64,000 nucleotides of DNA from Alicyclobacillus shizuokensis NBRC 103103 (GTDB lineage Bacteria; Bacillota; Bacilli; Alicyclobacillales; Alicyclobacillaceae). The translations under genes and the position numbers were made by a program. The stretch lies in the NCBI RefSeq assembly GCF_001552255.1, contig NZ_BCQV01000007.1:124001-188000 (forward strand). Direction: 5' to 3'. A model generated the notes under the pieces. It did no database searches and had not been told where the DNA came from. It saw only the letters and a program-made list of their open reading frames with translations. Shown here in pieces: positions 1 to 64,000 of the stretch (within the stretch, counting starts at the first letter, position 1; each line of letters begins with the position of its first letter).

Positions 1-606
1 CATGCGATAAATCATCATGTCCTCCAACGAGTAGAACACAAATTCAAAGCGTTGTGGCTTCAACAGGTCGGAGACCGAACGAACCGTGAGGTTGATGTCG
101 AGTATATCCAGATAAGTGTTCGATTTCACCACCCAGTCTATGTGGTACTCAAGACCCTCAAAGGTACCGACATTCTGGTTGGCCTTCATGTCCGTAATGA
201 TGCCGATTCCCTTTGTTCTCCGATACGTCACCCCGACTCGAGCCGGGTACCGGCCCTGTTGCCAGCAGTTCGACACATAGGTGTCCAGAAGAGTATCGAC
301 CGCTTGACGGTACTCCGACGTGGATTCCAGGCGCTCATTCTTACCCTCATAGTGAAGGCGCGCCATAATCTGTTCGAACTCTTCCAGTTCAAACGTATGG
401 TCAAGCACGTCATCCTGGACCTTCGCGCGGAGAACCACAGTCTGCTCATCATACTTCTCGGGATCCGTGAGAAGCTGCATCGGAATCGAGAGATACTCAA
501 TGGGATTTAAGATCACCAGTGACTCATTCTCCAGCTTGATCTTCGGTAACAACGACAGGTCAACATAGTCCATCTCGCCTGGATTCGTCGGGTTCGGGAT
601 GGGCAT
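1..606 (-). CDS. Hypothetical protein, C-terminus off the left edge (partial)
   Basis: The frame stays open from an ATG at 606 to the window edge, giving 202 residues. An AAGGAGG ribosome binding site lies about 8 bases before the ATG. The first 60 residues are Pro- and Asn-rich, then mixed alpha/beta, with no motif I recognise. It is the most downstream gene seen in the leftward string that includes the NrdG-like gene. The stop codon is outside the window, so length and function are unknown. Confidence 0.75.
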   Translation of the reverse strand, partial: MPIPNPTNPGEMDYVDLSLLPKIKLENESLVILNPIEYLSIPMQLLTDPEKYDEQTVVLRAKVQDDVLDHTFELEEFEQIMARLHYEGKNERLESTSEYRQAVDTLLDTYVSNCWQQGRYPARVGVTYRRTKGIGIITDMKANQNVGTFEGLEYHIDWVVKSNTYLDILDINLTVRSVSDLLKPQRFEFVFYSLEDMMIYRM

Positions 607-644
607 CTCACTCAAGCCTCCTTGTGTCAAAGTCAAGATGAGCG

Positions 645-881
645 TCATTCGTTGATCGTTGCGAGCATTTCCTTGAGCCGATGGATGTACGCCTCAAGGG
701 CATCGATGCACTCAAGCGGAATGGTGATCCCAGTGCCCTGGTATCCGCCTCGGGGACCAATCTTCTCGATTTCGAGCCAAAGACCTTCCCCCTCATCAAA
801 CTGCATGACGAAACGCTCCGAGTTTGCGGCACCGGGTGAACCTTTGAGCTGGACGCATTCCCGATACGACAGAAAAGACAT
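645..881 (-). CDS. Small hypothetical protein
   Basis: 78 residues starting MSFLSYREC. The ATG overlaps the stop of the NrdG-like gene by one base (TAATG), and GGAGGTG sits just upstream, so the two are translationally coupled. It has a predicted beta-rich middle and a helical end (DALEAYIHRLKEML). I do not recognise the family. The coupling suggests it is made together with the activase. Confidence 0.75.
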   Translation of the reverse strand: MSFLSYRECVQLKGSPGAANSERFVMQFDEGEGLWLEIEKIGPRGGYQGTGITIPLECIDALEAYIHRLKEMLATINE

Positions 882-1699
882 TATGCACCTCCAAAGATCT
901 TCATGTACTCGTCTCGTTCCACAAAGCGCTGTTCACAATCCTCATCACAAAAGTGCATAGAGTCATCCAGAAGCGCATGGCCACAACAACGGCACGTCTT
1001 TTGGCAGGCCATCCTGCGGTTGTATTCATCGGCATAGAGCATCTCAAAGTGCTGACCGCTTGGGTCACGACGCAGGCTCTCGGCCGCATAGATGACTCGC
1101 TGATTGGCGGAGCCAATGAACATGCCTTCATCCATCGTCGGGGACACCGGAAGGCGCTTGTCATGTTGATAGTCCCCATCCACCAGCATGTCTACGTACT
1201 TGAGCAGTTCAAGAATCTCATCAGGTGTGGCGATTTGATACCGCGATCTGTCCTCTGTCCAACTGCTGCTGTACACCTGGAGTGCTTCATGAACCTCTGG
1301 TCCGTCACACGCGCGAGGAACGAAGACAATGCCATTGCGCAAGAGATTCTCCAGCACATACGCGGTATAGATGACGATATGAAACTTCGGATCAAGTTCC
1401 TTCAGCCGCCTGCAGACCTTGATGAGATTGCGCGTCTGAAGCAGGGGCTCTCCACCGCAGAACGTCACCTGACGATTCCATGCATCCCGAACGATGAAGT
1501 CCACTACTTCATCCACCGTCATTTCGCGTCTCGGGCCGCCAAACTCCCACGTGGTCGGGTTAAAGCAGCCTTGGCACGGATTGACGATGCCCCGGATGCA
1601 GCCTTTCAGGAAAAGCTCCAGACGCTTGCCTGGGCCCGCGGTCCTTGCATCTTTGGTGATGCCAATGAACCACAATCGATCACGGTCTGTCATGCACAT
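881..1699 (-). CDS. nrdG: NrdG-like radical SAM activase (anaerobic ribonucleotide reductase activating protein)
   Basis: Class III ribonucleotide reductase activases use a 4Fe-4S cluster and SAM to make the glycyl radical on NrdD. Here the cysteines read C-x7-C-x2-C (GCIRGIVNPCQGC), followed by FCGGEP, the SAM-binding GGE motif. Near the end are VDGDY and FIGSANQRVI, which match the conserved NrdG end (VDGxF, GSSNQRII). The C-terminus adds a Cys cluster, CQKTCRCC and CDEDC, like a zinc ribbon. Usual NrdG proteins are about 150-180 residues with C-x3-C-x2-C; this one is about 272. The start could be ATG 1699, ATG 1693 or an upstream GTG at 1723. No NrdD partner is in the window. Confidence 0.8.
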   Translation of the reverse strand: MCMTDRDRLWFIGITKDARTAGPGKRLELFLKGCIRGIVNPCQGCFNPTTWEFGGPRREMTVDEVVDFIVRDAWNRQVTFCGGEPLLQTRNLIKVCRRLKELDPKFHIVIYTAYVLENLLRNGIVFVPRACDGPEVHEALQVYSSSWTEDRSRYQIATPDEILELLKYVDMLVDGDYQHDKRLPVSPTMDEGMFIGSANQRVIYAAESLRRDPSGQHFEMLYADEYNRRMACQKTCRCCGHALLDDSMHFCDEDCEQRFVERDEYMKIFGGA

Positions 1700-1704
1700 C
1701 ACCA

Positions 1705-2295
1705 CTAGGCATTCTTTTTCCACTCCAACAGGTCGGTTCTGTAATCAACACTGTTGCACAAGATCAAGCACACCATACGCAACTGATCCTGAAGGTGCCT
1801 CACATCATTTGTCGCGTCTATGATTTCCGCCTGGATCAGATCCCTCTTGTGCCTGAGCATATCAAGCTGGCGTTCGAGGATAACAATCTGTTCATCAAGC
1901 GTCGACATTTGGGTCTTCAGACGGTCCACGGTTATCTTGGACTTGGCTTCGGCGCGTTCCAACTGGGCGTTGAGCTTGTCTACCTCGCGCAACAGTCCCT
2001 TGATGGTCTGCCGATTCACCGGCTCTGGAAAACCAAGGTCGCATTTGAACACGGTAATAAAACACGTGTTGTCAACATCCGTCACGATGATGATGTTGTC
2101 GCGGATGTAGTAATTACGTGTCATGTTGTCGCCAATCTGCCCGCGCCAAAGGAAGCGTGCATGCTCAAACAATTGATGAACATGTCTGTTGATTTGTTCC
2201 TCGTGCGCGATTATGTAATGCTGGCGCTCAGGAACTGTGGTGATGCCTACAATCCGCTCGACATAGCGTTGCTTAAAGTGCTTGGTCAGGTTCAC
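1705..2295 (-). CDS. Hypothetical coiled-coil protein
   Basis: 196 residues from a GTG chosen because GGGAGG lies 7 bases upstream. An open extension to 2376 runs through the promoter and is rejected. The N-terminal 85 residues are mixed alpha/beta (KHFKQRYVERIVG), seen in phage proteins of unknown role. Residues about 95-180 form a long charged coiled coil (KLNAQLERAEAKSK). It has its own promoter and a GCATTACA operator just upstream, and is the first gene of the leftward NrdG operon. Confidence 0.75.
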   Translation of the reverse strand: MNLTKHFKQRYVERIVGITTVPERQHYIIAHEEQINRHVHQLFEHARFLWRGQIGDNMTRNYYIRDNIIIVTDVDNTCFITVFKCDLGFPEPVNRQTIKGLLREVDKLNAQLERAEAKSKITVDRLKTQMSTLDEQIVILERQLDMLRHKRDLIQAEIIDATNDVRHLQDQLRMVCLILCNSVDYRTDLLEWKKNA

Positions 2296-2329
2296 AACTT
2301 CACCTCCCGCTCGAATTCTACTCAGAGCA

Positions 2330-2376
2330 TGTAATGCGTTACAACAAGTATAGTACAGAAAGGTACAGAAACACAA
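2330..2376 (-). promoter_or_regulatory. Promoter plus GCATTACA operator for the NrdG operon
   Basis: On the minus strand, -35 TTGTGT (2376-2371), an 18 bp spacer and -10 TATACT (2352-2347). The minus-strand sequence GCATTACA (2337-2330) follows 9 bases after the -10, in the expected start-site region. It is the recurrent phage motif described in the findings. Confidence 0.65.
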
Positions 2377-2380
2377 CGAA

Positions 2381-2420
2381 AACCGGGCTTACACGAAAGA
2401 AATTTTCGTTAAGCCCGGTT
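2381..2420 (-). terminator. Rho-independent terminator
   Basis: A 10-bp perfect stem (AACCGGGCTT with AAGCCCGGTT), followed on the minus strand by TTTTCGTT. It ends the transcript of the gene at 2450-2674, immediately before the next promoter. Confidence 0.75.
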
Positions 2421-2449
2421 ATTCTTCAGCAGATCGATCTCACACGGTA

Positions 2450-2674
2450 TCAAGATGAAGCCAATCTGTATGTTTTGAGCCATGCAGGATCAACTTGCCA
2501 ATACTTCGCCGCCTGCATAACAGCTTCATCCTCGGTGCCCTGGAAGACGCCAATGACTAAATCCGTTGGGTCAATGTCCTGGAATTCCGGATACCCGGTT
2601 TCGTCGTAGTTCCCGGTTTGGATCTCGAGAGACCCCGCGTATTCCGAATCCAGCACCACCAGATAGTCAGACAT
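2450..2674 (-). CDS. Small acidic hypothetical protein
   Basis: 74 residues, acidic, starting MSDYLVVLDSEYAG, with GGGAGG 8 bases upstream. The upstream gene's end overlaps its start (2667-2674). No known motif. It is the last gene of a leftward string that ends at the terminator at 2381-2420. Confidence 0.75.
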   Translation of the reverse strand: MSDYLVVLDSEYAGSLEIQTGNYDETGYPEFQDIDPTDLVIGVFQGTEDEAVMQAAKYWQVDPAWLKTYRLASS

Positions 2675-2876
2675 TCGCTTTGCCTCCCTTCAAGGCCAAC
2701 CAGGGGCTTCTCCTTCGACGCGTCTTCCGGGCCATCGTTCCACAGAGGACAAAGAACAGGAACTTGACCAACAGCCACATCAGCTGCAACAACATCAGGA
2801 CACACTCAATCAGCAAGTCCCAAAGAGTCCGGCGCACCACAGGATGGCGTAGAATCGAGCGCAGAATTTTGGTCAT
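2667..2876 (-). CDS. Small membrane protein
   Basis: 69 residues with one strongly hydrophobic stretch of about 25 residues (LLIECVLMLLQLMWLLVKFL), flanked by Arg and Lys-rich ends. Good AAGGAGG site upstream. Role unknown. A small single-span protein of this kind could be a holin-like or superinfection factor, but nothing here specifies that. Confidence 0.7.
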   Translation of the reverse strand: MTKILRSILRHPVVRRTLWDLLIECVLMLLQLMWLLVKFLFFVLCGTMARKTRRRRSPWLALKGGKANV

Positions 2877-2887
2877 GAGAGACCTCC

Positions 2888-3445
2888 TTAGACGTTCATC
2901 CGAATCGAAATCGTCTTATCCGTCTCTTGATACTCCACACAGTCGGGCAGATGCTCTTTGAGTGCAGGATTCTCCTCGATCTTCTGCAGGAGATAGTTCT
3001 TTGCCTTTGTGGCATCGAGCTGCGGTTCTTTCAGGAACTGATCCCGTACCCCATTGGCGGCCAGAAACCCTTCAAAGGCCACGGGATCTTTGATGACCAG
3101 GTTGTGATTGACCTTGCGCGGGGAGATCGTCGCCACATCCAGTTTGAGGGCCTTACCGCCGTTGACGTTCATGATGTAATGCTTGACAAGACCATCAATG
3201 TCCTCGATCTGTTCCACCACGCGTTGAATCTTCTTGTCCCACTCCTGCTTGACCGCATCCCGCAAGGCTTTGAGACGGTCGACTTCTTCCCGCAGAATCT
3301 TGCGTTTGATAATGAGCTTTCGAACCATCAGCTCATCGAGCATGAAGGTCTGGCCACCGTTTTCCTCATAGGCTTCCAGCATCTCTTCAATGCCCGCCAG
3401 ATCCTCTTCCAAAATCGCTTCTTCGAACGTTGCTGCAACCGCCAT
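2888..3445 (-). CDS. Gp157-like phage protein
   Basis: 185 residues. The ATG was chosen for AGGAGG about 9 bases upstream. The layout fits the siphovirus Gp157 family: an N-terminal helix, a long charged coiled coil (residues about 45-95), then a beta segment KALKLDVATISPRKVNHNLVI followed by a helical tail. The family is common next to phage recombination genes; its precise role is not settled, and it is often annotated as a resistance or host-nuclease-inhibitor protein. Context with RecA, SSB and resolvase-like genes agrees with recombination. Confidence 0.6.
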   Translation of the reverse strand: MAVAATFEEAILEEDLAGIEEMLEAYEENGGQTFMLDELMVRKLIIKRKILREEVDRLKALRDAVKQEWDKKIQRVVEQIEDIDGLVKHYIMNVNGGKALKLDVATISPRKVNHNLVIKDPVAFEGFLAANGVRDQFLKEPQLDATKAKNYLLQKIEENPALKEHLPDCVEYQETDKTISIRMNV

Positions 3446-3461
3446 GACAAGATCCCTCCTG

Positions 3462-3884
3462 TTAATCGAGTTTGTAGCCCTCGATCGGTTCCTTGCAGTT
3501 CGGGCACACATAGGTCTCGTCGTCAGAGTTTACCTCATCGAGCGGAACGGCCTTTCTCTCAAGGACCTTCTCACTGATGTGGTACCAGGCGGAAACCGTG
3601 GAAACCTCTTCGCAGTATGGACAGGTGCGAACCACGTCCACGACACGGACCCCGAAGCCGCCCTCTCCCACCAACTCAAGGCTTGTCGGCATCCAACGGG
3701 GACCTCTTGCAACTGCATAGGGCTCATCCCAGTCAACGATCACAAGACCATCCTCGATGGAGGACACAGTACCTGTAGCCTTGTGATCGGGATCCAAAGA
3801 CCGTCGTTTTACGCGGTCGCCAGGGGTAAAATCAAACTCCACCAATTCGTTGTCGATCACGACTTTGTGGATAACACGTCCCAC
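3462..3884 (-). CDS. Zinc-ribbon protein of unknown function
   Basis: 140 residues. The apparent ATG lies one base from the ribosome binding site, so the GTG two codons later (7-base spacing) is the likely start. The N-terminal half is beta-rich (GDRVKRRSLDPD...TGTVSS), resembling an SH3-like barrel. The C-terminal half has two CxxC pairs (CPYC and CPNC) about 45 residues apart, a probable zinc site. It could bind nucleic acid or protein; no closer family is recognised. Confidence 0.75.
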   Translation of the reverse strand: MGRVIHKVVIDNELVEFDFTPGDRVKRRSLDPDHKATGTVSSIEDGLVIVDWDEPYAVARGPRWMPTSLELVGEGGFGVRVVDVVRTCPYCEEVSTVSAWYHISEKVLERKAVPLDEVNSDDETYVCPNCKEPIEGYKLD

Positions 3885-3904
3885 ACCCATACCTCCTGAA
3901 AATC

Positions 3905-3916
3905 CGGCGATAGCCG
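3905..3916 (-). terminator. UAUC-loop hairpin (copy 1)
   Basis: Minus-strand RNA: CGGC, UAUC loop, GCCG, then GAUUUU, directly after the stop of the gene at 3921-4304. One of six such hairpins. The stem is very short for a terminator, so it may instead be a processing or protein-binding site. Confidence 0.5.
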
Positions 3917-3920
3917 TGGA

Positions 3921-4304
3921 TTATGCGACCGCGTTCGTCGAGGGGCTCTTTTGAATCAGCTCGTCGACGTAATGCAACAACACATCCAGAGAAGCTGTAT
4001 CATTGATGCCCTGCAGTTCTTCAAGTTCATCGCGGGTCAGGCCCAATGCTTCAAGGGTTTCGACATAGTCACATCCCGACTCGCCGTCTCTCTCATAGGC
4101 CTCATAGAAGTCGCAGGCATCCGACCCATACTCCATCTGAAGGCCGTAGATATCCGAATCACTAAGCCCCGCGATTTTCAGCAAATGACCCACCGAGCAG
4201 TAATGACAAACGCCATTGTCGTCCCGTACAATCAGACTTCCAAACGCCCTTCCTTGCTCCTCTAAACGCGTCCTGAGTGCTTGTAAGGCCTCTACACGAG
4301 TCAT
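3921..4304 (-). CDS. Acidic hypothetical protein
   Basis: 127 residues, strongly acidic, with ATG preceded by AGGAGGGA. It has CHYC near residue 34 and several later Cys, and reads as mostly alpha-helical. A C-terminal segment LGLTRDELEELQGIND resembles small helix-loop modules. No family recognised. Confidence 0.75.
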   Translation of the reverse strand: MTRVEALQALRTRLEEQGRAFGSLIVRDDNGVCHYCSVGHLLKIAGLSDSDIYGLQMEYGSDACDFYEAYERDGESGCDYVETLEALGLTRDELEELQGINDTASLDVLLHYVDELIQKSPSTNAVA

Positions 4305-4319
4305 ACATCGTCCCTCCTA

Positions 4320-4490
4320 TCAAAATAGCGACAGCTGGCCATGGACGGCCTTTTGTGTGGAATCCACTTCTTGCATTACACCAGGGCGTTTACCGGGGAT
4401 ACACGGATGAGAGATGACCACAGCGCCCTTGATGACGGTGATCTCATACCCGCACTTGGGGCACCGCAACAACACCATTTCTTTGGTCAC
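4320..4490 (-). CDS. Very small zinc-finger-like protein
   Basis: 56 residues from a GTG that overlaps the previous gene's stop (GTGA); an ATG four codons in is the alternative. It has CPKCGYE near the start and H-P-C further on, giving one likely zinc site. The stop lies next to the ribosome binding site of the following gene, so it fits exactly between two real genes. Function unknown. Confidence 0.6.
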   Translation of the reverse strand: MTKEMVLLRCPKCGYEITVIKGAVVISHPCIPGKRPGVMQEVDSTQKAVHGQLSLF

Positions 4491-5041
4491 TCAGGGTCGC
4501 CACCTATTTGCTTGTTCAAGAGCCGAATCTGCTCCAAGAGAGCTTGGATCGTCTGCACATAGGACAAGAGGATGTTGTAATCCATGACAACATACTGCTT
4601 GTCGTCACCTTTGAACCGAAAGGGGAGAAAGTAATACTCCCGGTTCATCTCGCGCGCTTCCTTGGCGAGTTTCTCGAGCCACTCTCGTTTGATGACAATC
4701 TGTTTTTCGCCCCGGCTATCGAGACTGCCTCGCTCTTTGTACTCTGCGAGTGCAGCGGTCAGTTTTTCCTCAGTAATCATGTCACCGAGGGCGAATGATA
4801 AAGAACCGGAGGCAAGTTGCCGGCGTGCCACATCTTTGGCTTTGGACACCGCCCGGTTGTATCGGTGGGTGCCGTCTTGTTCAAAGTCCATACCTGCCTT
4901 TGTCTGCTTACGAGCCACGGATCGAGGCCGAAGCCCCTTTCGCTCTTTTGGCGGTCGATACAAACTCAAGTCAAAGCAACGAGAACACGCCTTTCCGACA
5001 TTTGCGCACTCATCAGCTAGTCGGCAATCTCCACTGTTCAT
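4487..5041 (-). CDS. Resolvase-like nuclease (PDDEXK-type, tentative)
   Basis: 184 residues; the start overlaps the previous stop as ATGA. The N-terminus has four Cys (CRLADEC, ACSRC), a possible zinc or Fe-S site. The middle reads GSLSFALGD...EEK, resembling the GS-GD-ExK pattern of phage Holliday-junction-resolvase-like nucleases, followed by QIVIKREWLEKLAKEA and a hydrophobic strand. In that family this last block follows the active site. Cleavage of branched DNA would suit the neighbouring recombination genes. The match is by pattern only and could be wrong. Confidence 0.5.
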   Translation of the reverse strand: MNSGDCRLADECANVGKACSRCFDLSLYRPPKERKGLRPRSVARKQTKAGMDFEQDGTHRYNRAVSKAKDVARRQLASGSLSFALGDMITEEKLTAALAEYKERGSLDSRGEKQIVIKREWLEKLAKEAREMNREYYFLPFRFKGDDKQYVVMDYNILLSYVQTIQALLEQIRLLNKQIGGDPE

Positions 5042-5505
5042 ACAAGTTGCTTCTCCAATCGAAGAATGGAGTTATTCGTGATCTTCGACTCCGCCTTCAT
5101 CTTGAGCGTCGCAATCGTTGCGTCCAGCAAGTAATAATACTTGTTCCAGATATCCTCGATCTCGAACAAATTGACCTTGGGAAAGGGCCAAAATTCAGGA
5201 GCCGGATACTCCCTCGCAAACTGGATCCCGCCCGCTCGCCGCGCGTCTGGATTCGGCCCGGAATAGTAATCCTTGAGAACGCTTTCGAGGAACCTTTGTA
5301 TGGCGTCTCGGTTGCGCTTGGCACGCGCAAAATCGTAGTAAACTTGGGTATACAATTCGGATAACTGAATGTTAAATATATGCAGGGTCTCGGTGGTGTT
5401 CTCCATGGGGACAACAAGTTTGCGATTCCGTTCCTCGTAGTCAGCGACGAGCTTGTCCCACGCGTGCAAATCTTCCATCAAAAGACGTTCTAACACCCGA
5501 CTCAT
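5038..5505 (-). CDS. Hypothetical protein
   Basis: 155 residues, AGGAGG site upstream, helix-rich with many aromatic residues (YTQVYYDFARAKRNRD, IWNKYYYLLDATIATLK). It ends in ATGA overlap with the resolvase-like gene, so the two are probably co-translated. No family recognised. Confidence 0.75.
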   Translation of the reverse strand: MSRVLERLLMEDLHAWDKLVADYEERNRKLVVPMENTTETLHIFNIQLSELYTQVYYDFARAKRNRDAIQRFLESVLKDYYSGPNPDARRAGGIQFAREYPAPEFWPFPKVNLFEIEDIWNKYYYLLDATIATLKMKAESKITNNSILRLEKQLV

Positions 5506-5520
5506 GACAATTCCTCCTGG

Positions 5521-5910
5521 TCATGAAAACAGGCCAAACAGATTGACTAAGCCATCCTGCATGTAATCCATAAACATGAAGATACTCAGTGCGCCAAGGG
5601 TCTCGGTCGTCCGCGAGGCGATCCGATCAACCTGCTGGGCGGGTGGGTCATACGCATCCAGAATATTCTTGATCCGCTCACTGAAGCGATGAATGAGGCT
5701 GGATTTGATGTGACCCGCGGCTTGTGGGTATCTCTCGATCACAAGCCGCGCGGTCGAAGTGGGCAGGTCCAAGGATACTTCGGTTCCGGTCGCGTTGGCA
5801 ATGTCAACGCGCTCCATAATCACAGAAGCCACCACATCAGAAATCGCGGAGATCGTAGTTTCATCCGTATCTCCAGACCGATGGACAATGTACTCGCGTC
5901 TAGCCGGCAT
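5521..5910 (-). CDS. Hypothetical protein
   Basis: 129 residues, mixed alpha/beta, with a hydrophobic C-terminal 25 residues (LSIFMFMDYMQDGLVNLFGLF) that could be an amphipathic or membrane-touching helix. It lies directly downstream of the wHTH regulator gene in the same leftward transcript. No recognised motif. Confidence 0.65.
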   Translation of the reverse strand: MPARREYIVHRSGDTDETTISAISDVVASVIMERVDIANATGTEVSLDLPTSTARLVIERYPQAAGHIKSSLIHRFSERIKNILDAYDPPAQQVDRIASRTTETLGALSIFMFMDYMQDGLVNLFGLFS

Positions 5911-5955
5911 GTCCTTCTTCCCTTCCCCATGTGTGTTTCATTCTCAGGACGCTAT

Positions 5956-6525
5956 TCACATCATGGACTGCTCTGAGTTTACGCGCAGGATGACAGCGAT
6001 TCGGCCATCCTCCAGCTTGTGTGCAGATTCAATGGCCAGGTTCTGAACGTGTTCGAATTCACCCTTCACCATTTCTTGCATCGACTGTACAAACGATTGG
6101 ATCCACGGTTCCGTGGCACTCATCGACTCACGAGCTTTTGCTGCCTCAAGTTCCAAGCGAAGCCGTTCCACTTCTTGCTCCTTCTTCGCAAGGATTTGCT
6201 GAAAACGGCTTGTGTGTTGATTGAGCATGTTGACCATGTCAATGATATGATTAACCTCTTGCTCTGCGTCCGGGATTCCGTAGTAAATGATTTCGTTGGG
6301 ATCCGCTTTTTCCTTACTCGCAATGATCCCGATAATCCCCTCCTTGTACAGCTTGCGAACAGCACGATGCACTGTGGCTTCGCTGACTTTCTCCCCTGTT
6401 TCCTCCCCGATCGCCTTACCGATATCCTCCATGGACATCTTCAAGCGTTTATGCCGCTTGAGGAACTCATACACTTTTTGCTCCCCGGCACTGAGCAGCT
6501 CGAGGATAACGGACTCAGATGACAC
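5956..6525 (-). CDS. Winged-helix transcriptional regulator with coiled coil
   Basis: 189 residues. The GTG start follows GGAGG by 8 bases; the longer open frame to 6555 overlaps the promoter. Residues about 10-80 form a wHTH (AGEQKVYEFLKRHK...MSMEDIGKAIGEETG...SEATVHRAVRKLYKEGII). A charged coiled coil follows (residues about 95-145), suggesting a dimer. The promoter carries an 8+8 bp inverted repeat and two GCATTACA sites exactly 20 bp apart, consistent with autoregulation. It is the best candidate in the window to bind the GCATTACA motif found at other promoters; that link is an inference. Confidence 0.75.
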   Translation of the reverse strand: MSSESVILELLSAGEQKVYEFLKRHKRLKMSMEDIGKAIGEETGEKVSEATVHRAVRKLYKEGIIGIIASKEKADPNEIIYYGIPDAEQEVNHIIDMVNMLNQHTSRFQQILAKKEQEVERLRLELEAAKARESMSATEPWIQSFVQSMQEMVKGEFEHVQNLAIESAHKLEDGRIAVILRVNSEQSMM

Positions 6526-6566
6526 TCGCCTAACCTCCTCTGGAAAACCAGTCACAGTCGTATTAC

Positions 6567-6634
6567 ATTATACCGCAATATACCACGGTATAAAAGAAGT
6601 GCATTACAAATCACATCACTGCATTACATAATGC
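6567..6634 (-). promoter_or_regulatory. Autoregulatory promoter region of the wHTH gene
   Basis: Minus-strand -10 TATAAT at 6572-6567 with a weak -35. The inverted repeat TTATACCG/CGGTATAA (6568-6575 and 6586-6593) overlaps the promoter. GCATTACA occurs at 6601-6608 and 6621-6628, the second extending to the palindrome GCATTACATAATGC (6621-6634). Confidence 0.65.
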
Positions 6635-6717
6635 GGCCAGTTTTCCGCAGAGGCTGCGTTTTGCACCGAGTTCCTCTGACTTAGCGCTCAGTGAAAGGCC
6701 GGCTCATCGCACCGACC

Positions 6718-6948
6718 TTATCGGACCGTCTGACGCAGCTTTTGCTCTATGGCAGAGTTGACTTCGGCTTCATAGATACCTCGGCTGCGTGCAATCTCTC
6801 GTATCTCCTCGGGACTGTACACTCGGTACCGATTCCCTTTATTTCGGCGTGCCGGTGGGATGAGCCCATTCTCTTCCCAATACTTGATGGTGTCTTTGTG
6901 TACCCCAAGAATCTCGGCGGCATCTTTTACCGTGAATTCTTTTCTCAT
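6718..6948 (-). CDS. MerR-type HTH DNA-binding protein
   Basis: 76 residues. The whole protein is a MerR-like winged HTH: FTVKDAAEILGVHKDTIKYWEENGLIPPARR, then RVYSPEEIREIARSRG. There is no ligand-binding domain. The ATG overlaps the upstream stop (ATGA). Such short proteins act as excisionase-like or regulatory factors in phages. No T-rich terminator is visible after it. Confidence 0.75.
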   Translation of the reverse strand: MRKEFTVKDAAEILGVHKDTIKYWEENGLIPPARRNKGNRYRVYSPEEIREIARSRGIYEAEVNSAIEQKLRQTVR

Positions 6949-7535
6949 GCTGACTTCACCACCTGAAGTTGCGACTGGATATACGAGAACTGCTGATGTA
7001 AGACGGCAAGCGTCTGGTCATTGGCATCCACGAAGGAGTATGTCGTCAACACCGTCGTGGACGGAAGAATCGGCACAAACTGGCCTACTTCGGGCGCGTC
7101 CACAAATGCGAGGGAGGGATTGTACCCAAGACAAATGGCAATGACAGGCCGAACCACCATTACCTCAGCGACTAGGTGATGGACACACCGAGCATACTCC
7201 TTAGAGCCCACGCACTTGACCAACGATGTCAGGTACAGATCCTGAAAATCGTACCCACAATCCTTGAGGCACTGCGCCAATTGGTGGCCTTGCGGAGAAT
7301 CAAACAAGACATCCTCTGGGGTTTCGCCAATGATCATGACTCGTGCCTCTGGATGGGTCAGTGGCAGTGGTTTCTCATACTTAGACAAGACACATGCGTG
7401 ACAAGCTAACACGTCCTGGCGAAGATGCCCGTGGGCCAGACCCCTCATACAGAGGTCTGGCACTGTCGGCTGAACTTCGTCATAGAAGATCTGGGTTTCG
7501 ATTCCCTGCCCAGCAGTGATTGACGTCAAGATCAT
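6945..7535 (-). CDS. Uracil-DNA-glycosylase-superfamily protein (4Fe-4S type, divergent)
   Basis: 196 residues. CHAC, then MIIGETPED (family motif GE-P), then a paired LYLTSLVKC and a later Cys (YARC), then VIAICLGYNPS, correspond in order to the CxxC, GEAPG, NVVKC, C and LG motifs of family-4 uracil-DNA glycosylases. The four Cys are placed as expected for the Fe-S cluster. The PFVG motif is degenerate and the catalytic region unclear, so activity is uncertain. It starts right behind recA (TAG-GTG-ATG), suggesting DNA repair or protection of phage DNA. Confidence 0.65.
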   Translation of the reverse strand: MILTSITAGQGIETQIFYDEVQPTVPDLCMRGLAHGHLRQDVLACHACVLSKYEKPLPLTHPEARVMIIGETPEDVLFDSPQGHQLAQCLKDCGYDFQDLYLTSLVKCVGSKEYARCVHHLVAEVMVVRPVIAICLGYNPSLAFVDAPEVGQFVPILPSTTVLTTYSFVDANDQTLAVLHQQFSYIQSQLQVVKSA

Positions 7536-7538
7536 CAC

Positions 7539-8675
7539 CTACACCAGCGTATCGGCCACCAGTTCCGAATCGGCCGACTCCGCCCCGTCATCGGTTTCCT
7601 CGACAAACTGTGTTCCTTTCGGGATATGTCCCAAGACAATGCCATTGATGTACTCATAGAGAGCCGGGCTGACACGAAGTGCAGCAATCAGATTTTCTTT
7701 GCCCTGCCATTTCAACTGGTTGCCATGACTATCGCACGAAGGATTCTTAGCATCTTCGCCTATGAAATAGTACGCACCGGCGCGATTGATGACCCCGGTA
7801 TCAATGGCCACGTCAACAATCGATTTGAGCACATCAATTCCCGTGTCAAAGTAATAGTCATACTCCGCCACGGTAAACGGACGCGCCACTTTATTCTTGA
7901 TGAACTTGACCGTCGTTGCCTGACCGATGTGGACGTCGCCCTTCTTGATTTCCTTGCGGCGAATCTCAATTCGCATGGTGGCATAGAATTTCAACGCCCG
8001 ACCCCCGGTTGTGGTCTCGGGGTTTCCGTACATCACACCGACTTTTTCCCGGATTTGATTGATAAACATGCACAGAGTATCGGATTCATACGCCACGCCT
8101 TTGATCTTGCTGAGCCCCTGCGACATCATGCGGGCCTGGAGTCCCACGTGATTGGCGTCCATGCCTTCTTCGATGATCTTTCGTGGCGTAAAGGCAGCGA
8201 CCGAATCTCCGATGATGAGCGCAAACTGTTTCGAGCGGCAGGCCGCTTCAATAAGGTCAAAGGCCTGCTCTCCCGTTTCCGGCTGAGTGACCACAAGCTC
8301 CGAGAGATTCACACCGAGCGCCTGAGCATGAATGGGATCCAAGGCATGTTCAGCATCGACGAACAGCACCTTTTTTCCATAGAGACGATGCTCGGGTTCT
8401 CTCGCGAGCTTTTGAACCTGCGCGGCCACCATTAGGCAGAAGGTCGTCTTGCCGGCCGACTCCGGCCCATACACTTCGACAATCCGCCCGAGCGGCATAC
8501 CGCCGATTCCCGAGGCATAATCGACACTGGGGATCCCGGTCGGAACCGGAAAGACAGAGGCCCGTTCCGTGCTATCCAGTGTAAAGAACGTGCCTTCCCC
8601 AAACCGCTTATTAAAGTCTGCAACCACATCATAACCGCGAGATGGAGTGTCTTTATCCGTTGCTGCCTTCGTCAT
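7539..8675 (-). CDS. recA: RecA recombinase
   Basis: 378 residues, the usual RecA length, from an ATG with AAAGGAG upstream. Walker A is GPESAGKTT, followed by KVLFVDAEHALD, Walker B LIIGDSVAAF, and the MCMFINQIREKVGVMYGNPETTTGGRA-type stretch that holds loop L2. It polymerises on ssDNA for strand exchange and would serve phage recombination with the SSB-like protein two genes upstream. The start overlaps the preceding gene by 23 bases. The C-terminal tail is acidic, as in bacterial RecA. Confidence 0.95.
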   Translation of the reverse strand: MTKAATDKDTPSRGYDVVADFNKRFGEGTFFTLDSTERASVFPVPTGIPSVDYASGIGGMPLGRIVEVYGPESAGKTTFCLMVAAQVQKLAREPEHRLYGKKVLFVDAEHALDPIHAQALGVNLSELVVTQPETGEQAFDLIEAACRSKQFALIIGDSVAAFTPRKIIEEGMDANHVGLQARMMSQGLSKIKGVAYESDTLCMFINQIREKVGVMYGNPETTTGGRALKFYATMRIEIRRKEIKKGDVHIGQATTVKFIKNKVARPFTVAEYDYYFDTGIDVLKSIVDVAIDTGVINRAGAYYFIGEDAKNPSCDSHGNQLKWQGKENLIAALRVSPALYEYINGIVLGHIPKGTQFVEETDDGAESADSELVADTLV

Positions 8676-9039
8676 GTCCCTCGACTCCTTTGTACGATGA
8701 AATAAACTCATCGACCGCATCCTTGGCCGCCTTAATCTGCCGAAGCAACGTACGCGCCGACTCGAGCGCCTTTTCATCGGTCACATTCTGAAACTGTTTC
8801 GTCAAGGCAACGCCGCGATGATTGAGCGCGCGCGAAGCAAACTGCATGGCGATGACGAGCGCATGATCGGGGATGTCTTGTTCCTGCTTGAGGAACTTAT
8901 AAATCGTATCGAGCGACTCGTCATACATTCGGGCTTTCGCCGTTCTCATCGGCATGCCTTTATCGTGATAGTGCTCGAACAGCGCGTGGACGAAGCGGCC
9001 AAGGGCAAGGGCTGGTTTCGCATTGGCCCTAGCTGACAT
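8653..9039 (-). CDS. Hypothetical protein between ssb-like gene and recA
   Basis: 128 residues, alpha-helical, basic at the N-terminus (MSARANAKPALALGRF) and acidic at the end. It overlaps recA by 23 bases and follows the SSB-like gene, so the three are probably one functional unit. Family not recognised; a recombination mediator role is possible from position only. Confidence 0.7.
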   Translation of the reverse strand: MSARANAKPALALGRFVHALFEHYHDKGMPMRTAKARMYDESLDTIYKFLKQEQDIPDHALVIAMQFASRALNHRGVALTKQFQNVTDEKALESARTLLRQIKAAKDAVDEFISSYKGVEGHDEGSNG

Positions 9040-9091
9040 GCCACCAAAGCCCCCTTGGGGCCGGGGAAGCCACGACCTCCCCGGACATCAA

Positions 9092-9823
9092 TTAGCGTTG
9101 ATACGTGCCAACGGGTGCGCCAAATCCCTGTGGCGCGCCAAACCCGCCGGGTTGCGGGCCGCCTTGAGGTCCTTGTGGGCCACCGAATCCAGGCTGGGCA
9201 AAGCCGCCTTGTCCACCCTGCGGGGCACCAAACTGGGACTGATTGAAACCGCCTTGCGGCTGACCGAATCCTCCCTGTGGAGCCCCCTGGAATCCACCCT
9301 GTGGCTGGCCAAAGCCGCCCTGCTGGGGCGCTTGCGGCTGCCCAAAACCACCTTGCTGCGGATAGCCGCCTTGTTGTGGCGCAAAACCACCTTGATTTTG
9401 CGGCGCAGGCGCCTGCTGGCCTTGCTGCTGGTTGTGCGTCGAAGCCGGCTCACCAAAGCCTCGGAGATAATTCACCCGAATGGTCGGATAGATCCGTCCG
9501 TCCTGACCCTTATTGAGAACCGGCGTCCCTTTGACGAACAAGGCGCGCCCCTTATAGCAATGATCCATCAAAAAGTTGTGCATGGACGCGCGATCCGGAG
9601 ACGACGCATAGACTTCGAGCTTCCAGTAATCCGGATCCTCCTTGTTCGCCACATTCACCGCAAGGTTCGCATTGGCAACCTTGGCCCCGTTGTTCAGGGG
9701 CACCGAGTAGGCATGCACGCGCTCCCCGGTGTTGGGATCTTTGATCGTCGAGAGATTGCCAAACACCTCGATCTCTGCGTAATCGGAACGCCCACCGGAG
9801 TTGTTTCCATTCTGATTGGCCAT
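9092..9823 (-). CDS. ssDNA-binding-like protein with Gly/Gln-rich tail
   Basis: 243 residues. The N-terminal 125 residues look like an OB-fold ssDNA-binding domain (EIEVFGNLSTIKDPNTGE, YWKLEVYASSPDRA, GRALFVKGTPVL, PTIRVNYLRGFG). The rest is a low-complexity tail built from repeats such as QGGFGQPQ. The acidic DDDIPF-type tip of bacterial SSB is absent; it ends GTYQR. Place beside recA fits replication and recombination. Such tails can drive condensation, which is an inference here. Confidence 0.7.
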   Translation of the reverse strand: MANQNGNNSGGRSDYAEIEVFGNLSTIKDPNTGERVHAYSVPLNNGAKVANANLAVNVANKEDPDYWKLEVYASSPDRASMHNFLMDHCYKGRALFVKGTPVLNKGQDGRIYPTIRVNYLRGFGEPASTHNQQQGQQAPAPQNQGGFAPQQGGYPQQGGFGQPQAPQQGGFGQPQGGFQGAPQGGFGQPQGGFNQSQFGAPQGGQGGFAQPGFGGPQGPQGGPQPGGFGAPQGFGAPVGTYQR

Positions 9824-9877
9824 GATAACCTCTCCCTTTTTGTTTGGATTTCCATCCCCAAAATGAAGCGATAGCGG

Positions 9878-10057
9878 CTAATAGGACAGCTTGTAGAGAA
9901 TCTTCCGGTCCTCCCGGATGATCTCGGTGACATGGAGAATGTGGACCGAACCATCCGCCATCTCCACTTGGAGCGGGGTTCCGACTTCCACATCTCGATT
10001 GGCGGGATACATGAAATCCTGCTCCTTTCCATCCGGGAAAACGAGCACGTTTCGCAT
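9878..10057 (-). CDS. Small beta-rich hypothetical protein
   Basis: 59 residues from an internal ATG with AGGCGGGTG upstream; the longer open frame to 10150 overlaps the neighbour. Reads as a small beta barrel (RNVLVFPDGKEQDF, GSVHILHVTEII). No family recognised. Confidence 0.65.
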   Translation of the reverse strand: MRNVLVFPDGKEQDFMYPANRDVEVGTPLQVEMADGSVHILHVTEIIREDRKILYKLSY

Positions 10058-10073
10058 AGGGATCACCCGCCTT

Positions 10074-10403
10074 TCACAAGGGCCGTAACTCAAAGGCCAC
10101 AATGGAATGCTGCTGTTCCATTTTGTCACCACGATTGAGCGTGACCACATTCACAAATCCGCGGACGACGACGAAGTTGCCGATGACCAAGAGGTCCTTG
10201 AAATGCTCCGCCATCTCCGTGGACATGTAGACGCGCATGGCGCCGACAAAATCGTCAATGGTGATGACGTGTAAATCCTGATCTAGAGAAAACGACTCCG
10301 TGATCTTCCCTGCGACCGTCACCTCATCCCGAGGTTGAGCGCGCAGGCGAATCTCCTCGGTGAAATGCGTGACATGAGCCCGAATGTCCGCAATCGACGG
10401 CAT
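10074..10403 (-). CDS. OB-fold-like nucleic-acid-binding protein (tentative)
   Basis: 109 residues. The pattern VTVAGKITESFSLDQDLHVITIDDFVGAMRVYMS...VIGNFVVVRGFVN resembles an OB fold of the DNA polymerase III alpha or tRNA-anticodon-binding type. It is coupled to the gene before it (TAAATG). It sits among replication genes, so binding of ssDNA or RNA is likely, but unproven. Confidence 0.6.
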   Translation of the reverse strand: MPSIADIRAHVTHFTEEIRLRAQPRDEVTVAGKITESFSLDQDLHVITIDDFVGAMRVYMSTEMAEHFKDLLVIGNFVVVRGFVNVVTLNRGDKMEQQHSIVAFELRPL

Positions 10404-10637
10404 TTACCCCTGACCTCTTTTCGTCTGTTGGTACTCAATGGCCAACTCCTCAATCAGTTGATTGACCTCGTGTTCATGGATAATGCCCTTGCGAAGCAAT
10501 AACTGAAAAAGGGCGTTGACTAAAAGGTACGATGTGACGACTTCATCATTCCGGGTCACCCCTTGTGGAGTGTCCGCCAAGGAACGACGTTGCGGGATCA
10601 TGTCCTCAAACAGGTCAAACTCTTGATCTTCGTTCAT
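10404..10637 (-). CDS. Small acidic hypothetical protein
   Basis: 77 residues, acidic N-terminus (MNEDQEFDLFEDMIP) and a helical C-terminus. The ATG was chosen for GAGAGGAAG upstream. Coupled to the OB-fold-like gene. No recognised family. Confidence 0.65.
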   Translation of the reverse strand: MNEDQEFDLFEDMIPQRRSLADTPQGVTRNDEVVTSYLLVNALFQLLLRKGIIHEHEVNQLIEELAIEYQQTKRGQG

Positions 10638-10677
10638 GAGTCTTCCTCTCCCCTCTTTGCATGCCGTGGTTATCATG

Positions 10678-11328
10678 TCAGTGCCCGGATTTGAGGATCC
10701 TGAGCATGACTTTCGTTACGCCATAGCTTCGGTTTGCCAGGGGCACATAGATGTCGATATGGCGCCCCTTGATCGCGCCGCCTACATCGTCAGCCCTTCG
10801 CACCTCCGTATGACCATCGGGAAACTTCAGTTCCACGACACTCCCAAGGGGAATGACCTTGGGATCCACAGCGATCGTGACCCCAGCTTGTACGTGCCGG
10901 CCCGAAGCCGTCACGCCAAAGCCAGGGTCTCCCGGCCGCTTGCCCGTGGACTGCTCATAGGCGTCGTAATACGTGGCCTTAAAGGGCAGCCATGGATGGG
11001 CGGTGGATAGGGACTCAAGCTGTTGCAGCTTTTTCGTCGTCTGGTCAAGTTCTTGCTTCAGCTTGGCATTCTCTTGAGAGAGCTGTTGGTTCTCTTGAGA
11101 GAGATGCTGGTTTTGCTCAGAGAGTTGATGATCCTTCTCTGAGAGACGTTGGTTGTCATCTTGGAGTGCATTTTCCTTACGCTGAAGCTGCTTCATCTGA
11201 ACACCTTGCGAATCGTATTCATGACGAAGCGTGCGAAGTTGAGAGCTGAAAGTGATGTGTTGGGCGATGGCAGACGCAATGAGCAGGCAAACGCCAAGCC
11301 AATACGCCATCTGTCTTCGCTTTTCCAC
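10678..11328 (-). CDS. 3D-domain cell-wall protein with membrane anchor and coiled coil
   Basis: 216 residues. The GTG start is placed behind GGAGG with 6-base spacing; an ATG further upstream overlaps the -10 box and is rejected. Layout: N-terminal hydrophobic anchor (MAYWLGVCLLIASAIA), a coiled coil of repeating Q-L-S-x-E-N heptads (residues about 45-95), then a 3D domain with ATYYDAY, GVTASG, and ADDVGGAIKGRHIDIY. 3D domains occur in lytic transglycosylase-like proteins (YabE, YocH) and phage tail or lysis proteins. It probably acts in the envelope; the Asp residues of the 3D motif are present. Confidence 0.8.
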   Translation of the reverse strand: MEKRRQMAYWLGVCLLIASAIAQHITFSSQLRTLRHEYDSQGVQMKQLQRKENALQDDNQRLSEKDHQLSEQNQHLSQENQQLSQENAKLKQELDQTTKKLQQLESLSTAHPWLPFKATYYDAYEQSTGKRPGDPGFGVTASGRHVQAGVTIAVDPKVIPLGSVVELKFPDGHTEVRRADDVGGAIKGRHIDIYVPLANRSYGVTKVMLRILKSGH

Positions 11329-11362
11329 ATCAAACCTCCAGTTTTTAAGACCTTTCCCCTTC

Positions 11363-11391
11363 ATTATATACGTTTCCACAGGTCTATGCAA
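11363..11391 (-). promoter_or_regulatory. Promoter of the 3D-domain gene
   Basis: Minus strand: -35 TTGCAT (11391-11386), 17 bp, -10 TATAAT (11368-11363). A GTAATACATTGC sequence overlaps the -35, a degenerate form of the GCATTACA operator. Confidence 0.7.
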
Positions 11392-11409
11392 TGTATTACA
11401 AGAACACAA

Positions 11410-11437
11410 AAGCTCTATCCCAAAAGGACAGAGCCTT
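11410..11437 (-). terminator. Rho-independent terminator
   Basis: Minus-strand hairpin with about 10 paired bases (GGCTCTGTCC/GGGATAGAGC, one wobble), followed by TTTTGTGTT. It follows the stop of the gene at 11457-11735. Confidence 0.65.
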
Positions 11438-11456
11438 CGTTTCAAACCTGGGGTTG

Positions 11457-11735
11457 CTACATCATGGGGACTTGTCGGACCTGAGTTTCGGCTTCGTCCC
11501 GAATCGGGGCAGCCAGAGGCCGGGAAACGAGCCGTGTCGATTTCGGGGTCGGATCGCTATCCCCTGCGTTGACCGTCACCTGATCCAAGGTGATGTAGTC
11601 ATTCGGGTCTGCGTACATGTGATAATACTGGTGCTGACGATCGACTTCGGCGATGGCTTTGTTCTGATCGTCATAGACAATCACATTGTCGACCGACCCG
11701 CTTCGCAGCAACGTGACGACAAATACGTCAGCCAT
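11457..11735 (-). CDS. Small hypothetical protein, paralog A
   Basis: 92 residues, AAAGGAGG site upstream. It aligns along its length with the next gene upstream: FVVTLLRSGS...IVYDDQNKAI...YITLDQVTV against YIVTYSCGS...VATDEDTARQKAI...YVAIDHVTL. A tandem duplication is the simplest reading. Beta-alpha composition, no known function. Confidence 0.7.
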   Translation of the reverse strand: MADVFVVTLLRSGSVDNVIVYDDQNKAIAEVDRQHQYYHMYADPNDYITLDQVTVNAGDSDPTPKSTRLVSRPLAAPIRDEAETQVRQVPMM

Positions 11736-11749
11736 GCATCATCCCTCCT

Positions 11750-11986
11750 TTAGAACTGCTGCCAGTTGTTGAACTCACAGGCCATGCGAGCAATACGCTC
11801 CGTCTGAACCGCGCCGTTCTGTCCACTAGACAGTGTGACATGGTCAATGGCTACATAGCCATCAATCTGGCCTTTGTGCCGCCAACGAAGCTCGATGGCC
11901 TTTTGACGAGCCGTGTCTTCGTCGGTCGCCACATACATGTCGCCCAGAGAACCGCATGAATACGTGACAATGTACAGGTCGCCCAT
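11750..11986 (-). CDS. Small hypothetical protein, paralog B
   Basis: 78 residues; the ATG behind AAAGGAGGGA was chosen over an upstream ATG inside the leader. Paralog of the following gene. It is the first gene after a clear promoter. Function unknown. Confidence 0.7.
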   Translation of the reverse strand: MGDLYIVTYSCGSLGDMYVATDEDTARQKAIELRWRHKGQIDGYVAIDHVTLSSGQNGAVQTERIARMACEFNNWQQF

Positions 11987-12027
11987 GACTATCCCTCCTT
12001 TGGGCATAAAAAGTCCATGATGGGATA

Positions 12028-12056
12028 ATCATAACACTCGGTGAAAGGCATTACAA
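12028..12056 (-). promoter_or_regulatory. Promoter overlapped by GCATTACA operator
   Basis: Minus strand: -35 TTGTAA (12056-12051), 17 bp, -10 TATGAT (12033-12028). The operator (plus-strand GAAAGGCATTACA, 12043-12055) covers the -35 box, so a bound protein should block RNA polymerase. Confidence 0.7.
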
Positions 12057-12070
12057 TACAACCGCAAAAC

Positions 12071-12082
12071 CGGCGATAGCCG
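12071..12082 (-). terminator. UAUC-loop hairpin (copy 2)
   Basis: CGGC, UAUC, GCCG, then GUUUUG in minus-strand RNA, immediately after the stop of the E1-like gene. Confidence 0.5.
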
Positions 12083-12931
12083 TCAATGCAACACCCGAGT
12101 GGATTCCTGGATCACATCCTCGGGGAGATACACGGGGCGGGAAAGTGCCGTTCGGGCATTGAAGTTCGTATAGTGAGAGACGACTTCCCCACTAGAGAGA
12201 ATCGTATTGAGATACGAGGCAGCGATGAGCGCAGCCATTTCATTGGTCTGCATGCGCTGTGGCGCGTCCACCACCGTTTGGCCACAGGACTGCGTCGGAA
12301 GCCGGGAATCCTTATCCTCAAGGATATCCGGATACACCTCACCGACAGGCCCTAGAACGGTCTTCCCATGGATTTTGACACCACAGACGACATGTCCACC
12401 ATACCCGCTTTCTGCAATCTCTTCCTCGCTGCCTTCGGTCAACACAGCCTCGACACCGGTATCGATGTAGACCACCGTACCTTTGGATCCTTCAAACCAA
12501 GCATGCATCACTTGGCGAGAGGCATGATTGTCCACACAGCCAATGAGAATCCGAATGAGACGCCGGTATGCTGGAAAGACACCAAAACACGATTCAACGT
12601 CCTCAGGCGTCTCCACATACGACTCCTTATAGAACACCGGGATGTCGTAGACGGTACCATAACGCTCCGCGAGGACCTTAGACTTGGGGAGTCCAAGGTC
12701 CTCCGCGATGCAAGGCTGACGGAGAAGGTTCTTGGATTCGAACCGGTCTCCGTCGACGATGCAATAGCGAAAGCTGTCCAATGTACCTGCGGCATGGAAA
12801 GCATACAACATCTTGGCCAGTCTCTGGGTCAGGTATCCGCCATTTCCACCCGCACCTACCTGCACGATGTCAAAATGAAAATGGTGGGGCGTCCGATGAC
12901 GTGGCCAGACCCGAAGCACGGGATGAAACAT
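12083..12931 (-). CDS. E1-like ThiF-family adenylyltransferase (PRTRC type)
   Basis: 282 residues from an ATG with GGGAGG 6 bases upstream. E1/ThiF enzymes adenylate the C-terminus of a ubiquitin-like protein with ATP. Visible motifs: nucleotide-binding VGAGGNGG (residues 25-32), DGDRFESKNLLRQPC, GLPKSK (the ThiF DxDxVexxNLxRQ and G-x-xK pattern), IGCVDNH, YIDTGV. The end reads PTQSCGQTVVD...MQTNEMAALIAASYL...YTNFNAR...RPVYLPED, matching the C-terminal signature of PRTRC ThiF proteins (PsCS, QxxfiN, NLxxxRxxPi). The Cys in SCG is a candidate thioester site. Downstream of the Ub-like gene in the same leftward string. Confidence 0.85.
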   Translation of the reverse strand: MFHPVLRVWPRHRTPHHFHFDIVQVGAGGNGGYLTQRLAKMLYAFHAAGTLDSFRYCIVDGDRFESKNLLRQPCIAEDLGLPKSKVLAERYGTVYDIPVFYKESYVETPEDVESCFGVFPAYRRLIRILIGCVDNHASRQVMHAWFEGSKGTVVYIDTGVEAVLTEGSEEEIAESGYGGHVVCGVKIHGKTVLGPVGEVYPDILEDKDSRLPTQSCGQTVVDAPQRMQTNEMAALIAASYLNTILSSGEVVSHYTNFNARTALSRPVYLPEDVIQESTRVLH

Positions 12932-13034
12932 ATCCTCCCTCCCGTTATGTGGAAAGTATCGCGGCAAAGCGCGGCAGAAGCAGTTGATCCTGTCGACTCA
13001 ATGCCGTGTCTAGATACCGACACACTTCATAGAT

Positions 13035-13439
13035 TCAACCTTTCTTGGCTCCCTTAACGACCGGAACGATCTGTTTCTTCTCGGCATCAACCAGCATCTC
13101 GGTGCGCTCTTTTGACAGCTCAGGATAATCCGCCTCGAGCATCTGCCGGACTTCTTCCACCGTCATCTCATCCCGCGGCACGGGGATCTGATAGCCGGCA
13201 TAGTACACCATATAGTCTGTGCCAACCTTCTCAGGCGTCTTGGTGACGGTCTTCTTGACTGTGGTATTCTTCGACGACCGTTTCTGCGGCTTCGATGTTT
13301 CTGGCTCCTCAATCTCACCAAAGAGGTTGGTTACCGGTTCGTCGTCCTCTGGTTGCGGAGCGGCCGCTTCTGGTTGGTATCGATTCAATTCCTCGTTCGT
13401 GGTCACCTGATCCTCACGTTCCAGTTCCAAATCTGCCAT
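13035..13439 (-). CDS. Ubiquitin-like protein of the PRTRC-C (Prok_Ub) type
   Basis: 134 residues, good ribosome binding site. Residues 1-70 are a disordered Glu/Pro then Lys/Thr-rich leader. Residues 75-134 look like a beta-grasp: YMVYYAGYQIPVPRDEMTVEEV...YPEL (105-108)...IVPVVKGAKKG. PRTRC system protein C reads VF.FNG.eL.DP.P..TPEqV...YPEL...G.KG, so the hallmark YPEL and the terminal Gly coincide. The exposed C-terminal Gly would be the residue activated by the neighbouring E1. The long N-terminal leader is not usual for PRTRC-C. Substrates unknown. Confidence 0.75.
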   Translation of the reverse strand: MADLELEREDQVTTNEELNRYQPEAAAPQPEDDEPVTNLFGEIEEPETSKPQKRSSKNTTVKKTVTKTPEKVGTDYMVYYAGYQIPVPRDEMTVEEVRQMLEADYPELSKERTEMLVDAEKKQIVPVVKGAKKG

Positions 13440-13454
13440 GGGTCCTCTCTCCTC

Positions 13455-13628
13455 TCAGTCCAAGGAATCATAGAATTTTCGAATCATCGAGCCGATGATT
13501 TTCCATCCGATGTACACCACGAGAGCAAAAATCACGATGGGTGCAAGGAACATCAACACATGAAAGGCAATGTAGAGCACCAGCAAAATCAGGGCAATGA
13601 GACACAGAAATCGAAGCACAGGATTCAC
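13455..13628 (-). CDS. Small two-span membrane protein
   Basis: 57 residues from a GTG, between the E2-like and Ub-like genes. Two hydrophobic runs (FLCLIALILLVLYIAF and LMFLAPIVIFALVVYIGW) precede a basic tail. No strong ribosome binding site, so it may be translated by coupling to the E2-like gene 13 bases upstream. Its placement inside the cassette raises the possibility that it is a membrane target or anchor of the system. Confidence 0.6.
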   Translation of the reverse strand: MNPVLRFLCLIALILLVLYIAFHVLMFLAPIVIFALVVYIGWKIIGSMIRKFYDSLD

Positions 13629-13641
13629 CTCATATTCTTGA

Positions 13642-14322
13642 TCACCGCCGAATGGTTTTCTCGGCCCATTCGGAGAAGGTGAGGTTCAGCGGTGTCAAAA
13701 TGTCATTGTCAAACTCACCTCCCTGAAAGGTATCAAAAACTTGGCGCAGGGGCCAACCGGTCTGATTCGACCGTCCTTGAATGTAGAGGTGGTCATTATT
13801 CGGGGTTTGTACCCACCGATATGGAAACGTCTGTAGCTGAGTCAGAGACTTGACTTTCTCGTTGTCAAAGTAACAAAGCATCCCTCCGTGGTGGACGTTT
13901 GAATAGGGAAACTGATAGACTGGTGAATCGTCTTTCAGGAACTGGTCGGTATAACAGCACACAGCCGCATGGACCAGGCGCTCCCCTTTCACCCGGAAAG
14001 CAAAAACCATTTTGGGATAGGGCACTTGGTGAAAGGTATCCGTGTGGTACACGACGTCAAACTGTCCGCCTTCCCAGGTCAAAAAGACCCACTCCGACTC
14101 ATCCCCCATCTTGGCGTATTTGACCGTCCCGGGCGGCAGGGTCGGTGACGCAGCAACGAGCTCATATTGCTGGGCGGATGATTCCGAAGGCTCAATGGAC
14201 GAGAGTTCAATATAGTGCAACAAGCGATCGGTGGTGATATGAAACGAGCGCTTGACCCCGTCGTCATCAAACTCAATCAGGGGCAAGTGCTCATCATCCA
14301 ACGTGATTACAACGGCAGCCAT
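13642..14322 (-). CDS. E2-like protein of the PRTRC-B (prokaryotic E2 family D) type
   Basis: 226 residues. E2 proteins accept the activated ubiquitin-like protein and pass it on. The diagnostic part is residues about 78-150: WVFLTWEGGQFDVVYH, YPKMVFAFRVKGERLVHAAV, then PVYQFPYSNVHHGGMLC. PRTRC-B proteins show LvWW.P..R..., hP.LvF.....L.v.A, and P..NV...G.vC in that order. The Cys at 150 and His 144-145 are candidate catalytic residues. The gene overlaps the upstream one by 16 bases. The N-terminal 60 residues are not recognisable. Confidence 0.75.
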   Translation of the reverse strand: MAAVVITLDDEHLPLIEFDDDGVKRSFHITTDRLLHYIELSSIEPSESSAQQYELVAASPTLPPGTVKYAKMGDESEWVFLTWEGGQFDVVYHTDTFHQVPYPKMVFAFRVKGERLVHAAVCCYTDQFLKDDSPVYQFPYSNVHHGGMLCYFDNEKVKSLTQLQTFPYRWVQTPNNDHLYIQGRSNQTGWPLRQVFDTFQGGEFDNDILTPLNLTFSEWAEKTIRR

Positions 14323-14867
14323 AACTGTTCGTACACCTCTTCCGGAACCGGAGATACACGGCTTTTACGTTTCTGAAAGAACTCATCCCATTCCCTCCAC
14401 GACGAGATGAATTCCTCAAGGGCTGAACTCATGATATTCCAGCCTTCCGCACTCACACAAAGAATTGGGGATTCTTCATCCAGCCAACCAGCATACAGCC
14501 AATAGCCGTCATACGTTTCTCCAAAACAGGCCGCAATGCTGCGTCGAAGGTCCTGGTACCGCTCGACTTCCCAATCGAACAGCCAGAAGTTCTCCATGTC
14601 ATGAAAGACGAGACGAAAGAGCAAATTCTCTCCGGGAATGCTGTCATAATCCGTGGCTTGTGGATCCTCCACGGAAACTCGGTCACCCGTAATCACCTTC
14701 AACATATCCAGAAACATGTTGGTGGTATCGCAATAGGGGTCATACCCTTCATCAAAGACGAGCAACTTTTCCTCGAGCGGATACCCGTTCATTTGCATGA
14801 GCTTCATCATGCGAAGCCGGTCAAGACACGCCAGATAATGGACGACGGTTTCATAGTCCGGGAGCAT
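14307..14867 (-). CDS. Hypothetical protein of the PRTRC-like cassette
   Basis: 186 residues. ATG 14867 follows GGGGAG by 9 bases; the longer frame to 14957 would overlap the previous gene by 76 bases. Acidic, Trp- and Tyr-rich (MENFWLFDWEVERYQDL, YDGYWLYAGWLDEE). Position immediately before the E2-like gene is where PRTRC proteins F or A sit in known cassettes, but I see no JAB metalloprotease motif (E, HxH, S, D) and cannot align it to protein F. Confidence 0.7.
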   Translation of the reverse strand: MLPDYETVVHYLACLDRLRMMKLMQMNGYPLEEKLLVFDEGYDPYCDTTNMFLDMLKVITGDRVSVEDPQATDYDSIPGENLLFRLVFHDMENFWLFDWEVERYQDLRRSIAACFGETYDGYWLYAGWLDEESPILCVSAEGWNIMSSALEEFISSWREWDEFFQKRKSRVSPVPEEVYEQLWLPL

Positions 14868-14881
14868 CGAACCACTCTCCC

Positions 14882-15217
14882 CTAAAAGAATGTGACAGAC
14901 CGCTTGGCGGCTGGCAACATGGAAAAGCCATAGATCAAATCCTTCATACGAATCCACTCATAGACGGGATGACCTTGGGCATCCTCCAGATTGTCGGCCT
15001 CAGCTGTCGGACAATACGCCATCGAATCCATGGCAAAGTCAATGCTCTGCAGGTCGATCTGTTTCAACTCCTCAAGGGTGACACGATCCCGATTGTGAAT
15101 CAGGTCAAAAAGCGGGAACTGAACCTCGGTCTGGCGAACCTCCGACTCTGGCAATGACGCCGTTGTAAGGAGAAGCTGCTTGAACTTATCGGTGTAGATC
15201 CTTGGCACGGCGCTCAT
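14882..15217 (-). CDS. Hypothetical protein, first gene of the PRTRC-like cassette
   Basis: 111 residues, preceded by a very G-rich GGAGGAGG site. No recognisable domain; mixed composition with a single Cys pair distant. It is the first gene behind the cassette promoter, so it is probably part of the system or its regulator. Confidence 0.7.
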   Translation of the reverse strand: MSAVPRIYTDKFKQLLLTTASLPESEVRQTEVQFPLFDLIHNRDRVTLEELKQIDLQSIDFAMDSMAYCPTAEADNLEDAQGHPVYEWIRMKDLIYGFSMLPAAKRSVTFF

Positions 15218-15279
15218 ACTCCTCCTCCCCCCCCTTGTTCTTCAACGGCTGAATACACCATCTACCCTATGTTTCCCCA

Positions 15280-15322
15280 TGTAATGCACTTCAAGTATGA
15301 AAAGGATTACAAGGAAGATCAA
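15280..15322 (-). promoter_or_regulatory. Promoter and operator of the ubiquitin-like cassette
   Basis: Minus strand: -35 TTGATC (15322-15317), 17 bp, -10 CATACT (15299-15294), then GAAGTGCATTACA (15292-15280) in the start-site region. The operator is in the same orientation as the gene string. Confidence 0.7.
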
Positions 15323-15338
15323 CTACGGGAAAGAAAAA

Positions 15339-15364
15339 GCCCAGATCACGAAGTGACCCGGGCC
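15339..15364 (-). terminator. Rho-independent terminator after the helicase gene
   Basis: Minus-strand stem GCCCgGGTCAC/GTGATCTGGGC with a TTC loop, followed by TTTTTCTTT. It lies between the helicase stop and the cassette promoter. Confidence 0.8.
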
Positions 15365-15373
15365 AAAGGCGGC

Positions 15374-17236
15374 TCAGCCAGCCGCTTGCCGTCGCTCTCG
15401 GTTTTTGAGCATCCACTCGACTGCAAGTTTCGTGACATCCACCTTTCTCGCAGCCTTGCCACTCTCAAGAATCTGATCGGCCAGCTCCGCCTTGCGCTGG
15501 ATAATCTCTAGGATCTGCTCATCAAACGAATTGCTCATCACGTAGTAATAGATCGTAATGTTCTTGGCACGGTTTCCGGTACGGTCAATTCGACCAATTC
15601 GTTGTTCAAGGAGCGTGTGATCCCAAGGCAAATCGATCATGACCATATAGTTCGCGACCTGCAGATTCAAGCCAGTAGAGGCCGCATCGGTGGCCACGAA
15701 CGCCTTGACGCTTGGATCCTCGACAAAGCGACGAACCGCTTCCTCCTTCTCAGAGGTCGGTAGCTGACCGTGATACAAGACACTGTTGGGAAGCTCGCGA
15801 TGAATGATTTCGGCCATGCGAGCAAACCGCGTAAAGATCACGACCTTGGATTCAGGTTCATCATAGGTCATGCTCTTATAGAATTCCTTGAGCTGCTCAA
15901 TCTTTGGAGACTTAAAGTCCTTATCTGTAATGGCCAGTTCTTTGACGATCTGGTCGGCCATCGTGGAGCCCGACATGTGAAATAGCTCAAGGGTATCACA
16001 CGCACCCACAAGGAAGTTGTAATACCCCTGGACGCGCGCGTCGATGGCATCCAGCGCTTCCTCGGTCGAGACCAGCTGACCATGCAGGAACTGAAACGAC
16101 TTTCCGGACGAGCGGAGTTTGCTGGACTCCTCCCTCGCCTCTGCGATTTTCTCCAGGATCGCATCATGAACTTGTGCCTGTTTCGGCGTCATGTCAAGGA
16201 ACAGGTGGCTATGCTGCACCTCCGGAAGCTGTTGCTGAATCTCCGGCATGTCCTTCGTCCGCCGGATGAAATGCGGCGCAATCCGGTAATGCAACTCACC
16301 CATGTTCTGATACCCATTGATCCCGTACCGTGGATGATACTTGCAGTAACGCTCACGGAAGCGCTCCCACGGCCCCAGAATGTTCTCATCCAGAAAGTAG
16401 AACAGACTCCAAATCTCCTCGGCCTTGCCCACAACCGGGGTTGCCGTAGCGAGAAAGCGATATGGGATATGACGAAGCTGATGCACCGCCGCCGCATTTT
16501 GGGACGGCTTGAGCCGCAACATCTTGTCGGTCACACCGGTCTTGATCTTTTGGGCCTCATCGAGAGCCACAATGTCAAGCGGTAGTTTCTTGATCCGCTC
16601 CAGATAGTCCTTGGTCCGAAAGGTTTCATAGTTGACGATCAAGAAACGGACATCGCTGTTCTCGAATTTCTCAATGGCGCCAATGCGCTGCGCCGGCGTG
16701 CCGGCCACGACGATGGCGTCCTCTCCGGTAAACTTGTCAATCTCTCGCGCCCACTGACGCTTGAGGGAATTCAGGGTCACAATCAATGCCCGACGGGCCT
16801 TCCCACGCTCAAAAAGGCGCATACAGGCACCAATGAGCTGCGGGGTTTTACCTAGGCCACAGCCGTCAAATGTGGCAGCACAACCTCGGTCGACCAGGAA
16901 GTTGGCACCGACTTTTTGATATGGATACAGTGGGACCTTGAACGACGGAAAATCCGTGTCCTGCTCCCACTGGAGATGTCTCTGAACCAATTCATCTTCA
17001 ATCGGGAGGCCCTCCGCCTCAACAATTTCGCGAAGCGGCGTCATCCAAATGATCTGATTTGGGAACAGCACAAGTAGACGTGAGACCTGTTCGCGGCCAC
17101 ACATCCATTCCCCCGTTTTCAAGTTGAAACTCCGGCCTGGAATGGTGCGGATCTTCTCGAGGGTAAAATCAAACGTCTCTTGGGAATCAAGAATCTTCAT
17201 GTAGAGGTTCCCAAATTGCATTCGTACCTGGATCAT
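15374..17236 (-). CDS. SNF2-family DNA helicase/translocase
   Basis: 620 residues, AGGGAGG site upstream. Q-motif region LYPYQKVGANFL, Walker A FDGCGLGKT (residues about 123-131), LIVTLNSLKRQWAREI, Walker B DEAQ, then LATATPVVGK. The second RecA domain carries VVIFTRFARMAEII, FVATDAASTGLNLQ and RIGRIDRTGN (motif VI). The N-terminal 100 residues (RSFNLKTGEWMC, repeated) resemble the HARP-like region of SMARCAL1-type annealing helicases. It probably remodels replication forks or strips proteins from DNA. It has its own promoter and terminator. Confidence 0.9.
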   Translation of the reverse strand: MIQVRMQFGNLYMKILDSQETFDFTLEKIRTIPGRSFNLKTGEWMCGREQVSRLLVLFPNQIIWMTPLREIVEAEGLPIEDELVQRHLQWEQDTDFPSFKVPLYPYQKVGANFLVDRGCAATFDGCGLGKTPQLIGACMRLFERGKARRALIVTLNSLKRQWAREIDKFTGEDAIVVAGTPAQRIGAIEKFENSDVRFLIVNYETFRTKDYLERIKKLPLDIVALDEAQKIKTGVTDKMLRLKPSQNAAAVHQLRHIPYRFLATATPVVGKAEEIWSLFYFLDENILGPWERFRERYCKYHPRYGINGYQNMGELHYRIAPHFIRRTKDMPEIQQQLPEVQHSHLFLDMTPKQAQVHDAILEKIAEAREESSKLRSSGKSFQFLHGQLVSTEEALDAIDARVQGYYNFLVGACDTLELFHMSGSTMADQIVKELAITDKDFKSPKIEQLKEFYKSMTYDEPESKVVIFTRFARMAEIIHRELPNSVLYHGQLPTSEKEEAVRRFVEDPSVKAFVATDAASTGLNLQVANYMVMIDLPWDHTLLEQRIGRIDRTGNRAKNITIYYYVMSNSFDEQILEIIQRKAELADQILESGKAARKVDVTKLAVEWMLKNRERRQAAG

Positions 17237-17281
17237 GTGCAGACCTCCCTTCTCGCTCGAATAACAAGACTCCTACTTTGC

Positions 17282-17287
17282 ATTATA
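17282..17287 (-). promoter_or_regulatory. Promoter (-10 box) of the helicase gene
   Basis: A perfect minus-strand TATAAT, preceded by TGC, lies 46 bases before the helicase ATG; the -35 at 17 bp (TACTGC) is weak. Confidence 0.55.
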
Positions 17288-17341
17288 GCACAATGGGAAT
17301 GCCCGCAGTATCAAGCCTTGGATTTCACCGGTTTTCGCGGC

Positions 17342-17398
17342 CTTTTTCTAAAAATCGAGTGGATGTCGGTCCGGAAGGGCCTCGGTTTTTAGAAAAAG
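17342..17398. repeat. 18-bp inverted repeat
   Basis: CTTTTTCTAAAAATCGAG (17342-17359) pairs with CTCGGTTTTTAGAAAAAG (17381-17398), 17 of 18 positions, with a 21-base GC-rich loop. It lies between the helicase promoter and the terminator of the next gene upstream. Confidence 0.75.
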
Positions 17399-17420
17399 AC
17401 GGGGAGCATGAACGCTCCCC
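17391..17420 (-). terminator. Rho-independent terminator
   Basis: Minus strand: GGGGAGC, 6-base loop, GCTCCCC, then GTCTTTTTCT. It ends the transcript of the gene at 17428-18414. Confidence 0.85.
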
Positions 17421-17427
17421 TGCCCTC

Positions 17428-18414
17428 TCACTTTGTTCCGACGAGTGTACCCCAAGCCGGCTTGTTCAGTGCGCCCCAAGTTGTCGCTTGCGAGGACGGG
17501 GTCTGGGGCGCACCAAACGAAGCATTGGGTTGGCCTTGGCCGGAAGACGCCGCAGCAAATGGATTGTTCCCGGTTCCATTGGGAACCATACCGGCAAACA
17601 GCGGTGACGGCTGACTCTGAGGCTGTGTATTCGCTTGGGCCGGCGGTTGGACAGCCTGCGCTTGTAGCTGTTTGAGAGCTTCCGCCAACGCGTGTTCCAG
17701 AATCTCTTGCTCCACGATATATGCCATCGCCGCATACTTACTGGAGATGGGCTGTAGGTATACAATCTCCGCGTTTTCCGTGGAGATGAGCGCGCCTTGC
17801 TCACTCATGCCAGTCACCAACGCACGAATCTTCGGCTGGTCCTCCCGGCTCTCCTGGTGGATGCGGAGGAAACGCGCCTTGGAGGGGGCAAACTGAGCAT
17901 TATGCTCCACAAACGTATCGGTGTTTGCATCCCACTGCGCATCCGAACCAATCAAGTGACGCTGACCCGGAGCTGACTTGGAATCCGTGACCTTGAAGTT
18001 GATCATCAGCATGTAGAACGGACTGCGTTCGTCCGTAATGACCATGTTCACGCTGACACTGTTCTGGTTCTGACGAACGCTAAACCGCGCCACACCCGGA
18101 TACTCATACACCGCATAGGCACCGCGTTGACTCTGCTGGACTCCATCGCCGGCCCGGAATCGCTGATCCAGCGACAGCACCTCGTTATACACGGGAGTGA
18201 AGTTCGCAATCCGAAGGGCGCTGAACGTCTCCTTGCCGTCATACAGGCGCGGGTTGCCCTGCGTGTACAGACGCGGATAGTACGTCAGGCTCCAGCCCTT
18301 TGTAATGGACTCCGAGGCATCGGTGACGATGACCGGATAGGCTCCGTTTGGCGTCTGTGCCTTCACTTCGACCTTGGTGTTGGCCTTGATGATCTCCGCA
18401 ATCCGATTGAACAT
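17428..18414 (-). CDS. Hypothetical protein with Pro/Gln/Gly-rich tail
   Basis: 328 residues from an ATG with AAAGGAG upstream. Residues 1-240 are a beta-rich globular part (YEYPGVARFSVRQNQNSVSVNMVITD). Residues about 255-328 are low complexity, rich in Pro, Gln, Ser and Gly, ending WGTLVGTK. This two-part layout resembles the SSB-like protein at 9092-9823, but the folded domain does not look like an OB fold to me. It has its own terminator and may be abundant. No family recognised. Confidence 0.75.
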   Translation of the reverse strand: MFNRIAEIIKANTKVEVKAQTPNGAYPVIVTDASESITKGWSLTYYPRLYTQGNPRLYDGKETFSALRIANFTPVYNEVLSLDQRFRAGDGVQQSQRGAYAVYEYPGVARFSVRQNQNSVSVNMVITDERSPFYMLMINFKVTDSKSAPGQRHLIGSDAQWDANTDTFVEHNAQFAPSKARFLRIHQESREDQPKIRALVTGMSEQGALISTENAEIVYLQPISSKYAAMAYIVEQEILEHALAEALKQLQAQAVQPPAQANTQPQSQPSPLFAGMVPNGTGNNPFAAASSGQGQPNASFGAPQTPSSQATTWGALNKPAWGTLVGTK

Positions 18415-18436
18415 GCAAAACCACTCCTTTGAAGGG

Positions 18437-18547
18437 TTAATGGACTTTCTTTGCAAGCGCCCAGAGGGCGAGAATCATAAGCCAAAAGGGCAGATATTCG
18501 AGTTGACCTGTAATGACGAGCAAGATGAACGACAGCACCCAAAACAC
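18437..18547 (-). CDS. Tiny membrane peptide (possible)
   Basis: 36 residues from GTG, almost wholly hydrophobic (VLSFILLVITG, FWLMILALWALA) with a KKVH end. The ribosome binding site is poor: a G-run lies 13 bases upstream. It fills the gap between a UAUC hairpin and the next gene's binding site. Composition supports it as a single-span peptide; the start is uncertain. Confidence 0.4.
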   Translation of the reverse strand: MFWVLSFILLVITGQLEYLPFWLMILALWALAKKVH

Positions 18548-18588
18548 CGGTTTGTATCAACCCCCTGCCCTGTCGGCTTTCCCCTAAA

Positions 18589-18604
18589 TGCGGTGATAAC
18601 CGCA
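18589..18604 (-). terminator. UAUC-loop hairpin (copy 3)
   Basis: Minus-strand RNA: UGCGGU, UAUC, ACCGCA, then UUUAGG, ten bases after the stop of the degenerate RNase H gene. Confidence 0.5.
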
Positions 18605-18613
18605 ACAAAGAGG

Positions 18614-19123
18614 CTACGCATAGCTCACTTCGAGGAGACGACGTTTCGCTCGTTGAGCATACTCAGAGGCAGTATGAGCGACGAGGATGTTGTTGTCAGG
18701 AATCGGAGAATCCTTCTGGTACATGACCTTGTAGTTCAACACTCTGTGTTCTGGCCCCGCCAGCAACTCATAGAGTTGCATCCATAGGTCACGGTTATGA
18801 AGGTCCTCCCCATCCCTCCGCTTGAAGTCATTGCGTGCCCATTCATGGAGGTACTTATTGATGCCCGTACTGACCTGCGGTTGCGTCGTATAGATGGTCA
18901 AAAAGCACTGGTTCCGAAGGGTCTTCACCCCTTCCACGACAGCCTTCAGCGCCATACGGGTCTGTGTGGTCTCTAACGCATAGCCAGCCAGTGTCTTTGT
19001 CACATGGCGACCTAGGAGATAGGAGTGAAGGTGTGCAGCCCACCCTCCTGCCCCATCCGAGCCGACCGATCCCGCGATCCACATCTCAACCTTGAGCCGG
19101 TCCCACACCAGCTTATTGGACAT
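18614..19123 (-). CDS. RNase H-fold protein lacking catalytic residues
   Basis: 169 residues from an ATG behind AGGGGAGGGG. It aligns with the intact RNase HI at 23084-23548: MWIAGS...GAGGWA against IWTDGAC...GPGGWA; ETTQTRMALKAV against ETTNNRMELRAV; LTIYTTQPQV against VTLYSDSEYV. The four catalytic acids are replaced: Asp by Ala17, Glu by Ala58, Asp by Thr80, and the last Asp by His/Ala about 149-150. The scaffold residues remain and the frame is intact, so it is a pseudoenzyme rather than a decaying gene. It may bind RNA-DNA hybrids or act as a structural or inhibitory paralog. Confidence 0.7.
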   Translation of the reverse strand: MSNKLVWDRLKVEMWIAGSVGSDGAGGWAAHLHSYLLGRHVTKTLAGYALETTQTRMALKAVVEGVKTLRNQCFLTIYTTQPQVSTGINKYLHEWARNDFKRRDGEDLHNRDLWMQLYELLAGPEHRVLNYKVMYQKDSPIPDNNILVAHTASEYAQRAKRRLLEVSYA

Positions 19124-19166
19124 GCCTCTCCCCTCCCCTTGAGCTTTCTCATAGGCGGTGTGCAAA

Positions 19167-19196
19167 ACAAAAAAGCCCCTAGAGAACCAGGAGCTT
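19167..19196 (-). terminator. Rho-independent terminator
   Basis: Minus strand: AAGCTCCTGG, TTCT loop, CTAGGGGCTT, then TTTTTTGTTTT. It lies between the SLOG-like gene and the RNase H-fold gene. No promoter is visible after it, so partial readthrough may supply the next gene. Confidence 0.8.
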
Positions 19197-19271
19197 GGGT
19201 TGCCGTGGGTAATTCCCCAAAAGGCGCCGAAAGGCGCAGGAAAAAGATTGTCAGAATCATGATCCAATCGA

Positions 19272-19802
19272 TCAAGGAACAAAGATCCGCTTTTCGTTAG
19301 GATGAAATGCAATCACCGGCACACCTCGTTCCTTCGCATAGGAAACGATCATCCCTGTCCCGCTTGGCGTCCCATCCCATACGGCAATGAGCCCATCGGA
19401 TCGATCCACCATGTACCGGTTCCTCCGCATCAAGCACTCGGGGCCGTCATATGGCCCCTGTGTGACAAAGTTCACGAAATCCGCAGATTGCATGTGTGCA
19501 TGGAGTTTTCTCCGGTCCTCCTCCCTCCAATTCCTCCCGTGATCCGTTGACGGAAGACAAAGCACCAGATGGATGTTGTACTTTCCGTGCCCCTCTGCCC
19601 TCCTCTTCGCTTCGAGGACTAAATCGGCAGCCCAGGTATCGACGCCTAATGCACCTCCGGTGACGAAGCCAACGGTTTTGTACTTGTAGACAACGCGATG
19701 AATCATTTGTCGCAGGAATTGAATGACAGAACGCCGGATGGGATTGTCTTTATACCCTCCTAACCGTCCCGGCCGATGGCCGGTAAACGCATAGATTGGC
19801 AT
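19272..19802 (-). CDS. SLOG-superfamily protein (YpsA/DUF1273-like)
   Basis: 176 residues, ATG behind GGAGGTG. Motifs: FTGHRPGRLGGY near the start, FVTGGALGVDTWAADLVLEAK, LCLPSTDHGRNWREED, and MVDRSDGLIAVWDGTPSGTG. These match the YpsA/DUF1273 family, whose Rossmann-like SLOG domain is thought to bind a nucleotide or nucleotide-derived signal. It is transcribed away from the repeat field at 19803-20428. Confidence 0.75.
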   Translation of the reverse strand: MPIYAFTGHRPGRLGGYKDNPIRRSVIQFLRQMIHRVVYKYKTVGFVTGGALGVDTWAADLVLEAKRRAEGHGKYNIHLVLCLPSTDHGRNWREEDRRKLHAHMQSADFVNFVTQGPYDGPECLMRRNRYMVDRSDGLIAVWDGTPSGTGMIVSYAKERGVPVIAFHPNEKRIFVP

Positions 19803-20428
19803 CTTGTTCACCTCCAAGATAGCTCAGATAGACTCGGTAAGTGTCTACCTATGACACTTCATGGCGAGCGAGTGATAAATGAACTATGACATAGATTATG
19901 AGATACGACGACCTATGAGACTTGAGGGCGAGCGAGTTATAAATGATCGAGTGAGATTTGATATCTATGATAACTCGACAAATTACATAAGGAGCTATCT
20001 ATGAACTTGCAAGACGGGCGACATGGATTCAATAGACGCACCTATGAATTCTGGAGATAGTCGATATATCTATGAATGAAATATCTATGAGATATGAAAC
20101 GGAGCGGGTTATCAATGATAGATATCGATATGACATATGGAGATTGGCGAGATATACGATAGAAGCTACGATATGAGACGTGAGAGATGTCTGGGAAAAA
20201 CTATCGAAACCTAGCTATGAGATGTGATGGCGGGCGGGATATATGTCGAAGGGGAGGTGGTGACATTTCGCGACGGGCGGGTTCTGGCAAAGGGTCTGGA
20301 ACAAATCATATCGATGAGATTGCAAGATGAGCGAGATGGATACGAGCTATTCCAGAGCCTTTGACATGGCTCGAAAGGTGGGGTACAACGGAGGAAAGAG
20401 GGCAGGCCATGAAAGGTGAGATAGCTAT
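19803..20428. repeat. Iteron-like repeat field, candidate centromere or origin
   Basis: No gene on either strand over 626 bases, lying between divergent genes. At least seven degenerate copies of a G/C-rich core (GGCGAGCGAG, GACGGGCGA, GGAGCGGG, GGCGGGCGGG, GACGGGCGGG, GATGAGCGAG) stand near 19863, 19927, 20013, 20100, 20229, 20272 and 20326. Each is usually preceded by YCTATGA-type words (eight copies from 19849 to 20214) and followed by TTATAAATGA- or TTATCAATGA-like A/T stretches. The surrounding sequence is markedly A/T-richer than the genes. Next to a MerR/DUF3967-like DNA-binding gene, this fits a partition site or replication origin. Confidence 0.65.
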
Positions 20429-21016
20429 ATGGTAGAGTGGCCAGAGCTTGAATATGTCACGTTGGGTGACGCAGCCGAGATTCTCAAGGTGCCTGCGCCA
20501 ACTCTTCGAGGTTGGGCAGACAAACTGGAGGAACTCGGGGTACATATGCTCCAAAGAAATCATCGGAAAGAACGAATATTCACAAAACAAGATCTGGAGA
20601 TCTTCGAGTTTATCAAGCAACAAAAGGATCTGTATGGCCGGAAGACCACAACGGTTGACTTGGCCATGATGGTGAAGAATCGGTTTGAGTGTCGGAGTGT
20701 AGAGTTGCATCCGGAACTCACGGAGTATCAGCCAAGACCGGATTTCACGCCGGCCACCGCGAAGGCCATCTTGGAACACGAGGGATTCCAGCAGCTCATG
20801 AATGCGATGGTCAACGCTGCGGCGGAAAAGGCGGTAGAGACGGTGAGAGAGGAAATGGAGGAGGAGAGACGCAAGTTCTGGGACGAGTATCAACGCCAGA
20901 GGGCAGAGGACACAGACTTTCTGCTGAACAAGATCAAAGAGAACAAGGAGCTGTACCAAGAGATCATTCGACTACAAAAGAGACCACTGTGGAAGCGGCT
21001 CTTCGGAAAAGAATAG
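20429..21016 (+). CDS. MerR-type HTH protein with DUF3967-like C-terminus (partition/RacA-like)
   Basis: 195 residues, AAGGTGAG upstream. Residues 8-75 form a MerR-like HTH (YVTLGDAAEILKVPAPTLRGW...FTKQDLEIFEFI). A coiled coil follows (residues about 125-180), and the end KRPLWKRLFGKE resembles the C-terminus of DUF3967 proteins found on Bacillus plasmids and phages. RacA, a chromosome-anchoring protein, has a similar layout. It faces the repeat field and is the only rightward gene in this part, with its own terminator. Binding to the repeats is an inference. Confidence 0.7.
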   Translation: MVEWPELEYVTLGDAAEILKVPAPTLRGWADKLEELGVHMLQRNHRKERIFTKQDLEIFEFIKQQKDLYGRKTTTVDLAMMVKNRFECRSVELHPELTEYQPRPDFTPATAKAILEHEGFQQLMNAMVNAAAEKAVETVREEMEEERRKFWDEYQRQRAEDTDFLLNKIKENKELYQEIIRLQKRPLWKRLFGKE

Positions 21017-21018
21017 GG

Positions 21019-21046
21019 GAGGGGCAGAAACGCGCCCCTCTTTTTT
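21019..21046 (+). terminator. Rho-independent terminator
   Basis: GAGGGGC, 8-base loop, GCCCCTC, then TTTTTT, three bases after the stop of the MerR/DUF3967-like gene. Confidence 0.9.
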
Positions 21047-21130
21047 ATGGATGAATGATAAAAAGATTCATTGGATAAGAGAATCATGATTATGGGATAC
21101 CAATGAAAAAGATTCTATGAAAAAATATGC

Positions 21131-21391
21131 TCAGCGAATCGGTGAAGTAGGGAAGGGATTTGGTGGGGGAGGATAGCTGCCCGCGTGTGACTCTTCGTCG
21201 AGAAAGATGACACGATAGAGCTGGCCAAAGCCCTGCATGACATCCACCACAGCGCTTGCATACTCCTTCATCTGAAGGTCGGATACCTCAATCGTCAACT
21301 CATCAATCTTGACGGTGGACGGATTCTGGCTGAGGACGGAAACGCGAGGGAGGTCAATGTGAAGTCCTTTGAGAGTAAACTTAGTGTTCAT
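21131..21391 (-). CDS. Small hypothetical protein
   Basis: 86 residues; start overlaps the previous stop as ATGA. Beta then alpha composition (VKIDELTIEVSDLQMKEYASAVVDVM), with a Pro-rich end. Last gene of a five-gene leftward string. No recognised family. Confidence 0.7.
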   Translation of the reverse strand: MNTKFTLKGLHIDLPRVSVLSQNPSTVKIDELTIEVSDLQMKEYASAVVDVMQGFGQLYRVIFLDEESHAGSYPPPPNPFPTSPIR

Positions 21392-21669
21392 TGAGGGTCA
21401 CGCTCCTTCTGAGGTCTGTGAGAGGTCGTGTTTGACCTACGAATTTCGTCTTGGTTCTGAGATAGAACGTCATTGTAATACCGATACCCAGTGCGGGTGG
21501 CCTTAATCAGCAATTCCGAGCTCGTTCGCATCGTTATGACGTATCCTCGATCCTCAAGTAGCATCACCTGTGGGAGAGTTAGGCCATACTTGGCCAAAAG
21601 GCTCAAGGAAACCCAATGGTTCCGTTGCTTGGCATAGACCAGAACAAGCGCGAGATCCCGAAGGTTCAA
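21388..21669 (-). CDS. Winged-helix-like small protein, paralog 1
   Basis: 93 residues from a TTG behind GGGAGG. Aligns with the protein at 35146-35358: RDLALVLVYAKQRNHW...LAKYGLTLPQVMLLEDRGYV against ESLARILVDARRQNKF...LVPYGLHLENFRALEDEGIV. The helix-turn-helix-wing order suggests DNA binding. Regulatory role not known. Confidence 0.65.
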   Translation of the reverse strand: MNLRDLALVLVYAKQRNHWVSLSLLAKYGLTLPQVMLLEDRGYVITMRTSSELLIKATRTGYRYYNDVLSQNQDEIRRSNTTSHRPQKERDPQ

Positions 21670-21675
21670 CAGATG

Positions 21676-22047
21676 TCACCTCCCGGATCCCTTCACCACG
21701 GGAATCTCTAGCTGCTGTCCAGGATGTAGGACCGAGGGGATATGTTGATGCTTCTCGGTGAGATAGATGAGATAGTTCAAGTCCGCGTTGTGATTATGTG
21801 CTGAAATGAGACCATAGAGGGTATCGCCGGGCTGAACCGTCACCGTCGTCCAGGTAACGTGGCTGGCCGACACTGGGGGACGAAGCCACGCCCACGCAAA
21901 TACGAGGACGAACCCTACGAACAGGGCAAGGGAGAGCGCCAGACCCGAGTAGCGGCGCTCCTTACGCGGTGTGGACAGTGGAATCCGACGCGTCTGCGGC
22001 AAGTACCTCGCGTACCCGCGATTCAAGCTGAGTGCGGTCTTTGACAT
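21676..22047 (-). CDS. LysM membrane protein (YneA-like)
   Basis: 123 residues. A basic cytoplasmic start is followed by one membrane span (GLALSLALFVGFVLVFAWAW, residues about 35-55) and a C-terminal LysM domain (TVQPGDTLYGLISAHN...LHPGQQLEIP). YneA, the SOS-induced division inhibitor of Bacillus, has the same order: a membrane span and an extracellular LysM. A phage copy could delay host division or bind peptidoglycan. It overlaps the previous gene by 86 bases; the ATG at 22047 with GAGG 10 bases upstream is the only plausible start. Confidence 0.7.
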   Translation of the reverse strand: MSKTALSLNRGYARYLPQTRRIPLSTPRKERRYSGLALSLALFVGFVLVFAWAWLRPPVSASHVTWTTVTVQPGDTLYGLISAHNHNADLNYLIYLTEKHQHIPSVLHPGQQLEIPVVKGSGR

Positions 22048-22174
22048 AGTACAGAAACCTCGCTTTCACATAGGGTAAAGCTCCAGATTCCACGATGAGT
22101 TCCTGGTTATTCGAAAGAACGGCGACTACGCAGAAGCCATTGGTTTGCTTGCGAATGAAGAACCGCTTGACCAT
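21962..22174 (-). CDS. Small basic hypothetical protein
   Basis: 70 residues, AAGGAGGG site. Beta-rich N-terminal half (MVKRFFIRKQTNGFCVVAVL), helical C-terminal half. It shares 86 bases with the LysM gene in another frame. Unknown function. Confidence 0.65.
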   Translation of the reverse strand: MVKRFFIRKQTNGFCVVAVLSNNQELIVESGALPYVKARFLYYVKDRTQLESRVREVLAADASDSTVHTA

Positions 22175-22203
22175 ATGCGACCCTCCTTAGTGACATTCCC
22201 CAA

Positions 22204-22223
22204 AATCCGCTGATAAGCGGATT
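22204..22223 (-). terminator. UAUC-loop hairpin (copy 4, longest stem)
   Basis: Minus-strand RNA: AAUCCGCU, UAUC, AGCGGAUU, then UUGGGG, an 8-bp perfect stem placed just after the stop at 22225. This copy could work as a terminator. Confidence 0.6.
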
Positions 22224-22224
22224 C

Positions 22225-22440
22225 TTAAAGCCGGACATTGACATACGAACCTTTGACCTCCCGCAGAGGCGACACATAGGCCTGACAGACGGAAGAAGGC
22301 AGGGGACAAAGTGGCTGAGAAGGAATCGGGATCACAACGAGCATGGTGGGAACCAAGGGTAGGGGAGGGGGCAAGGCTGGCGTCGATTCCTCGGATTCCC
22401 GAAGGGCCTCCTGCAAGATGCGTTCAAATTCACTGGTCAT
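22225..22440 (-). CDS. Small Pro-rich hypothetical protein
   Basis: 71 residues from ATG 22440 behind TTGGAG. Acidic helical start (SEFERILQEALRESEES), then a Pro-rich hydrophobic middle (PPPLPLVPTMLVVIPIPSQP). No recognised family. Ends at the UAUC hairpin. Confidence 0.5.
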   Translation of the reverse strand: MTSEFERILQEALRESEESTPALPPPLPLVPTMLVVIPIPSQPLCPLPSSVCQAYVSPLREVKGSYVNVRL

Positions 22441-22560
22441 GCATTTCAACTCCAAGAGGGGTCAAGAGTCGGGGAGGAGCAACCAAGAACTGACAACTAA
22501 AAAGCGAACAAACCGGGGTGAAAATACGAACATCATGTGAACTTTTTAAGAAGGAAATAT

Positions 22561-22779
22561 CTAGGGTTCATTTTCCATAGGTTTGACCGGTCTTAATGGT
22601 TTATAGAGAGGCTTCGAACAGGGAGGGAGATGACGAACCGTGAGTTCCATGAAACCCGAGTTCAAAGAGAAAAAGAACGTCATCCCCCAAAACCCCAGTG
22701 ACCTTGAGGAACACCCGATCCAAGCCAAAAGCAGGAGATGAGACCATGAGAACCCGAGGACCATGAAGCACAAACGCAT
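22561..22779 (-). CDS. Possible small membrane or secreted protein
   Basis: 72 residues. GGAGG lies four bases before the ATG. The first 20 residues are hydrophobic (MVLGFSWSHLLLLAWIGCSS), like a signal peptide with a Cys that could be lipidated. An alternative frame (22601-22801) is also open, and codon evidence is not decisive. The 304 bases that follow on the right (22780-23083) hold no convincing gene, only the inverted repeat at 22970-23047. Confidence 0.35.
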   Translation of the reverse strand: MRLCFMVLGFSWSHLLLLAWIGCSSRSLGFWGMTFFFSLNSGFMELTVRHLPPCSKPLYKPLRPVKPMENEP

Positions 22780-22969
22780 GAAACCTCCAGGCCGGGGCCA
22801 TCGTATGCCCTTTTCCAGGGCGGAGGCATTGGGCTATACATTGGGGTGGGCTGACAGGAAGGATGGAGGCTTCATTCTCAACATGTCGCTGAATGAACTC
22901 AGAATATCCGCCGCGCGCACCGCCGGGCCGCCCTTGCAAATGGGGTTCAGCTGAATACATTTAAGAGAT

Positions 22970-23047
22970 AGCCGGACCTGCTAGAACCATCACAAGTACC
23001 AGTCACAGTCAATACAGTCACCTCCAATTGGAAAGGTGGGTCCGGCT
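22970..23047. repeat. Long-range inverted repeat with inner hairpin
   Basis: AGCCGGACC (22970-22978) pairs perfectly with GGTCCGGCT (23039-23047). Inside, CACCT/AGGTG (23019-23023, 23034-23038) encloses the palindrome CCAATTGG. No T-run follows on either strand, so it is not an ordinary terminator. It sits behind the RNase HI stop. Confidence 0.5.
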
Positions 23048-23083
23048 TTCTCCCAAAAACACGCGTACATAATTGGTCCATCG

Positions 23084-23548
23084 TCACACCATTTCCGATT
23101 CTAACAAGCGAGAAACCGCCTGGTTAGCCAGTTCATCGCAGCGTTCATTGTATTGATTTCCCGCGTGGCCTTTGACCCAAACAAAGCTCACATCATGCCC
23201 GCCATCTTCGACGAGGGACACAAGTTCTTGCCAGCACTCGGCATTGGCTACAGGCTTCTTGCTGGCGGTTCTCCAGCCATGCTTGCGCCAACTGGCCAGC
23301 CAGCCGCGGTTGAAGGCAGAACAGACGTATTCAGAATCGGAATACAGCGTGACCTGACATGGCTTGCGGAGCGATTTTAGACTCTCGATCACCGCACGCA
23401 GTTCCATACGGTTATTCGTGGTCTCTTTCTCCGCACCGCACTTCTCCAATGTCTTACCCGTAACTTCATCCTCAATGACGAATGCCCATCCTCCCGGACC
23501 AGGATTGCCTTTACAGGCTCCATCGGTCCAAATGTTTACACGACGCAA
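23084..23548 (-). CDS. rnhA: Ribonuclease HI
   Basis: 154 residues, usual RNase HI length. The TTG start follows AAAGGAGG by 7 bases. It degrades RNA in RNA-DNA hybrids, for example primers. Catalytic residues are present: Asp9 (WTDGAC), Glu49 (NNRMEL), Asp71 (YSDSEY) and Asp138 (ERCDELA), with His128 in KGHAG. A degenerate relative is encoded at 18614-19123. Confidence 0.95.
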   Translation of the reverse strand: MRRVNIWTDGACKGNPGPGGWAFVIEDEVTGKTLEKCGAEKETTNNRMELRAVIESLKSLRKPCQVTLYSDSEYVCSAFNRGWLASWRKHGWRTASKKPVANAECWQELVSLVEDGGHDVSFVWVKGHAGNQYNERCDELANQAVSRLLESEMV

Positions 23549-23577
23549 GAAAACGCCTCCTTTGGTTAAGATCAAGA

Positions 23578-23600
23578 ATGCGGGACCAAAGGCCCCGCAT
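23578..23600 (-). terminator. Hairpin terminator
   Basis: Minus strand: ATGCGGGGCC, TTT, GGTCCCGCAT (one wobble pair), then TCTTGATCTT. Between the putative lipoprotein gene and rnhA. Confidence 0.6.
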
Positions 23601-23626
23601 TATGTTTCAAGGTCAAAACGATAAGT

Positions 23627-24253
23627 TCAATTCTCAGTACCCTGCCGAGCCGAAATTAGCTGTTTTTCTAGCCATTGCACATAGGACATAGGCGGGGTGC
23701 CTTTCGATGAACCCCGAGACTCCAAGAACTCGTCAAAGAGACGCATCGAATCGTCCTTCAGGACTTCAAACAGATGATCATTCTCCTCCGAGTATGAGAG
23801 ATACAAGCTATCCTCATAGGATTCGGGATAGTAGGGTGTTTCACTGCACCGAAGGGTCGGATTTTTATTCCGATCGAAGTACACAGGCTTCTCAAGGCTC
23901 TTGTTGTACTCTACAAACTCTTTGAAGCTAAACACCACATAGACGGAGTCTTCGATGCCCAGAGCTTCACTGGCCTCGATGACACGCGCCAGCATTCCCT
24001 CCTCGAAGTAGATGTCAAACTGCTCGATGCCTTCCTTGAAACGCACGATAGGATGGACACCAGACCGAACCATGTCTAGGAGTTCTAAGCCCCGCACGAA
24101 ACACCACCTCGTAGCCAATTCGCATTGGGCGGACTGAAATTGCTTGTTCTCATGGTCAAAGGCAACGGAAAAGAACCCTCTCGATTCAGGAAGGGGGAGA
24201 GGACTACAACTAGCAAATAAGACCAAAAGTACAAGAATAGAATAAAGCATCAC
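23627..24253 (-). CDS. Putative exported or lipoprotein of unknown function
   Basis: 208 residues. The N-terminus MLYSILVLLVLFASCSP looks like a signal peptide with a lipobox-like FASC. The remainder is acidic and aromatic-rich (YYPESYEDSLYLSYSEENDHLF), with no known motif. Start is GTG 24253 or ATG 24250; neither has a good ribosome binding site, so the true start may be internal, which would remove the signal peptide. Confidence 0.6.
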   Translation of the reverse strand: MMLYSILVLLVLFASCSPLPLPESRGFFSVAFDHENKQFQSAQCELATRWCFVRGLELLDMVRSGVHPIVRFKEGIEQFDIYFEEGMLARVIEASEALGIEDSVYVVFSFKEFVEYNKSLEKPVYFDRNKNPTLRCSETPYYPESYEDSLYLSYSEENDHLFEVLKDDSMRLFDEFLESRGSSKGTPPMSYVQWLEKQLISARQGTEN

Positions 24254-24276
24254 AAGTATACATGAATCCCATCCGT

Positions 24277-24402
24277 TCAGAAAGGCAAATCGTCCTCGGT
24301 ATAGTCCTCCGATGTGACGGGCGGGTCCGAAAACAATTCTTGAAGGATACGTACCCGCTCGTCGTCATCAAACAGCTCAGGATCCTGGAACCGCGCCGAC
24401 AT
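24277..24402 (-). CDS. Small acidic protein
   Basis: 41 residues ending TEDDLPF. The ATG follows AAAGGGA and overlaps the stop of the upstream small gene (TGATG). The DDLPF end resembles the acidic DDDIPF tip of bacterial SSB proteins, which is missing from the SSB encoded just upstream. That likeness is short and may be chance. Confidence 0.55.
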   Translation of the reverse strand: MSARFQDPELFDDDERVRILQELFSDPPVTSEDYTEDDLPF

Positions 24403-24539
24403 CAAATCATCCCTTTGAAATGCACTGCATACATGCGGATATAACAAAGAATAGGGTAGGGGAGCACAAGCAATACGCCAGAGCACCAACCAAAGTGACG
24501 AAATCCAAAGAAACGGTACGTTCTCTTTCTACGACTCAT
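24402..24539 (-). CDS. Small membrane peptide
   Basis: 45 residues, GGGGG site 7 bases before the ATG. Basic start (MSRRKRTYRFFG), then a hydrophobic segment (GVLLVLPYPILCYI). It fits exactly between ssb and the acidic small gene and is coupled to the latter by TGATG. Confidence 0.55.
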   Translation of the reverse strand: MSRRKRTYRFFGFRHFGWCSGVLLVLPYPILCYIRMYAVHFKGMI

Positions 24540-24582
24540 TTGCAAACCCCCTTCCCCATGAAGCCATGCAATCTAAGATGGA

Positions 24583-24999
24583 TTAACCCCAAGTGTTGTT
24601 GGGTACGAAACCAAAGGGCGGATATGACTGCGCTCCCGATGCCACTGGCTGATTCGATGAATCTGTAGGATTCGAAGTCTCTGCGCGGTCCAGGAACCGC
24701 ACATTCTCAGCAATGACCTCTGTGACACGCACACGCTGGCCCTCTCGATTCTCATAGCTACGCACCTGGATCCGGCCATCGACGGCGGCTAGACGGCCTT
24801 TACGCAGGTACTGAGCGCAATTCTCGGCCATCTTGGACCACACAACGATCGGGATGAAGTCCGTCTCCGTCTCTCCGTTTTGATTCGTGCGGGGACGGTC
24901 GACGGCCAGTGTGAAAGACGCGACAGCCGTCCCGCTGTTCGTGTAACGCAATTCAGGATCGGCGGTCAGACGACCAATCAAGACAACACGATTCAACAC
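24583..24999 (-). CDS. ssb: Single-stranded DNA-binding protein
   Basis: 138 residues from GTG. Canonical bacterial SSB OB fold: [74 protein letters not shown]. The C-terminal tail is short ([11 protein letters not shown]...NNTWG) and lacks the acidic tip that recruits partner proteins. A second, unlike ssDNA-binding protein is at 9092-9823. Confidence 0.95.
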
Positions 25000-25050
25000 G
25001 ATCTCATCATCTCCTCTGTTACTACTAAGACGGAAAACTATTCACCAAAA

Positions 25051-25086
25051 ATGCCGATAGGCATAAAAAAGAGCGGCCGAAGCCGC
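25051..25086 (-). terminator. Terminator plus UAUC-loop hairpin (copy 5)
   Basis: Minus strand: GCGGC, TTCG tetraloop, GCCGC, TC, TTTTTT (25086-25065), a strong terminator. It is followed directly by ATGCC, TATC, GGCAT, TTTTTGG (25064-25051). Both follow the membrane protein gene at 25113-25508 and precede ssb. Confidence 0.8.
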
Positions 25087-25112
25087 ATATAGGGAAGGAG
25101 ATAATGAACTGC

Positions 25113-25508
25113 TCACGGGTTGTCATCCCATACGGCACCGCCGGAAATAGAAGAGTCATACGAGTACGATGGGGCCGAGCTGCTGCCTCCCGAGTGAGAG
25201 GCCCACACAGCGAATCCAATCACGATGCCCAGACAGATGAAGAAGACCATGACACAAACCCAACCTAATGCCTTAACACTCGGCGGTGCATTCTTATACT
25301 CATTGTGGCGAAAGACGAAAAAGAACATCGTGATAATGGCTACAGCAATCATCTCCGGAGCAGTCATATTTGTGAGATGCATGCCATTTTGTCGCCGATC
25401 CCGAAGGCGCTCCTTCTCCCGTTGAATCTTGCGCTGACGACTCGCGCGCATCGCTCGACGAACCACATAATGCCGAAAACCATAATAACCAGGCCCGTGG
25501 CGGCTCAC
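25113..25508 (-). CDS. Two-span membrane protein
   Basis: 131 residues from a GTG behind GGAGGGG; a longer frame to 25538 lacks support. N-terminal basic region (RRAMRASRQRKIQREKERLRDRR), then two hydrophobic segments (MIAVAIITMFFFVF and ALGWVCVMVFFICLGIVIGF), and a Ser/Tyr-rich tail. It has its own promoter and terminator. Function unknown; a phage membrane regulator or holin-like role is possible. Confidence 0.7.
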   Translation of the reverse strand: MSRHGPGYYGFRHYVVRRAMRASRQRKIQREKERLRDRRQNGMHLTNMTAPEMIAVAIITMFFFVFRHNEYKNAPPSVKALGWVCVMVFFICLGIVIGFAVWASHSGGSSSAPSYSYDSSISGGAVWDDNP

Positions 25509-25547
25509 CCAAACCCCTCCCAAAATGGAAATCCCCACTCATCGTAC

Positions 25548-25577
25548 ATTGTATACGACCAGGAACGAGCGCGACAA
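25548..25577 (-). promoter_or_regulatory. Promoter of the two-span membrane protein gene
   Basis: Minus strand: -35 TTGTCG (25577-25572), 18 bp, -10 TACAAT (25553-25548). Confidence 0.5.
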
Positions 25578-25775
25578 GAAACATGCTATAGATTCGCCAT
25601 TGTCCGAGTGATTTATAGTAACGAAAAACTCTCCTTACAACCCGATCTTGGCAATCTGCCTGAGTTCATCAAGACGATGGACCCTACCTGGTTCACCCCG
25701 AAAACCACTGAGGATCAAGAGCAGGCTATCCAAGAGGACATATCGGATGGATCCGGTCAATCCAATCCCTGATCT
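25554..25775 (+). other. Open frame without a supported start, possible gene remnant
   Basis: A rightward frame ends at 25772, three bases from the convergent stop of the gene at 25776-26408. Its C-terminal part looks protein-like (LGNLPEFIKTMDPTWFTPK, DQEQAIQEDISDG). No start codon with a ribosome binding site is visible; upstream the frame runs antisense to the membrane protein gene. It may be a decayed gene or chance. Confidence 0.25.
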
Positions 25776-26408
25776 TCACGATGGCACCTCCACACACTGT
25801 CGATTCATGAGTGGCTCTACACACACCAAAGGAACGGGGCAGGCGGAGACAAACGCATCAAACCGTGCATCCAACCAAGGAGGCGTCCAAGGGGATGAGC
25901 GGCATACAAACACCCGGTCAAAGACCACAGGGACCTTCAATCCATCGTCATACTGCCGATCCATCTTCACGGCAGGCTCTTTATTCTCTGGAATCACTTC
26001 TCTCCACTTTGGGTATCGCATATGGACTTTGGCCAGTGGATAACCAATGAGCCAATCATCACAGTTGAAGAATCCGCGGAAGCAGGCCTCCCACACATCC
26101 CCTTGATAGCCGCCATCATGATGGGCGTCAAAGAGCCAAATCTCATCGACAAGATCCACCCAATCTTCGCGATAGGCATACCGGTTGCTGTCTGCATAGT
26201 AGCCGGAGGCGGCGGGAGAGAACGTAAACCGATCCCAAAACCCAATCTCCATATCCAGAGTATCTGGGAGTCTCCCAAACCACTCCATCAACTCAGGTTT
26301 GCGCTTCTCCCAATAGTCCACCATGAACTCCTTGGTCTCTCGCCGGCCTGTGCTACACCGGGGATCCATGAAGAAGTAGTCCCAGTCAACGACCAATAGC
26401 TTCAACAC
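25776..26408 (-). CDS. UPF0489/arginase-like-fold protein (tentative)
   Basis: 210 residues from a GTG behind GGAGG (5-base spacing). Starts LKLLVVDWDYFF, with DEIWLFDAHHDGGYQG in the middle; this pairing of an N-terminal DWDxF and a central DAHHD resembles UPF0489 proteins, related to the arginase/deacetylase fold, where such Asp and His residues bind metal. Substrate unknown. Overlaps the next gene by 23 bases. Confidence 0.55.
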   Translation of the reverse strand: MLKLLVVDWDYFFMDPRCSTGRRETKEFMVDYWEKRKPELMEWFGRLPDTLDMEIGFWDRFTFSPAASGYYADSNRYAYREDWVDLVDEIWLFDAHHDGGYQGDVWEACFRGFFNCDDWLIGYPLAKVHMRYPKWREVIPENKEPAVKMDRQYDDGLKVPVVFDRVFVCRSSPWTPPWLDARFDAFVSACPVPLVCVEPLMNRQCVEVPS

Positions 26409-26766
26409 ATTCGCCTCCACAAGGGAACGCCAGATTGACGCCGCGGATCGTGATTCCGTCGTCATTCAACGTGAAGCGGAAGTCTCCGAACAAAGACCGA
26501 TACACATACACATCGTCATCCATGTGCGAAAAACGGAGACTGAATATCGCGTACAAATCGTGTTCATCAGTGCTGCGAACCGAGAACTTAAACGGCCAAT
26601 TGCGAAGCACAGACTGCATCAAATACTCTCGCGCTTCGTCCTGGGACGTGATCACATCACCAAGAACCACAAACTCATCGTTACCCTTCGCTTGAACCTG
26701 AAATAGCATGCGTTTCACCTCAGAAAGAAAGAGGGTAGTATCGATATACGACCGCAATAGCTCCAT
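26386..26766 (-). CDS. Hypothetical protein with MEL(V/L) N-terminus
   Basis: 126 residues from an ATG behind GAGGTG. Starts MELLRSYI, one of seven proteins here sharing this N-terminal word. The remainder is beta-rich (KRMLFQVQAKGNDEFVVLGD, YAIFSLRFSHMDDDVYVYRSLFG). No recognised family. Confidence 0.7.
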   Translation of the reverse strand: MELLRSYIDTTLFLSEVKRMLFQVQAKGNDEFVVLGDVITSQDEAREYLMQSVLRNWPFKFSVRSTDEHDLYAIFSLRFSHMDDDVYVYRSLFGDFRFTLNDDGITIRGVNLAFPCGGECVEAIGR

Positions 26767-26776
26767 GAAATGCACC

Positions 26777-27022
26777 TCATGGACGGCGGGGATAGGCCCA
26801 CACAAAACGGATTTCATCAAGAGGGAAATACATACGTGTATTGTCCTCCACCCGAATCCCGATCTCCCGCCTTGAGAACCAAAACAAATCTCCTCGATAC
26901 CGCCGACCATAATGAACAAATACGATCCGATCTCCTTGTCGTAATCGACACCCGCTAATCTCTATAAAATCGGGCGGGAGAGCCTCTGCCAGATAGGGCT
27001 GAATCAACTCCGTAACCATCAC
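26777..27022 (-). CDS. SH3-like small protein
   Basis: 81 residues. After a helical start, CRLRQGDRIVFVHYGRRYRGDLFWFSRREIGIRVED has the short beta-strand pattern of an SH3/Tudor-like barrel, as in the tandem proteins at 28662-29672. GTG 27022 or ATG 27019 could start it. Function unknown. Confidence 0.6.
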   Translation of the reverse strand: MMVTELIQPYLAEALPPDFIEISGCRLRQGDRIVFVHYGRRYRGDLFWFSRREIGIRVEDNTRMYFPLDEIRFVWAYPRRP

Positions 27023-27024
27023 CC

Positions 27025-27267
27025 CTAATCAATCAACAACCGACCATCCTCACTAACCCACCCAAGGCGGAGGGCGAAGGCAAAAGCCACAGATCCATTC
27101 CCATATAACACCGCGGTACCATCTCGAAAATGCTCCATCATGTCAGGATATACTAACTTGAATAACTCCGTAGGAGACAGGTTCATCACGTCTTTCCGCT
27201 TGTACCCGAGGTAGGTCACCAAGTGCGCGCGGCAACACCGGGCCAGATGCCTCTCCAGTTCCTCCAC
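27025..27267 (-). CDS. Hypothetical protein beside the IS insertion
   Basis: 80 residues from a GTG behind AGGAGGTGG. Helical N-terminus with two Cys (ARCCRAH). The IS3-family element sits about 60-80 bases upstream of its start, so the element may have separated it from its promoter or from the gene string at 28662-29928. Confidence 0.65.
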   Translation of the reverse strand: MEELERHLARCCRAHLVTYLGYKRKDVMNLSPTELFKLVYPDMMEHFRDGTAVLYGNGSVAFAFALRLGWVSEDGRLLID

Positions 27268-27362
27268 AATGCCACCTCCTATCCTGAAGACTAAAGTCTC
27301 TCGATCCACAAAATATAATGGCCTTAAGAATTTAGACACGAAAAAAGGATGTGTTAAGTTGT

Positions 27363-27665
27363 ATGTCAGCGATACGAAGGAACCATCCTCCGGAATTCAA
27401 GGCCAAGGTTGTACTGGAAATTTTGCGAGAAGAAAAATCGATTTCCGAGCTGGCTTCCGAGCATGGGATTCACCCCAATGTCCTTCAGCGGTGGAAAAAT
27501 GATGTCGTTCAAAATCTGGCGCAACTTTTTGTCGATGATCGCAAGGGCATTACGAAAATGAAAAACGAATACGAACAGAAAATCAACCAACTCTATGCGG
27601 AGGTGGGAAAACTTACGACACAGAACGCATGGCTCAAAAAAAAATCTGGCCTCCCGATTGACTAG
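27363..27665 (+). CDS. IS3-family transposase OrfA
   Basis: 100 residues. HTH of the HTH_Tnp_1 type (PEFKAKVVLEILREEKSISELASEHG...VLQRWKND), then a leucine-zipper-like coiled coil. It binds IS ends. It ends soon after a run of nine A (27636-27644), the expected slippage site for a -1 frameshift into OrfB. Confidence 0.9.
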   Translation: MSAIRRNHPPEFKAKVVLEILREEKSISELASEHGIHPNVLQRWKNDVVQNLAQLFVDDRKGITKMKNEYEQKINQLYAEVGKLTTQNAWLKKKSGLPID

Positions 27666-28521
27666 ACAAGAGCGTTTGGCATTGCTGGATTGGGATTGTA
27701 CCGAACTGCCGCTCAGTCAACAAGCAGAGCTTCTCAGTCTCAATCGATCCAGTTTGTATTACCAGCCAAGACCGCCGTCGCCGGAAGAAGTGGCCATCAA
27801 ACATGCCATCGATCGGATCTATACCCAATACCCGATGTTCGGTTCAAGGCGCATCACTGCGATTCTCAGACGGGATGAAGGCTTCCGTGTTCACCGCAGC
27901 ACGATTCAGCGTTATATGCAGGAGATGGGAATATCCGCCATCTATCCCGGTCCCAATCTCAGCAAGCGTCATTTGCAACATCGCATTTATCCGTATTTGC
28001 TCCGCGGTCTGGACATCGTCCGACCGAATCAGGTGTGGGGCATTGATCTGACTTACATCCGATTGCAGCGCGGCTGGATGTATCTGGTCGCCGTCCTGGA
28101 TTGGTATTCCCGGTATGTCGTCGCCTGGCAGCTGGATCAGAGCCTGGAGATCGATTTCGTCCTGGAAACGGTGAAAACCGCTTTGGCTGTGAACAAGCCT
28201 GAAATATGGAACAGCGATCAGGGCAGCCATTTTACCAGTCCACAGTACATCGAACTGTTGAAAGCCGAACAAATCCGCATCAGCATGGATGGGAAAGGAC
28301 GGGCTGTGGACAACATTTTCACCGAACGGTTTTGGCGCAGTCTCAAATACGAGGAAGTCTATCTTCACGATTACGCCAATCCGCGAGAAGCTCGAAAAGG
28401 CATTACCCGGTACATCGAACTCTACAATCATTACCGGCCTCATCAATCCTTGAACAATCATACGCCGGCATCGATCTACTGGGGAAACGTGCAACTGCCC
28501 GATCTGGTTATCCACAGGTAA
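27595..28521 (+). CDS. IS3-family transposase OrfB (frameshift product, DDE)
   Basis: Frame open for 308 residues. After the overlap: HTH_21 region (RSSLYYQPR), then the rve/DDE core with VWGIDLTYIRL (first Asp), IWNSDQGSHFTS (second Asp), and NIFTERFWRSLKYEEVYLHDY (Glu). All three catalytic residues are present and the frame is intact, so the element may be active. It is probably translated as an OrfAB fusion through the A9 slip site, as no ribosome binding site precedes it. Confidence 0.9.
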   Translation: MRRWENLRHRTHGSKKNLASRLTRQERLALLDWDCTELPLSQQAELLSLNRSSLYYQPRPPSPEEVAIKHAIDRIYTQYPMFGSRRITAILRRDEGFRVHRSTIQRYMQEMGISAIYPGPNLSKRHLQHRIYPYLLRGLDIVRPNQVWGIDLTYIRLQRGWMYLVAVLDWYSRYVVAWQLDQSLEIDFVLETVKTALAVNKPEIWNSDQGSHFTSPQYIELLKAEQIRISMDGKGRAVDNIFTERFWRSLKYEEVYLHDYANPREARKGITRYIELYNHYRPHQSLNNHTPASIYWGNVQLPDLVIHR

Positions 28522-28661
28522 GCCTGAATACAAGGCGGGCTCCCGCGCTTCGCTTGGGCTATGTCCGCCACCAGTGGACAGTCTCACTATCCATCATATT
28601 CCAATTATGGAATCCGAGAATGGGGGTAAGATAAACAAAACAAAAGACTTTGTGAAAATAT

Positions 28662-28916
28662 TCACCCCTTAATTTTTTTGAAAATCTGTCTTGACAAATA
28701 GGGCCACCTTAAAACGAGGTCGCGGGGAATGCCATATATCCAAGGACGCTCTTTCTGAACCTCAATCTCAAAAAGCTCTTGGTTATACGAGAGCAACTTC
28801 CCCTTTAACACTTTGACCTTCGCATCCCTGATATAGCCGTCTATATACTCAACACGAACCATATCTCCAACCTCAAAGGTGCGCCTGCATTCAAGATACT
28901 CTTGAACCAACTCCAT
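28662..28916 (-). CDS. SH3-like tandem paralog 1
   Basis: 84 residues, starting MELVQEYL, AAGGAGA site. Core FEVGDMVRVEYIDGYIRDAKVKVLKGKLL is a KOW/SH3-like strand pattern. Nearest relative is the next gene upstream. It may bind nucleic acid or protein; no function known. A GCATTACA site lies at 28946-28953 just upstream. Confidence 0.7.
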   Translation of the reverse strand: MELVQEYLECRRTFEVGDMVRVEYIDGYIRDAKVKVLKGKLLSYNQELFEIEVQKERPWIYGIPRDLVLRWPYLSRQIFKKIKG

Positions 28917-28945
28917 ACACATTTCTCCTTCACAAATCCCGAAGG

Positions 28946-28953
28946 GCATTACA
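28946..28953. promoter_or_regulatory. GCATTACA operator
   Basis: Plus-strand GAAGGGCATTACA lies in the 37-base gap between two SH3-like genes. A convincing promoter was not found beside it. Confidence 0.4.
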
Positions 28954-29202
28954 TCACCAAGGCTTATCCAGCTTCTCTATCGAGAGAAGAAGGGCGCGGG
29001 GAAGGGCATACATGCAATGATACTTATTCCTCACATGAATCGTTTGATCATCATAGTCCACCAACTCACCCCGGCATACGTTCACCTTGGATAAACCCCG
29101 AAACACTTCTATGTACGCTACACGAACCATGTCTCCAACCCTAAAGTACCGGTCACACAGGATACACCCATCCCGTTGAAGATACTCACTGACTAGTTCC
29201 AC
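28954..29202 (-). CDS. SH3-like tandem paralog 2
   Basis: 82 residues from GTG, starting MELVSEYL, AAGGTGATG upstream. FRVGDMVRVAYIEVFRGLSKVNVCRGELVDYDD matches paralog 1 strand for strand. Overlaps paralog 3 by 17 bases. Unknown function. Confidence 0.7.
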   Translation of the reverse strand: MELVSEYLQRDGCILCDRYFRVGDMVRVAYIEVFRGLSKVNVCRGELVDYDDQTIHVRNKYHCMYALPRALLLSIEKLDKPW

Positions 29203-29440
29203 ACGTCATCACCTTACTCACAGACACCAAAAGCCTTATCGGAATCCTCCTTGCCGTATCTTTACCCTCCAGCCATATATCCTCCTCATCAAACTCCACT
29301 AGCTTGCCCCGAAACACACGCTGTTTAATACCGTGCGGGGATAAATCAAAGTACACCACACCCACGGTCTCACCACGCTGAACATAGCAACCATTTAGGA
29401 CAAAGCTCTTGTCCCTTATGTATTCACGAACTAGTTCCAT
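29186..29440 (-). CDS. SH3-like tandem paralog 3
   Basis: 84 residues, starting MELVREYI. Core VQRGETVGVVYFDLSPHGIKQRVFRGKLVEFDEED. Stop overlaps paralog 2. Divergent in sequence from paralogs 1 and 2 but with the same start and strand order. Confidence 0.65.
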   Translation of the reverse strand: MELVREYIRDKSFVLNGCYVQRGETVGVVYFDLSPHGIKQRVFRGKLVEFDEEDIWLEGKDTARRIPIRLLVSVSKVMTCGTSQ

Positions 29441-29441
29441 A

Positions 29442-29672
29442 TCACCACCCCATATGCACTTCAATATACTCAATGCTCCGGATCGACATCGTAATCCAAG
29501 AGCCACTCCTGGTCTCAATGGCGACTTGTTCCTCTGAAAGCCACACTACACGTCCATCATAGTCGGTGCCACGATAGCGAAGAGATACTACGTCGCCAAC
29601 ACATACTTCGATACCACGAATGAGCACGGACTGTGGATTCAATCGACCACTGTATGCTTTGATCAACTCCAT
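29442..29672 (-). CDS. SH3-like tandem paralog 4
   Basis: 76 residues, starting MELIKAYS, GGGGG site. Core VCVGDVVSLRYRGTDYDGRVVWLSEEQVAIE. Resembles the protein at 26777-27022 most closely (GDRIVFVHYGRRYRGDLFWFS). Unknown function. Confidence 0.65.
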   Translation of the reverse strand: MELIKAYSGRLNPQSVLIRGIEVCVGDVVSLRYRGTDYDGRVVWLSEEQVAIETRSGSWITMSIRSIEYIEVHMGW

Positions 29673-29763
29673 CATATAACCCCCAAGGTGGCGCATCCAT
29701 TCTCCAAGATGAGCCGACAGGATTCTTGGGTAAGGAAAGGACGGCGGGGAAGATGAAGCCGCC

Positions 29764-29928
29764 CTAACACCCAATGTACTCTGCAATATAGTCCGTAATC
29801 ACACCCTCATCCTCTGGTTCATATCCATGCCGTTCACAATACCGACGATAATGCAGGCTGTTTCCATCACTTGTCACCCATGCACGTAACTCTTTATCAT
29901 ACCAGTACAAAGTCACTGAATTCTGCAT
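29764..29928 (-). CDS. Small hypothetical protein
   Basis: 54 residues, AAAGGAG site. Starts MQNSVTLYWYDKELRAWVTSDG and contains RRYCERHGYEPEDEG. First gene behind the promoter at 30037-30065, whose leader carries a UAUC hairpin. No recognised family. Confidence 0.65.
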   Translation of the reverse strand: MQNSVTLYWYDKELRAWVTSDGNSLHYRRYCERHGYEPEDEGVITDYIAEYIGC

Positions 29929-29997
29929 AAACAACACTCCTTTCCGAGCTTCATGAACAAGTCACAGCACATTCATCACAAATCGCTCTCCTAAATC

Positions 29998-30065
29998 AGC
30001 CGATAGGCTTGAAGGGCATTACACAACCAGAAACACAGTATACCCTAACTTACCACCACTTTGAA
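29998..30065 (-). promoter_or_regulatory. Promoter, GCATTACA operator and leader UAUC hairpin (copy 6)
   Basis: Minus strand: -35 TTCAAA (30065-30060), 17 bp, -10 TATACT (30042-30037). The operator TGTAATGCCCTTC (30023-30011) follows. Then AGCC, UAUC, GGCU, GAUUU (30009-29998). Here the hairpin lies in the 5' leader, not after a gene. Confidence 0.7.
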
Positions 30066-30129
30066 CATCCCGTAGGGGACATGAAACACCATACACATGA
30101 CACATGGATGACCATTAGATGAACCTTGT

Positions 30130-30290
30130 ATGACTGAAAAGAAACTTGTGAGATATGTCCTTGAAACACCGAAAAGACCCTCGTGTAATATGCTCTTGAA
30201 ACAACCAAAAGACCATTTCGAGATATGCACTTGAAACCTCGAAAAGCCCCTTTTTGTGTGGGCTTGAAACACCAAAAAGACCCTGCCAAA
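30130..30290. repeat. Degenerate tandem repeats, 35-bp period
   Basis: TTGAAAC begins at 30161, 30196, 30231 and 30264 (spacing 35, 35, 33). Each is followed by an A-rich ACCGAAAAGACC-like word; GAGATATG or TAATATG precedes copies. The region 30066-30519 has no supported gene on either strand. It lies behind the RNA-polymerase-like gene, whose stop is followed by a strong GC-rich hairpin (about 30475-30500, stem GGGGCTG/CAGCCCC). Confidence 0.65.
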
Positions 30291-30519
30291 CCCCGCACGA
30301 GGCACCGCCAAGGACCTGCACACGATAATGCCGGATTACCACAAGTTGATGATGTATCGGCTTGCATCGAGTCATGGACATGGGGCACAGAGAGAGAAGC
30401 AGAGAGGGGAGGATGGGAGTGTGCATGTGGGGTAGGGGAGAGACATGCGTACATCCGCATCCCGGAGGGTTGGGACAGGGGCTGCATCGTTCCAGCCCCC
30501 ATCCCGGTCTGCGTGATGC

Positions 30520-33500
30520 TTACTCGTAGACACAGAAGCCCACAATGGCAAACTTCACAGTATGCTTGCCATTGAACTCGGCTTCCTCGACGTCGGCCAC
30601 AAAGGCCTTGTGTCCGCTGAAGAAGGGATAGGCAGAGGCATAGAGACGGCCAACCTTGAGACCATTGAAATAGACAAAGGCTACAAGGTTGCCGGTGAGT
30701 TTCTCTTCTTCATAGCGGATGCCGATGATGCCACCATTCTTGAGGGCGGCTTCGACTTTCTCACCAGAGATGCCACGCAACACACTCATGGAGACGTTGA
30801 AGTGGCTTGGCGCGACTGCCTCAATGGTGTTCGGTGTCTTGGTACCAGAGACGACCATGCAAGCCGCCAACAGTTGACGCTTGGCCGCCACCCACGGGAA
30901 GGCATGGGCTTCACTCTTGGATTCGGCATAGGTCATGTGATAGGCGACATAGCCAATCTCTTCAGGAGCAAAACCAGCTTCGAGAGCGGCGATGGCTCGT
31001 TGAGCCTTCTCGACGATGGCACCGATCTTGTTCTTGCGTTCTTCCTCGATGCGATTCTTGCCGGTCACATAGAGCGGCGATTTATCGTCTCCATCGACCG
31101 CAGCCAGCAGGTTCTCGAGTTGCTTCTCGGAATACTCGAACGCCTGGGAGATCGCATAGCCATATTCCCGCTTGATCGGCGCGATATGCTTCTTCAACGC
31201 CTCGAAGCGCGCGGGATCCATGACGATGCAGGAGCTGAGTTCACCAAGGATGTTACAGCTCATGTCCTCCTTGTTCATGGACTCGACCACATCGAGGATG
31301 TTGGCCTCGAGATAGTCCTGAACATGCTTGCGGACCTGAGACAACACACTTCCAGTGAAGCGCCCTTCACGACCACGACGAGCGGCCATCCAGTCTGGAT
31401 TGAACCAGACGCGACGACCGAGTTTCTCGTTCCACACCGAGACAAACTCAGGTGGATTGCCGATGAAGGACAGCTCATCCTTCAGATGCTCTTCATACGC
31501 GCCACCATGCTTCGGACGGTCAATCTCCCAACCTTGGCACAGACGCAGGAGTTCGATCCAACGTTCATACCGCTCGATCTCCGCCAGCAGGTCTTCCTTA
31601 TTGCCGACGCCCATCGCCACCATATAGCCAAGGCGGCGGACGGCATCGGCCAAACGAGTCGCATAGTTCGTCAGCTGGCCGATCTTATTCGGCACGAGCT
31701 TGCGAACCACCCAAGCCTTGGACATGTCATGAATGGCCTGAATCAGTTCATGACCATACAACGTATCCTCGAACTTGAGTGTCCAACCATCCTGCTCCAC
31801 GTCATCAAAGGCAATGGCCTGAGCTTCGCCCCAATCCATCGCCCACGGGCAACCTTCGACCCACTCATAGTTGCCATCCTCCAGACGGCGGAAGGATTTA
31901 TCGAGGATGGCGGGATAGGACTTCTTCTTCAGAACCTCGACGATCTCCGCCTGTGTCGTCGCCAGAGTGGTATCACCATCATTATCGGCGCCACCCTGCT
32001 GAACAGTGGCAAAGTCATGGACACTCATGACACACAGGTTCTCAAAGCCACCCTTGGCCGCGGCACGCACATAGTTCTGCGGCGCCACGCATTTAACCAG
32101 AGCGGCTTCACCCTTGGCAATCGCGGGATTACGCATAAGCGCCACTTCCCGAGTCTCAATGCTGCGGCTGTCGTCGGACACCATGAAGACGGTGTTCGGA
32201 CGCAGACCGATGTGTTCCGGCACGATGACTTCGCCTTCTGGGCAGAGCCGGTGCGCTTCCAGAATCGCATACGGATCTTGCACCATCCAGCGATAGTGAC
32301 CTTCGACCGGAATCATGCCCTTGGTCCACATGTCCGCGATGTTCATCAGGATGTCCCGAGCGTACTTCTTCATCTGCAAGTCTTTCAGGGTGAAAGGCGC
32401 TGCAAACAAGAAGTGGGTGAAGGTCGATACCAGTGTCTTGTTCAGCACCTCTTCGGCTTCTTCGTCCTCCAGGCTCAGGATCTCCTCTTGAGACGGAAGT
32501 CCGACATACTCAGAGATCAACTCGGGATCATGCAGCATGTCGACCAGACGATCCAGATGCCGTGTGACAATCTTCTTCGCCGTCTCCGCGCCCATGCTCA
32601 TGATGTGCATGAACTGATACGGAAGCAGCGTGAACTTCTTGCAGTTACGCGCCTGCTTGTTGAACAAGGCAATGCGCAGGGTGATGGTATGCTTCATCAG
32701 GTCGATATTGCGATAATCGCCCTTGACAGCGCCCTCCATCGCCACAATGTCTTCCTCGAAATACTTCTCAAGGCCTGGGACATAGACCATCAGACCCTTG
32801 GTGAAGGGAGTAATGCGAATCTGGAACGCCGAGCTGCGGACATCAAATTCCTTGCAGAGCGTCTTCCAGACCCGAGCATTGCAGAACACCAGGCCATCAC
32901 CCACCGCAAACTTCTGCGGGAACTTCGCGGCATCAAAGACCTCGAACTGCTTGGTCTCCATGTTGAAGGCCTTGAACTTTCCGGTCTTCACAATGGCATG
33001 GGCCTGACGCGCCACACGCATGGTAAACTTGCCGCCGACGATGGAATACTCACCATTGGCATGCTCCACAATCTCCGTGCCAAACGTAATCGCCCGGCTC
33101 GGGATGGTGTTGGTGGACGCCAAGCCAAAGCGCTTCATGCCCTTGGTGATGTCCAGCACCCATTTGCCGTCCTTCTTCTTGGCAAAGGCGCGGAAGTCCA
33201 TGCCGATTGCCTCAAAGACTTTCGGCACCGACAGATCGACCAGGAACACACCTTGCAGCGTGCGGTCCTGAGATGGAGAGGCCATGAAATACTCAGCCTT
33301 GTGAACCCTGTTGCCACCCTTGATGAAGAAGCCGTTGTGAACGACATGTTCACGCATCGCTTCGCTCTCCGGCTCCATGTTCTTGAGGTTCAGGTTCACA
33401 TAGCATAGAACCGGAAGCACACGCACACCATTGACCTCGACGACCTTGTGAAGCAGAGCGTCCGTCAAAGCGCTCTGATTCTGACGCTGATACCCTGAGC

Positions 33501-33639
33501 GTGGATCCTCATCGACCAAGACGCGGGGATCCGCATAGTTGAGCGTGGAGACATAGCCATTGAGTTCTGCATCCCAAACCATTGCATTGACGTCGGCGCG
33601 AAGGACGGTGATGCCATAACGCTTCTTGCTGCTCTTCAT
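30520..33639 (-). CDS. Two-barrel RNA polymerase-like protein (YonO/QDE-1 type, divergent)
   Basis: 1039 residues. Multi-subunit and YonO/QDE-1 polymerases share double-psi beta-barrels; the second ends in a DxDGD triad that binds catalytic Mg. Here QQGGADNDGDTTLAT carries DNDGD at residues about 552-556, and 50 residues earlier is ALMRNPAIAKGEAALVKCV, matching the K/R-NP-x4-GD-x-R segment before DLDGD in eukaryotic RNA-dependent RNA polymerases. A single chain of about 1000 residues fits YonO-like phage enzymes. The rest is too divergent to align by eye. Two in-frame starts have good binding sites: ATG 33639 (GGAGGAG) and ATG 33687 (AAGGAGG). It could transcribe phage genes; activity and template are unknown. 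Confidence 0.75.
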   Translation of the reverse strand: MKSSKKRYGITVLRADVNAMVWDAELNGYVSTLNYADPRVLVDEDPRSGYQRQNQSALTDALLHKVVEVNGVRVLPVLCYVNLNLKNMEPESEAMREHVVHNGFFIKGGNRVHKAEYFMASPSQDRTLQGVFLVDLSVPKVFEAIGMDFRAFAKKKDGKWVLDITKGMKRFGLASTNTIPSRAITFGTEIVEHANGEYSIVGGKFTMRVARQAHAIVKTGKFKAFNMETKQFEVFDAAKFPQKFAVGDGLVFCNARVWKTLCKEFDVRSSAFQIRITPFTKGLMVYVPGLEKYFEEDIVAMEGAVKGDYRNIDLMKHTITLRIALFNKQARNCKKFTLLPYQFMHIMSMGAETAKKIVTRHLDRLVDMLHDPELISEYVGLPSQEEILSLEDEEAEEVLNKTLVSTFTHFLFAAPFTLKDLQMKKYARDILMNIADMWTKGMIPVEGHYRWMVQDPYAILEAHRLCPEGEVIVPEHIGLRPNTVFMVSDDSRSIETREVALMRNPAIAKGEAALVKCVAPQNYVRAAAKGGFENLCVMSVHDFATVQQGGADNDGDTTLATTQAEIVEVLKKKSYPAILDKSFRRLEDGNYEWVEGCPWAMDWGEAQAIAFDDVEQDGWTLKFEDTLYGHELIQAIHDMSKAWVVRKLVPNKIGQLTNYATRLADAVRRLGYMVAMGVGNKEDLLAEIERYERWIELLRLCQGWEIDRPKHGGAYEEHLKDELSFIGNPPEFVSVWNEKLGRRVWFNPDWMAARRGREGRFTGSVLSQVRKHVQDYLEANILDVVESMNKEDMSCNILGELSSCIVMDPARFEALKKHIAPIKREYGYAISQAFEYSEKQLENLLAAVDGDDKSPLYVTGKNRIEEERKNKIGAIVEKAQRAIAALEAGFAPEEIGYVAYHMTYAESKSEAHAFPWVAAKRQLLAACMVVSGTKTPNTIEAVAPSHFNVSMSVLRGISGEKVEAALKNGGIIGIRYEEEKLTGNLVAFVYFNGLKVGRLYASAYPFFSGHKAFVADVEEAEFNGKHTVKFAIVGFCVYE

Positions 33640-33755
33640 GATGATCTCCTCCTGGATGTGGTTGTTGATGAGGGTGGTGTGGTTCATGAACATTTCCTCC
33701 TTGGAATTCATAAGATTCTGATATTGATAGGCATTGAAAGGCACTTCATGATTCA

Positions 33756-34181
33756 TCACAGATCCAGCTCCTTGTTCTCGTATTTGTCGACCCATTCCCA
33801 GTAGAGGTCGAATGCAGACTCCACACTGGCTTTGTCGATGAGTTTGACCAAGGTGTGTTGGAGGCCATATCGCCCTTTGAAGGAGAATGAAATGCCAAAC
33901 ACAATGACGGGCTGCGGAAACACCTCATGGCGATTGCGCCACCTTGCCCCAACCGCGATACTATAGACGCCAAGCACATCGACTTGGCCCAAGAAGAACG
34001 TATGGTCCTTCTTGTCAAAGGCGGTGGTGAAGTCGACGGGAACCCCATAGAGATACCCATCGGCTCCATAGAGTCGGTCCTCCACTTGCGTGGAGACGCG
34101 GAAGTCGCGTCCGAAGACCTGCTCAAAGTGCAAAATGAGCATGTCCTCGATCCGTTGACCATAGCTTTGACGAATCCACAT
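33756..34181 (-). CDS. Hypothetical protein, possible nuclease-like fold
   Basis: 141 residues, AAGGAGGAG site. DRLYGADGYLYGVPVDFTTAFDKKDH and PVIVFGISFSFKGRYG give an alternating Asp/Lys and beta-strand pattern faintly like PDDEXK enzymes. No confident family. It is the first protein gene after the structured RNA at 34203-34525, and lies directly upstream of the polymerase-like gene. Confidence 0.65.
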   Translation of the reverse strand: MWIRQSYGQRIEDMLILHFEQVFGRDFRVSTQVEDRLYGADGYLYGVPVDFTTAFDKKDHTFFLGQVDVLGVYSIAVGARWRNRHEVFPQPVIVFGISFSFKGRYGLQHTLVKLIDKASVESAFDLYWEWVDKYENKELDL

Positions 34182-34202
34182 AGGGAACTCCTCCTTCGAG
34201 CG

Positions 34203-34525
34203 TTTTTGAGAAAAAAGAAAAAGCCTCATGTAGGGACAATGACGAACTCATCCCTACAAAAGGCGGGGAATCAAGAATTCTCTCCATGCTTGGATAGGGT
34301 TTCTATCGTGCGACAAGCATGGCGTCTTTGTCCTTGTACCCTGTGTGCTATGGACAAAGACACAGCATCACACACAGGGAGCGTGTGGTGTTTCACGGAT
34401 CGAATGCAGCCACGCTTCCTGCATTCGACCGGACCACGGCATCCTCTGAATCACCTGTCGTCATCACAGGACTGCAGATCCAGAGAACCCATGATCATCT
34501 GCTCGTCTGAGCCAATCAGACGAAC
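34203..34525 (-). ncRNA. Candidate structured RNA with H-type pseudoknot
   Basis: No gene in 334 bases. Successive perfect or near-perfect stems: 34503-34510/34516-34523 (8 bp); 34400-34409/34419-34428 (10 bp); pseudoknot 34325-34333/34352-34360 (9 bp) interlocked with 34339-34347/34371-34379 (9 bp); two-tier hairpin 34284-34322. The leftward transcript ends in a terminator (34264-34205: GCC..TGTAGGGA/TCCCTACA..GGC, then TTTTTCTTTTTT). No promoter of its own is obvious, so it may be cut from the transcript of the gene at 34516-35040. Confidence 0.6.
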
Positions 34526-35040
34526 AGCGTCAGCACAATGAACTCCACAGCTTGCCAAGCGATGAAGAAGGGCCAGAACAATCCCATCGTCGCCAGGATC
34601 ACGAGACCCGCAAACCACAAGCTGCCATACGAAAGACCATCTAAGAGATTGCCAAATGTCAATTGGCGACCTAATAGATAACGCTTAATCAACCAAATCA
34701 ATGCGGTGACAAAGAACACCACAGCAAATCCCGTCAACAAGGCACCCGTGATGGTGGAGCAACCCCAACTCGCCAGAACCGCAGCACTCGCCACGGTCAC
34801 ATGGCTGGTGTGCTTGCGAATCATCGCCTCCAACTTCCGAGCTCCAGCCTGGATCTTCTCCCACACCTTGCCGCCAATCGTCTTAAAGAAGCATTTTGCT
34901 TTGTCCACAAAGCCCATCTTCTCTTCCTCCTTCTTCTCTTCGTTCACAATCTCTGCATCAATCACCAACGACGTCTTTGTGTCCTTCGCCTCAGCACCCA
35001 CACGACCAAACCCACCAAACAACAGCTCATGCAACGTCAT
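34516..35040 (-). CDS. Membrane protein of unknown function
   Basis: 174 residues, AAGGAGG site. A charged N-terminal third (VNEEKKEEEKMGF) and an amphipathic stretch precede two or three hydrophobic segments (ITGALLTGFAVVFFVTALIWLI, SLWFAGLVILATMGLFWPFFIAW). Its 3' end overlaps the first hairpin of the structured RNA. Unknown role. Confidence 0.7.
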   Translation of the reverse strand: MTLHELLFGGFGRVGAEAKDTKTSLVIDAEIVNEEKKEEEKMGFVDKAKCFFKTIGGKVWEKIQAGARKLEAMIRKHTSHVTVASAAVLASWGCSTITGALLTGFAVVFFVTALIWLIKRYLLGRQLTFGNLLDGLSYGSLWFAGLVILATMGLFWPFFIAWQAVEFIVLTLFV

Positions 35041-35086
35041 GACAACATTCCTCCTTGCGTACCATGCTCGCCAGCAGATTGGTTTT

Positions 35087-35145
35087 GGTGTACCGAGTAC
35101 ACCATGAGACCCACCTCATCAGAGGTGAGTCCGAGCTGTACTCGG
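35087..35145 (-). promoter_or_regulatory. Leader with mutually exclusive hairpins
   Basis: GGTGTAC/GTACACC (35087-35093 with 35097-35103) shares bases with CCGAGTACA/TGTACTCGG (35093-35101 with 35137-35145), so only one can form. CACCTC/GAGGTG (35112-35127) sits inside the second. The element is between the wHTH-like gene and the membrane protein gene, in the leftward transcript. Confidence 0.5.
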
Positions 35146-35358
35146 TCAGGACGCCAAGTGCGCATACATCTTGTATCCCTTCAGCGTCAGGTTCACGGCA
35201 AAGCCCTCTTGCTTCGTGTGCCAAACATGAACAATGCCCTCGTCTTCGAGGGCACGGAAGTTTTCCAAGTGTAGTCCATACGGCACCAGCGTCTTCACCA
35301 GCACAAACTTGTTTTGGCGACGTGCATCTACGAGAATCCTTGCGAGGCTTTCCGACAT
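35146..35358 (-). CDS. Winged-helix-like small protein, paralog 2
   Basis: 70 residues, AGGAGGG site. Paralog of the protein at 21388-21669 with the same helix-turn-helix-wing order (ESLARILVDARR, YGLHLENFRALEDEGIV, then a beta wing LTLKGYKMYAHL). First gene of the leftward string that includes the polymerase-like gene, so it may regulate it. Confidence 0.7.
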   Translation of the reverse strand: MSESLARILVDARRQNKFVLVKTLVPYGLHLENFRALEDEGIVHVWHTKQEGFAVNLTLKGYKMYAHLAS

Positions 35359-35548
35359 GAAGTTCACCCTCCTGCAGATGTTTTTGGGCATGAAAAGGGG
35401 GTGGGGCATCGAACGCCGCCACCCACATGCCAACAATTCAACCTATCACCCCGCGCAATTTTTTATATTTTGTGGCCCCTATATGGCGTTTCCTTTTCCT
35501 GTAAACTATGGAGGGAGAGAAAAAGGGAGAGGGGAAGAGAGGAAATCG

Positions 35549-35662
35549 GTGCAGTGTACAATAAAGGTGTTCTATGAATTACCCCACCGGGGACAAGCCC
35601 ATATGACTGGCTATGACCCCTGGCCGTGGCCACGCGCAGTCAGGTATCGTTTTATGTTCTGA
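35549..35662 (+). CDS. Doubtful small peptide
   Basis: 37 residues from a GTG behind GAGAGGAAA. The peptide is rich in Trp, Pro and Arg (GYDPWPWPRAVRYRFMF). No second line of evidence. Confidence 0.25.
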   Translation: MQCTIKVFYELPHRGQAHMTGYDPWPWPRAVRYRFMF

Positions 35663-35719
35663 GGCGTCTTGGCCAAAAATTTTTTTATACTACCTGTAGG
35701 TCTCTATAGCGAAATTTCG

Positions 35720-35747
35720 TATAATGGGAATGATGAAAGGCATTACA
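35720..35747 (+). promoter_or_regulatory. Promoter and operator for the exonuclease-phosphatase pair
   Basis: TATAAT at 35720-35725, preceded by the palindrome CGAAATTTCG (35710-35719). GAAAGGCATTACA (35735-35747) follows in the start-site region. The -35 at 17 bp (TAGGTC) is weak, so activation may be needed. Confidence 0.65.
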
Positions 35748-35763
35748 GAGGGGAGAGGGGATC

Positions 35764-36345
35764 ATGCTGCTCTTTATCGACACAGAAACCGGAGGACTGA
35801 ATCCAGACAAACATTCCTTGTTGCAAGTTGCGATGCAACTGTATGACGGAGAGAACGAGCATGAACCGTTCACCCTCTTTATCAAGCATGAGGAGTATGT
35901 CGTGACAGAAGAAGCCATGCGGATCAATGGTCTCAGCCTTAGCGACATCAACAAGTACGGCTTCACGCCAACGGAAGCTGTCAGTCAAATCCTGTCCTGG
36001 ATACGGGAAATGGACCTGATGAAAGAGAAACCGACCCTGGCCGGGCACAACATCCATTTTGACCGAAGGTTCTTGCAGAAGTTGTTTCGGGACGGTAGTT
36101 GTGACCTTGATAATTTCTTCAGCTATCGAACGCTTGATACAGCCTCGGTGATTCGGTTTCTGAAGGATGCCGAGATCCTCCCAGCGGACTTTCCGGATGG
36201 GTTGCACGACGCCGCGAAGGCGCTTGGGATCCGTGTCGTGGATGCACACACCGCGATCGGAGATGTCCGTGTGAACATCCAGCTCTATAAGCGACTGAAA
36301 CAACTCGTGAGAGGAGAATTCCAATGGGAAGAGTGCTTGCCATGA
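35764..36345 (+). CDS. DnaQ-like 3'-5' exonuclease (DEDDh)
   Basis: 193 residues, GAGAGGGG site. ExoI motif FIDTETGG, ExoII GHNIHFDRRFL, ExoIII HTAIGDV, with His and Asp in place. About the size of a stand-alone proofreading or RNase T-like exonuclease. It could proofread a polymerase encoded elsewhere or degrade ssDNA or RNA. Overlaps the phosphatase gene by 22 bases. Confidence 0.9.
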   Translation: MLLFIDTETGGLNPDKHSLLQVAMQLYDGENEHEPFTLFIKHEEYVVTEEAMRINGLSLSDINKYGFTPTEAVSQILSWIREMDLMKEKPTLAGHNIHFDRRFLQKLFRDGSCDLDNFFSYRTLDTASVIRFLKDAEILPADFPDGLHDAAKALGIRVVDAHTAIGDVRVNIQLYKRLKQLVRGEFQWEECLP

Positions 36346-36941
36346 GCGACATTCATGGACAATACATTCCGTTCCAACAGGTTCTCTATGACGCAAAGTA
36401 TGACCCGAAGGAAGATACTTTGATTCTCTGTGGAGACTATTGTGACCGCGGTCCGCAGACGAAACAGGTGATCGAAGAAGTGATGAGTCTGGTGGCCAAA
36501 GGCGCCGTGGCCCTAAAGGGCAATCACGACGACTGGATGATCCGCTACGCTCTGCGAGAGATGGAGATAGACGAGGAAAGCTCATGGCTGGAGCAGGGTG
36601 GGAGAGAGACCCTCGAATCCTATGAAGATGAGATGGACGATTTATATTGGCATGCCCGATGGATGGACTCGAATCTCAAGCTCTACCACGAAACCGACCA
36701 ATTCATCTTCGCGCATGCCGGCGTCTTGCCGGGTGTTTCCCTGGAGTCCCAACCGCCGTGGGCGCTGCTTTGGCGACGCTACCAGGGACCTTGCCAATTG
36801 GGGAAACTCGTGGTTCATGGCCACACGCCCGTGAAAGAAGTCACTCAGGTCTTTGACCAACTGTTTATTGATACCGGCTCGGTATTCGGCGGAAAATTGA
36901 GCCTCGTCGACCTCACCAATGGAATTGTCTATGCGGCATAG
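36324..36941 (+). CDS. PPP-family metallophosphatase (serine/threonine or diadenosine-polyphosphate type)
   Basis: 205 residues, GAGAGGAG site. Metal-binding motifs in order: SDIHGQ, CGDYCDRGP, LKGNHDDW, HAGVLPG, VHGHTP. Resembles lambda phosphatase and PrpE/ApaH-like enzymes of about 210-270 residues. It could dephosphorylate host proteins or cleave Ap4A-type nucleotides; the sequence does not decide. Confidence 0.9.
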   Translation: MGRVLAMSDIHGQYIPFQQVLYDAKYDPKEDTLILCGDYCDRGPQTKQVIEEVMSLVAKGAVALKGNHDDWMIRYALREMEIDEESSWLEQGGRETLESYEDEMDDLYWHARWMDSNLKLYHETDQFIFAHAGVLPGVSLESQPPWALLWRRYQGPCQLGKLVVHGHTPVKEVTQVFDQLFIDTGSVFGGKLSLVDLTNGIVYAA

Positions 36942-36952
36942 ATCTATCGTGT

Positions 36953-36977
36953 TATACTGGTCATGAAGTGCATTACA
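36953..36977 (+). promoter_or_regulatory. Promoter and GCATTACA operator
   Basis: TATACT at 36953-36958, then GAAGTGCATTACA at 36965-36977. The -35 is weak. It would serve the string of small genes from 36996. Confidence 0.6.
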
Positions 36978-36995
36978 CATAGGGCGGGGATAATC

Positions 36996-37223
36996 ATGAG
37001 ATTCTTGCCAGATGAAGCCGAGATCATCTTGAACTACATTCGGGAGGCCGGCTTCATGAAGTTTCAAAAGAAGAAGGATGCCGAGGAGATTGTGAAACTC
37101 GGCAAGCAGGAAGGACTGACGCTCCGCAAATTGCATGCGCGTGGCGGGTACTACGTGTATGTGCCGGGGCAAGGGCCGTGGGATCAGTTCAAACTCGGAC
37201 CGATTCCGGTCATGGAGAAGTAG
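36996..37223 (+). CDS. Small hypothetical protein
   Basis: 75 residues from ATG 36996 behind GGCGGGG; the frame's earlier ATG lies inside the operator. Helix-rich, basic (FMKFQKKKDAEEIVKLGKQEG). Unknown function. Confidence 0.65.
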   Translation: MRFLPDEAEIILNYIREAGFMKFQKKKDAEEIVKLGKQEGLTLRKLHARGGYYVYVPGQGPWDQFKLGPIPVMEK

Positions 37224-37238
37224 TCAGGGGCGATTGAT

Positions 37239-37445
37239 ATGGAACTGGTCGAGCAATACCTAGAGTCTGTACAAAAGGTGCAAGGTCTGTATGTGCTCAG
37301 TCTCGATATTGAGGATGTTGCAACCGCACATCACATCGCAGAGCAGATTCGTGAACGCTGGAAACAGATGACCAGTGAGCCGTTGCTGGTGTTGCCCAAG
37401 GGTGCGAAGCTGGAATACTTGGAGTTAACCTCGACCGCTGGGTAG
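37239..37445 (+). CDS. Small hypothetical protein with MELV N-terminus
   Basis: 68 residues, starting MELVEQYLES. After that, LYVLSLDIEDVATAHHIAEQIRERW looks like a beta-alpha unit. Shares only the N-terminal word with the SH3-like proteins. Unknown function. Confidence 0.65.
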   Translation: MELVEQYLESVQKVQGLYVLSLDIEDVATAHHIAEQIRERWKQMTSEPLLVLPKGAKLEYLELTSTAG

Positions 37446-37508
37446 GCATGGATCACCGTCAGGAATCTCCGGGAAGCGCATGAACGCATAGTGAGGGGAG
37501 AGGTTGAC

Positions 37509-37679
37509 ATGAGGGACGCTTGGATTCAGACGCTGTTTGACGCCGATCTGCGCACGGTCCATCCGGGATTTCGAGAACATATCGAGGACATCACCATTTA
37601 CGATCTACTCTGTCAGTACGCACTGGACAGCAAACCCGATGTGGTGGTGAAGTTCGTTGATGATGACGTGTACCACTGA
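37509..37679 (+). CDS. Small acidic hypothetical protein
   Basis: 56 residues, AGGGGAGAGG site. MRDAWIQTLFDADLRTVHPGFR, acidic end VKFVDDDVYH. Overlaps the next gene by 23 bases. Unknown. Confidence 0.6.
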   Translation: MRDAWIQTLFDADLRTVHPGFREHIEDITIYDLLCQYALDSKPDVVVKFVDDDVYH

Positions 37680-37857
37680 GCCGACGCTTCGCGTCGGGGA
37701 TCGGGTGGAAGATGGACGCCATGCCAAGCGCGTCGGCATAGTGATGAAACTCACCCCGGATGGACAGCGCGCGCTGGTGAAGTGGGAGCCGTATCGGATT
37801 GCGACCACGTATTATGCGGTCCGAAATTTGAGGAGGGTTGGACATGCAAGCTACTGA
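37657..37857 (+). CDS. SH3-like small protein
   Basis: 66 residues from one of three close ATG codons. LRVGDRVEDGRHAKRVGIVMKLTPDGQRALVKWEPYR has the SH3/Tudor strand pattern and matches the C-terminal half of the next protein. Unknown function. Confidence 0.6.
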   Translation: MMMTCTTEPTLRVGDRVEDGRHAKRVGIVMKLTPDGQRALVKWEPYRIATTYYAVRNLRRVGHASY

Positions 37858-38239
37858 CCAAATGACGGTGTTTGTACGGGTGCAGGCAGATGGACCGACG
37901 GATGTTCGATACGCCTTGATCCACAAACTCGAACAGCTGATTGACTCATTGGAGTGCGCGGAAGGATATGTGTCCGGAGGCGCGATCAATGACGACTCTG
38001 GTTTCTTGGAGTATGACATTCGTTCCGTCCCGAGACTCCAAGTTGGGATGAAGGTCAAACATCGAAAACATGATTATGGGGTTGGAGAGATCACGATGGT
38101 CTCAAAGTCAGGGAGACGTTTTTATGTCCGGTGGTCACGGACCGATTACCTATTATCGGCATGGTATGAGGCGACCAATCTGGAGGTTGTCGATGAACGG
38201 AGTGGGATGGATGAAACGGCTGAAGCTGTTCTTTCATGA
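37844..38239 (+). CDS. Hypothetical protein with C-terminal SH3-like domain
   Basis: 131 residues from ATG 37844 behind GAGGAGGG. Residues 1-65 are alpha/beta. Residues about 68-120 (LQVGMKVKHRKHDYGVGEITMVSKSGRRFYVRW) repeat the SH3-like domain of the previous gene, a likely duplication. Unknown role. Confidence 0.65.
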   Translation: MQATDQMTVFVRVQADGPTDVRYALIHKLEQLIDSLECAEGYVSGGAINDDSGFLEYDIRSVPRLQVGMKVKHRKHDYGVGEITMVSKSGRRFYVRWSRTDYLLSAWYEATNLEVVDERSGMDETAEAVLS

Positions 38240-38372
38240 ACTCATGGTCCGCTTCTATAGCTGGCGATTGGAAGACGACAACGACATGTTCACCCATTAT
38301 GAACTCCTGCGAAAGCACGACCATCACTTGTTACAGGCACTAAAGATCAGCAAGGAGCTTGAGGCCAAGTGA
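38193..38372 (+). CDS. Small helical protein
   Basis: 59 residues, GGAGG site. Basic and His-rich (MKRLKLFFHELMVRFYSWRLEDDND, RKHDHHLLQALKISKELEAK). Overlaps both neighbours, the latter as GTGA. Unknown. Confidence 0.55.
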   Translation: MNGVGWMKRLKLFFHELMVRFYSWRLEDDNDMFTHYELLRKHDHHLLQALKISKELEAK

Positions 38373-38635
38373 CGCAGAACATCCCGCAGGCATGCGAACT
38401 GTTCCAGCACTTTAAAGGCGGACTTTATACCGTCGTGGGTGTCGGCAAGCACTCAGAGACACAAGAAGATATGGTTGCGTATGTAGACGAAAACGGAGAT
38501 CTGTGGTTCCGGCCGCTCTCGATGTGGAACGACCTCGTAGAGAAAGATGGAGAGCGCGTGCCGAGATTCAAAAGTTTGGGGATGCTCCATGGAATTATTG
38601 CAGCTTTATCTGACGCAAGTGAATCTGGGAGTTGA
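38369..38635 (+). CDS. DUF1653-like protein
   Basis: 88 residues from GTG, GTGA overlap, AAGGAG upstream. HFKGGLYTVVGVGKHSETQEDMVAYVDENGDLWFRPLSMW matches the DUF1653 pattern (YrHfKGg.Y.v...a.ht.t.e..vvY......~wvRp...f). The function of that family is unknown. Confidence 0.75.
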   Translation: MTQNIPQACELFQHFKGGLYTVVGVGKHSETQEDMVAYVDENGDLWFRPLSMWNDLVEKDGERVPRFKSLGMLHGIIAALSDASESGS

Positions 38636-39209
38636 ACCGGCTCCCGAAAGTCATGCTCGCACACTCAGTCCCTTTGACTGGGACCCGGTTTTGTCGGCGC
38701 CTGGGCCGATTGTGACGGTGTTGGCCGAACGTCGAACCGGAAAGACAACGGCGGCGGTACGACGTGCGATCTTATCACCATACGATACGCTCATCGTCGG
38801 TCCTCGGTATGAAACGGTGCGCTATATAGCCCAGGTATTGGCTGAACAGTTGGATGAGATGGGAATCAACGCGGCGATCCAACGAACCCACGCTGGAAAT
38901 ACGATCTTTATCTTGGATATGGGGCGGCAACCGGACAAACAAATTCGTGTCGCACCAATTGGGGACCGATCGGCCATGTGGTCCCTGTATGAAGAAATCA
39001 TCTTTGATGATGCCAGTTGGTATGACTCTCGGATTCCTATGGACTACATTCAGCAAAGCGTGGGCGACAGGACATTTGTCATCATGGGGTCGTTTGAACG
39101 CGATTTTGTGCCATATCCCGCAGAACAAGGCGAAAACTTCAGGGCGTTAGTGGCCCAAGCCAATCAACACTTCCAGATGTTCTACAACGATCTTGAACCC
39201 GCTTTGTAA
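38592..39209 (+). CDS. Stand-alone terminase-like P-loop ATPase
   Basis: 205 residues. Starts MELLQLYL, sharing the recurrent N-terminal word. Walker A is AERRTGKTT; TLIVGPRYETVRYIAQVLAEQL corresponds to LLIAAPYENQVRLIFMRL of TerL in this window; Walker B is EIIFDDAS, with Asp where TerL has the catalytic Glu (LDEID); TFVIMGSF may be motif III. The nuclease domain is absent. It may regulate packaging or be an independent motor. The frame overlaps the previous gene by 44 bases. Confidence 0.65.
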   Translation, partial: ELLQLYLTQVNLGVEPAPESHARTLSPFDWDPVLSAPGPIVTVLAERRTGKTTAAVRRAILSPYDTLIVGPRYETVRYIAQVLAEQLDEMGINAAIQRTHAGNTIFILDMGRQPDKQIRVAPIGDRSAMWSLYEEIIFDDASWYDSRIPMDYIQQSVGDRTFVIMGSFERDFVPYPAEQGENFRALVAQANQHFQMFYNDLEPAL

Positions 39210-39287
39210 TGCTTTTCATGCCATGCTATGCTTCACCTAAGCAGACCCTCTTGCTTCTGCATGTGGTCATGATAGCCTCTCTCCTCC

Positions 39288-39333
39288 GAAAGTGGTCTTT
39301 GTCCCAGCTCCCACGGGGCAGAGGCCACTTTCC
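39288..39333 (+). terminator. Long hairpin, possible terminator
   Basis: GAAAGTGG...CCACTTTC with inner TCTTTGTCCC/GGGGCAGAGG-type pairing, placed 80 bases after the ATPase gene. Only a weak T-run follows. Confidence 0.45.
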
Positions 39334-39360
39334 ATTTCATGAACAGGGAGGACAGGTAGA

Positions 39361-39609
39361 ATGGGAGACATTCAACACGAACCGCGCGATGTTGATGTGT
39401 CGTACCTCGATGACTTTGCGTTGCATTACATTGAAACGCATCTTCGAGCGATGGGGTACGAGGTCGAGCCGAACCTGGTCATGAACGTACTCAGGTTGGA
39501 AGCTGAAGCGTTGAATGAACTCGGCTACGAACTTGTTTTTGTAAGAAATCGAGAGAAAAACGGAGGATCTCTTCGTAATCCTTCAAACGCACCGATGACA
39601 TCATCCTGA
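39361..39609 (+). CDS. Small hypothetical protein
   Basis: 82 residues, GGGAGGAC site. Helical, acidic (VDVSYLDDFALHYIETHLRAMGYEVEPNLVMNVLRLE). Last protein gene before the tRNA pair. Unknown. Confidence 0.65.
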   Translation: MGDIQHEPRDVDVSYLDDFALHYIETHLRAMGYEVEPNLVMNVLRLEAEALNELGYELVFVRNREKNGGSLRNPSNAPMTSS

Positions 39610-39774
39610 GTGATTTCCCGATGCGAGGAACAGAATGGGGTTCCAAGACATCCGAATTGTTTGCCGGCAGGATTCCTTATACGATGGATAGAGAAAGCGC
39701 GCTTTGTTCGCACTCCCATTCGTCGACACTCGCCATTCAAGCTGTTTGCTTTTAGCTTACGGCATTCAGGCTTT

Positions 39775-39800
39775 GGACGTTGTGCCCGAAAACAACGTCC
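39775..39800 (+). repeat. Hairpin upstream of the tRNA genes
   Basis: GGACGTTGT, 8-base loop, ACAACGTCC. A matching hairpin with one compensatory base change lies at 40143-40168. The 200 bases before it (39610-39774) hold no supported gene. Confidence 0.6.
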
Positions 39801-39809
39801 ACCGTGCCT

Positions 39810-39884
39810 TGTGGGGTAGCTCATCGGTAGAGCGGTCGGCTGTTAACCGATTGGTCGTGGGTTCGATCCCCACCCCCACAGCCA
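39810..39884 (+). tRNA. tRNA-Asn (GTT)
   Basis: Cloverleaf complete: acceptor TGTGGGG/CCCCACA, D arm TAGCTCATCGGTAGAGC, anticodon loop with GTT between TGTTAACC neighbours, T arm GTGGGTTCGATCCCCAC, encoded CCA end. Phage tRNAs usually supplement host codon supply. Confidence 0.93.
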
Positions 39885-39891
39885 CTTTCGT

Positions 39892-39967
39892 GCCAGTGTA
39901 GCTCAGTTGGGAGAGCAGCTGCCTTGTAAGTAGCGGGTCACGGGTTCAAATCCTGTCACTGGCTCCA
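39892..39967 (+). tRNA. tRNA-Thr (TGT)
   Basis: Acceptor GCCAGTG/CACTGGC, D arm TAGCTCAGTTGGGAGAGC, anticodon stem GCTGC/GTAGC with loop CTTGTAA (anticodon TGT, reads ACA), T arm CACGGGTTCAAATCCTGT, encoded CCA end. Seven bases separate it from tRNA-Asn. Confidence 0.93.
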
Positions 39968-40142
39968 GACCCTCCTCACTGGAGGATGGTTCCACTCGAT
40001 GTGGAACGAAGTCGCTGCAAGGCCCGTCGATTTTCTCATAACGTGGAGTCTAAAAATGATGACTTAGTTCGTGCAAGGGAAGCGGACGCCAGGATTGCAG
40101 CAGCCACCAAATCAGTGTTTCTCGCACCTCTATCAGGGTTTC

Positions 40143-40168
40143 GGACGCTGTACTCCTAAACAGCGTCC
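40143..40168 (+). repeat. Hairpin downstream of the tRNA genes
   Basis: GGACGCTGT, 8-base loop, ACAGCGTCC. Same stem and loop length as 39775-39800, with T-A changed to C-G. Between it and the tRNA pair are two more small hairpins (CCTCC/GGAGG and GTTCCAC/GTGGAAC at about 39972-40008) and no gene. Confidence 0.6.
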
Positions 40169-40193
40169 AATTTCACAAAGGGAGCATCTTTTC

Positions 40194-40391
40194 ATGGCAA
40201 AAGTGAAGAAGGGTTTCCGAGCTGTGTTCTATGCACATGGACAGATTATGCTGTGGGGCCCAATCCGTGAGGACGAAGCCGCAGCGATTCGGGACATCTA
40301 TGAGTACCACCATGAAGCGGACCTGTGTTTGAGAGACCCATACACTCATGCCGAGGTGCATGAGGTTTGGTATCCATACTACGACGTATAG
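40194..40391 (+). CDS. Small hypothetical protein
   Basis: 65 residues from ATG 40194 behind AAAGGGAG; the frame upstream runs through the hairpin and is rejected. MAKVKKGFRAVFYAHGQIMLWGPIREDEA. Beta-alpha composition. Unknown. Confidence 0.65.
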   Translation: MAKVKKGFRAVFYAHGQIMLWGPIREDEAAAIRDIYEYHHEADLCLRDPYTHAEVHEVWYPYYDV

Positions 40392-40403
40392 GAGGGGCTA
40401 TCG

Positions 40404-40625
40404 ATGGAGTACGCGATTCAGGCTCTGCGTACTGAGGTCAAGATGTGCAGCCGTCGAATTGAGGAGCTGGAGCTAACCCTTCAAAGGCTTCGCAAGAAAG
40501 AAGAAGACACGTTGGCAGAGATCTGGAGGCTGAAGGCTGAAAGGCAGCAATATGCAGAAGCGATCGCTCGTCTCGAGGCTCACCGCGACGAGAATTCAAC
40601 ACTCCGAGAAGGAGGAGATGCATGA
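40404..40625 (+). CDS. Small coiled-coil protein
   Basis: 73 residues, AGGAGGGG site. Nearly the whole chain is a charged heptad coiled coil (SRRIEELELTLQRLRKKEEDTLAEI). ATGA-type overlap with the next gene. Unknown role. Confidence 0.7.
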   Translation: MEYAIQALRTEVKMCSRRIEELELTLQRLRKKEEDTLAEIWRLKAERQQYAEAIARLEAHRDENSTLREGGDA

Positions 40626-40828
40626 TGTTGGTCGAGAAGTTCATCGGAGTTGTGTATGTGCAGAGCGAAGAAGATGCGGGATTCGAGAATGCGGTTCTGG
40701 CCGAAGGCATCTTTAGCGACGAGTTCGACACCTATGAAGAAGCCGTGGCTTGGATCAACGAGGAACATGAAAAGCATGACAACTTCCTCAGCGCGGAGAT
40801 CAAGCACATCTGGGTGAGATCGGAGTAA
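40622..40828 (+). CDS. Small acidic hypothetical protein
   Basis: 68 residues, AAGGAGGAG site, starting MMLVEKFIGVVYV. Acidic helical middle (DEFDTYEEAVAWINEEHEK). Stop overlaps the next ATG (TAATG). Unknown. Confidence 0.65.
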   Translation: MMLVEKFIGVVYVQSEEDAGFENAVLAEGIFSDEFDTYEEAVAWINEEHEKHDNFLSAEIKHIWVRSE

Positions 40829-41274
40829 TGGATCTTCAGTTTGATAAGTCATTGCAAAACAACACGTACATCGTCACGGCGTCCACAAACAACTTTGCCC
40901 AGACGGATTTGGACTTGTTTGCGAAATTCGGGGAGCCTCAAGTCAATGTGGGCGGCCCCATCTACGATGACGAGAATGCCCTCGTTGAGGGGCTGCCCAG
41001 CCGGTGGCTGTACATCAAGTCCAACTTTCCTCTAACCGTTTCGTTCCAGAATGGAACGATGGTGTATGTGCATTACAACGGCATGCCCGACCCGAATCCG
41101 CCGATCAATGGACCAGAGCCTGTGGCCGGCACCGTGACCATTCCTCCGGATGTCGATCCAGAACGGCTCGCCAATGCGTGGATCAACACGCTCAAGTCCA
41201 ACATGACCAAGGTACTGACGCAACTCAGAGCCAAGGCAGATGACTTCACCGGTCAGGATCAGATCACGATCTGA
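40828..41274 (+). CDS. Hypothetical protein, possibly virion-associated
   Basis: 148 residues. Beta-rich (YIVTASTNNFAQTDLDLF, LPSRWLYIKSNFPLTVSFQNGTMVYVHYNGMP), then a Pro-rich linker (PDPNPPINGPEPV) and a helical end. Comparable to small phage structural or accessory proteins; no match recognised. Confidence 0.65.
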   Translation: MDLQFDKSLQNNTYIVTASTNNFAQTDLDLFAKFGEPQVNVGGPIYDDENALVEGLPSRWLYIKSNFPLTVSFQNGTMVYVHYNGMPDPNPPINGPEPVAGTVTIPPDVDPERLANAWINTLKSNMTKVLTQLRAKADDFTGQDQITI

Positions 41275-41296
41275 GATCCTGAAAGGAGGTGAGTCT

Positions 41297-41359
41297 GTGC
41301 TGACGTTGCACGTGTTTGGTCATGTCTTTGTCATCTGGCCGAACTTGAATCGGCATTGA
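41297..41359 (+). CDS. Micropeptide with consensus ribosome binding site
   Basis: 20 residues from GTG: hydrophobic and His-rich (LTLHVFGHVFVIWPNL). The AAAGGAGGTGA site upstream is the strongest in the region. It directly precedes the endolysin gene and may be a leader peptide or a very short lysis-related peptide. Confidence 0.45.
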   Translation: MLTLHVFGHVFVIWPNLNRH

Positions 41360-41410
41360 CGACGCAGAAACCGTGAAATTCAGCATCCTAAGGAGAATGA
41401 GGGATCGTCT

Positions 41411-42517
41411 ATGCAGCCTCGCAATGATCAAATGGCACACATTGTAGACGCCTCAAACAACAATGGAACGATTGATTGGAAAACGGCTGTCCAGCAGAAC
41501 ATCGCAGGTGCGATCTTCAAAGTGACGGAAGGCGTAACCTATCATGACCCGACCTTCCAGAGAAATCTGCAAGGGGCCTTGGATGTCGGCTTGCCGGTTG
41601 GTGGCTATTGCTTTGCACGACCCAGGACCAGCTCCGCCAACGATGAAGCGGATGAGTTCGCGCGGACGTTGGAAGCCGCCGGCGGCCACGAAAAGATCAA
41701 ACCCGTCCTCGACCTTGAGGACAATGGCGGGCTGTCCCGGGAAGGCGTTGTGGAGTTTGTTCATACCTTCATGGAACGGCTGAAGGGCCACTTTGGAGAC
41801 TATGGCATGCTCTACACCTATACCGCCTTCGCTCAGGCCTATTTGGACGATTCTATGTCCAAGTATGACCTTTGGATTGCGGACTATCGAAACATCTTGG
41901 CGCCCCCGGATGTCGCTGGACATAACCGGTGGAAGATGTGGCAATTCACCAGTAAAGCCTCGATTCCCGGTTTCAGCGGCGCCGTAGACCTGAGTGTGTT
42001 CGATGGCACGGTAGAAGATTTCAGAGCGTGGTGTGGTCTAGTCGGCAAGGTTCAGACGCCGGCCCGAGCTGTCGTGACAGCGCCCTCGAGCACTCGGCCA
42101 ACTCTCCGCATGGGGGACAAGGGGGCTGACGTGATCCAGCTTCAGCTGCTCCTGTATCGGATTGGACAGCATCCGGGTGCCGTGGATGGTATCTTTGGAG
42201 TGCAGACACAATCGGCCTTGAAAGCCTTCCAGGCAGCCTGCGGCATTGCCGTCGATGGGATTTGCGGCCCACAGTCTTGGTCCCATCTTCTGTCGGCACA
42301 TCCGGCGTCTCGTCCGCTCTTGGCACTTGGGAGTCGAGGGGATCAGGTCACAGATGCCCAGTATCTGTTGGCGTACCATCACCAAAGCGTAGGCACGGTC
42401 GATGGATTGTTCGGGCCCAAGACCGATAGCGCGACTCGGAGTTTCCAGAAGGCCAACGGCCTCCAGGTGGACGGGAAGATCGGACCGCAAACCTGGAACG
42501 CGCTGTTGAAATTGTGA
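41411..42517 (+). CDS. GH25 endolysin with two peptidoglycan-binding domains
   Basis: 368 residues. Residues about 8-205 form a GH25 lysozyme (IVDASNNNGTIDWKTAV, FKVTEGVTYHDPTF, GGYCFARP, PVLDLED with the catalytic Asp/Glu pair, LYTYTAF, WQFTSKASIPG, VDLSVFDG). Two PG_binding_1 repeats follow (LRMGDKGADVIQLQLLLYRIG...VDGIFGVQTQSALKAFQ and LALGSRGDQVTDAQYLLAYH...VDGLFGPKTDSATRSFQ). It cleaves peptidoglycan for host lysis. No signal peptide, so a holin would be needed; none is certain nearby. Confidence 0.95.
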   Translation: MQPRNDQMAHIVDASNNNGTIDWKTAVQQNIAGAIFKVTEGVTYHDPTFQRNLQGALDVGLPVGGYCFARPRTSSANDEADEFARTLEAAGGHEKIKPVLDLEDNGGLSREGVVEFVHTFMERLKGHFGDYGMLYTYTAFAQAYLDDSMSKYDLWIADYRNILAPPDVAGHNRWKMWQFTSKASIPGFSGAVDLSVFDGTVEDFRAWCGLVGKVQTPARAVVTAPSSTRPTLRMGDKGADVIQLQLLLYRIGQHPGAVDGIFGVQTQSALKAFQAACGIAVDGICGPQSWSHLLSAHPASRPLLALGSRGDQVTDAQYLLAYHHQSVGTVDGLFGPKTDSATRSFQKANGLQVDGKIGPQTWNALLKL

Positions 42518-42536
42518 TGATGTGGCCAAAAGGCTC

Positions 42537-42602
42537 TTGCAGTCGATTTTGAAATGCATTACAATACGTATAGTCATACTTGATCAATCCCTGATCAATC
42601 CC
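42537..42602 (+). promoter_or_regulatory. Promoter, operator and tandem repeats upstream of the parM-like gene
   Basis: -35 TTGCAG (42537-42542), 17 bp, -10 TACAAT (42560-42565). GAAATGCATTACA (42551-42563) overlaps the -10, so a bound protein should repress. Two contiguous copies of TGATCAATCCC follow (42581-42591, 42592-42602), a possible ParR or regulator site. Confidence 0.65.
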
Positions 42603-42617
42603 CTTTGCATACAACAC

Positions 42618-42661
42618 AGACAGGACCAAGTGGAATCCGGCACATCCGCTTGGTCCTGTCT
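42618..42661 (+). promoter_or_regulatory. 13-bp leader hairpin of the parM-like gene
   Basis: AGACAGGACCAAG (42618-42630) pairs perfectly with CTTGGTCCTGTCT (42649-42661). No T-run follows, so it is unlikely to be a simple terminator; it may be a regulatory leader or part of a centromere. Confidence 0.5.
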
Positions 42662-42772
42662 ACGTATTTCGACAAAAAATCCCGTTGCGGAGAAAGATTT
42701 ACTCGTGGTACGATGTTAGACACGAGGATACAAGGTGCAACATTGTCAGACAGGAGCAAGAGGAGGGGGCTT

Positions 42773-43963
42773 ATGTCAAAGACTGCTGCAAAAGCCGCAT
42801 CCACGCCAAAGGCAACGACTGTTCCGTATCTGGTGGCTCCGGACATTGGATTCGGCGTGGTGAAGGTGTTGTCGAGCGCACCGAACGTACGTGATTCCTC
42901 CATTGTGATGCCGGCCACTGCGGCACCAGGCGTCCAGTCCACCAGCCGGTTGTTTAACCTCAATCACATCGACCGCAAGAAGCTAATTGTGACCACGAGC
43001 GAAGGCACCTATTTCGTCGGGGAGAACGCAAATACGAAGACCGAAGGGCGCTCGAATCGTACGCAGGAGAGCGACCGCGCCAACGACCCCATCAGCCGTA
43101 TCCTGTTTAAGACCGGCATTGCGCTTGGTGTTCCCGATGAGGAAGGCGAGTATGATGTCTTTGTCGTCACGGGTCTGCCCAATCGTGACTATGACAGTGT
43201 GGTCAAAGAGAATCTTGAGAAGTTCCTCAGCGAGCCTTACGAGATTACCTTCCATCTGGGTGGGAAGGACATCACCAAGAAGATCAATTTCGTGGGCTGT
43301 GTGATCCTGCGCCAGCCGGAAGGCTCAATTCTCAACAATACATTTTCGTTTACACCAGACTACAAAGAAACCGGATCCCTGTTGGCCTACAATCCGAGCA
43401 TCAAGGAGTTTGTCGGCATCATTGATATTGGTCATTTCACCACGGACTATGCCCTATTCCAGGATGGATTCTTGGTGCCCAGTGATAAGACCTGCGGCTC
43501 CTCGGAGGCGGCCCATCTCGTATATAGCCGCTTACGTGTCGAACTGATGTCGAAGTTCCGGAACGAGTATGGTATGCGGTATGAGCCGACCGACAAGGAT
43601 TTGGACCGCGCCGTTCGCCAGAGGAAAGTCCAGTTCAATGGTGTGGATCATGACGTGACTGCGGAAGTCGATGCTTGTGTCCAGGAAGTGGCGGCGACCA
43701 TCGCGAAGGACGTCTTTGAGGCATGGGGGCCCGAAGCGACCCGTCTCGATCAGATTCTCTTGACGGGCGGTGGCGCGCATCTGTTTGAGGAAGCGCTGGC
43801 GAATGAGTTTGCGGCCCGCAAGATCCAGCCCTTTACCATTATTCCGAACCCGCAATTTGGGAACACTGTTGGGTATTATATGTTTGGCGCGATGGAATTG
43901 GCGGGACGGTACGACATCGATCAGGTCTATCAAGAGGTTGTGGCGCACCTCTTTGCGGACTGA
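42773..43963 (+). CDS. Actin-like ATPase (ParM/Alp family)
   Basis: 396 residues from ATG behind GAGGAGGGGG; the frame upstream runs through the leader hairpin. Actin-fold motifs: phosphate 1 APDIGFGVVKVL, phosphate 2 GIIDIGHFTTDYAL, adenosine motif ILLTGGGAHLFEEAL. ParM-type filaments push replicons apart through a ParR-centromere complex; phage relatives also move virions or genomes. A small ParR-like gene follows 14 bases later. PRTRC cassettes also include an actin-like protein D, so a functional link with 12083-15217 is possible. Confidence 0.85.
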   Translation: MSKTAAKAASTPKATTVPYLVAPDIGFGVVKVLSSAPNVRDSSIVMPATAAPGVQSTSRLFNLNHIDRKKLIVTTSEGTYFVGENANTKTEGRSNRTQESDRANDPISRILFKTGIALGVPDEEGEYDVFVVTGLPNRDYDSVVKENLEKFLSEPYEITFHLGGKDITKKINFVGCVILRQPEGSILNNTFSFTPDYKETGSLLAYNPSIKEFVGIIDIGHFTTDYALFQDGFLVPSDKTCGSSEAAHLVYSRLRVELMSKFRNEYGMRYEPTDKDLDRAVRQRKVQFNGVDHDVTAEVDACVQEVAATIAKDVFEAWGPEATRLDQILLTGGGAHLFEEALANEFAARKIQPFTIIPNPQFGNTVGYYMFGAMELAGRYDIDQVYQEVVAHLFAD

Positions 43964-43976
43964 GGTGATGGGCTGA

Positions 43977-44153
43977 ATGGTCGACAAGATCCATGTTCGC
44001 TTGCGCGAGGAAGATACGTTACTGCGAGAACACTTCAGCAAGATCAAAAAGGGCGACCACTCTCATGAAGCCCGGCGATTGATGGAAAAAGCTCTGCTAA
44101 TCGAGAAAAAAGAGCAGGAAGCCCTCAAGCAACTGCAAGTGAAGGCCCCGTAA
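43977..44153 (+). CDS. Small ParR-like DNA-binding protein
   Basis: 58 residues, GAGGTG upstream. IHVRLREEDTLLREHFSKIKKGDHSHEARRLMEKAL has the beta strand then two helices expected for a ribbon-helix-helix protein, as in ParR N-termini. It lies directly behind the actin-like gene and ends at a terminator. Much shorter than plasmid ParR (about 100-120 residues), lacking the part that caps the filament. Confidence 0.65.
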   Translation: MVDKIHVRLREEDTLLREHFSKIKKGDHSHEARRLMEKALLIEKKEQEALKQLQVKAP

Positions 44154-44166
44154 TGGGGCCTTTTGT
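44142..44166 (+). terminator. Rho-independent terminator
   Basis: AAGGCCCC, GTAAT, GGGGCCTT, TTTTG; the stop codon of the ParR-like gene lies in the loop. Confidence 0.9.
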
Positions 44167-44228
44167 CGTATATGCTCATTGACTTTGTTCGATGGGGTCT
44201 ACCGTGTCAGTGTACAATGGAATCGAAA

Positions 44229-44290
44229 GGGATACGCTACCCTACCTAGCACCGACTGGCCGAGAGGGGTTAAGCCGTATCCCCTCTTAA
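44229..44290 (+). promoter_or_regulatory. Attenuator-like leader of the terminase small-subunit gene
   Basis: GGGATACG/CGTATCCC (44229-44236 with 44276-44283) competes with AGAGGGG/CCCCTCT (44263-44269 with 44281-44287), as both use 44281-44283. The second, followed by TTAATT, resembles a weak terminator. A possible TACAAT -10 box is at about 44213-44218. Confidence 0.45.
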
Positions 44291-44315
44291 TTATGGTGCC
44301 AAAAGGAGGGGCTGT

Positions 44316-45062
44316 ATGTCAGAGGGAAAGCGGACTGGGCCCAAGACTGCCGCGGGTTTGCAGGTAGCATCGCGTAACCTCGACCCGGTCGGGTGGACGC
44401 AAAACCCGGAGGCCGTTGAGGCCATCAACGTCGCGCGGCGACTTCGTCAAACCAAACATGGACTGTATGCTTCCGTGCCGATCATCTGCAAGGCTCGGGC
44501 ATGTCCCTATGCGCATTCTTGTCCCCTGTTGGAAATGGACATGGCGCCGTTTGGAGAGAAGTGTCCGATTGAGATTGCCGCGATTGAAGACTTGTTTCAT
44601 CGGTACTGTAAAGAGCTTGGGATTGACCCAGACAACGAAGAAAACACCGTTGATCTCATCATGGTCAAAGAATTGGTGGACATTGATATTTCGCTGCTTC
44701 GATGTGATAACAAGATGGCCATCGACGCGGACTTCATCATTGATCAAGTCGTTGGAATGACCGAAGAAGGTCACGCCCTCACCCGACAAGAACTTCATCC
44801 TGTAGTGTCTTACAAAGAGAAACTCCTCAATCAGAAACACAAGACGCTCCAACTCTTGAACTCCACACGAAAAGACAAGCAGGGGAGTAGGGTCACACAC
44901 GTTCTCGATGCTTCGGAGCGGGCGGCGGAACTCTTGCGGGTCAAAAACGATATGCAGTCCCTCGAAGAAAACGAGAAAGAGGCGGAGCAAACCTTTTATG
45001 CGAAGTTTAAGGGCAAGGTGATTGACGTCGAACCCATTGGGTTTGAGGAACAAGATTCATGA
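44316..45062 (+). CDS. Terminase small-subunit-like protein with Cys cluster
   Basis: 248 residues, AAAGGAGGGG site. HGLYASVPIICKARACPYAHSCPLLEMDMAPFGEKCPIEIA has five Cys, like a zinc-binding segment seen in TerS-type proteins of large Bacillota phages. A helical C-terminal half follows. TerS recognises the packaging site and loads TerL. Position at the head of the structural block supports the call, though TerL is separated from it by five small genes. Confidence 0.65.
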   Translation: MSEGKRTGPKTAAGLQVASRNLDPVGWTQNPEAVEAINVARRLRQTKHGLYASVPIICKARACPYAHSCPLLEMDMAPFGEKCPIEIAAIEDLFHRYCKELGIDPDNEENTVDLIMVKELVDIDISLLRCDNKMAIDADFIIDQVVGMTEEGHALTRQELHPVVSYKEKLLNQKHKTLQLLNSTRKDKQGSRVTHVLDASERAAELLRVKNDMQSLEENEKEAEQTFYAKFKGKVIDVEPIGFEEQDS

Positions 45063-45077
45063 AGGAGGATGATGGCA

Positions 45078-45365
45078 ATGCCGGGGGTGCTCAATAAAAT
45101 CACTGGGATTGCAACCCGTCCAAAGGCTTATCTCCAAGATACTTACCGTGATGTTGTGAGAGGGTTGCAATCAAAGCAATTGCCATTCTACTATGGCACT
45201 CTCAACAATGAAGCTCGCGTGAAAGCTCTAAGTGGAAATTACACATTCCGTATGAGAGATCTCGATTCTGGGCGTGTCAGCGTGCTGGCAGGCACTGCCC
45301 TTGGAGCTGGCTATCTTGGCTATCGGATTGTTCGACCAAATGGGCAGTCTGATGTGTATATCTAA
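45078..45365 (+). CDS. Small membrane-type protein
   Basis: 95 residues. AAGGAGG is followed by three close ATGs; the third (45078) has the right spacing. One Gly-rich hydrophobic segment near the end (VSVLAGTALGAGYLGYRIV). First of a group of Gly-rich hydrophobic proteins around terL. Confidence 0.6.
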   Translation: MPGVLNKITGIATRPKAYLQDTYRDVVRGLQSKQLPFYYGTLNNEARVKALSGNYTFRMRDLDSGRVSVLAGTALGAGYLGYRIVRPNGQSDVYI

Positions 45366-45385
45366 TCCGATGGGAGTGACGAGAG

Positions 45386-45754
45386 ATGCCATCCATGTCA
45401 GGAGCAGCACGGTGGTTAATCAAGCACTCGATCAAGAAAACGGGCGTCCGGAACTTTGATAACTTCTTCTCCGGCTATGAGTATACCAAGCCAGCGAAGA
45501 TCATTGGAGGCAGCGTCCTGGGGCTAGGCGTCGCGACCTATGAAGTGCTGACCAATCATCAACGGCCGATGGATGAGTACGCTCGTGCCACCGTGAATCC
45601 GGACATTGAGTCATTGCCCTTATCACGAGCCGATCAACTTGGGTATCAGGCTCCAGTTCCGCGCGCTCGGCCAAACGCACAACCTGAGTTCACATCGACC
45701 GGTGATTTGGTCTTTGCATTGCATAACACGAGATACGGAGGATACTTAGGATGA
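45386..45754 (+). CDS. Membrane-type protein
   Basis: 122 residues, GGGAGTG upstream. One hydrophobic Gly-rich segment (KIIGGSVLGLGVATYEVL), then a polar Pro-rich tail. Overlaps the next gene as ATGA. Unknown function, likely virion or packaging related from position. Confidence 0.65.
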   Translation: MPSMSGAARWLIKHSIKKTGVRNFDNFFSGYEYTKPAKIIGGSVLGLGVATYEVLTNHQRPMDEYARATVNPDIESLPLSRADQLGYQAPVPRARPNAQPEFTSTGDLVFALHNTRYGGYLG

Positions 45755-46215
45755 CCGTGGCATACACCGGAAAGTATATCGGCAACCCAAACGCATCCTA
45801 TGAGACGGATGTTACCCCCAAAAATGCGGCCGGCAGACTGAGTCGGATATGGAAGAACACGAGTTTTCCGCTCTTTACTGGCCTCGGAACAGCCGTTGGC
45901 ATGGCCAGCGGTGAGAGCCTTCCGGTTGCGCTTGGCAAGTCTGTGATGGAGAACGCCTTGTGGTCTTTGGTTCCTGGCGGATTTGCCACGATGCTGGGTG
46001 TAACGGCAGCGCAGATGCTCCCTGAGATTATGAACGCGACCACAATGGCTGAGTCAAGGCTCGGGCAACGGAGTGCCATGTTTGGTGCCGGTTACATCGA
46101 TACGGAAGCGGCCGCTTCGCTTCGGCAAACCACATTGAACCAGATGATGCAGGCTCGACAAAATGCGTCTCTGGCCGTGATGGGACATGCCCGAAATGCC
46201 GCGAAGGCCTATTAA
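45751..46215 (+). CDS. Hydrophobic Gly/Ala-rich protein
   Basis: 154 residues, ATGA overlap. Central Gly/Ala-rich hydrophobic segments (LFTGLGTAVGMASGESLPVAL, ALWSLVPGGFATMLGVTAAQML), then a Gln/Ala-rich helical tail. May be a virion-internal or membrane-inserting protein. Confidence 0.65.
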   Translation: MTVAYTGKYIGNPNASYETDVTPKNAAGRLSRIWKNTSFPLFTGLGTAVGMASGESLPVALGKSVMENALWSLVPGGFATMLGVTAAQMLPEIMNATTMAESRLGQRSAMFGAGYIDTEAAASLRQTTLNQMMQARQNASLAVMGHARNAAKAY

Positions 46216-46233
46216 GAAAGCGGGTGAAAAATA

Positions 46234-47028
46234 GTGAACGAGTCCTATTTGGATACGTATGACGACCTCTATGACGGCAACAATCAAAACGATGGAGGCT
46301 CCATAGTCAAAAACTTGGCTGTTGGGACGGGTATTGATTTCGGTGAAACGGTGGCCGAAGAAGGCATCCTCTTGGGTGGGGTCGGCTACGTGCTCCCAAA
46401 GGTGCTGAAGAACGGTCCAAACATTGCAACCCAAGCGGCCAAGTACATGTTTCGAGAAGGCCATATAGACCCGGATAAAAACAGACCGAGCCTCAAGGCG
46501 ATCGGGAAAAACTATGGTGCCATGGTTCTGGCCGGCGGCTTGATGATGGGACTGGGTCTTGAATTCCTAAAGTCCAACAGGCCGTACAATCCCATCAATA
46601 GCAATGAACCCGCCACTGGGTACAACATTGCGACCGGCGCGGCAGGTGGCGCCATTTTAGGAGCGTCAGCTGGGCTTCATCTGGCCGGTGCGATGCATCT
46701 AGCGCCGAAGTGGGTACGTGGTTTCGCAGACAGCGACCTTTCTAAGGGATTTGTCAGCGATGCAAGAAGACAAGCCATCATTGACGATGAAACCGGCACT
46801 GAGGCCATTCGAGCGATGAAGGAATATCGGGATCGCTTACCGGGATTCCGTAGCCAAGTAGGCAAGGCAGTAACGGGAGTCGCGGATAAGGCCTTGGGCA
46901 AATTATACAATCTCAGCCCGCCTGGAAGCGGCAAGTTCTCAAAGCGAAACGTCGTCACAATGGCCGGAAGTATCCTGCTTGGGGCAGCGGTCGGAGCTGG
47001 ATATAAAGCCGCTGCCAATTCAGATTAG
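46234..47028 (+). CDS. Gly-rich multi-segment membrane-type protein
   Basis: 264 residues from GTG. Acidic start (NESYLDTYDDLYDGNNQNDGG), then four Gly-rich hydrophobic segments (EGILLGGVGYVLPKVL, GAMVLAGGLMMGLGLEFL, GAAGGAILGASAGLHLAGAM, VVTMAGSILLGAAVGAGY). Glycine-zipper-like spacing suggests membrane insertion or oligomeric pores. DNA ejection protein is one possibility. Confidence 0.65.
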   Translation: MNESYLDTYDDLYDGNNQNDGGSIVKNLAVGTGIDFGETVAEEGILLGGVGYVLPKVLKNGPNIATQAAKYMFREGHIDPDKNRPSLKAIGKNYGAMVLAGGLMMGLGLEFLKSNRPYNPINSNEPATGYNIATGAAGGAILGASAGLHLAGAMHLAPKWVRGFADSDLSKGFVSDARRQAIIDDETGTEAIRAMKEYRDRLPGFRSQVGKAVTGVADKALGKLYNLSPPGSGKFSKRNVVTMAGSILLGAAVGAGYKAAANSD

Positions 47029-47045
47029 AAGGTGGGGTGCGGAAT

Positions 47046-47411
47046 GTGCTGTATAGTAACGAGCCCTATGAGCGAGTGGATCAGTCGGTAGCATGGGGCG
47101 CATTGCCGGGAGCCATTGGTGGCACTGCTGTCCTCGGGCACATGGCTGGAATCAGTGCGCTATCGCGCGCTGTAACTCGAGCAAGGTTGGCTCGGCTCGA
47201 TCGAATTGCCGAGAGTGGGCCACTGACACTGGAACAACAGCAGACGCGAAGTCGACTTCTAGAAAAGATGGACTCGCGTCCGCTGTATAAGACCATGTTT
47301 GGCTCATGGAAGAGGTCTGGAATTTCTATGCTGCTGGGATCAGGTCTTGGTACCGTCGCAGGTATTGGCCTGCAGGCAATTAGAAATCAAGATTATGATT
47401 ACAATTCATAA
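47046..47411 (+). CDS. Gly-rich protein with SNEPYxRV start
   Basis: 121 residues from GTG 47046 (AAGGTGGGG upstream). Starts with YSNEPYERV, shared with the gene at 49894-50124 (KSNEPYDRV). Two Gly-rich hydrophobic segments flank a basic helix (ALPGAIGGTAVLGHMAGIS, LLGSGLGTVAGIGL). Likely the same functional group as its neighbours. Confidence 0.6.
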   Translation: MLYSNEPYERVDQSVAWGALPGAIGGTAVLGHMAGISALSRAVTRARLARLDRIAESGPLTLEQQQTRSRLLEKMDSRPLYKTMFGSWKRSGISMLLGSGLGTVAGIGLQAIRNQDYDYNS

Positions 47412-47446
47412 TGGCGCATCACAAGTAGGGATGGTTCATTCATCCC
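47412..47446. terminator. Bidirectional terminator-like hairpin
   Basis: AGGGATG...CATCCCT nested in GCATCA...TGATGTGC, between the convergent ends of two genes. No long T-run on either side. Confidence 0.5.
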
Positions 47447-47850
47447 TCTGATGTGCTGTTGCGATACTTCTGGTGGAGACGTTTGCAGTTTTCCATGTAC
47501 TGGTTGACAGTCTCCTTTAGGAGTTCATCCAGTTGGCTTCGCTCATCGGGCGTGCATGAAGGTGAACTCATGTTATGGGAAATGTCTACTATCTTGTCCC
47601 ATAGTTGAAGGCATTGTTCAAAGAGTTCAGGATCGCACGTCCGCATGTCCTTTTCAGGGTGTTGATCAAACTCATGTGGAATGTGTCTCTGGATATATAA
47701 TTCCTTGCGGATGTCACGCTGAATGCCACGCAGAATAGACGTTGCGTATCCCACTGGGTCGTTGATGAGTTTTTGATACTCCTCGGGGTTCTTTTCCTTC
47801 CAGCGATTCCAAGCCAACCTCGCAGCTTGGCTTGCCAGAAAACCTAGCAT
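47440..47850 (-). CDS. Leftward gene inserted in the virion block
   Basis: 136 residues, AAAGGAGG site. Basic, helical (AARLAWNRWKEKNPEEYQKL, RGIQRDIRKELYIQRH), with three Cys. It is the only leftward gene between 35.8 and 64 kb, with its own end hairpin, so it was probably acquired as a separate unit (moron). No recognised family. Confidence 0.75.
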   Translation of the reverse strand: MLGFLASQAARLAWNRWKEKNPEEYQKLINDPVGYATSILRGIQRDIRKELYIQRHIPHEFDQHPEKDMRTCDPELFEQCLQLWDKIVDISHNMSSPSCTPDERSQLDELLKETVNQYMENCKRLHQKYRNSTSEG

Positions 47851-47952
47851 ATATCTTCCTCCTTTGGCTCTAATAGAATAATTACGCCGTATTGCTCAAA
47901 TTTCCTGCTCATTTTTCGCTTGTAGTTCAATCTCTGGGAAGGAGAAGGAGAG

Positions 47953-49716
47953 ATGTCAGCAGTTATGGACAACAGGTCGCTCGCTGATTTGGAGATTGAA
48001 GTTCGTTCTGACCCAGTCAAATGGGCCTATTGGAAACTGAAAGATCCCAAGGGGAATCCGTGGAGGGCCCGATGGTATCAGAAGAAAATTATTGATGGCA
48101 TCATGAAAGGCGACCGGCGGATCGCAGTCCGCATGGGCAGGCGTGTAGGGAAGACGGAGACCCTGGTTGTTTTCTGTTTGTGGTACGCTTTTCATCACAG
48201 GAATGCACGTCTTCTCATAGCTGCGCCGTATGAAAACCAGGTTCGCCTGATTTTCATGCGTCTGAACGAGATGATCGACGACTGTGATGAGCTTCGGGAA
48301 TCCATCCGGACTCGAACCAAGAACCCGTTCATTATTCAATTCAACAACGGAAGCAGCATCATGGGCTTTACAGTAGGGGCAACTTCCGGTCAATCGGGTG
48401 CGTCTGTCCGCGGTCAACGTGCAGATTGGATCTTCCTTGACGAGATTGACTACATGGACCGCGACGGCATTGATGCGGTTACGGCCGTTGCACTGGAAGA
48501 TCCGGCGCGCATCGGGATCTGGTGCAGCTCGACACCTACCGGTAAGCGAAGTTTCTTCTATGAGATTTGTACGAACCCGGATACTGGGTACAAGGCATAT
48601 CACTTTCCATCTATGGTGAACCCTGATTGGGATGAACGGATGGAGGCCCAAATGCGGGCCACGATGACGGAACAAAGCTACATCCACGAGGTATTGGCCG
48701 AGTTCGGAGAAGAGACGGTCGGAGTTTTCGCCAAATCGGCGGTAGAACGAGCAAAGTCGCAATTCCTGTATAGCTATCGGGAACTGAATGCATACGAGCG
48801 GGAACAGTACGAGAGACAGGGCTTCAAGATGGATGAAATTATCTACTATGGCCCGTATACTGTAAGCAAACCCGCTCCCCCTGCGATTCGCATTATCGGG
48901 GTGGACTGGGATAAATACGCCAATGATACGCAGATCATTGTGACGGAGTTTGATGAGTTCCTGAAGAAGTTTCGGGTTGCCTTTCGGGCGGAGATTCCAA
49001 GAGGGGAATTCACGCTCGACAATGCGGTCAAAAAAATTATCGAACTCAACGCAATTTATGATCCTCGTCTGATCTACATAGACCGAGGGTTTGGTGAGTA
49101 TCAGATTGAGACACTTCGCTTGTATGGCCGGGAGCATCCTGAGACAGGCCTCGATCGAAAGATCCGGCCAGTGCATTTTGGACAAAAGATTGAAGTTCGG
49201 GATCCTGCAACACGAGAAGTGGACATGAAGGATGTAAAGCCATTCATGGTAAACCAGACGGCGCTCTTGCTTGAACGTGACAAGATTGTGCTGTCTCCCT
49301 TTGACGATATGGTCTGGAAGCAGATGATGGACTATCAGGTCGTCAAGATCACGCAGAACGGCCGGCCGGTGTACACCTCCGAAAACGAACATGCGCTCGA
49401 TGCCTTTATGCTCACCATTCTCGGCTTTACGCTTGAGTTTCCGGACATCACACAGATTCTTGAAGAAGTGAAGGTCGCCCGGACCAACAAGTTCATTCAC
49501 GGCAAATCCATCGTGGAGAAAGTCACTGAGAAGGTCTTTGGTGGCACGCGCGATGTGTACAAGCCTAGGGATACACGAGAGTTTGAGCCCAAGGACGATC
49601 CGAACTGGCGCCTGCGGAAAGTGCCGCTTGGATATGCCAAGCCGCGCGGCGGGCAATGGGGAATGAGAGGGACTTCGAGATATTCACGATCGCCGTTTGC
49701 CAGAAGGTCAATCTAA
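47953..49716 (+). CDS. terL: Terminase large subunit
   Basis: 587 residues, AAGGAGAAGGAG site. ATPase: Walker A MGRRVGKTET (residues about 60-69), LLIAAPYENQ, Walker B WIFLDEIDYM, coupling motif SSTPTG. Nuclease (RNase H-like): GVDWDKYAND, YIDRGFGE, and EHALDAFML supply the Asp/Glu residues. It packages phage DNA into the prohead and cuts concatemers. The end is basic. Confidence 0.95.
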   Translation: MSAVMDNRSLADLEIEVRSDPVKWAYWKLKDPKGNPWRARWYQKKIIDGIMKGDRRIAVRMGRRVGKTETLVVFCLWYAFHHRNARLLIAAPYENQVRLIFMRLNEMIDDCDELRESIRTRTKNPFIIQFNNGSSIMGFTVGATSGQSGASVRGQRADWIFLDEIDYMDRDGIDAVTAVALEDPARIGIWCSSTPTGKRSFFYEICTNPDTGYKAYHFPSMVNPDWDERMEAQMRATMTEQSYIHEVLAEFGEETVGVFAKSAVERAKSQFLYSYRELNAYEREQYERQGFKMDEIIYYGPYTVSKPAPPAIRIIGVDWDKYANDTQIIVTEFDEFLKKFRVAFRAEIPRGEFTLDNAVKKIIELNAIYDPRLIYIDRGFGEYQIETLRLYGREHPETGLDRKIRPVHFGQKIEVRDPATREVDMKDVKPFMVNQTALLLERDKIVLSPFDDMVWKQMMDYQVVKITQNGRPVYTSENEHALDAFMLTILGFTLEFPDITQILEEVKVARTNKFIHGKSIVEKVTEKVFGGTRDVYKPRDTREFEPKDDPNWRLRKVPLGYAKPRGGQWGMRGTSRYSRSPFARRSI

Positions 49717-49749
49717 CAGTTGGAATGCCTGAGATAATGCGTTGTGACC

Positions 49750-49848
49750 CTCTCGGCAGAGAGGTGGAAGGCAAATCAAACCCCTGTGTCCTTCTTGGCG
49801 GCTCATCTTTCACCCTCTCTTTCCCGGCCCGCCGCGAAAGCGGCGGGT
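49750..49848 (+). other. Intergenic hairpins after terL
   Basis: CCTCTC, GGCA, GAGAGG near 49750-49766, and CCCGCCGC, GAAA, GCGGCGGG at about 49829-49848, an 8-bp stem with a GNRA tetraloop followed by TTACAT. It may act as a terminator or mRNA processing/stability element between terL and the next gene. Confidence 0.5.
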
Positions 49849-49893
49849 TACATACATATTGGGGATGCAGCCAGAAAGAAGGGATCTTCAGTG

Positions 49894-50124
49894 ATGAAAA
49901 GCAACGAGCCCTACGATCGAGTGTACTACAATCCTATGACATATGGCATGTACACAGGGCTGGCATCGGCCGGAGCTGGTGTGGGTTATGGTTTACTGAC
50001 GAGCATGATGGCACCCCGGTCTATCAAGATCAAGAATGCAGCGCGCTTTGGAGCCATCGGGCTTGCGACCGGATTGGCCGGTGGCGCCTTGGGCGCGATG
50101 ATAAAGAATCACATGGATAACTAG
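49894..50124 (+). CDS. Gly-rich membrane-type protein with SNEPYxRV start
   Basis: 76 residues starting MKSNEPYDRVYYNP; a GTG one codon earlier is possible. Two Gly/Ala-rich hydrophobic segments (YGMYTGLASAGAGVGYGLL, AIGLATGLAGGALGAMI). Shares its start and layout with the gene at 47046-47411. Confidence 0.65.
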   Translation: MKSNEPYDRVYYNPMTYGMYTGLASAGAGVGYGLLTSMMAPRSIKIKNAARFGAIGLATGLAGGALGAMIKNHMDN

Positions 50125-50140
50125 ACGGGAGAGAGACGCC

Positions 50141-51400
50141 ATGACGGACGATCTCTATGGGGGCAAGGGGATAGATACGCCCTACGAGCGGCAAATTTTT
50201 GATTACCATCCGAAACTCGAATATCCCATCGAACATTCCATTCATCTGATTCCTCCGGTCGTCGTCCAGAAGATTGAACGCGCACAGAACTTCACCATCA
50301 CACAGAGTCTGATGGATTATGACAGTTTGTCGCAGGATATCTCCGACCTGATGGCCATTATTGAAGACCGGCAGTCCTCGGATTTCCAGTCCTTTGAGGA
50401 TTTGTTGGCCGCCGATGACTATCAGCAGGTCATGGCAGTCGAAGATGAAAAGTCGGGGTATGACGGTACGGGTGACTATGAGATCTATGACCTCCTGTAC
50501 CGAATGAAGCGCTCTGTAGATCGGAGACGGGACTTTTTGGACCAGTATTACCGAAGCCAGATTACCGATGCGACGGATGTCTCGGACGCCGCCGACGATG
50601 AGGCCAATGCGATTCAATCTTGGTCGCAATCCGTGATCGATGGGACAAACCTCGAGAACAGCCTCATGGACCTATACAAGTCCAGCTATGAGGTGGATGA
50701 TCCGACCACGACCCAGCAGATCCAGCAGCTGCAGGATCAGATTGCTCAGAACCAACTGGATACGAACAACATGGAGACATTCCACACCACGATCGCGGAT
50801 GTGGCCTACGTCCACAAAAACCGGTACACCCAGTTTCAAGACATCGTGGATTCGCTTCGCGATCTTGTCACCAATCCGGCTTCGGTCATGGAAAGCAACG
50901 GGATGAAATCCTTTCTTCAAACCATCTCCAGTCTCACGGACGTGTCCGCGATTAAATCACATCTGATCCTGGCCTTTCAGTCCTTGAAACAGCAGCACAA
51001 CAACCTCAAAGGTCAGGCCTTGATGGTCGACGATAACAAAGAGGATGCGATCTCCAAGCAGCTCTGGATGTACCAACAGGTGCATACCAAAACCACCAAT
51101 CCCCTGATTTATTTTCTGTACAACCAGGACGAGGGACAGAGCGCAACCTTCGATCGGTTTGCAACGATCATCACGGATTCGATGCAGAACGTGCAGGATC
51201 AGTACAATCAGTCGATCATCGACCTCGTGAAGCTGTACCAACAAGAGGCGGTGTTCTACGGTCGGCAAGTGGACCTCCTGCAAAAGAAGGAGGAAATCCG
51301 TCAATTCTTGAGGATCCTAGAGGATTTGGGAGATGTCACGGAAGTGACGGATGACTGGATTGATGATTATCTCAAGGCACATGGATACAGCAACTCTTGA
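50141..51400 (+). CDS. Large helical protein, probably structural
   Basis: 419 residues, GGGAGAGAG site. Strongly acidic, Gln-rich, mostly alpha-helical with coiled-coil stretches (QQIQQLQDQIAQNQLDTNN; VKLYQQEAVFYGRQVDLLQKKEEIR). Lies between the terminase and portal genes, so a packaging or head role is likely. Family not recognised. A new promoter follows it. Confidence 0.7.
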   Translation: MTDDLYGGKGIDTPYERQIFDYHPKLEYPIEHSIHLIPPVVVQKIERAQNFTITQSLMDYDSLSQDISDLMAIIEDRQSSDFQSFEDLLAADDYQQVMAVEDEKSGYDGTGDYEIYDLLYRMKRSVDRRRDFLDQYYRSQITDATDVSDAADDEANAIQSWSQSVIDGTNLENSLMDLYKSSYEVDDPTTTQQIQQLQDQIAQNQLDTNNMETFHTTIADVAYVHKNRYTQFQDIVDSLRDLVTNPASVMESNGMKSFLQTISSLTDVSAIKSHLILAFQSLKQQHNNLKGQALMVDDNKEDAISKQLWMYQQVHTKTTNPLIYFLYNQDEGQSATFDRFATIITDSMQNVQDQYNQSIIDLVKLYQQEAVFYGRQVDLLQKKEEIRQFLRILEDLGDVTEVTDDWIDDYLKAHGYSNS

Positions 51401-51405
51401 ACTTC

Positions 51406-51433
51406 GTAATGCATTACGCCTATGGGATATAAT
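51406..51433 (+). promoter_or_regulatory. Promoter of the portal-capsid operon with palindromic operator
   Basis: TATAAT at 51428-51433. The perfect palindrome GTAATGCATTAC (51406-51417), a double GCATTAC half-site, sits over the -35 position. This should put late structural genes under the same regulator as the early operons. Confidence 0.65.
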
Positions 51434-51484
51434 TGCCTAAGATAGACATTGTTCACACTTGGCAGGTAAAGGAGGGCTCATTGT

Positions 51485-53686
51485 GTGGCTCGGTTTCTGA
51501 ATAACGTCATCAAGCGATTTGCCACAGCCAATGAAGCGCCTTCTCCTCCCAGTCGCAGTAGCGGCTCCGCCGGTGTGGGTTTTGGTCCATCCTTCAAGCG
51601 AGATCCGAAGGCAACGCAAGTGAAACGGGTCGGCTATCAGCTTCCGTCTGCGAATGCCACGGGTGGAGGTGGCGGGCGCGCGAATTTTGAGTCGCCTGAC
51701 ATTGACTTCGCCCAAATCGATGCGGCGATTGAGCGTGACAGCTATGTGATGCAGACGGTCCTCAAATACTCGGAGTTGGTCTTTAAGAGTGGCTGGCAGT
51801 TCAAGAGCAAGAACCAGCAGGCCCTCGATTATGTGAAGCTCCGTCTCGACATGATTGCCGTCGGGACCGATACGCCGACGGAGATGTTGTTCCAAGGGAT
51901 TGCGGATGACATTGTCCGGTATGCCAATGCCTTTATCGTAAAGGCGCGCGGAAAGGGAAACCAAGGTCTGCCGCCTGGTCTGTCTGCGATTCCGATGCCC
52001 CCGGCCAAGGGCCCTGTGATTGGTTACTTTCGGCTTCCGCCCAGCACGATGCAGGTCGGACGGGATCTGAACGGGAACATCACGGGGTATCAGCAGACTG
52101 TACAGGGCCAGGACCCGATTACCTTTCGACCTGAAGATGTGATTCACATCAAGGTGAATGTCCCGGCCGGCAAGGCGTTTGGTGAACCGTGGTTGGCACC
52201 GGTCATCGAAGATGTGCGTCTGCTACGGAAAGTGGAAGAGAATGCAGCGCTGCTGCTCTATCGACACATCTTTCCCCTTCTCGCGTACACCGTGGGCCTA
52301 GACAAGCCAGGATACGAAGCCACGGACGAGGAACTTAACGAGATTCGGTCCACGATTGAGAACATGCCAACCGATGGGGCTATCGTGCTTCCGGAACGGC
52401 ACAAGATCGATGCGGTCAATCTGACTGCGATCGATGGAAAGCCATATCTGGACTACTTCGAGGCTCGCGTGTTCTCAGGACTTGGCATGAGCCAGGTAGA
52501 CATGGGTCGAGGCGATACAGCAAACCGGAACACCGCTGACGCGATGACGGGGATCAAGGCGGACCGGATCAATGGCTGGCAGCGCCAGATTGCCCTTCAA
52601 ATCAACAAGTACATCATTGAGGAACTCTTGGTTGAGGGCGGCTTTGATCCTCTGGCGGATCCGAATAACAAAGTCGAATTCGTGTTCAACGAGATTGAAG
52701 CCGAGATGCGGATCAAGCTCGATACGCACGAGATTTACAAGTACGAGCACAACGTCCAGACCTTTGAGGAAACACGGATCAACCTCAAGCTCGAACCGCA
52801 AGTGGATGAATCTCGATTGTATTTGAACATGGTCAAGATCCCGGAGATTGAGGCGGCCGCTCAAGCGAAGGCTACTGTGGCATCCACGCCAGGAACGCCG
52901 GAAACCAATAACAAGCAGCAGCCGACGAACCAACATGGTACTCGATCCGGACCCAAGCGATCGACTGAGTCCTTGCGAGAATCTGCACCCGACTTCATCT
53001 CAACCTCCACTCTGGATCGTCTCCAGAAGCGTCTTGCATCGACGTATGAACAGATGGAAGCCGATGTGGTGGATGAGGTTCGCAAGCACATGTCGGGTCG
53101 ATCCTTCCCGATCAAGGATCCAAAAACGCTGTTGTCTGCGGTGCATTTCGCCAAAGACACGATGTGGCACGACATCGAATATGCGGCCCGGCAGTGTCTG
53201 ATGGATGGCGTTGTGGCCGCCAAAGACGATCTGAATCGCGGGTCGCTCGCCAATGTGAACTACTCCAGTTCGCTTCGTTTGATTGGGGAGGACGCCAATC
53301 GATCCTTGGGCCGGCTGGAGCAGGCGATTCAAAAGACACTGTCTGCCAAGCTGGCGGATGCCAAGGACTTGAGTGAAGCGATTCTCAAGACACGCGCCGT
53401 GTTCCAATCGCTCCGCTATCGTGTCGAATTCCTCGCGCTCTACACGCTGGCGAAGGCATTCAACTACGGATATGCGCTGAGCTTCCTTCAGTACGAAGAA
53501 GACCAGCTTGTCGTAGAAAAAGGATCCGATGGGTGTGTGACCTGTCAGGAGAAATCCGGCACCTCGATTCATGTGGGCAATCATTCATCTCTCGATGAAG
53601 TTGCTATATATCATCACATTCCGCCTTGGCATCCACATTGCAATTGCCGACTGACTCCGGCGAAAGAACCGGAAGCCAAAGCGTGA
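51485..53686 (+). CDS. Portal protein fused to a MuF-like head-morphogenesis domain
   Basis: 733 residues from GTG, AAAGGAGGG upstream. Residues about 60-470 are portal-like (IGYFRLPPSTMQVGRD, DVIHIKVNVPAGKAFGEPWLAP, RVFSGLGMSQVDMGRGDT, DRINGWQRQIALQINKYIIEELL). A linker of Thr, Gln and Asn follows (about 485-515). The C-terminal 220 residues are helical and end in CVTCQEKSG...HIPPWHPHCNCRLTP, the Cys/His signature of MuF/SPP1-gp7-type head proteins. The portal forms the ring through which DNA enters; fusion with MuF is found in some phages. Confidence 0.85.
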   Translation: MARFLNNVIKRFATANEAPSPPSRSSGSAGVGFGPSFKRDPKATQVKRVGYQLPSANATGGGGGRANFESPDIDFAQIDAAIERDSYVMQTVLKYSELVFKSGWQFKSKNQQALDYVKLRLDMIAVGTDTPTEMLFQGIADDIVRYANAFIVKARGKGNQGLPPGLSAIPMPPAKGPVIGYFRLPPSTMQVGRDLNGNITGYQQTVQGQDPITFRPEDVIHIKVNVPAGKAFGEPWLAPVIEDVRLLRKVEENAALLLYRHIFPLLAYTVGLDKPGYEATDEELNEIRSTIENMPTDGAIVLPERHKIDAVNLTAIDGKPYLDYFEARVFSGLGMSQVDMGRGDTANRNTADAMTGIKADRINGWQRQIALQINKYIIEELLVEGGFDPLADPNNKVEFVFNEIEAEMRIKLDTHEIYKYEHNVQTFEETRINLKLEPQVDESRLYLNMVKIPEIEAAAQAKATVASTPGTPETNNKQQPTNQHGTRSGPKRSTESLRESAPDFISTSTLDRLQKRLASTYEQMEADVVDEVRKHMSGRSFPIKDPKTLLSAVHFAKDTMWHDIEYAARQCLMDGVVAAKDDLNRGSLANVNYSSSLRLIGEDANRSLGRLEQAIQKTLSAKLADAKDLSEAILKTRAVFQSLRYRVEFLALYTLAKAFNYGYALSFLQYEEDQLVVEKGSDGCVTCQEKSGTSIHVGNHSSLDEVAIYHHIPPWHPHCNCRLTPAKEPEAKA

Positions 53687-53710
53687 AGGCCGCAGAAGGG
53701 GGTGAGCAGA

Positions 53711-55072
53711 GTGAACTACACGTTTGAAGAGCATAAAGCCAAGAAGCTGATTACCAACCCGATGATCTATGAAACCGTAGCGGTTCGCACCACGCCACTC
53801 TCTCAGGAAAACCTTCAGCGGTTGACCGAGTCGGCAAAGGGGCAGGTACGGAAGCTGCGGGTTCAGATGGAGGCCATTCATGTTGGCCGTACAGCCAACT
53901 ACAACTACTACACCGCGGAAGGTCTCAAAGCCGGTGTTCATACATGGACCCAGCCGTATAACAAGCCAGTTCTGACGCACCACAACTCGTATGATGGCGA
54001 ACCGATTGGGCGCATCCTCAAGGCACAGTTCTCGGAAGCCACAAAGTCAGGTCGCCCTGGACTCATCTTCGATGTGGAGCTTACCGATCCAGACGCCATA
54101 GAGAAAGTTCTGGATGGGCGTTACCAGACCGTCTCTATCGGCGCAACCACGGATAAGGTGACCTGCAATATTTGCGGAACCGATCGTACGAAGGAATGGT
54201 GCGATCACTGGCCTGGAGAGTCCTATGACGGCCAAACCGCACACTTCATCATTGGTACCGTATTAGGCCACGAGGTCTCCTATGTGAACGTCCCGGCCGA
54301 TGCACACGCAGGCAACGTGAGCGTTACACAGGAGGGAGAGCCTTCCGGCTCCGGGGACAAAACCGAATCGACGGACTTTCAGGTCCTCCAAATTGCCGAG
54401 AAGACGTATCGCATTACAAATGCACCTCATGTAAATGAAAGGAGTGGATCGAGTGCAATGAACGGGCAAACATCCCCAACCCCTGTACAGACACCGGCGC
54501 AACCCCCTCAGCAGCAGCCGGTCCAAGAGTCTCCGACGCAGACCCCTGCATCCCCAACTCCAGAACCCCAGGCTTCGGTGACACAGACACCAGTTCAAGA
54601 ATCCGAACTGAAGGCCCAACTCACGGAGGCCGCCAACAAGATTGCAACCCTTGAGTCAACCATTGCGAATCTGGTCCTTGAAAAACAAGGACTTGAAAGC
54701 AAGGTTGCAGAGATGGAGGCCGAACACAACCAACTGGTTCAGGAGAACGCGGACCTTCATGCAGAGCTGCACAAGATGCTCGCTGAAAAAGTCTTGGATC
54801 TCAAGATCGCTCTGCGCAAGCCAGATGTGGTGAGCCTGGATCGAGAAGAAGCGCTCAAGATGCATGTCGAGCGCACCAAGGAATCCTTAGAGAACACGCT
54901 TCAGGATCTATTGGCCGAGATGAAATCCTGGCGGCCGGAGCCTGGTAGCGTGCAAAATCCGGGTCTCGCTGAGAACGAAGACGGAAAAACCCAGAAGACT
55001 ACGATGACGCTGGCGGAAGCCGAGGACATCTTCAAAGGGCTCTTCGGTGGCGGACGCAAGCGAAACAACTGA
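53711..55072 (+). CDS. Prohead protease with C-terminal scaffold region
   Basis: 453 residues from GTG 53711 (AAGGGGG 8 bases upstream). Residues about 50-205 look like a capsid maturation protease: NKPVLTHHNSYDGEPIGRILKA, LIFDVELTDPDAIEKVLDGRYQTVSIGA with a candidate Ser, then CNICG...EWCDHWPG, a Cys/His site found in related phage proteases. After a Pro/Gln/Thr-rich linker comes a long coiled coil (residues about 300-400) typical of scaffold. An in-frame ATG at 54459 with AAAGGAG upstream could give scaffold alone. Confidence 0.8.
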   Translation: MNYTFEEHKAKKLITNPMIYETVAVRTTPLSQENLQRLTESAKGQVRKLRVQMEAIHVGRTANYNYYTAEGLKAGVHTWTQPYNKPVLTHHNSYDGEPIGRILKAQFSEATKSGRPGLIFDVELTDPDAIEKVLDGRYQTVSIGATTDKVTCNICGTDRTKEWCDHWPGESYDGQTAHFIIGTVLGHEVSYVNVPADAHAGNVSVTQEGEPSGSGDKTESTDFQVLQIAEKTYRITNAPHVNERSGSSAMNGQTSPTPVQTPAQPPQQQPVQESPTQTPASPTPEPQASVTQTPVQESELKAQLTEAANKIATLESTIANLVLEKQGLESKVAEMEAEHNQLVQENADLHAELHKMLAEKVLDLKIALRKPDVVSLDREEALKMHVERTKESLENTLQDLLAEMKSWRPEPGSVQNPGLAENEDGKTQKTTMTLAEAEDIFKGLFGGGRKRNN

Positions 55073-55090
55073 CCAAAGGAGTGAGTCGAC

Positions 55091-56416
55091 ATGGCACTAT
55101 TCCATGGTGCAAAGCCTGTACAGGATACGAAAGACACCTACTTCCGGTCCAATACGAAGCTGCAGGCCGGTACGCATGACGCCCCTGGTGAAAAGTTTCT
55201 CGTTGACCCGCGGTTGCGGCGTTTGTTCCGCTACCACTTCGGTGACTTGTATGGGATCAACTGGGTCGTGATTCCGAAAGGCCGCGTGGTCGCGCCGGCG
55301 ACGAATGGGGGCCCGAACGACGATGGTCGCTTTGTGGACTTTGACAGCAACCAGAAGTACAATGCGCTGACACTGGCCAACGGCGGTGTGGACGTGAATG
55401 ACATTGACCGTGACGGCGCGCCGTATGTTCGCAAGGCCAACAAGGCGATTGGTGTAGCCTATGCCAACTTGTACGAAGAAATCGTTGATGGCTTCAATGG
55501 CATGCAGCCGACCATCGAAAACGAGATTTACATTGAGCTTCCGTACATTCCGCTGAAGGAACAGGCTGAGCAGATCGAATGGGGTTCTTTCTACGATGTC
55601 GATCCGTCCCGTCCGGTTCGAGCTGGCGACTATGTGATGTCGGATGAAAACGGCCGCTGCATCAAGGCGGACTTCGACTATGTGAAAGAGCAACTGGATG
55701 CAGCCAATGCGCAGGTTCAGGCTGCAGCTGATTTGGACAGCCTGAAGGCTGCGATTGCCAACGTGGTCCAGTGGCAGAAGGAACTGTCTCGCCTGCATGA
55801 ACAGGTGATTGGCCAGGTCTGGGCCGTTGAGTCTCCGATTGCCGACGGCGTAGCACCACAGGGTTGGCTGAAGTGGGTTGGCTGGGCACAATCCGACATT
55901 CTGAATGATGAGCGCTGGGTCAATAGCTCTGGTGAGCGTCCAAGCGACATCGGTTCTCAGGATGGCTTCCCCGGTTATCCCTATGAAGAAAGCTATCTGC
56001 GTGGGATGCTCGAGTTCACGAACAAATACTTCCCACATGGTATCCCCGGTTTGACAGATGGTTCCCGGATTGAAGTGCCCTTCACGGATCTGACCATCGG
56101 TACGGTTCAACCGGGTCAGAGCGGCCGGCATGACTTCCGTGTGTTCCAGTTCCCGATGGTTCCGGGCTCCTTGACGGTGACCGCCAATGGCACGCAATTG
56201 CCGCTGTCGCCGACCCCGCCAAGCGGTACGTCAAACTATGTCTCCTATGTGGACTACAACGCGGGCTTGATCGTCGTGCAGTACGACAACAGCCAAGGCT
56301 CTGCGCCGGTGGAAATCAAAGCGACGTTCAAGGCCTACGGACAGATTCCGGGTATTCCGACGGGTTGGGACTGGACCGGTTCGGTCGGTGCCGTCCGAAT
56401 CCTGCTGCAGAAGTGA
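55091..56416 (+). CDS. Virion structural protein, possibly capsid decoration
   Basis: 441 residues, AAAGGAG site. N-terminal alpha/beta half with many aromatic and Gly residues; a helical section near residues 195-240; the C-terminal 120 residues read as an Ig-like beta sandwich (HDFRVFQFPMVPGSLTVTANGTQLPL, YVDYNAGLIVVQYD). Placed between protease-scaffold and major capsid protein, where decoration or head-fibre proteins occur. Confidence 0.65.
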   Translation: MALFHGAKPVQDTKDTYFRSNTKLQAGTHDAPGEKFLVDPRLRRLFRYHFGDLYGINWVVIPKGRVVAPATNGGPNDDGRFVDFDSNQKYNALTLANGGVDVNDIDRDGAPYVRKANKAIGVAYANLYEEIVDGFNGMQPTIENEIYIELPYIPLKEQAEQIEWGSFYDVDPSRPVRAGDYVMSDENGRCIKADFDYVKEQLDAANAQVQAAADLDSLKAAIANVVQWQKELSRLHEQVIGQVWAVESPIADGVAPQGWLKWVGWAQSDILNDERWVNSSGERPSDIGSQDGFPGYPYEESYLRGMLEFTNKYFPHGIPGLTDGSRIEVPFTDLTIGTVQPGQSGRHDFRVFQFPMVPGSLTVTANGTQLPLSPTPPSGTSNYVSYVDYNAGLIVVQYDNSQGSAPVEIKATFKAYGQIPGIPTGWDWTGSVGAVRILLQK

Positions 56417-56434
56417 TGAAGGAGGTCATCCAAC

Positions 56435-57520
56435 ATGATGAACGTAAGCGAACATCAGCTTTCCGAACAATCGCTGGATATTCTTCGCCGGATCAAGCGG
56501 CAGCTTGATCTGAACGAAGATTGGACCCAGATTCCGAAAGGCGAATTGGTCACGGTTCAAGAAGCGCTGACCACACAGGACGCGAGCATCTTGATCCCGC
56601 GCGTGGTCGTGGGTCTGATGCGGGAGGCAGCCGAACCCAACTACATCGCCACCCAGCTGCTGCAGACCGTTCGCCTGACGGAAGGCCGCTCCATCGAATT
56701 CCCGTCGATCGGTGCGATGCGTGCCCACGACGTCGGTGAATCGCAGAGCTACCTGGAAGAGACCGTGGACTTCCAGCTGCACCGCACGCAGGAAGTCAAG
56801 GTCGGTAAATCCGGTCTCATTGTTCGAGTTACGGACGAGATGATCCGAGACTCGCAGTGGGACGTGATAGGGATCCTATTGCGGAAGGCCGGCGAGGCGA
56901 TGGCTCGATGGAAAGAAGAGAAGGCGTTTATTCAGTTTTCGAAGCATGGCCACATCGTTTTCGACAATGACATCCGGCAGAAATACCCGGATGCAGGGAC
57001 CACCGGCGTGGATATGCACGGTAATATAAATAATACCCTGTCTACCGAAGACCTGATCGACATGTTCATCGCCGTCATGATGAATGGCTATCAGCCGGAT
57101 ACGGTTCTGATGCACCCCTTGAGCTGGTCGGTGTTCTTCAAGAACGAAATCCTGCAGTCGCTGACCCATGCGGCGCTGGGCGGCAGCCAAGTCACCAACC
57201 TCACGATCCGTCCGGACCAGGTACAGGGCCGCGTACCGTTTGCGATCAACATCATGTTCACGCCGTTCATTCCGTTCGACTACCAGAACAAGAAGTTCGA
57301 TATGTATGTAGTCGACTCGAAGAACATCGGCATCCTGCTTGTGAAGGATCCGCTCTCGACGGAGCAGTTCGATGATCCCATGCGGGATATCCAGTCTATC
57401 AAGGTGAAAGAAAGGTATGGAATCGGAATTCTCAACGAGGGCAAAGCGGTTGCGGTCGCTCGCAATCTAGCATTCGAGAAGACCTTCCCGATTCCGCCGG
57501 CAATTCGTATCGTCTCGTAA
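56435..57520 (+). CDS. Major capsid protein (HK97 fold)
   Basis: 361 residues, AAGGAGG site. PRVVVGLMREAAEPNYIATQLLQTVRLTEGRSIEFPSIGAM and EVKVGKSGLIVRVTDEMI are the N-arm/E-loop and P-domain pattern; VLMHPLSWSVFFKNEIL and PFAINIMFTPFIPFD...MYVVDSKNIGILL the A-domain pattern. Follows the protease-scaffold and one structural gene. Forms the icosahedral shell. Confidence 0.85.
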   Translation: MMNVSEHQLSEQSLDILRRIKRQLDLNEDWTQIPKGELVTVQEALTTQDASILIPRVVVGLMREAAEPNYIATQLLQTVRLTEGRSIEFPSIGAMRAHDVGESQSYLEETVDFQLHRTQEVKVGKSGLIVRVTDEMIRDSQWDVIGILLRKAGEAMARWKEEKAFIQFSKHGHIVFDNDIRQKYPDAGTTGVDMHGNINNTLSTEDLIDMFIAVMMNGYQPDTVLMHPLSWSVFFKNEILQSLTHAALGGSQVTNLTIRPDQVQGRVPFAINIMFTPFIPFDYQNKKFDMYVVDSKNIGILLVKDPLSTEQFDDPMRDIQSIKVKERYGIGILNEGKAVAVARNLAFEKTFPIPPAIRIVS

Positions 57521-57567
57521 TCTGGTGGTTCTTCTTGGCGTGACTATTTTCGGAAAGGGGATCTAGT

Positions 57568-58107
57568 ATGCCTCAGTTGAAAATTGGTTTGGCACCCAAA
57601 AAGGTCAGCTTCTATGATCCCCTCACCAACACGTATTTGACCCTGAGTGAACCCGTGGAGATCATCAACTTCGATGACTCCACGGACCTCTCAGGCATTT
57701 GCCGGGGGCTCTTTTGTCAGCAACCGGCACTTGTGTTGTATGAGGGAAAACTTCCGCAAGCTGCGATCGACGCGTGGAAAGCGAAGTTTACAACGAAAAT
57801 GACGGAGGGTGGAGCGCTCACTCGAGCGGATGCGATCCAGGCCCACTCCGCAGATGTTGTAACCGCGATGGCGTACTTCACGGATACGGGGGATCCGGTC
57901 AAGATTGAGATCCCGACCGAGGCGCTCCAGAAGCAGTTGAAGGTTCAGCAAGCCGGGGAGCCGGAGTCCGAGCCGGACAGTGAGGCGGACAGTGAGGCGG
58001 ACAGTGAGCCGGAGCCGGCTGGACCTGCGGAGGAGAATGACCAAGAAGCTCAGCCAGCGCCTGATACGAAAAGCAAACGCGGAGGACGTGGACAAAAGGC
58101 GGAGTAA
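57568..58107 (+). CDS. Head-associated protein with acidic repeat tail
   Basis: 179 residues, AAAGGGG site. N-terminal 130 residues are a small folded domain (LAPKKVSFYDPLTNTYLTLSEPVEIINF). The tail has repeats of D-S-E-A encoded by a 12-base tandem repeat (about 57972-58010), then a basic end KSKRGGRGQKAE. Probably a minor head or head-tail protein. Confidence 0.65.
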   Translation: MPQLKIGLAPKKVSFYDPLTNTYLTLSEPVEIINFDDSTDLSGICRGLFCQQPALVLYEGKLPQAAIDAWKAKFTTKMTEGGALTRADAIQAHSADVVTAMAYFTDTGDPVKIEIPTEALQKQLKVQQAGEPESEPDSEADSEADSEPEPAGPAEENDQEAQPAPDTKSKRGGRGQKAE

Positions 58108-58128
58108 TCGGAAGGCAGGGACGATGTG

Positions 58129-60150
58129 ATGCTAGAGTCACTTTTCTCAAACCAAGTGCTCGTCTCCTTTTTGGACGTGCCTCTCCCTGTCATTGATCAA
58201 AAGCCACTCTCTCGCGGAAATCAAACCTTCAAACAGGTGGCCTTCCCGGGTACCGCAGGCACCTATCGGATCCAGACGATCAATGCGAGCAATCGGCTCA
58301 CTAATGAAACGATCGTGAAGACGATCAGCACGGGGCTTGCATTGCCAGACATTCACCAGGAACGCTTTCGGATCAAGGCTGTCCTTCGTCAGCCGGCCGA
58401 TGGGATTCAAGAGTCATACTGGCTGACGATGGACAATCAGGGTTATGACCGTGTTCAGACGCATAACCAGTACCGGATGCGTGGCGTATCGGCCGACGGC
58501 ATTTACTCCGATTGGGTCTACAGTCCAATGGTGGACGAAACAAGCCGCCTCCTGATCTATCAAATGCTGTATGACCTCATCGACATGATGCTGATGGCGG
58601 ATGACCAAGCGGTGGATGCTCTGCTGACAACCATCGTCTCGGATACCTTCCGATCCGTCTATGAGGAAATCTCGGCTCGGTGGGAGTGGTTACAAGAGGT
58701 CGAGGAATCCATCGCCCAACAATTGAACGAATCCTTCACATTCATTGGCGAGGAATTGTCTCAGGAATTTCGTGAACATCTGATGGGGTCTTTTACCGAG
58801 TTTGCGACCTTGCTTCAGGTCTATCAGGTCTTTGAAACGGCCGACTTGGATCTCTCGTCGGTCTTCACTACCATCGTGCAGCATTTTCTTGAAGACCGTC
58901 TCGATGACGTGATTCGGGCTTCCGGACTCGAGGTGTTTCTCGAAAACGACGGAAATCTGCAGGTTTTGTTAGACGGCGACTACCATTTGGACATCCGTGG
59001 GGAACTCTTGCGGCATGCACTTCATGTAATGCCCCACGACGACTTTGTAGCGCAAATCAATGCTGCAGTAGAATTCATCATAGGACCTTATGTGATGGAA
59101 ACCGTGGATTACAAGCTGCTCGAATCCGCGTGTCAATCCACACACCAGATGAAATCGGAAGTCCAAGAAATCCTCGAGGCAGGGAAGACGGAAGAACTGG
59201 ACCTCTTTTTTAACTTAGTCCTCACACATCTGTATATTCCGTCCCTCTGGATCGACCACCGGCTGGCCGAACTGCAAGTGCAGGCCGCGGCAGACGTCGC
59301 TTCGATGATACCGGATGACGGGGTTGAAGTCGTGGCGTTTGATGATGACCAAAGTCAGTTTCGGATTTTTGTGCTTCGAGACATCATCGAAGAATTGATC
59401 CGGGGCGATCAACTGCCCATGACCGAGCATGAAATAGCGTTGCTGGATCGGTGGTTAGAGTGGTGGGATGAAACACGATGTGCGCTTCTGGATTACAACT
59501 TCTATGAATTCCTTGACGTCTTTTCGAGGATGGGCGAACAATTCACCCAGTCCTATGAGAAGTGGATGGCGACTCACAATGAGTCCATGTCGATCGATCC
59601 TCGGGAACTGACCCAGTCTATAGCCAGTTTGAAGGCTCAGTCCGATGAGTCGGTACAGATGTCATGGGCGGATGCCGTCACCAGTAAAGGGCGATGGGAA
59701 GCCGAGTCACAGGAACCGTTCCCGATCCAAACGGATGAAGGGACGGCCGCCATCCAGACGAAGAAGGCGCAAGTTCTGGAGGATCAAATTTCCGCACTTA
59801 TCAACGAGAGCTTGTCGGCTCCATCGACAAAGCACTTCGTAGGGTTCGATGAGTATCTTCGGGTGATCTCTGGAGAGGGCGCAGAGATCCGTTTCAGAGA
59901 CCGTGTGGATGTCTCTGAACCACTTTCCGTTGGCATCTCACCGGCGTTCAACCCGATCTACATGCCGAACCCGACGGATTCGAGGATGTCCGTGATCTAT
60001 ACAAACAAGCAACAGGAGTTCTCGTTCGATCTCTCCGATGTCTATTTCATGCCCGGACGAGAGAAAGTCCAATATGCGCTTGGCGATCTTGGATCTTCCT
60101 GGCCGCTTGGCAAGTTTATCCTCGGCAAAAATACGCTCAAAGGGGTGTAA
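58129..60150 (+). CDS. Large virion structural protein
   Basis: 673 residues. GTG 58126 or ATG 58129 starts it. Residues about 70-130 resemble a fibronectin-III-like segment (QNYRMRGVSADGIYSDWVYS-like pattern). The long middle is acidic and helical (about 140-480). The C-terminal 100 residues are beta-rich. Probably a neck, tail or fibre component. Confidence 0.65.
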   Translation: MLESLFSNQVLVSFLDVPLPVIDQKPLSRGNQTFKQVAFPGTAGTYRIQTINASNRLTNETIVKTISTGLALPDIHQERFRIKAVLRQPADGIQESYWLTMDNQGYDRVQTHNQYRMRGVSADGIYSDWVYSPMVDETSRLLIYQMLYDLIDMMLMADDQAVDALLTTIVSDTFRSVYEEISARWEWLQEVEESIAQQLNESFTFIGEELSQEFREHLMGSFTEFATLLQVYQVFETADLDLSSVFTTIVQHFLEDRLDDVIRASGLEVFLENDGNLQVLLDGDYHLDIRGELLRHALHVMPHDDFVAQINAAVEFIIGPYVMETVDYKLLESACQSTHQMKSEVQEILEAGKTEELDLFFNLVLTHLYIPSLWIDHRLAELQVQAAADVASMIPDDGVEVVAFDDDQSQFRIFVLRDIIEELIRGDQLPMTEHEIALLDRWLEWWDETRCALLDYNFYEFLDVFSRMGEQFTQSYEKWMATHNESMSIDPRELTQSIASLKAQSDESVQMSWADAVTSKGRWEAESQEPFPIQTDEGTAAIQTKKAQVLEDQISALINESLSAPSTKHFVGFDEYLRVISGEGAEIRFRDRVDVSEPLSVGISPAFNPIYMPNPTDSRMSVIYTNKQQEFSFDLSDVYFMPGREKVQYALGDLGSSWPLGKFILGKNTLKGV

Positions 60151-60155
60151 CCTGA

Positions 60156-62042
60156 ATGGACCTGAAGACGGTTGAAAAGCTCGTTTCGATGCTTCCGGAT
60201 GGTCCAAAGAAGAACGAGTTTCTGGCCAAACTGAGGGCCGCTCGTCAACGGAATCAGGGAGGTTTGCACGACACCGTGGAGTATCGACCGGTCGGGCACA
60301 TTAAGATTGAAGCCATTGACGAAGAAGGGAAAGTCACAGGCGTTCTGGCGGAACAACCGAACCTGGTTGTTCATGGCGCAGAAGAGATTCTTTTGCGGGC
60401 CTTTGCCGGTGATCCGGAGCGCTGCTTGTACAAGAACCGGATTCCGAAGACCAATCCGTCTCCGGTGTACTTTGTCGCGCTGCCAGATGGCGTATTCTCG
60501 ACCACAGACTCGGCAGGGAATACACAACTCAATCACAAGCCGAACACCTTCTGGGCCGCGGTGAATGATGCAGACTTCAACATTACGTATTCGTACCGTC
60601 CGATCACCATGTGGATTAAGCAGGTCACGCCGTCTCCGCAGCCCGACAAAGTGGCGTTCCAGATCTATAGCTCGCCGGTCTCTGATGGTATCCCAATTTC
60701 GTCCGAAATCTATAGCTCGGCGACCAACATGTTCATTGGGATTGGCGATGGTTTGCGAAAGTCGGTCCCGTTGAGTGACACGCGTTTGACATGGACCGCA
60801 GGTTTTGCTGCAGATGCATCGGGGCACATGGTTTCCACTACCGTTGGCGATACGGTGTCCTTTGCTGAAAAGATCAGTAACTTTGCAGTGTCTTACCAGA
60901 AGTCCAATACCGGTGGGCAGATTGGCGTTTACATCAACGGCGTGCTGAAAGAGACGATTGAGACGTACGATTCTTCCTTGGATACACCCGTTGAAGAGCA
61001 GAAGGTCTACGACAGTTTGGACCCGACCGTCGCGACGAATGTTGAGCTTCGGTTTGCTGGAGCCGATGAATCCATCGCCTCTCCTCAGCTTGTGATCACA
61101 GACTTGCAGTGGGATGCTCTTCAGGTCTCAGACGCAAGTCTCATCCATGAGTTCGAGAACTACACGAACGTGTTTGACACGCCGAGCGCCTTCAGTACGA
61201 CGACGACATCTCCGTTTACCGTTCAGCTTCCAAACTACCCAGTCGATCCGGAATCTGTCGTCGTCACGTACAACAACGTGACACTCACGCAGGTTCAAAA
61301 GCAGAGTGACGTGGTGGATGGCACGTACTATGTCGACGGGTTGCACGGCAAGCTGTACTTCTCCCGCGCTCTTAGCCACTTGCTCATCACGTACAACACG
61401 ACCGGTGAGATCTACAACCTGGTCAATCCTGCGATCTTGACGAGCGTTACAGCAAACAGTCGTCCGGCTTGGGAGTTCGTGCATGAGGAAAAGTATCGAC
61501 CGACCGACGGCACCATCATCGTTCGGAACCCGGATACGGGCGCCCAATACACGCAGGTTTCCGCGGATACGGCCATGGGCCAGGGCAAGTTCATGATCGA
61601 CACGGCAGATGGGGCCAACAAAAATATTGGCATCATCATCGACCAGCAGGACCCGGATGGCAACACACCGACCAAACTTGAGATCCTCTTCAAGTCTGTC
61701 GATCGCCCGGGCGTTCCGACTGGATATACGCGCCAGGTCATTCAGAAACCCAAATCCGGCGTCGGGTATCCCTGGTACAGCCTCGACAGCGGTTCAGTCA
61801 GCTTTGTCACTGAATTTCCGGCAGGCGTCCCGGCCGGCGATGTGACGATTCGAGAGATGATTCTGGCCGATGGTCCGCGCGTGGAGGATGGCATTCCGGG
61901 CTACAACAACTATCCGGTTCACACGTTCTCTCTCGTGCGTGTTGGCGAGACTCGTAAAGAATCGACCACTGGGATCCGTGTAACCTGGACGATTACCCTG
62001 CAGAACTCTTCCGGACAGCCGTTCACCGGCGGTACGCAGTAA
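60156..62042 (+). CDS. Large beta-rich structural protein, paralog 1
   Basis: 628 residues. Begins with a helical stretch, then VGHIKIEAIDEEGKVTGVL...NLVVHGAEEILLR. Repeating Ig-like or beta-sandwich units follow (YPVDPESVVVTYNNVTLTQV). The C-terminus, EFPAGVPAGDVTIREM...GIRVTWTITL, aligns with the end of the next gene. Likely a tail, fibre or virion-surface protein. Confidence 0.7.
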   Translation: MDLKTVEKLVSMLPDGPKKNEFLAKLRAARQRNQGGLHDTVEYRPVGHIKIEAIDEEGKVTGVLAEQPNLVVHGAEEILLRAFAGDPERCLYKNRIPKTNPSPVYFVALPDGVFSTTDSAGNTQLNHKPNTFWAAVNDADFNITYSYRPITMWIKQVTPSPQPDKVAFQIYSSPVSDGIPISSEIYSSATNMFIGIGDGLRKSVPLSDTRLTWTAGFAADASGHMVSTTVGDTVSFAEKISNFAVSYQKSNTGGQIGVYINGVLKETIETYDSSLDTPVEEQKVYDSLDPTVATNVELRFAGADESIASPQLVITDLQWDALQVSDASLIHEFENYTNVFDTPSAFSTTTTSPFTVQLPNYPVDPESVVVTYNNVTLTQVQKQSDVVDGTYYVDGLHGKLYFSRALSHLLITYNTTGEIYNLVNPAILTSVTANSRPAWEFVHEEKYRPTDGTIIVRNPDTGAQYTQVSADTAMGQGKFMIDTADGANKNIGIIIDQQDPDGNTPTKLEILFKSVDRPGVPTGYTRQVIQKPKSGVGYPWYSLDSGSVSFVTEFPAGVPAGDVTIREMILADGPRVEDGIPGYNNYPVHTFSLVRVGETRKESTTGIRVTWTITLQNSSGQPFTGGTQ

Positions 62043-62062
62043 TGAGGAGGCGAAACAAGCAG

Positions 62063-63856
62063 ATGAATGCGATGCTTGAAAATGCGCATGTGAACGCCAA
62101 AGGCCGCGTGAAGGTGGAACTGTATGACGAACACGGTGTTCTCCAGACCTTCGAGAAAAAGAACCTGGTGGTGATTGGCGCCAATAAGATTATCGGGAAG
62201 GTCATGGCCGACCCCGCAAAAATGACTCGAGTTCATCAGACGGACACTGGTGCAACGGCCGGCATGCGCGGCGCCAATGGGTTCTATTCCTTCCAACTCT
62301 CCACACAGCGCGAGAGCCTTGGCGTATACGATTTCGATCCAGGCGCGATGAACTCGAATCGGGCCTTCACCTTGCCGGCCAATAACATTCTGTCCATCGA
62401 CAAGGCAACCGTAGGTGGGGCCGATGTAATCCTGGATCAAGATGTGTACTTGGTGGACGCTGCGGAAGGTGGCATCGAGTTTGCATCGGCTCCGACACAG
62501 CCGATTCATGTGGAGTTCCGGTACCGATCGAACCCCTATGTGGAGATGATCGCCGGCACCGAAACGGTTGTGGTCGATGGCGTGACGTTCAAGCGGGGCA
62601 CATCGCCCTCCGATGCGGCTCGGACGTACACGATTGACTATGGCTTAGGGCAGATCTATTTCGAGTCGGCCAAGTCGGATGTATCCGTGACGTATGACTA
62701 TAACATCCGATATGGTTTAGCCTTCATGGGCATCGGTGGCAAACCCGACGGCCACCCGGATTATGTCCCCGTGGCTTTTGGTCCATCGGATAAGACCAAG
62801 GCGAACATGCCCGAAGAGTTTGCGGATGCACGCCAGCCCATTCAATATCCGTGTGTGGTGTCGGATGGCGATCCAGAAATCGAAGTGTTTCCGACCGTCC
62901 CGATCCATTTCGTTTCACAGAACGCCACCGTCATGGTGACGGATGATGGGACTGGAAACCCGACTCGTTCCTACACGGTCCCACATCAAATCAATGGCGT
63001 CGATAACCGTGTGCTTCGCCTCACAAGGGTACACAATGCGACGAGCAATGTCGATTACGTCATTGACACCGATGTGGTTCTCACGGACCCCGTAAACGGT
63101 GTTGTATCCTTCCAGCCTTCCGCCACGATAGCGGCAGGAGATCAAATTGTCGTGACCTACGACGTTCAGGCCGACAGCAACTACTTGAACTACCAGATGT
63201 CCAATGCCCCGATTTTACAGTTGATTTCCGTGACGCATGAGGACAACGAAGGCAACGTCCGGGCCTACAACGTGGTGGGTGGCGGTTTGACGATTGGACA
63301 GGGCGACGTATGGCTGCTCAATGCCAATGCTGGCATTGTCCAGTTCAGTGCATCGCCTCATGGAATTCCAGGTCAACCGACACCGCCGACACCGGATACT
63401 CCGGGCCAGCTGACCTTCACCTATATGGTGAACTCGGGTACCACCGTGCAGTTTGTGGCGGACTTCCCGAAGGGCGTCCCAGGGCCGGTGCTGACGCCGA
63501 CCTCAAAGACCCTTGCCGCGACCAACGGCCAGGCTGCATATACGTTGGATTATCCTGTGGCCAAGGATGAGGGCGGCAACCCGATTATTAGCATCACGAA
63601 GAATGGTGTGGGGCTGACTCTAGGGACCGATTACACGGTCTCGGCCGACGGGACTACGGTGCAGTTCAATACACCGACCGTCAACACGGACGTCATCCTC
63701 GTGAACTACTCGTACCTGGAAGCCACCCATACGATCTACCAAGTCGCGATGTTCACGGACAAGACAGACGGCGAGATGTTCAACATCGCCGGCATTGGCC
63801 CGGTCACGAAAGATAACAATACCGGCATGCGGATCACGTGGTCGGTGACCTTCTGA
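62063..63856 (+). CDS. Large beta-rich structural protein, paralog 2
   Basis: 597 residues from ATG 62063 (GAGGAGG upstream); an ATG at 62042 overlaps the previous stop. GRVKVELYDEHGVLQTF...NLVVIGANKIIGK mirrors the start of the previous gene, and FPKGVPG...GMRITWSVTF its end. The middle has several Ig-like repeats (SYTVPHQINGVDNRVLRL, YTLDYPVAKDEGG). Probable tandem duplication of a virion surface gene. Confidence 0.7.
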   Translation: MNAMLENAHVNAKGRVKVELYDEHGVLQTFEKKNLVVIGANKIIGKVMADPAKMTRVHQTDTGATAGMRGANGFYSFQLSTQRESLGVYDFDPGAMNSNRAFTLPANNILSIDKATVGGADVILDQDVYLVDAAEGGIEFASAPTQPIHVEFRYRSNPYVEMIAGTETVVVDGVTFKRGTSPSDAARTYTIDYGLGQIYFESAKSDVSVTYDYNIRYGLAFMGIGGKPDGHPDYVPVAFGPSDKTKANMPEEFADARQPIQYPCVVSDGDPEIEVFPTVPIHFVSQNATVMVTDDGTGNPTRSYTVPHQINGVDNRVLRLTRVHNATSNVDYVIDTDVVLTDPVNGVVSFQPSATIAAGDQIVVTYDVQADSNYLNYQMSNAPILQLISVTHEDNEGNVRAYNVVGGGLTIGQGDVWLLNANAGIVQFSASPHGIPGQPTPPTPDTPGQLTFTYMVNSGTTVQFVADFPKGVPGPVLTPTSKTLAATNGQAAYTLDYPVAKDEGGNPIISITKNGVGLTLGTDYTVSADGTTVQFNTPTVNTDVILVNYSYLEATHTIYQVAMFTDKTDGEMFNIAGIGPVTKDNNTGMRITWSVTF

Positions 63857-63881
63857 TGTGCAAAGAAGGAGGTTGATCTGA

Positions 63882-64000
63882 ATGGCCACGCCCAACTACA
63901 TGACTCGGATCAGCTTCCTCGATGGGCAAATCCTGCATGACTTTCACTTGAACATCATGCAGTCCAACATTGCCGAGGCGATCAAGTTGAAGACGACGAC
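63882..64000 (+). CDS. Hypothetical structural protein, 5' end only (partial)
   Basis: 39 residues visible from an ATG behind AAGGAGG, cut by the right edge: MATPNYMTRISFLDGQILHD, then DFHLNIMQSNIAEAIKLK. Continues the structural operon. Too short to assign. Confidence 0.7.
   Translation, partial: MATPNYMTRISFLDGQILHDFHLNIMQSNIAEAIKLKTT

Follow-up and report, generated by a model that had tools for sequence, protein, structure and literature searches.

Using a combination of profile searches, alignments, structure models and comparison of related loci, our work here describes a minus-strand cassette in a 64,000-nucleotide stretch of Alicyclobacillus shizuokensis DNA (the window) for which sequence comparison makes protein conjugation a likely activity. 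We consider it rather probable that the cassette is an E1–E2–Ubl (ubiquitin-like protein) conjugation system of the PRTRC or Iyer type-6d kind, in a branch that is carried by phage-plasmids and lacks a JAB protease, and that it acts near the replication fork. The relevant features, in window coordinates, are:

12083–12931, minus strand: E1 (ThiF type), about 282 aa, with GxG motif and adenylation-site residues (Pfam, NCBIfam, alignment)
13035–13439, minus strand: Ubl, 134 aa, low-complexity leader (1–69) and Prok_Ub-type domain ending KKG (Pfam, alignment)
13320–13334, minus strand: leader motif VTNLF (Ubl residues 36–40), a degenerate Q-x-[SDN]-[LI]-F (leader comparison)
13455–13628, minus strand: 57-aa putative membrane protein (tblastn)
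13642–14322, minus strand: E2-like protein (Prok-E2_D), 226 aa, invariant Cys150 at codon 13873–13875 (Pfam, alignment, model)
14307–14867, minus strand: P5, about 186 aa, syntenic family with invariant Lys52 in long numbering (HMM family, alignment)
14882–15217, minus strand: P6, 111 aa, first cassette gene, C-terminus ...VTFF (HMM family)
15374–17236, minus strand: SNF2-type helicase directly upstream of the cassette, given as context (Pfam)
41411–42517, plus strand: endolysin (GH25), a phage hallmark (profile matches)
42605–43963, plus strand: actin-like (ALP/ParM-like) partition protein (profile matches)
47953–49716, plus strand: terminase large subunit (profile matches)
51485–53686, plus strand: portal protein (profile matches)

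The cassette reads P6, P5, E2-like protein (Prok-E2_D), 57-aa membrane protein, Ubl and ThiF-type E1. Profile matches and conserved residues bear out the minus-strand homologies of E1, E2-like protein and Ubl that an earlier note had proposed, and all genes lie where it had placed them, except that relatives and ribosome-binding-like sites move the start of E1 from 12967 to 12931 and that of P5 from 14957 to 14867. Strict membership in the PRTRC equivalogs is not supported, all three NCBIfam scores lying under cut-off. Judged by sequence, the pattern is more than chance: dozens of loci repeat the set, catalytic residues and gene order are conserved, and dN/dS is low (0.05–0.25 for E1, E2 and Ubl pairs, 16 of 21 comparisons giving a ratio and many having dS >1). 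The loci counted throughout are related, and the counts are thus not independent; the window itself is among the 17 E1 rows, the 18 and 27 E2 rows and the 11 phage-type relatives that make up group I.

E1 is homologous to PRTRC_ThiF without being an equivalog: it passes the ThiF profile PF00899 (29.1 bits, cut-off 28.1) and matches PRTRC_ThiF at E 2.6e-21 with 76.1 bits, under the cut-off of 144.75. Its invariant Cys228 (long numbering; codon 12284–12286) is kept together with Gly38/40, Asp72, Lys95 and Asp146 in 17 of 17 aligned sequences, all 11 group I records carry the P-x-x-[SA]-C-G block, and E1 structures are among its PDB sequence matches; the E1 sequence has no CxxC.

The E2-like protein barely clears Prok-E2_D (PF14460; 25.2 bits, cut-off 25) and scores 14.7 bits against PRTRC_B, under the cut-off of 131.45. 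Two alignments show Cys150 in 18/18 and 27/27 sequences; of the 11 group I records, 10 were aligned and all have it. A downstream conserved His is described for the E2 family in a passage of Iyer et al. 2006 (PMC1779556); His178 occurs in the window and in 5/5 sequences of one alignment and is not kept throughout another E2 alignment. The E2 profile drew no row from PDB sequences, and phage records held one match to the window E2 (MT835919.1, 29% over 127 residues). With Foldseek alone the structure model (pLDDT 90.7) had no significant match (best E 0.22, no UBC among the best 50); UBC matches came solely from the second look of VIA-align, in which E2/UEV structures are 46 among the 50 rows listed and the best reaches Z 6.1 (rmsd 3.8 over 113 residues), Z 6 being in the tool's middling range. 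VIA-align thus supports, without proving, a predicted fold that resembles UBC.

Likewise, Ubl shows the anticipated match to Prok_Ub (PF14454; E 1.8e-4) but at 21.7 bits stays under the gathering cut-off of 25, and it scores 18.4 bits against PRTRC_C (cut-off 45.95). The Ubl profile drew 13 weak rows from PDB sequences, among which no beta-grasp protein was recognised, and a search of phage records with the window Ubl gave no match. Its last Gly is the C-terminus (codon 13038–13040). Of 45 distinct Ubls, 44 (26/27 non-seeds) have a Gly where the domain profile ends, preceded by Lys in 38; the 45th is a phage polyUbl in which the HMM match stopped short. Because the profile was built to end at Gly, its end counts as independent only for proteins that terminate at that residue, as do 20 of the 22 unfused Ubls, the window's included; in 23 Ubl proteins the chain continues into JAB. 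All 11 group I records have the terminal Gly (L028 being identical to L004). Ubl and P6 counts exclude L001, L116–L123 and identical proteins, and seeds make up 18 of the 45 Ubls and 15 of the 39 P6 proteins.

In non-phage plasmids, the Ubl reading frame runs on directly past the conserved KKG into a JAB protease, fusing the two, and it is there that the window Ubl gene stops. JAB is present in 16 of the 18 records outside group I, and a family-specific profile found it in 0 of the 11 within, an absence that is weaker in G003, G011 and G012 because these records are short (93, 117 and 100 kb), W01 and W02 being circular. No JAB was found on the element's contig with TIGR03735, PF14464 or the family-specific profile, nor in the host genome with the last, which upholds for both the earlier observation that none is visible. 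A host PF14464 match on contig C19 was set aside, as the family-specific profile did not recover it. The window Ubl thus looks like a pre-trimmed modifier without a deconjugase of its own, and the series from fused Ubl–JAB through adjacent and distant JAB to no JAB would reflect rearrangement or loss of maturation and deconjugation.

The Ubl leader, once thought unusual, is of a common kind: 43 distinct family leaders span 32–171 residues. The motif Q..[LI]F occurs in 24 of these 43, against 0.6 in shuffles, and its strict form in 12/43, against 5/1394 other mechanical ORFs (first 80 aa), two of those five being annotated 5'-3' exonucleases. The leader count omits L007 and L041 besides L001, L116–L123 and identical proteins, and the cassettes in L139 (Vibrio), L140 (Deinococcus) and L141 and L142 (cyanobacteria) fall outside the motif scoring. 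Within group I, [SDNAT][LI]F is found in 9 of 10 distinct leaders and Q..[LI]F in 6; the window's VTNLF is without the Gln, and the relative L034 has no motif at all. Three proteobacterial PRTRC_C proteins (68–70 aa) have neither leader nor motif, and Q-x-x-L-F is, on present sequences, no universal feature of PRTRC systems. The leader motif resembles the sliding-clamp-binding motif. Among Clostridial-type JABs of at least 400 aa without a Ubl match, the strict motif occurred in 5/47 (0.4 shuffled) and the loose Q..[LI]F in 7/47 (4.3 shuffled), a result judged weak and unused.

Of 117 loci, 34 encode a sliding clamp, DnaN (4 being profile seeds), and in 24 it adjoins the cassette: it follows E1 with an identical 4-nt overlap in 14 loci and lies 24–97 nt before P6 in 10. 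This count omits L001, L002, L009–L012 and L116–L135, and two clamp proteins among the 34 (L045, L100) duplicate others. All 10 sampled DnaN proteins match Pfam clamp domains, at least one domain being over cut-off in 8. Ten of the 11 group I records have their own DnaN, which in the window element lies about 37 kb from E1. A literature search for a PRTRC–clamp link found none. The earlier note had recognised none of three features: the fusion of Ubl to JAB in relatives, a leader motif of clamp-binding type, and DnaN genes next to the cassette.

Two further proteins, P5 and P6, had been suggested as partners, and the family order P6-P5-E2-Ubl-E1 shows them to be recurrent ones. The P6 family consists of small syntenic proteins ending F-[F/I/L] in 36/39 matches (21/24 non-seeds). 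P5 has changed faster, with a dN/dS of up to 0.57 for the window element versus L034; its model (pLDDT 77.3) gave nothing usable with Foldseek (best E 0.14 in PDB, 0.061 in BFVD), and the 8 rows that its profile drew from PDB sequences (best E 0.043) were taken as chance. Neither P5 nor P6 matches NCBIfam at E ≤1. A general partner role for the 57-aa membrane protein is not supported, as tblastn over 143 loci finds it only in copies of the window element and the E2–Ubl gap is 3–37 nt in 12 other phage-type loci.

The cassette lies on a separate contig of 198 kb (197,999 bp), whose ends were compared and showed no terminal overlap. Terminase, portal and endolysin, the packaging and structural genes by which a phage-plasmid is recognised, are present on it, confirming the phage-borne setting first noted, and two close relatives (W01 and W02, 204 and 215 kb) with the same genes are deposited as circular "plasmids"; the element is therefore most likely a phage-plasmid. 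The actin-like protein is about 30 kb from the cassette. The cassette is located near replication and repair genes, and replication genes also lie near cassettes in annotated plasmids, an observation made without a control set. Relatives of the cassette are found on large plasmids from several phyla. In a tree of 45 E1 rows, with JAB labels assigned by hand, phage groups I and II together form one clade (support 100/98); group I was not resolved as a single clade (two changes needed, one in 24% of bootstrap trees), and the joining of the I+II clade with the fused Ubl–JAB plasmids is weak (80/62).

We suggest that E1 would adenylate the C-terminal Gly of Ubl and take Ubl onto Cys228; the E2-like protein would accept Ubl next, on Cys150, and finally pass it to an amino group on the target. 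Where a JAB is fused to Ubl or encoded next to it, as in many relatives, that protease would trim Ubl and presumably remove it again. As the window Ubl gene ends exactly at KKG, its modifier would be born mature, and conjugation would be one-way unless a host enzyme reverses it. Because the family leader has a clamp-binding-type motif and DnaN is repeatedly beside the cassette, the element's replication fork is the likely site of action, the target and the clamp binding of the leader both being putative. More tentatively, and with somewhat less than even confidence, PRTRC-like cassettes may form a Ubl modification system of the replication clamp with a DnaN-binding Ubl tail, reversible in large plasmids (Ubl–JAB) and irreversible in phage-plasmids such as this; conjugation would then tag proteins located at the clamp or give targets a clamp-binding tail.

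The leader could instead dock E1, E2 or JAB in a conjugation cassette unlinked to replication, since short motifs in disordered tails can suit any partner, this one belongs to the modifier, Gln is missing from the window copy, and the three proteobacterial PRTRC_C proteins do without it. We regard this as unlikely, given that JAB-less group I retains the motif, that the polyUbl of phage KLEB27-3 has no such leader and yet is accompanied by E1, E2-like and JAB genes, that exonucleases are among the other strict-pattern ORFs, and that DnaN genes beside the cassette supply separate evidence. Still less credible, indeed barely so, is a decaying remnant that lost JAB and no longer works: the missing JAB, the degenerate window motif and the fast evolution of P5 would fit, but E1, E2 and Ubl keep their low dN/dS, and group I keeps the E1 Cys block, the E2 Cys wherever aligned and the terminal Gly.

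Conjugation near the replication fork, as we favour it, must also be set against two other roles. A ThiS/MoaD-like sulfur carrier for thiolation of nucleotides, tRNA or a cofactor, with no protein attachment, would suit the superfamilies that E1 and Ubl share with ThiF and ThiS (ThiS match E 0.069) and the PAPS-reductase-family gene that adjoins E1 in L017 and L022 and lies 3.8 kb away in L005. It is nevertheless quite improbable beside an E2-like protein with an invariant Cys, the JAB fusions of relatives, and an E1 that is without CxxC and has no rhodanese, because Pfam finds a ThiF domain alone. To defence or superinfection exclusion, in which Ubl would be put on incoming phage components in the manner of Bil, we give little weight: the PADLOC E1–E2 matches are weak (best E 1.4e-4, 18.8 bits, about 70 residues), the genes nearby serve replication and repair, relatives reside on large plasmids of several phyla, and the isolated phage KLEB27-3 has its own set, even though the setting is a phage-plasmid and passages in PMC13373217 and PMC11354881 have the bacterial Ubl systems Bil and CBASS acting against phages.

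Among known systems, the closest is operon type 6d of Iyer et al. 2006 (PMC1779556), which we equate with the PRTRC system of large plasmids (NCBIfam TIGR03735–03738). The window cassette shares with it the E1, a conserved-Cys E2-like protein, a small Gly-ended Ubl, further syntenic proteins and large-plasmid carriage; it differs in NCBIfam scores under cut-off, the lack of JAB, a phage-borne setting, P5 and P6 without NCBIfam match, and a long Ubl leader with Q-x-x-L-F, the three proteobacterial PRTRC_C proteins being leaderless. E1- and E2-type chemistry is also common to Bil and type II CBASS (Cap2/Cap3). Bil conjugates its Ubl to phage components. Its deconjugase exposes the Ubl Gly, according to a passage in PMC13373217 or PMC11354881; unlike Bil and CBASS, the window has separate E1 and E2 genes, no JAB and weak PADLOC matches. 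In passages of Iyer et al. 2006 (PMC1779556), the JAB TAPK is thought to trim the C-terminal Gly of the phage tail Ub-like protein TAPI, a TAPI–JAB fusion is mentioned and no E1 or E2 is described, and unlike TAPI/TAPK our cassette lies with replication, not tail, genes. The type 6e polyUbl operons of the same source have tandem Ub-like domains, as does the KLEB27-3 polyUbl; this, unlike 6e, has four near-identical repeats and a Cys-bearing E2-like protein, and the window has a single Ubl. Of 13 pattern matches to polyUbl in viral contigs none was confirmed, and among phages only KLEB27-3 itself was found. These observations place an E1–E2–Ubl cascade inside bacterial viruses, one isolated phage having a gene of polyubiquitin-like type as well. 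In eukaryotes, PCNA is ubiquitylated and SUMOylated; if the clamp reading holds, our cassette would resemble this control in tying Ub-type modification to a sliding clamp, and would differ from it in that the motif sits on the modifier and clamp modification itself is putative. To our knowledge the PRTRC/6d cassette, predicted in 2006, has had no assigned function. The clamp link of its relatives hints at a role for a family that has long lacked an explanation, and the clamp motif, with DnaN overlapping E1 in one group and upstream of P6 in another, offers a testable site of action.

We judge that the E1, the E2-like protein and the ubiquitin-like protein (Ubl) of the window probably form a working conjugation cascade, which is the best-supported function of the cassette set out here.

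Cassette genes in reading order
14882-15217, minus strand: P6, first
14307-14867, minus strand: P5, second; start amended from relatives and ribosome-binding-like sites
13642-14322, minus strand: E2-like protein, third
13455-13628, minus strand: 57-aa membrane protein, fourth
13035-13439, minus strand: Ubl, fifth
12083-12931, minus strand: E1, last; start amended from relatives and ribosome-binding-like sites

Searches with HMMs across Bacillota plasmids and phages recovered the order P6-P5-E2-Ubl(-JAB)-E1 or E1-P6-P5-E2-Ubl, JAB being the deconjugating or trimming protease. In the window, a gene for an SNF2-type helicase lies immediately upstream of the cassette and a RecA gene is on the same strand. 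The earlier note proposed the 57-aa membrane protein as a partner of the system, which is not supported here as a general role. Among 143 loci its gene was seen solely in copies of the window's element; in 12 other phage-type loci the gap between the E2-like and Ubl genes measures 3-37 nt, too short to hold a gene, so that the 57-aa gene appears to be an insertion peculiar to this element.

The window covers positions 124001-188000 of a 197,999-bp contig (C7) within a host genome of 3.63 Mb in 148 contigs; a viral contig in IMG/VR matches C7 in length and has the same E1. The plus-strand half of the window carries genes for endolysin, an actin-like partition protein, terminase and portal, and searches with this terminase and with the portal family were used to sort 29 whole records. 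Eleven (group I: G001, which is the window's contig, G002-G006, G011, G012, W01, W02 and W13) carry a portal and a terminase close to the window's (60-77% identity; in pieces in G005), while seven (group II: G007, G008, G010, W04-W07) carry a portal and a more distant terminase (30-50%), including the isolated phages KLEB27-3 (W05) and ME3 (W06). Nine plasmid records (W03, W08-W12, W14-W16) lack both genes, and G009 (54 kb) and G013 (45 kb) are short records without a portal. On the basis of this sorting, and because the relatives W01 and W02 were deposited as circular plasmids (203,589 and 214,846 bp), the window's element is most likely a phage-plasmid. It also encodes a protein with matches to the small-subunit (activase) families of anaerobic ribonucleotide reductase (881-1723) and a 1091-aa protein with an RdRP match (30520-33795; PF05183, E 1.2e-12), perhaps a YonO-like single-subunit RNA polymerase; a 948-aa open frame lies on the strand opposite its gene.

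Both enzymes of the predicted cascade retain candidate catalytic features. The E1 exceeds the Pfam cut-off for ThiF, and its profile retrieved 51 PDB sequences at E<=0.001, among them ThiF-fold proteins, eukaryotic E1s, MccB and ThiF. Gly38, Gly40, Asp72, Asp74, Asn80, Gln84, Lys95, Asp146, Asn147 and Cys228 are invariant in 17 aligned sequences, and the Cys block is present in all 11 group I records. The E2-like protein scores slightly above the Prok-E2_D cut-off, and its Cys150, invariant in two alignments (18/18 and 27/27), sits in a PxSNVxxxGxxC block that we take to resemble the HPN...C stretch of E2s. Its predicted structure (pLDDT 90.7) gave no significant match in Foldseek; in a second look with VIA-align, E2/UEV structures made up 46 of the 50 rows listed, the best of the matches listed having Z 6.1 and an rmsd of 3.8 over 113 residues. 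P5 gave no usable fold match. In two plasmids an insertion that carries a reverse-transcriptase gene splits the E1 gene (L018:7160-10592 and L021:6795-10471, the latter annotated as a group II intron). PAPS-reductase-family genes adjoin E1 in plasmids L017 (7103-8026) and L022 (8328-9101) and lie 3.8 kb from it in plasmid L005 (14081-14923).

The Ubl, which matches Prok_Ub over residues 80-109, ends where related proteins run into a protease. In the six plasmid loci compared first (L005, L018, L022, L024, L025 and L026), the Ubl domain is followed in the same reading frame by a JAB protease domain, which matches PRTRC_A in L005 and L018; alignments of these fusions reach Gly134, the final residue of the window's Ubl, beyond which the plasmid chains continue and the window's ends. 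Over all loci we count 45 distinct Ubl proteins, 22 unfused and 23 JAB-fused. Gly occupies the end of the profile, which terminates there by construction, in 44 of the 45, preceded by Lys (38), Asn (4), Ala (1) or Arg (1), and 20 of the 22 unfused proteins stop exactly at it. The two exceptions are L053, with five additional residues, and a polyubiquitin-like protein of the Bacillus phage KLEB27-3 (L007:712-1419; OM634661.1 gp199). In the latter a 57-aa Ubl unit is repeated four times in tandem; every repeat ends in KAGVKG, and the fourth is followed by a 7-residue tail. Repeats 2 and 3 share one amino-acid sequence but differ by synonymous changes in 31 of 57 codons. The gene for this KLEB27-3 protein lies 2-5 kb from JAB, E1 and E2-like genes, the last a weak match (BLAST E 0.09).

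The JAB family is marked by invariant Glu107, His153, His155, Ser163 and Asp166. Its profile matched 7/7 group II records, 8/9 plasmids and G013 (several of these JAB-positive records being seeds of the profile), and had no match in G009, in any of the 11 group I records or in the host genome. TIGR03735 split the records into the same two sets. The earlier note's remark that no JAB was visible holds for the window's whole contig and the host genome. In the E1 tree, groups I and II form one clade (100/98), within which group II is a single clade and group I does not resolve as one; plasmids with the Ubl-JAB fusion fall outside. In our reading of this tree, JAB was probably lost in group I, which would leave a modifier mature at birth and without a dedicated deconjugase.

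Two lines of evidence point to a possible link with the sliding clamp, DnaN, the first being a motif in the Ubl leaders. A published account gives the bacterial clamp-binding consensus as QL[S/D]LF, more generally QxxLF, with DnaE3 motifs differing at the first position (PMC12309361). Among 43 distinct Ubl leaders (32-171 residues), 24 contain Q..[LI]F (shuffles: mean 0.6, maximum 5), 12 the strict form Q[LMFIV][SDNATG][LI]F (0.04, maximum 2) and 39 [SDNAT][LI]F (4.1, maximum 11). Examples are QLDLF in L017 and L027 and QLSLF in L020 and L094. Of the 1394 remaining mechanical ORFs from these loci, 5 have the strict form within their first 80 residues, and two of those 5 carry a 5'-3' exonuclease annotation. 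Among ten distinct group I leaders, six have Q..[LI]F and nine [SDNAT][LI]F; the window's own motif is VTNLF, without the Gln. Leader and motif are both absent from three proteobacterial PRTRC_C proteins. The C-terminus of P6 is F-[F/I/L] in 36 of the 39 hits (21 of 24 once seeds are set aside), an ending that could be a further clamp-type or SSB-tail-type motif; acidic residues often precede it (EEDDFI, DDDDLFI), and Azospira PRTRC_E ends in TAELF.

The second line is that clamp genes recur beside the cassette. A profile seeded with four annotated clamp genes matched 34 of 117 loci, the seeds counted. In 14 loci (L063, L071, L076-L078, L080, L084, L087, L090, L097, L103, L104, L107 and L108), all clostridial by record title, many of them Oscillospiraceae, or labelled merely Firmicutes, the first 4 nt of the clamp gene overlap the end of the E1 gene, and in 10 loci it ends 24-97 nt ahead of P6; loci with such adjacency are related, and these counts are not numbers of independent events. 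The DnaN genes overlapping the E1 stop are divergent. In Azospira a clamp gene precedes PRTRC_E and C, and these three arrangements are separate gene orders; in pQBR103 the clamp gene lies 3.8 kb downstream of E1. All ten sampled DnaN proteins matched Pfam clamp domains, eight with at least one domain over the cut-off, and L063 and L071 below it only. DnaN is encoded in 10/11 group I records, 0/7 of group II and 8/9 plasmids (two below cut-off), and in the window's element lies near 98.8 kb on C7, ~37 kb from E1. We regard action at the clamp as a serious, still tentative possibility for the family, and a rather more doubtful one for the window's own cassette.

Among the papers listed by searches of the open-access PMC literature, titles and the starts of abstracts held no description of phage PRTRC-like cassettes or of a clamp link. 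The assignment to the PRTRC type made in the earlier note stands as homology to the NCBIfam equivalogs and fails as membership under NCBI's cut-offs. As outlined by Iyer et al. 2006, the type 6d operon combines a Ubl with a terminal Gly, an E2-like protein with a Cys, an E1, a JAB and a helical protein (PMC1779556), and by that outline the window's cassette resembles type 6d as the same kind of operon.
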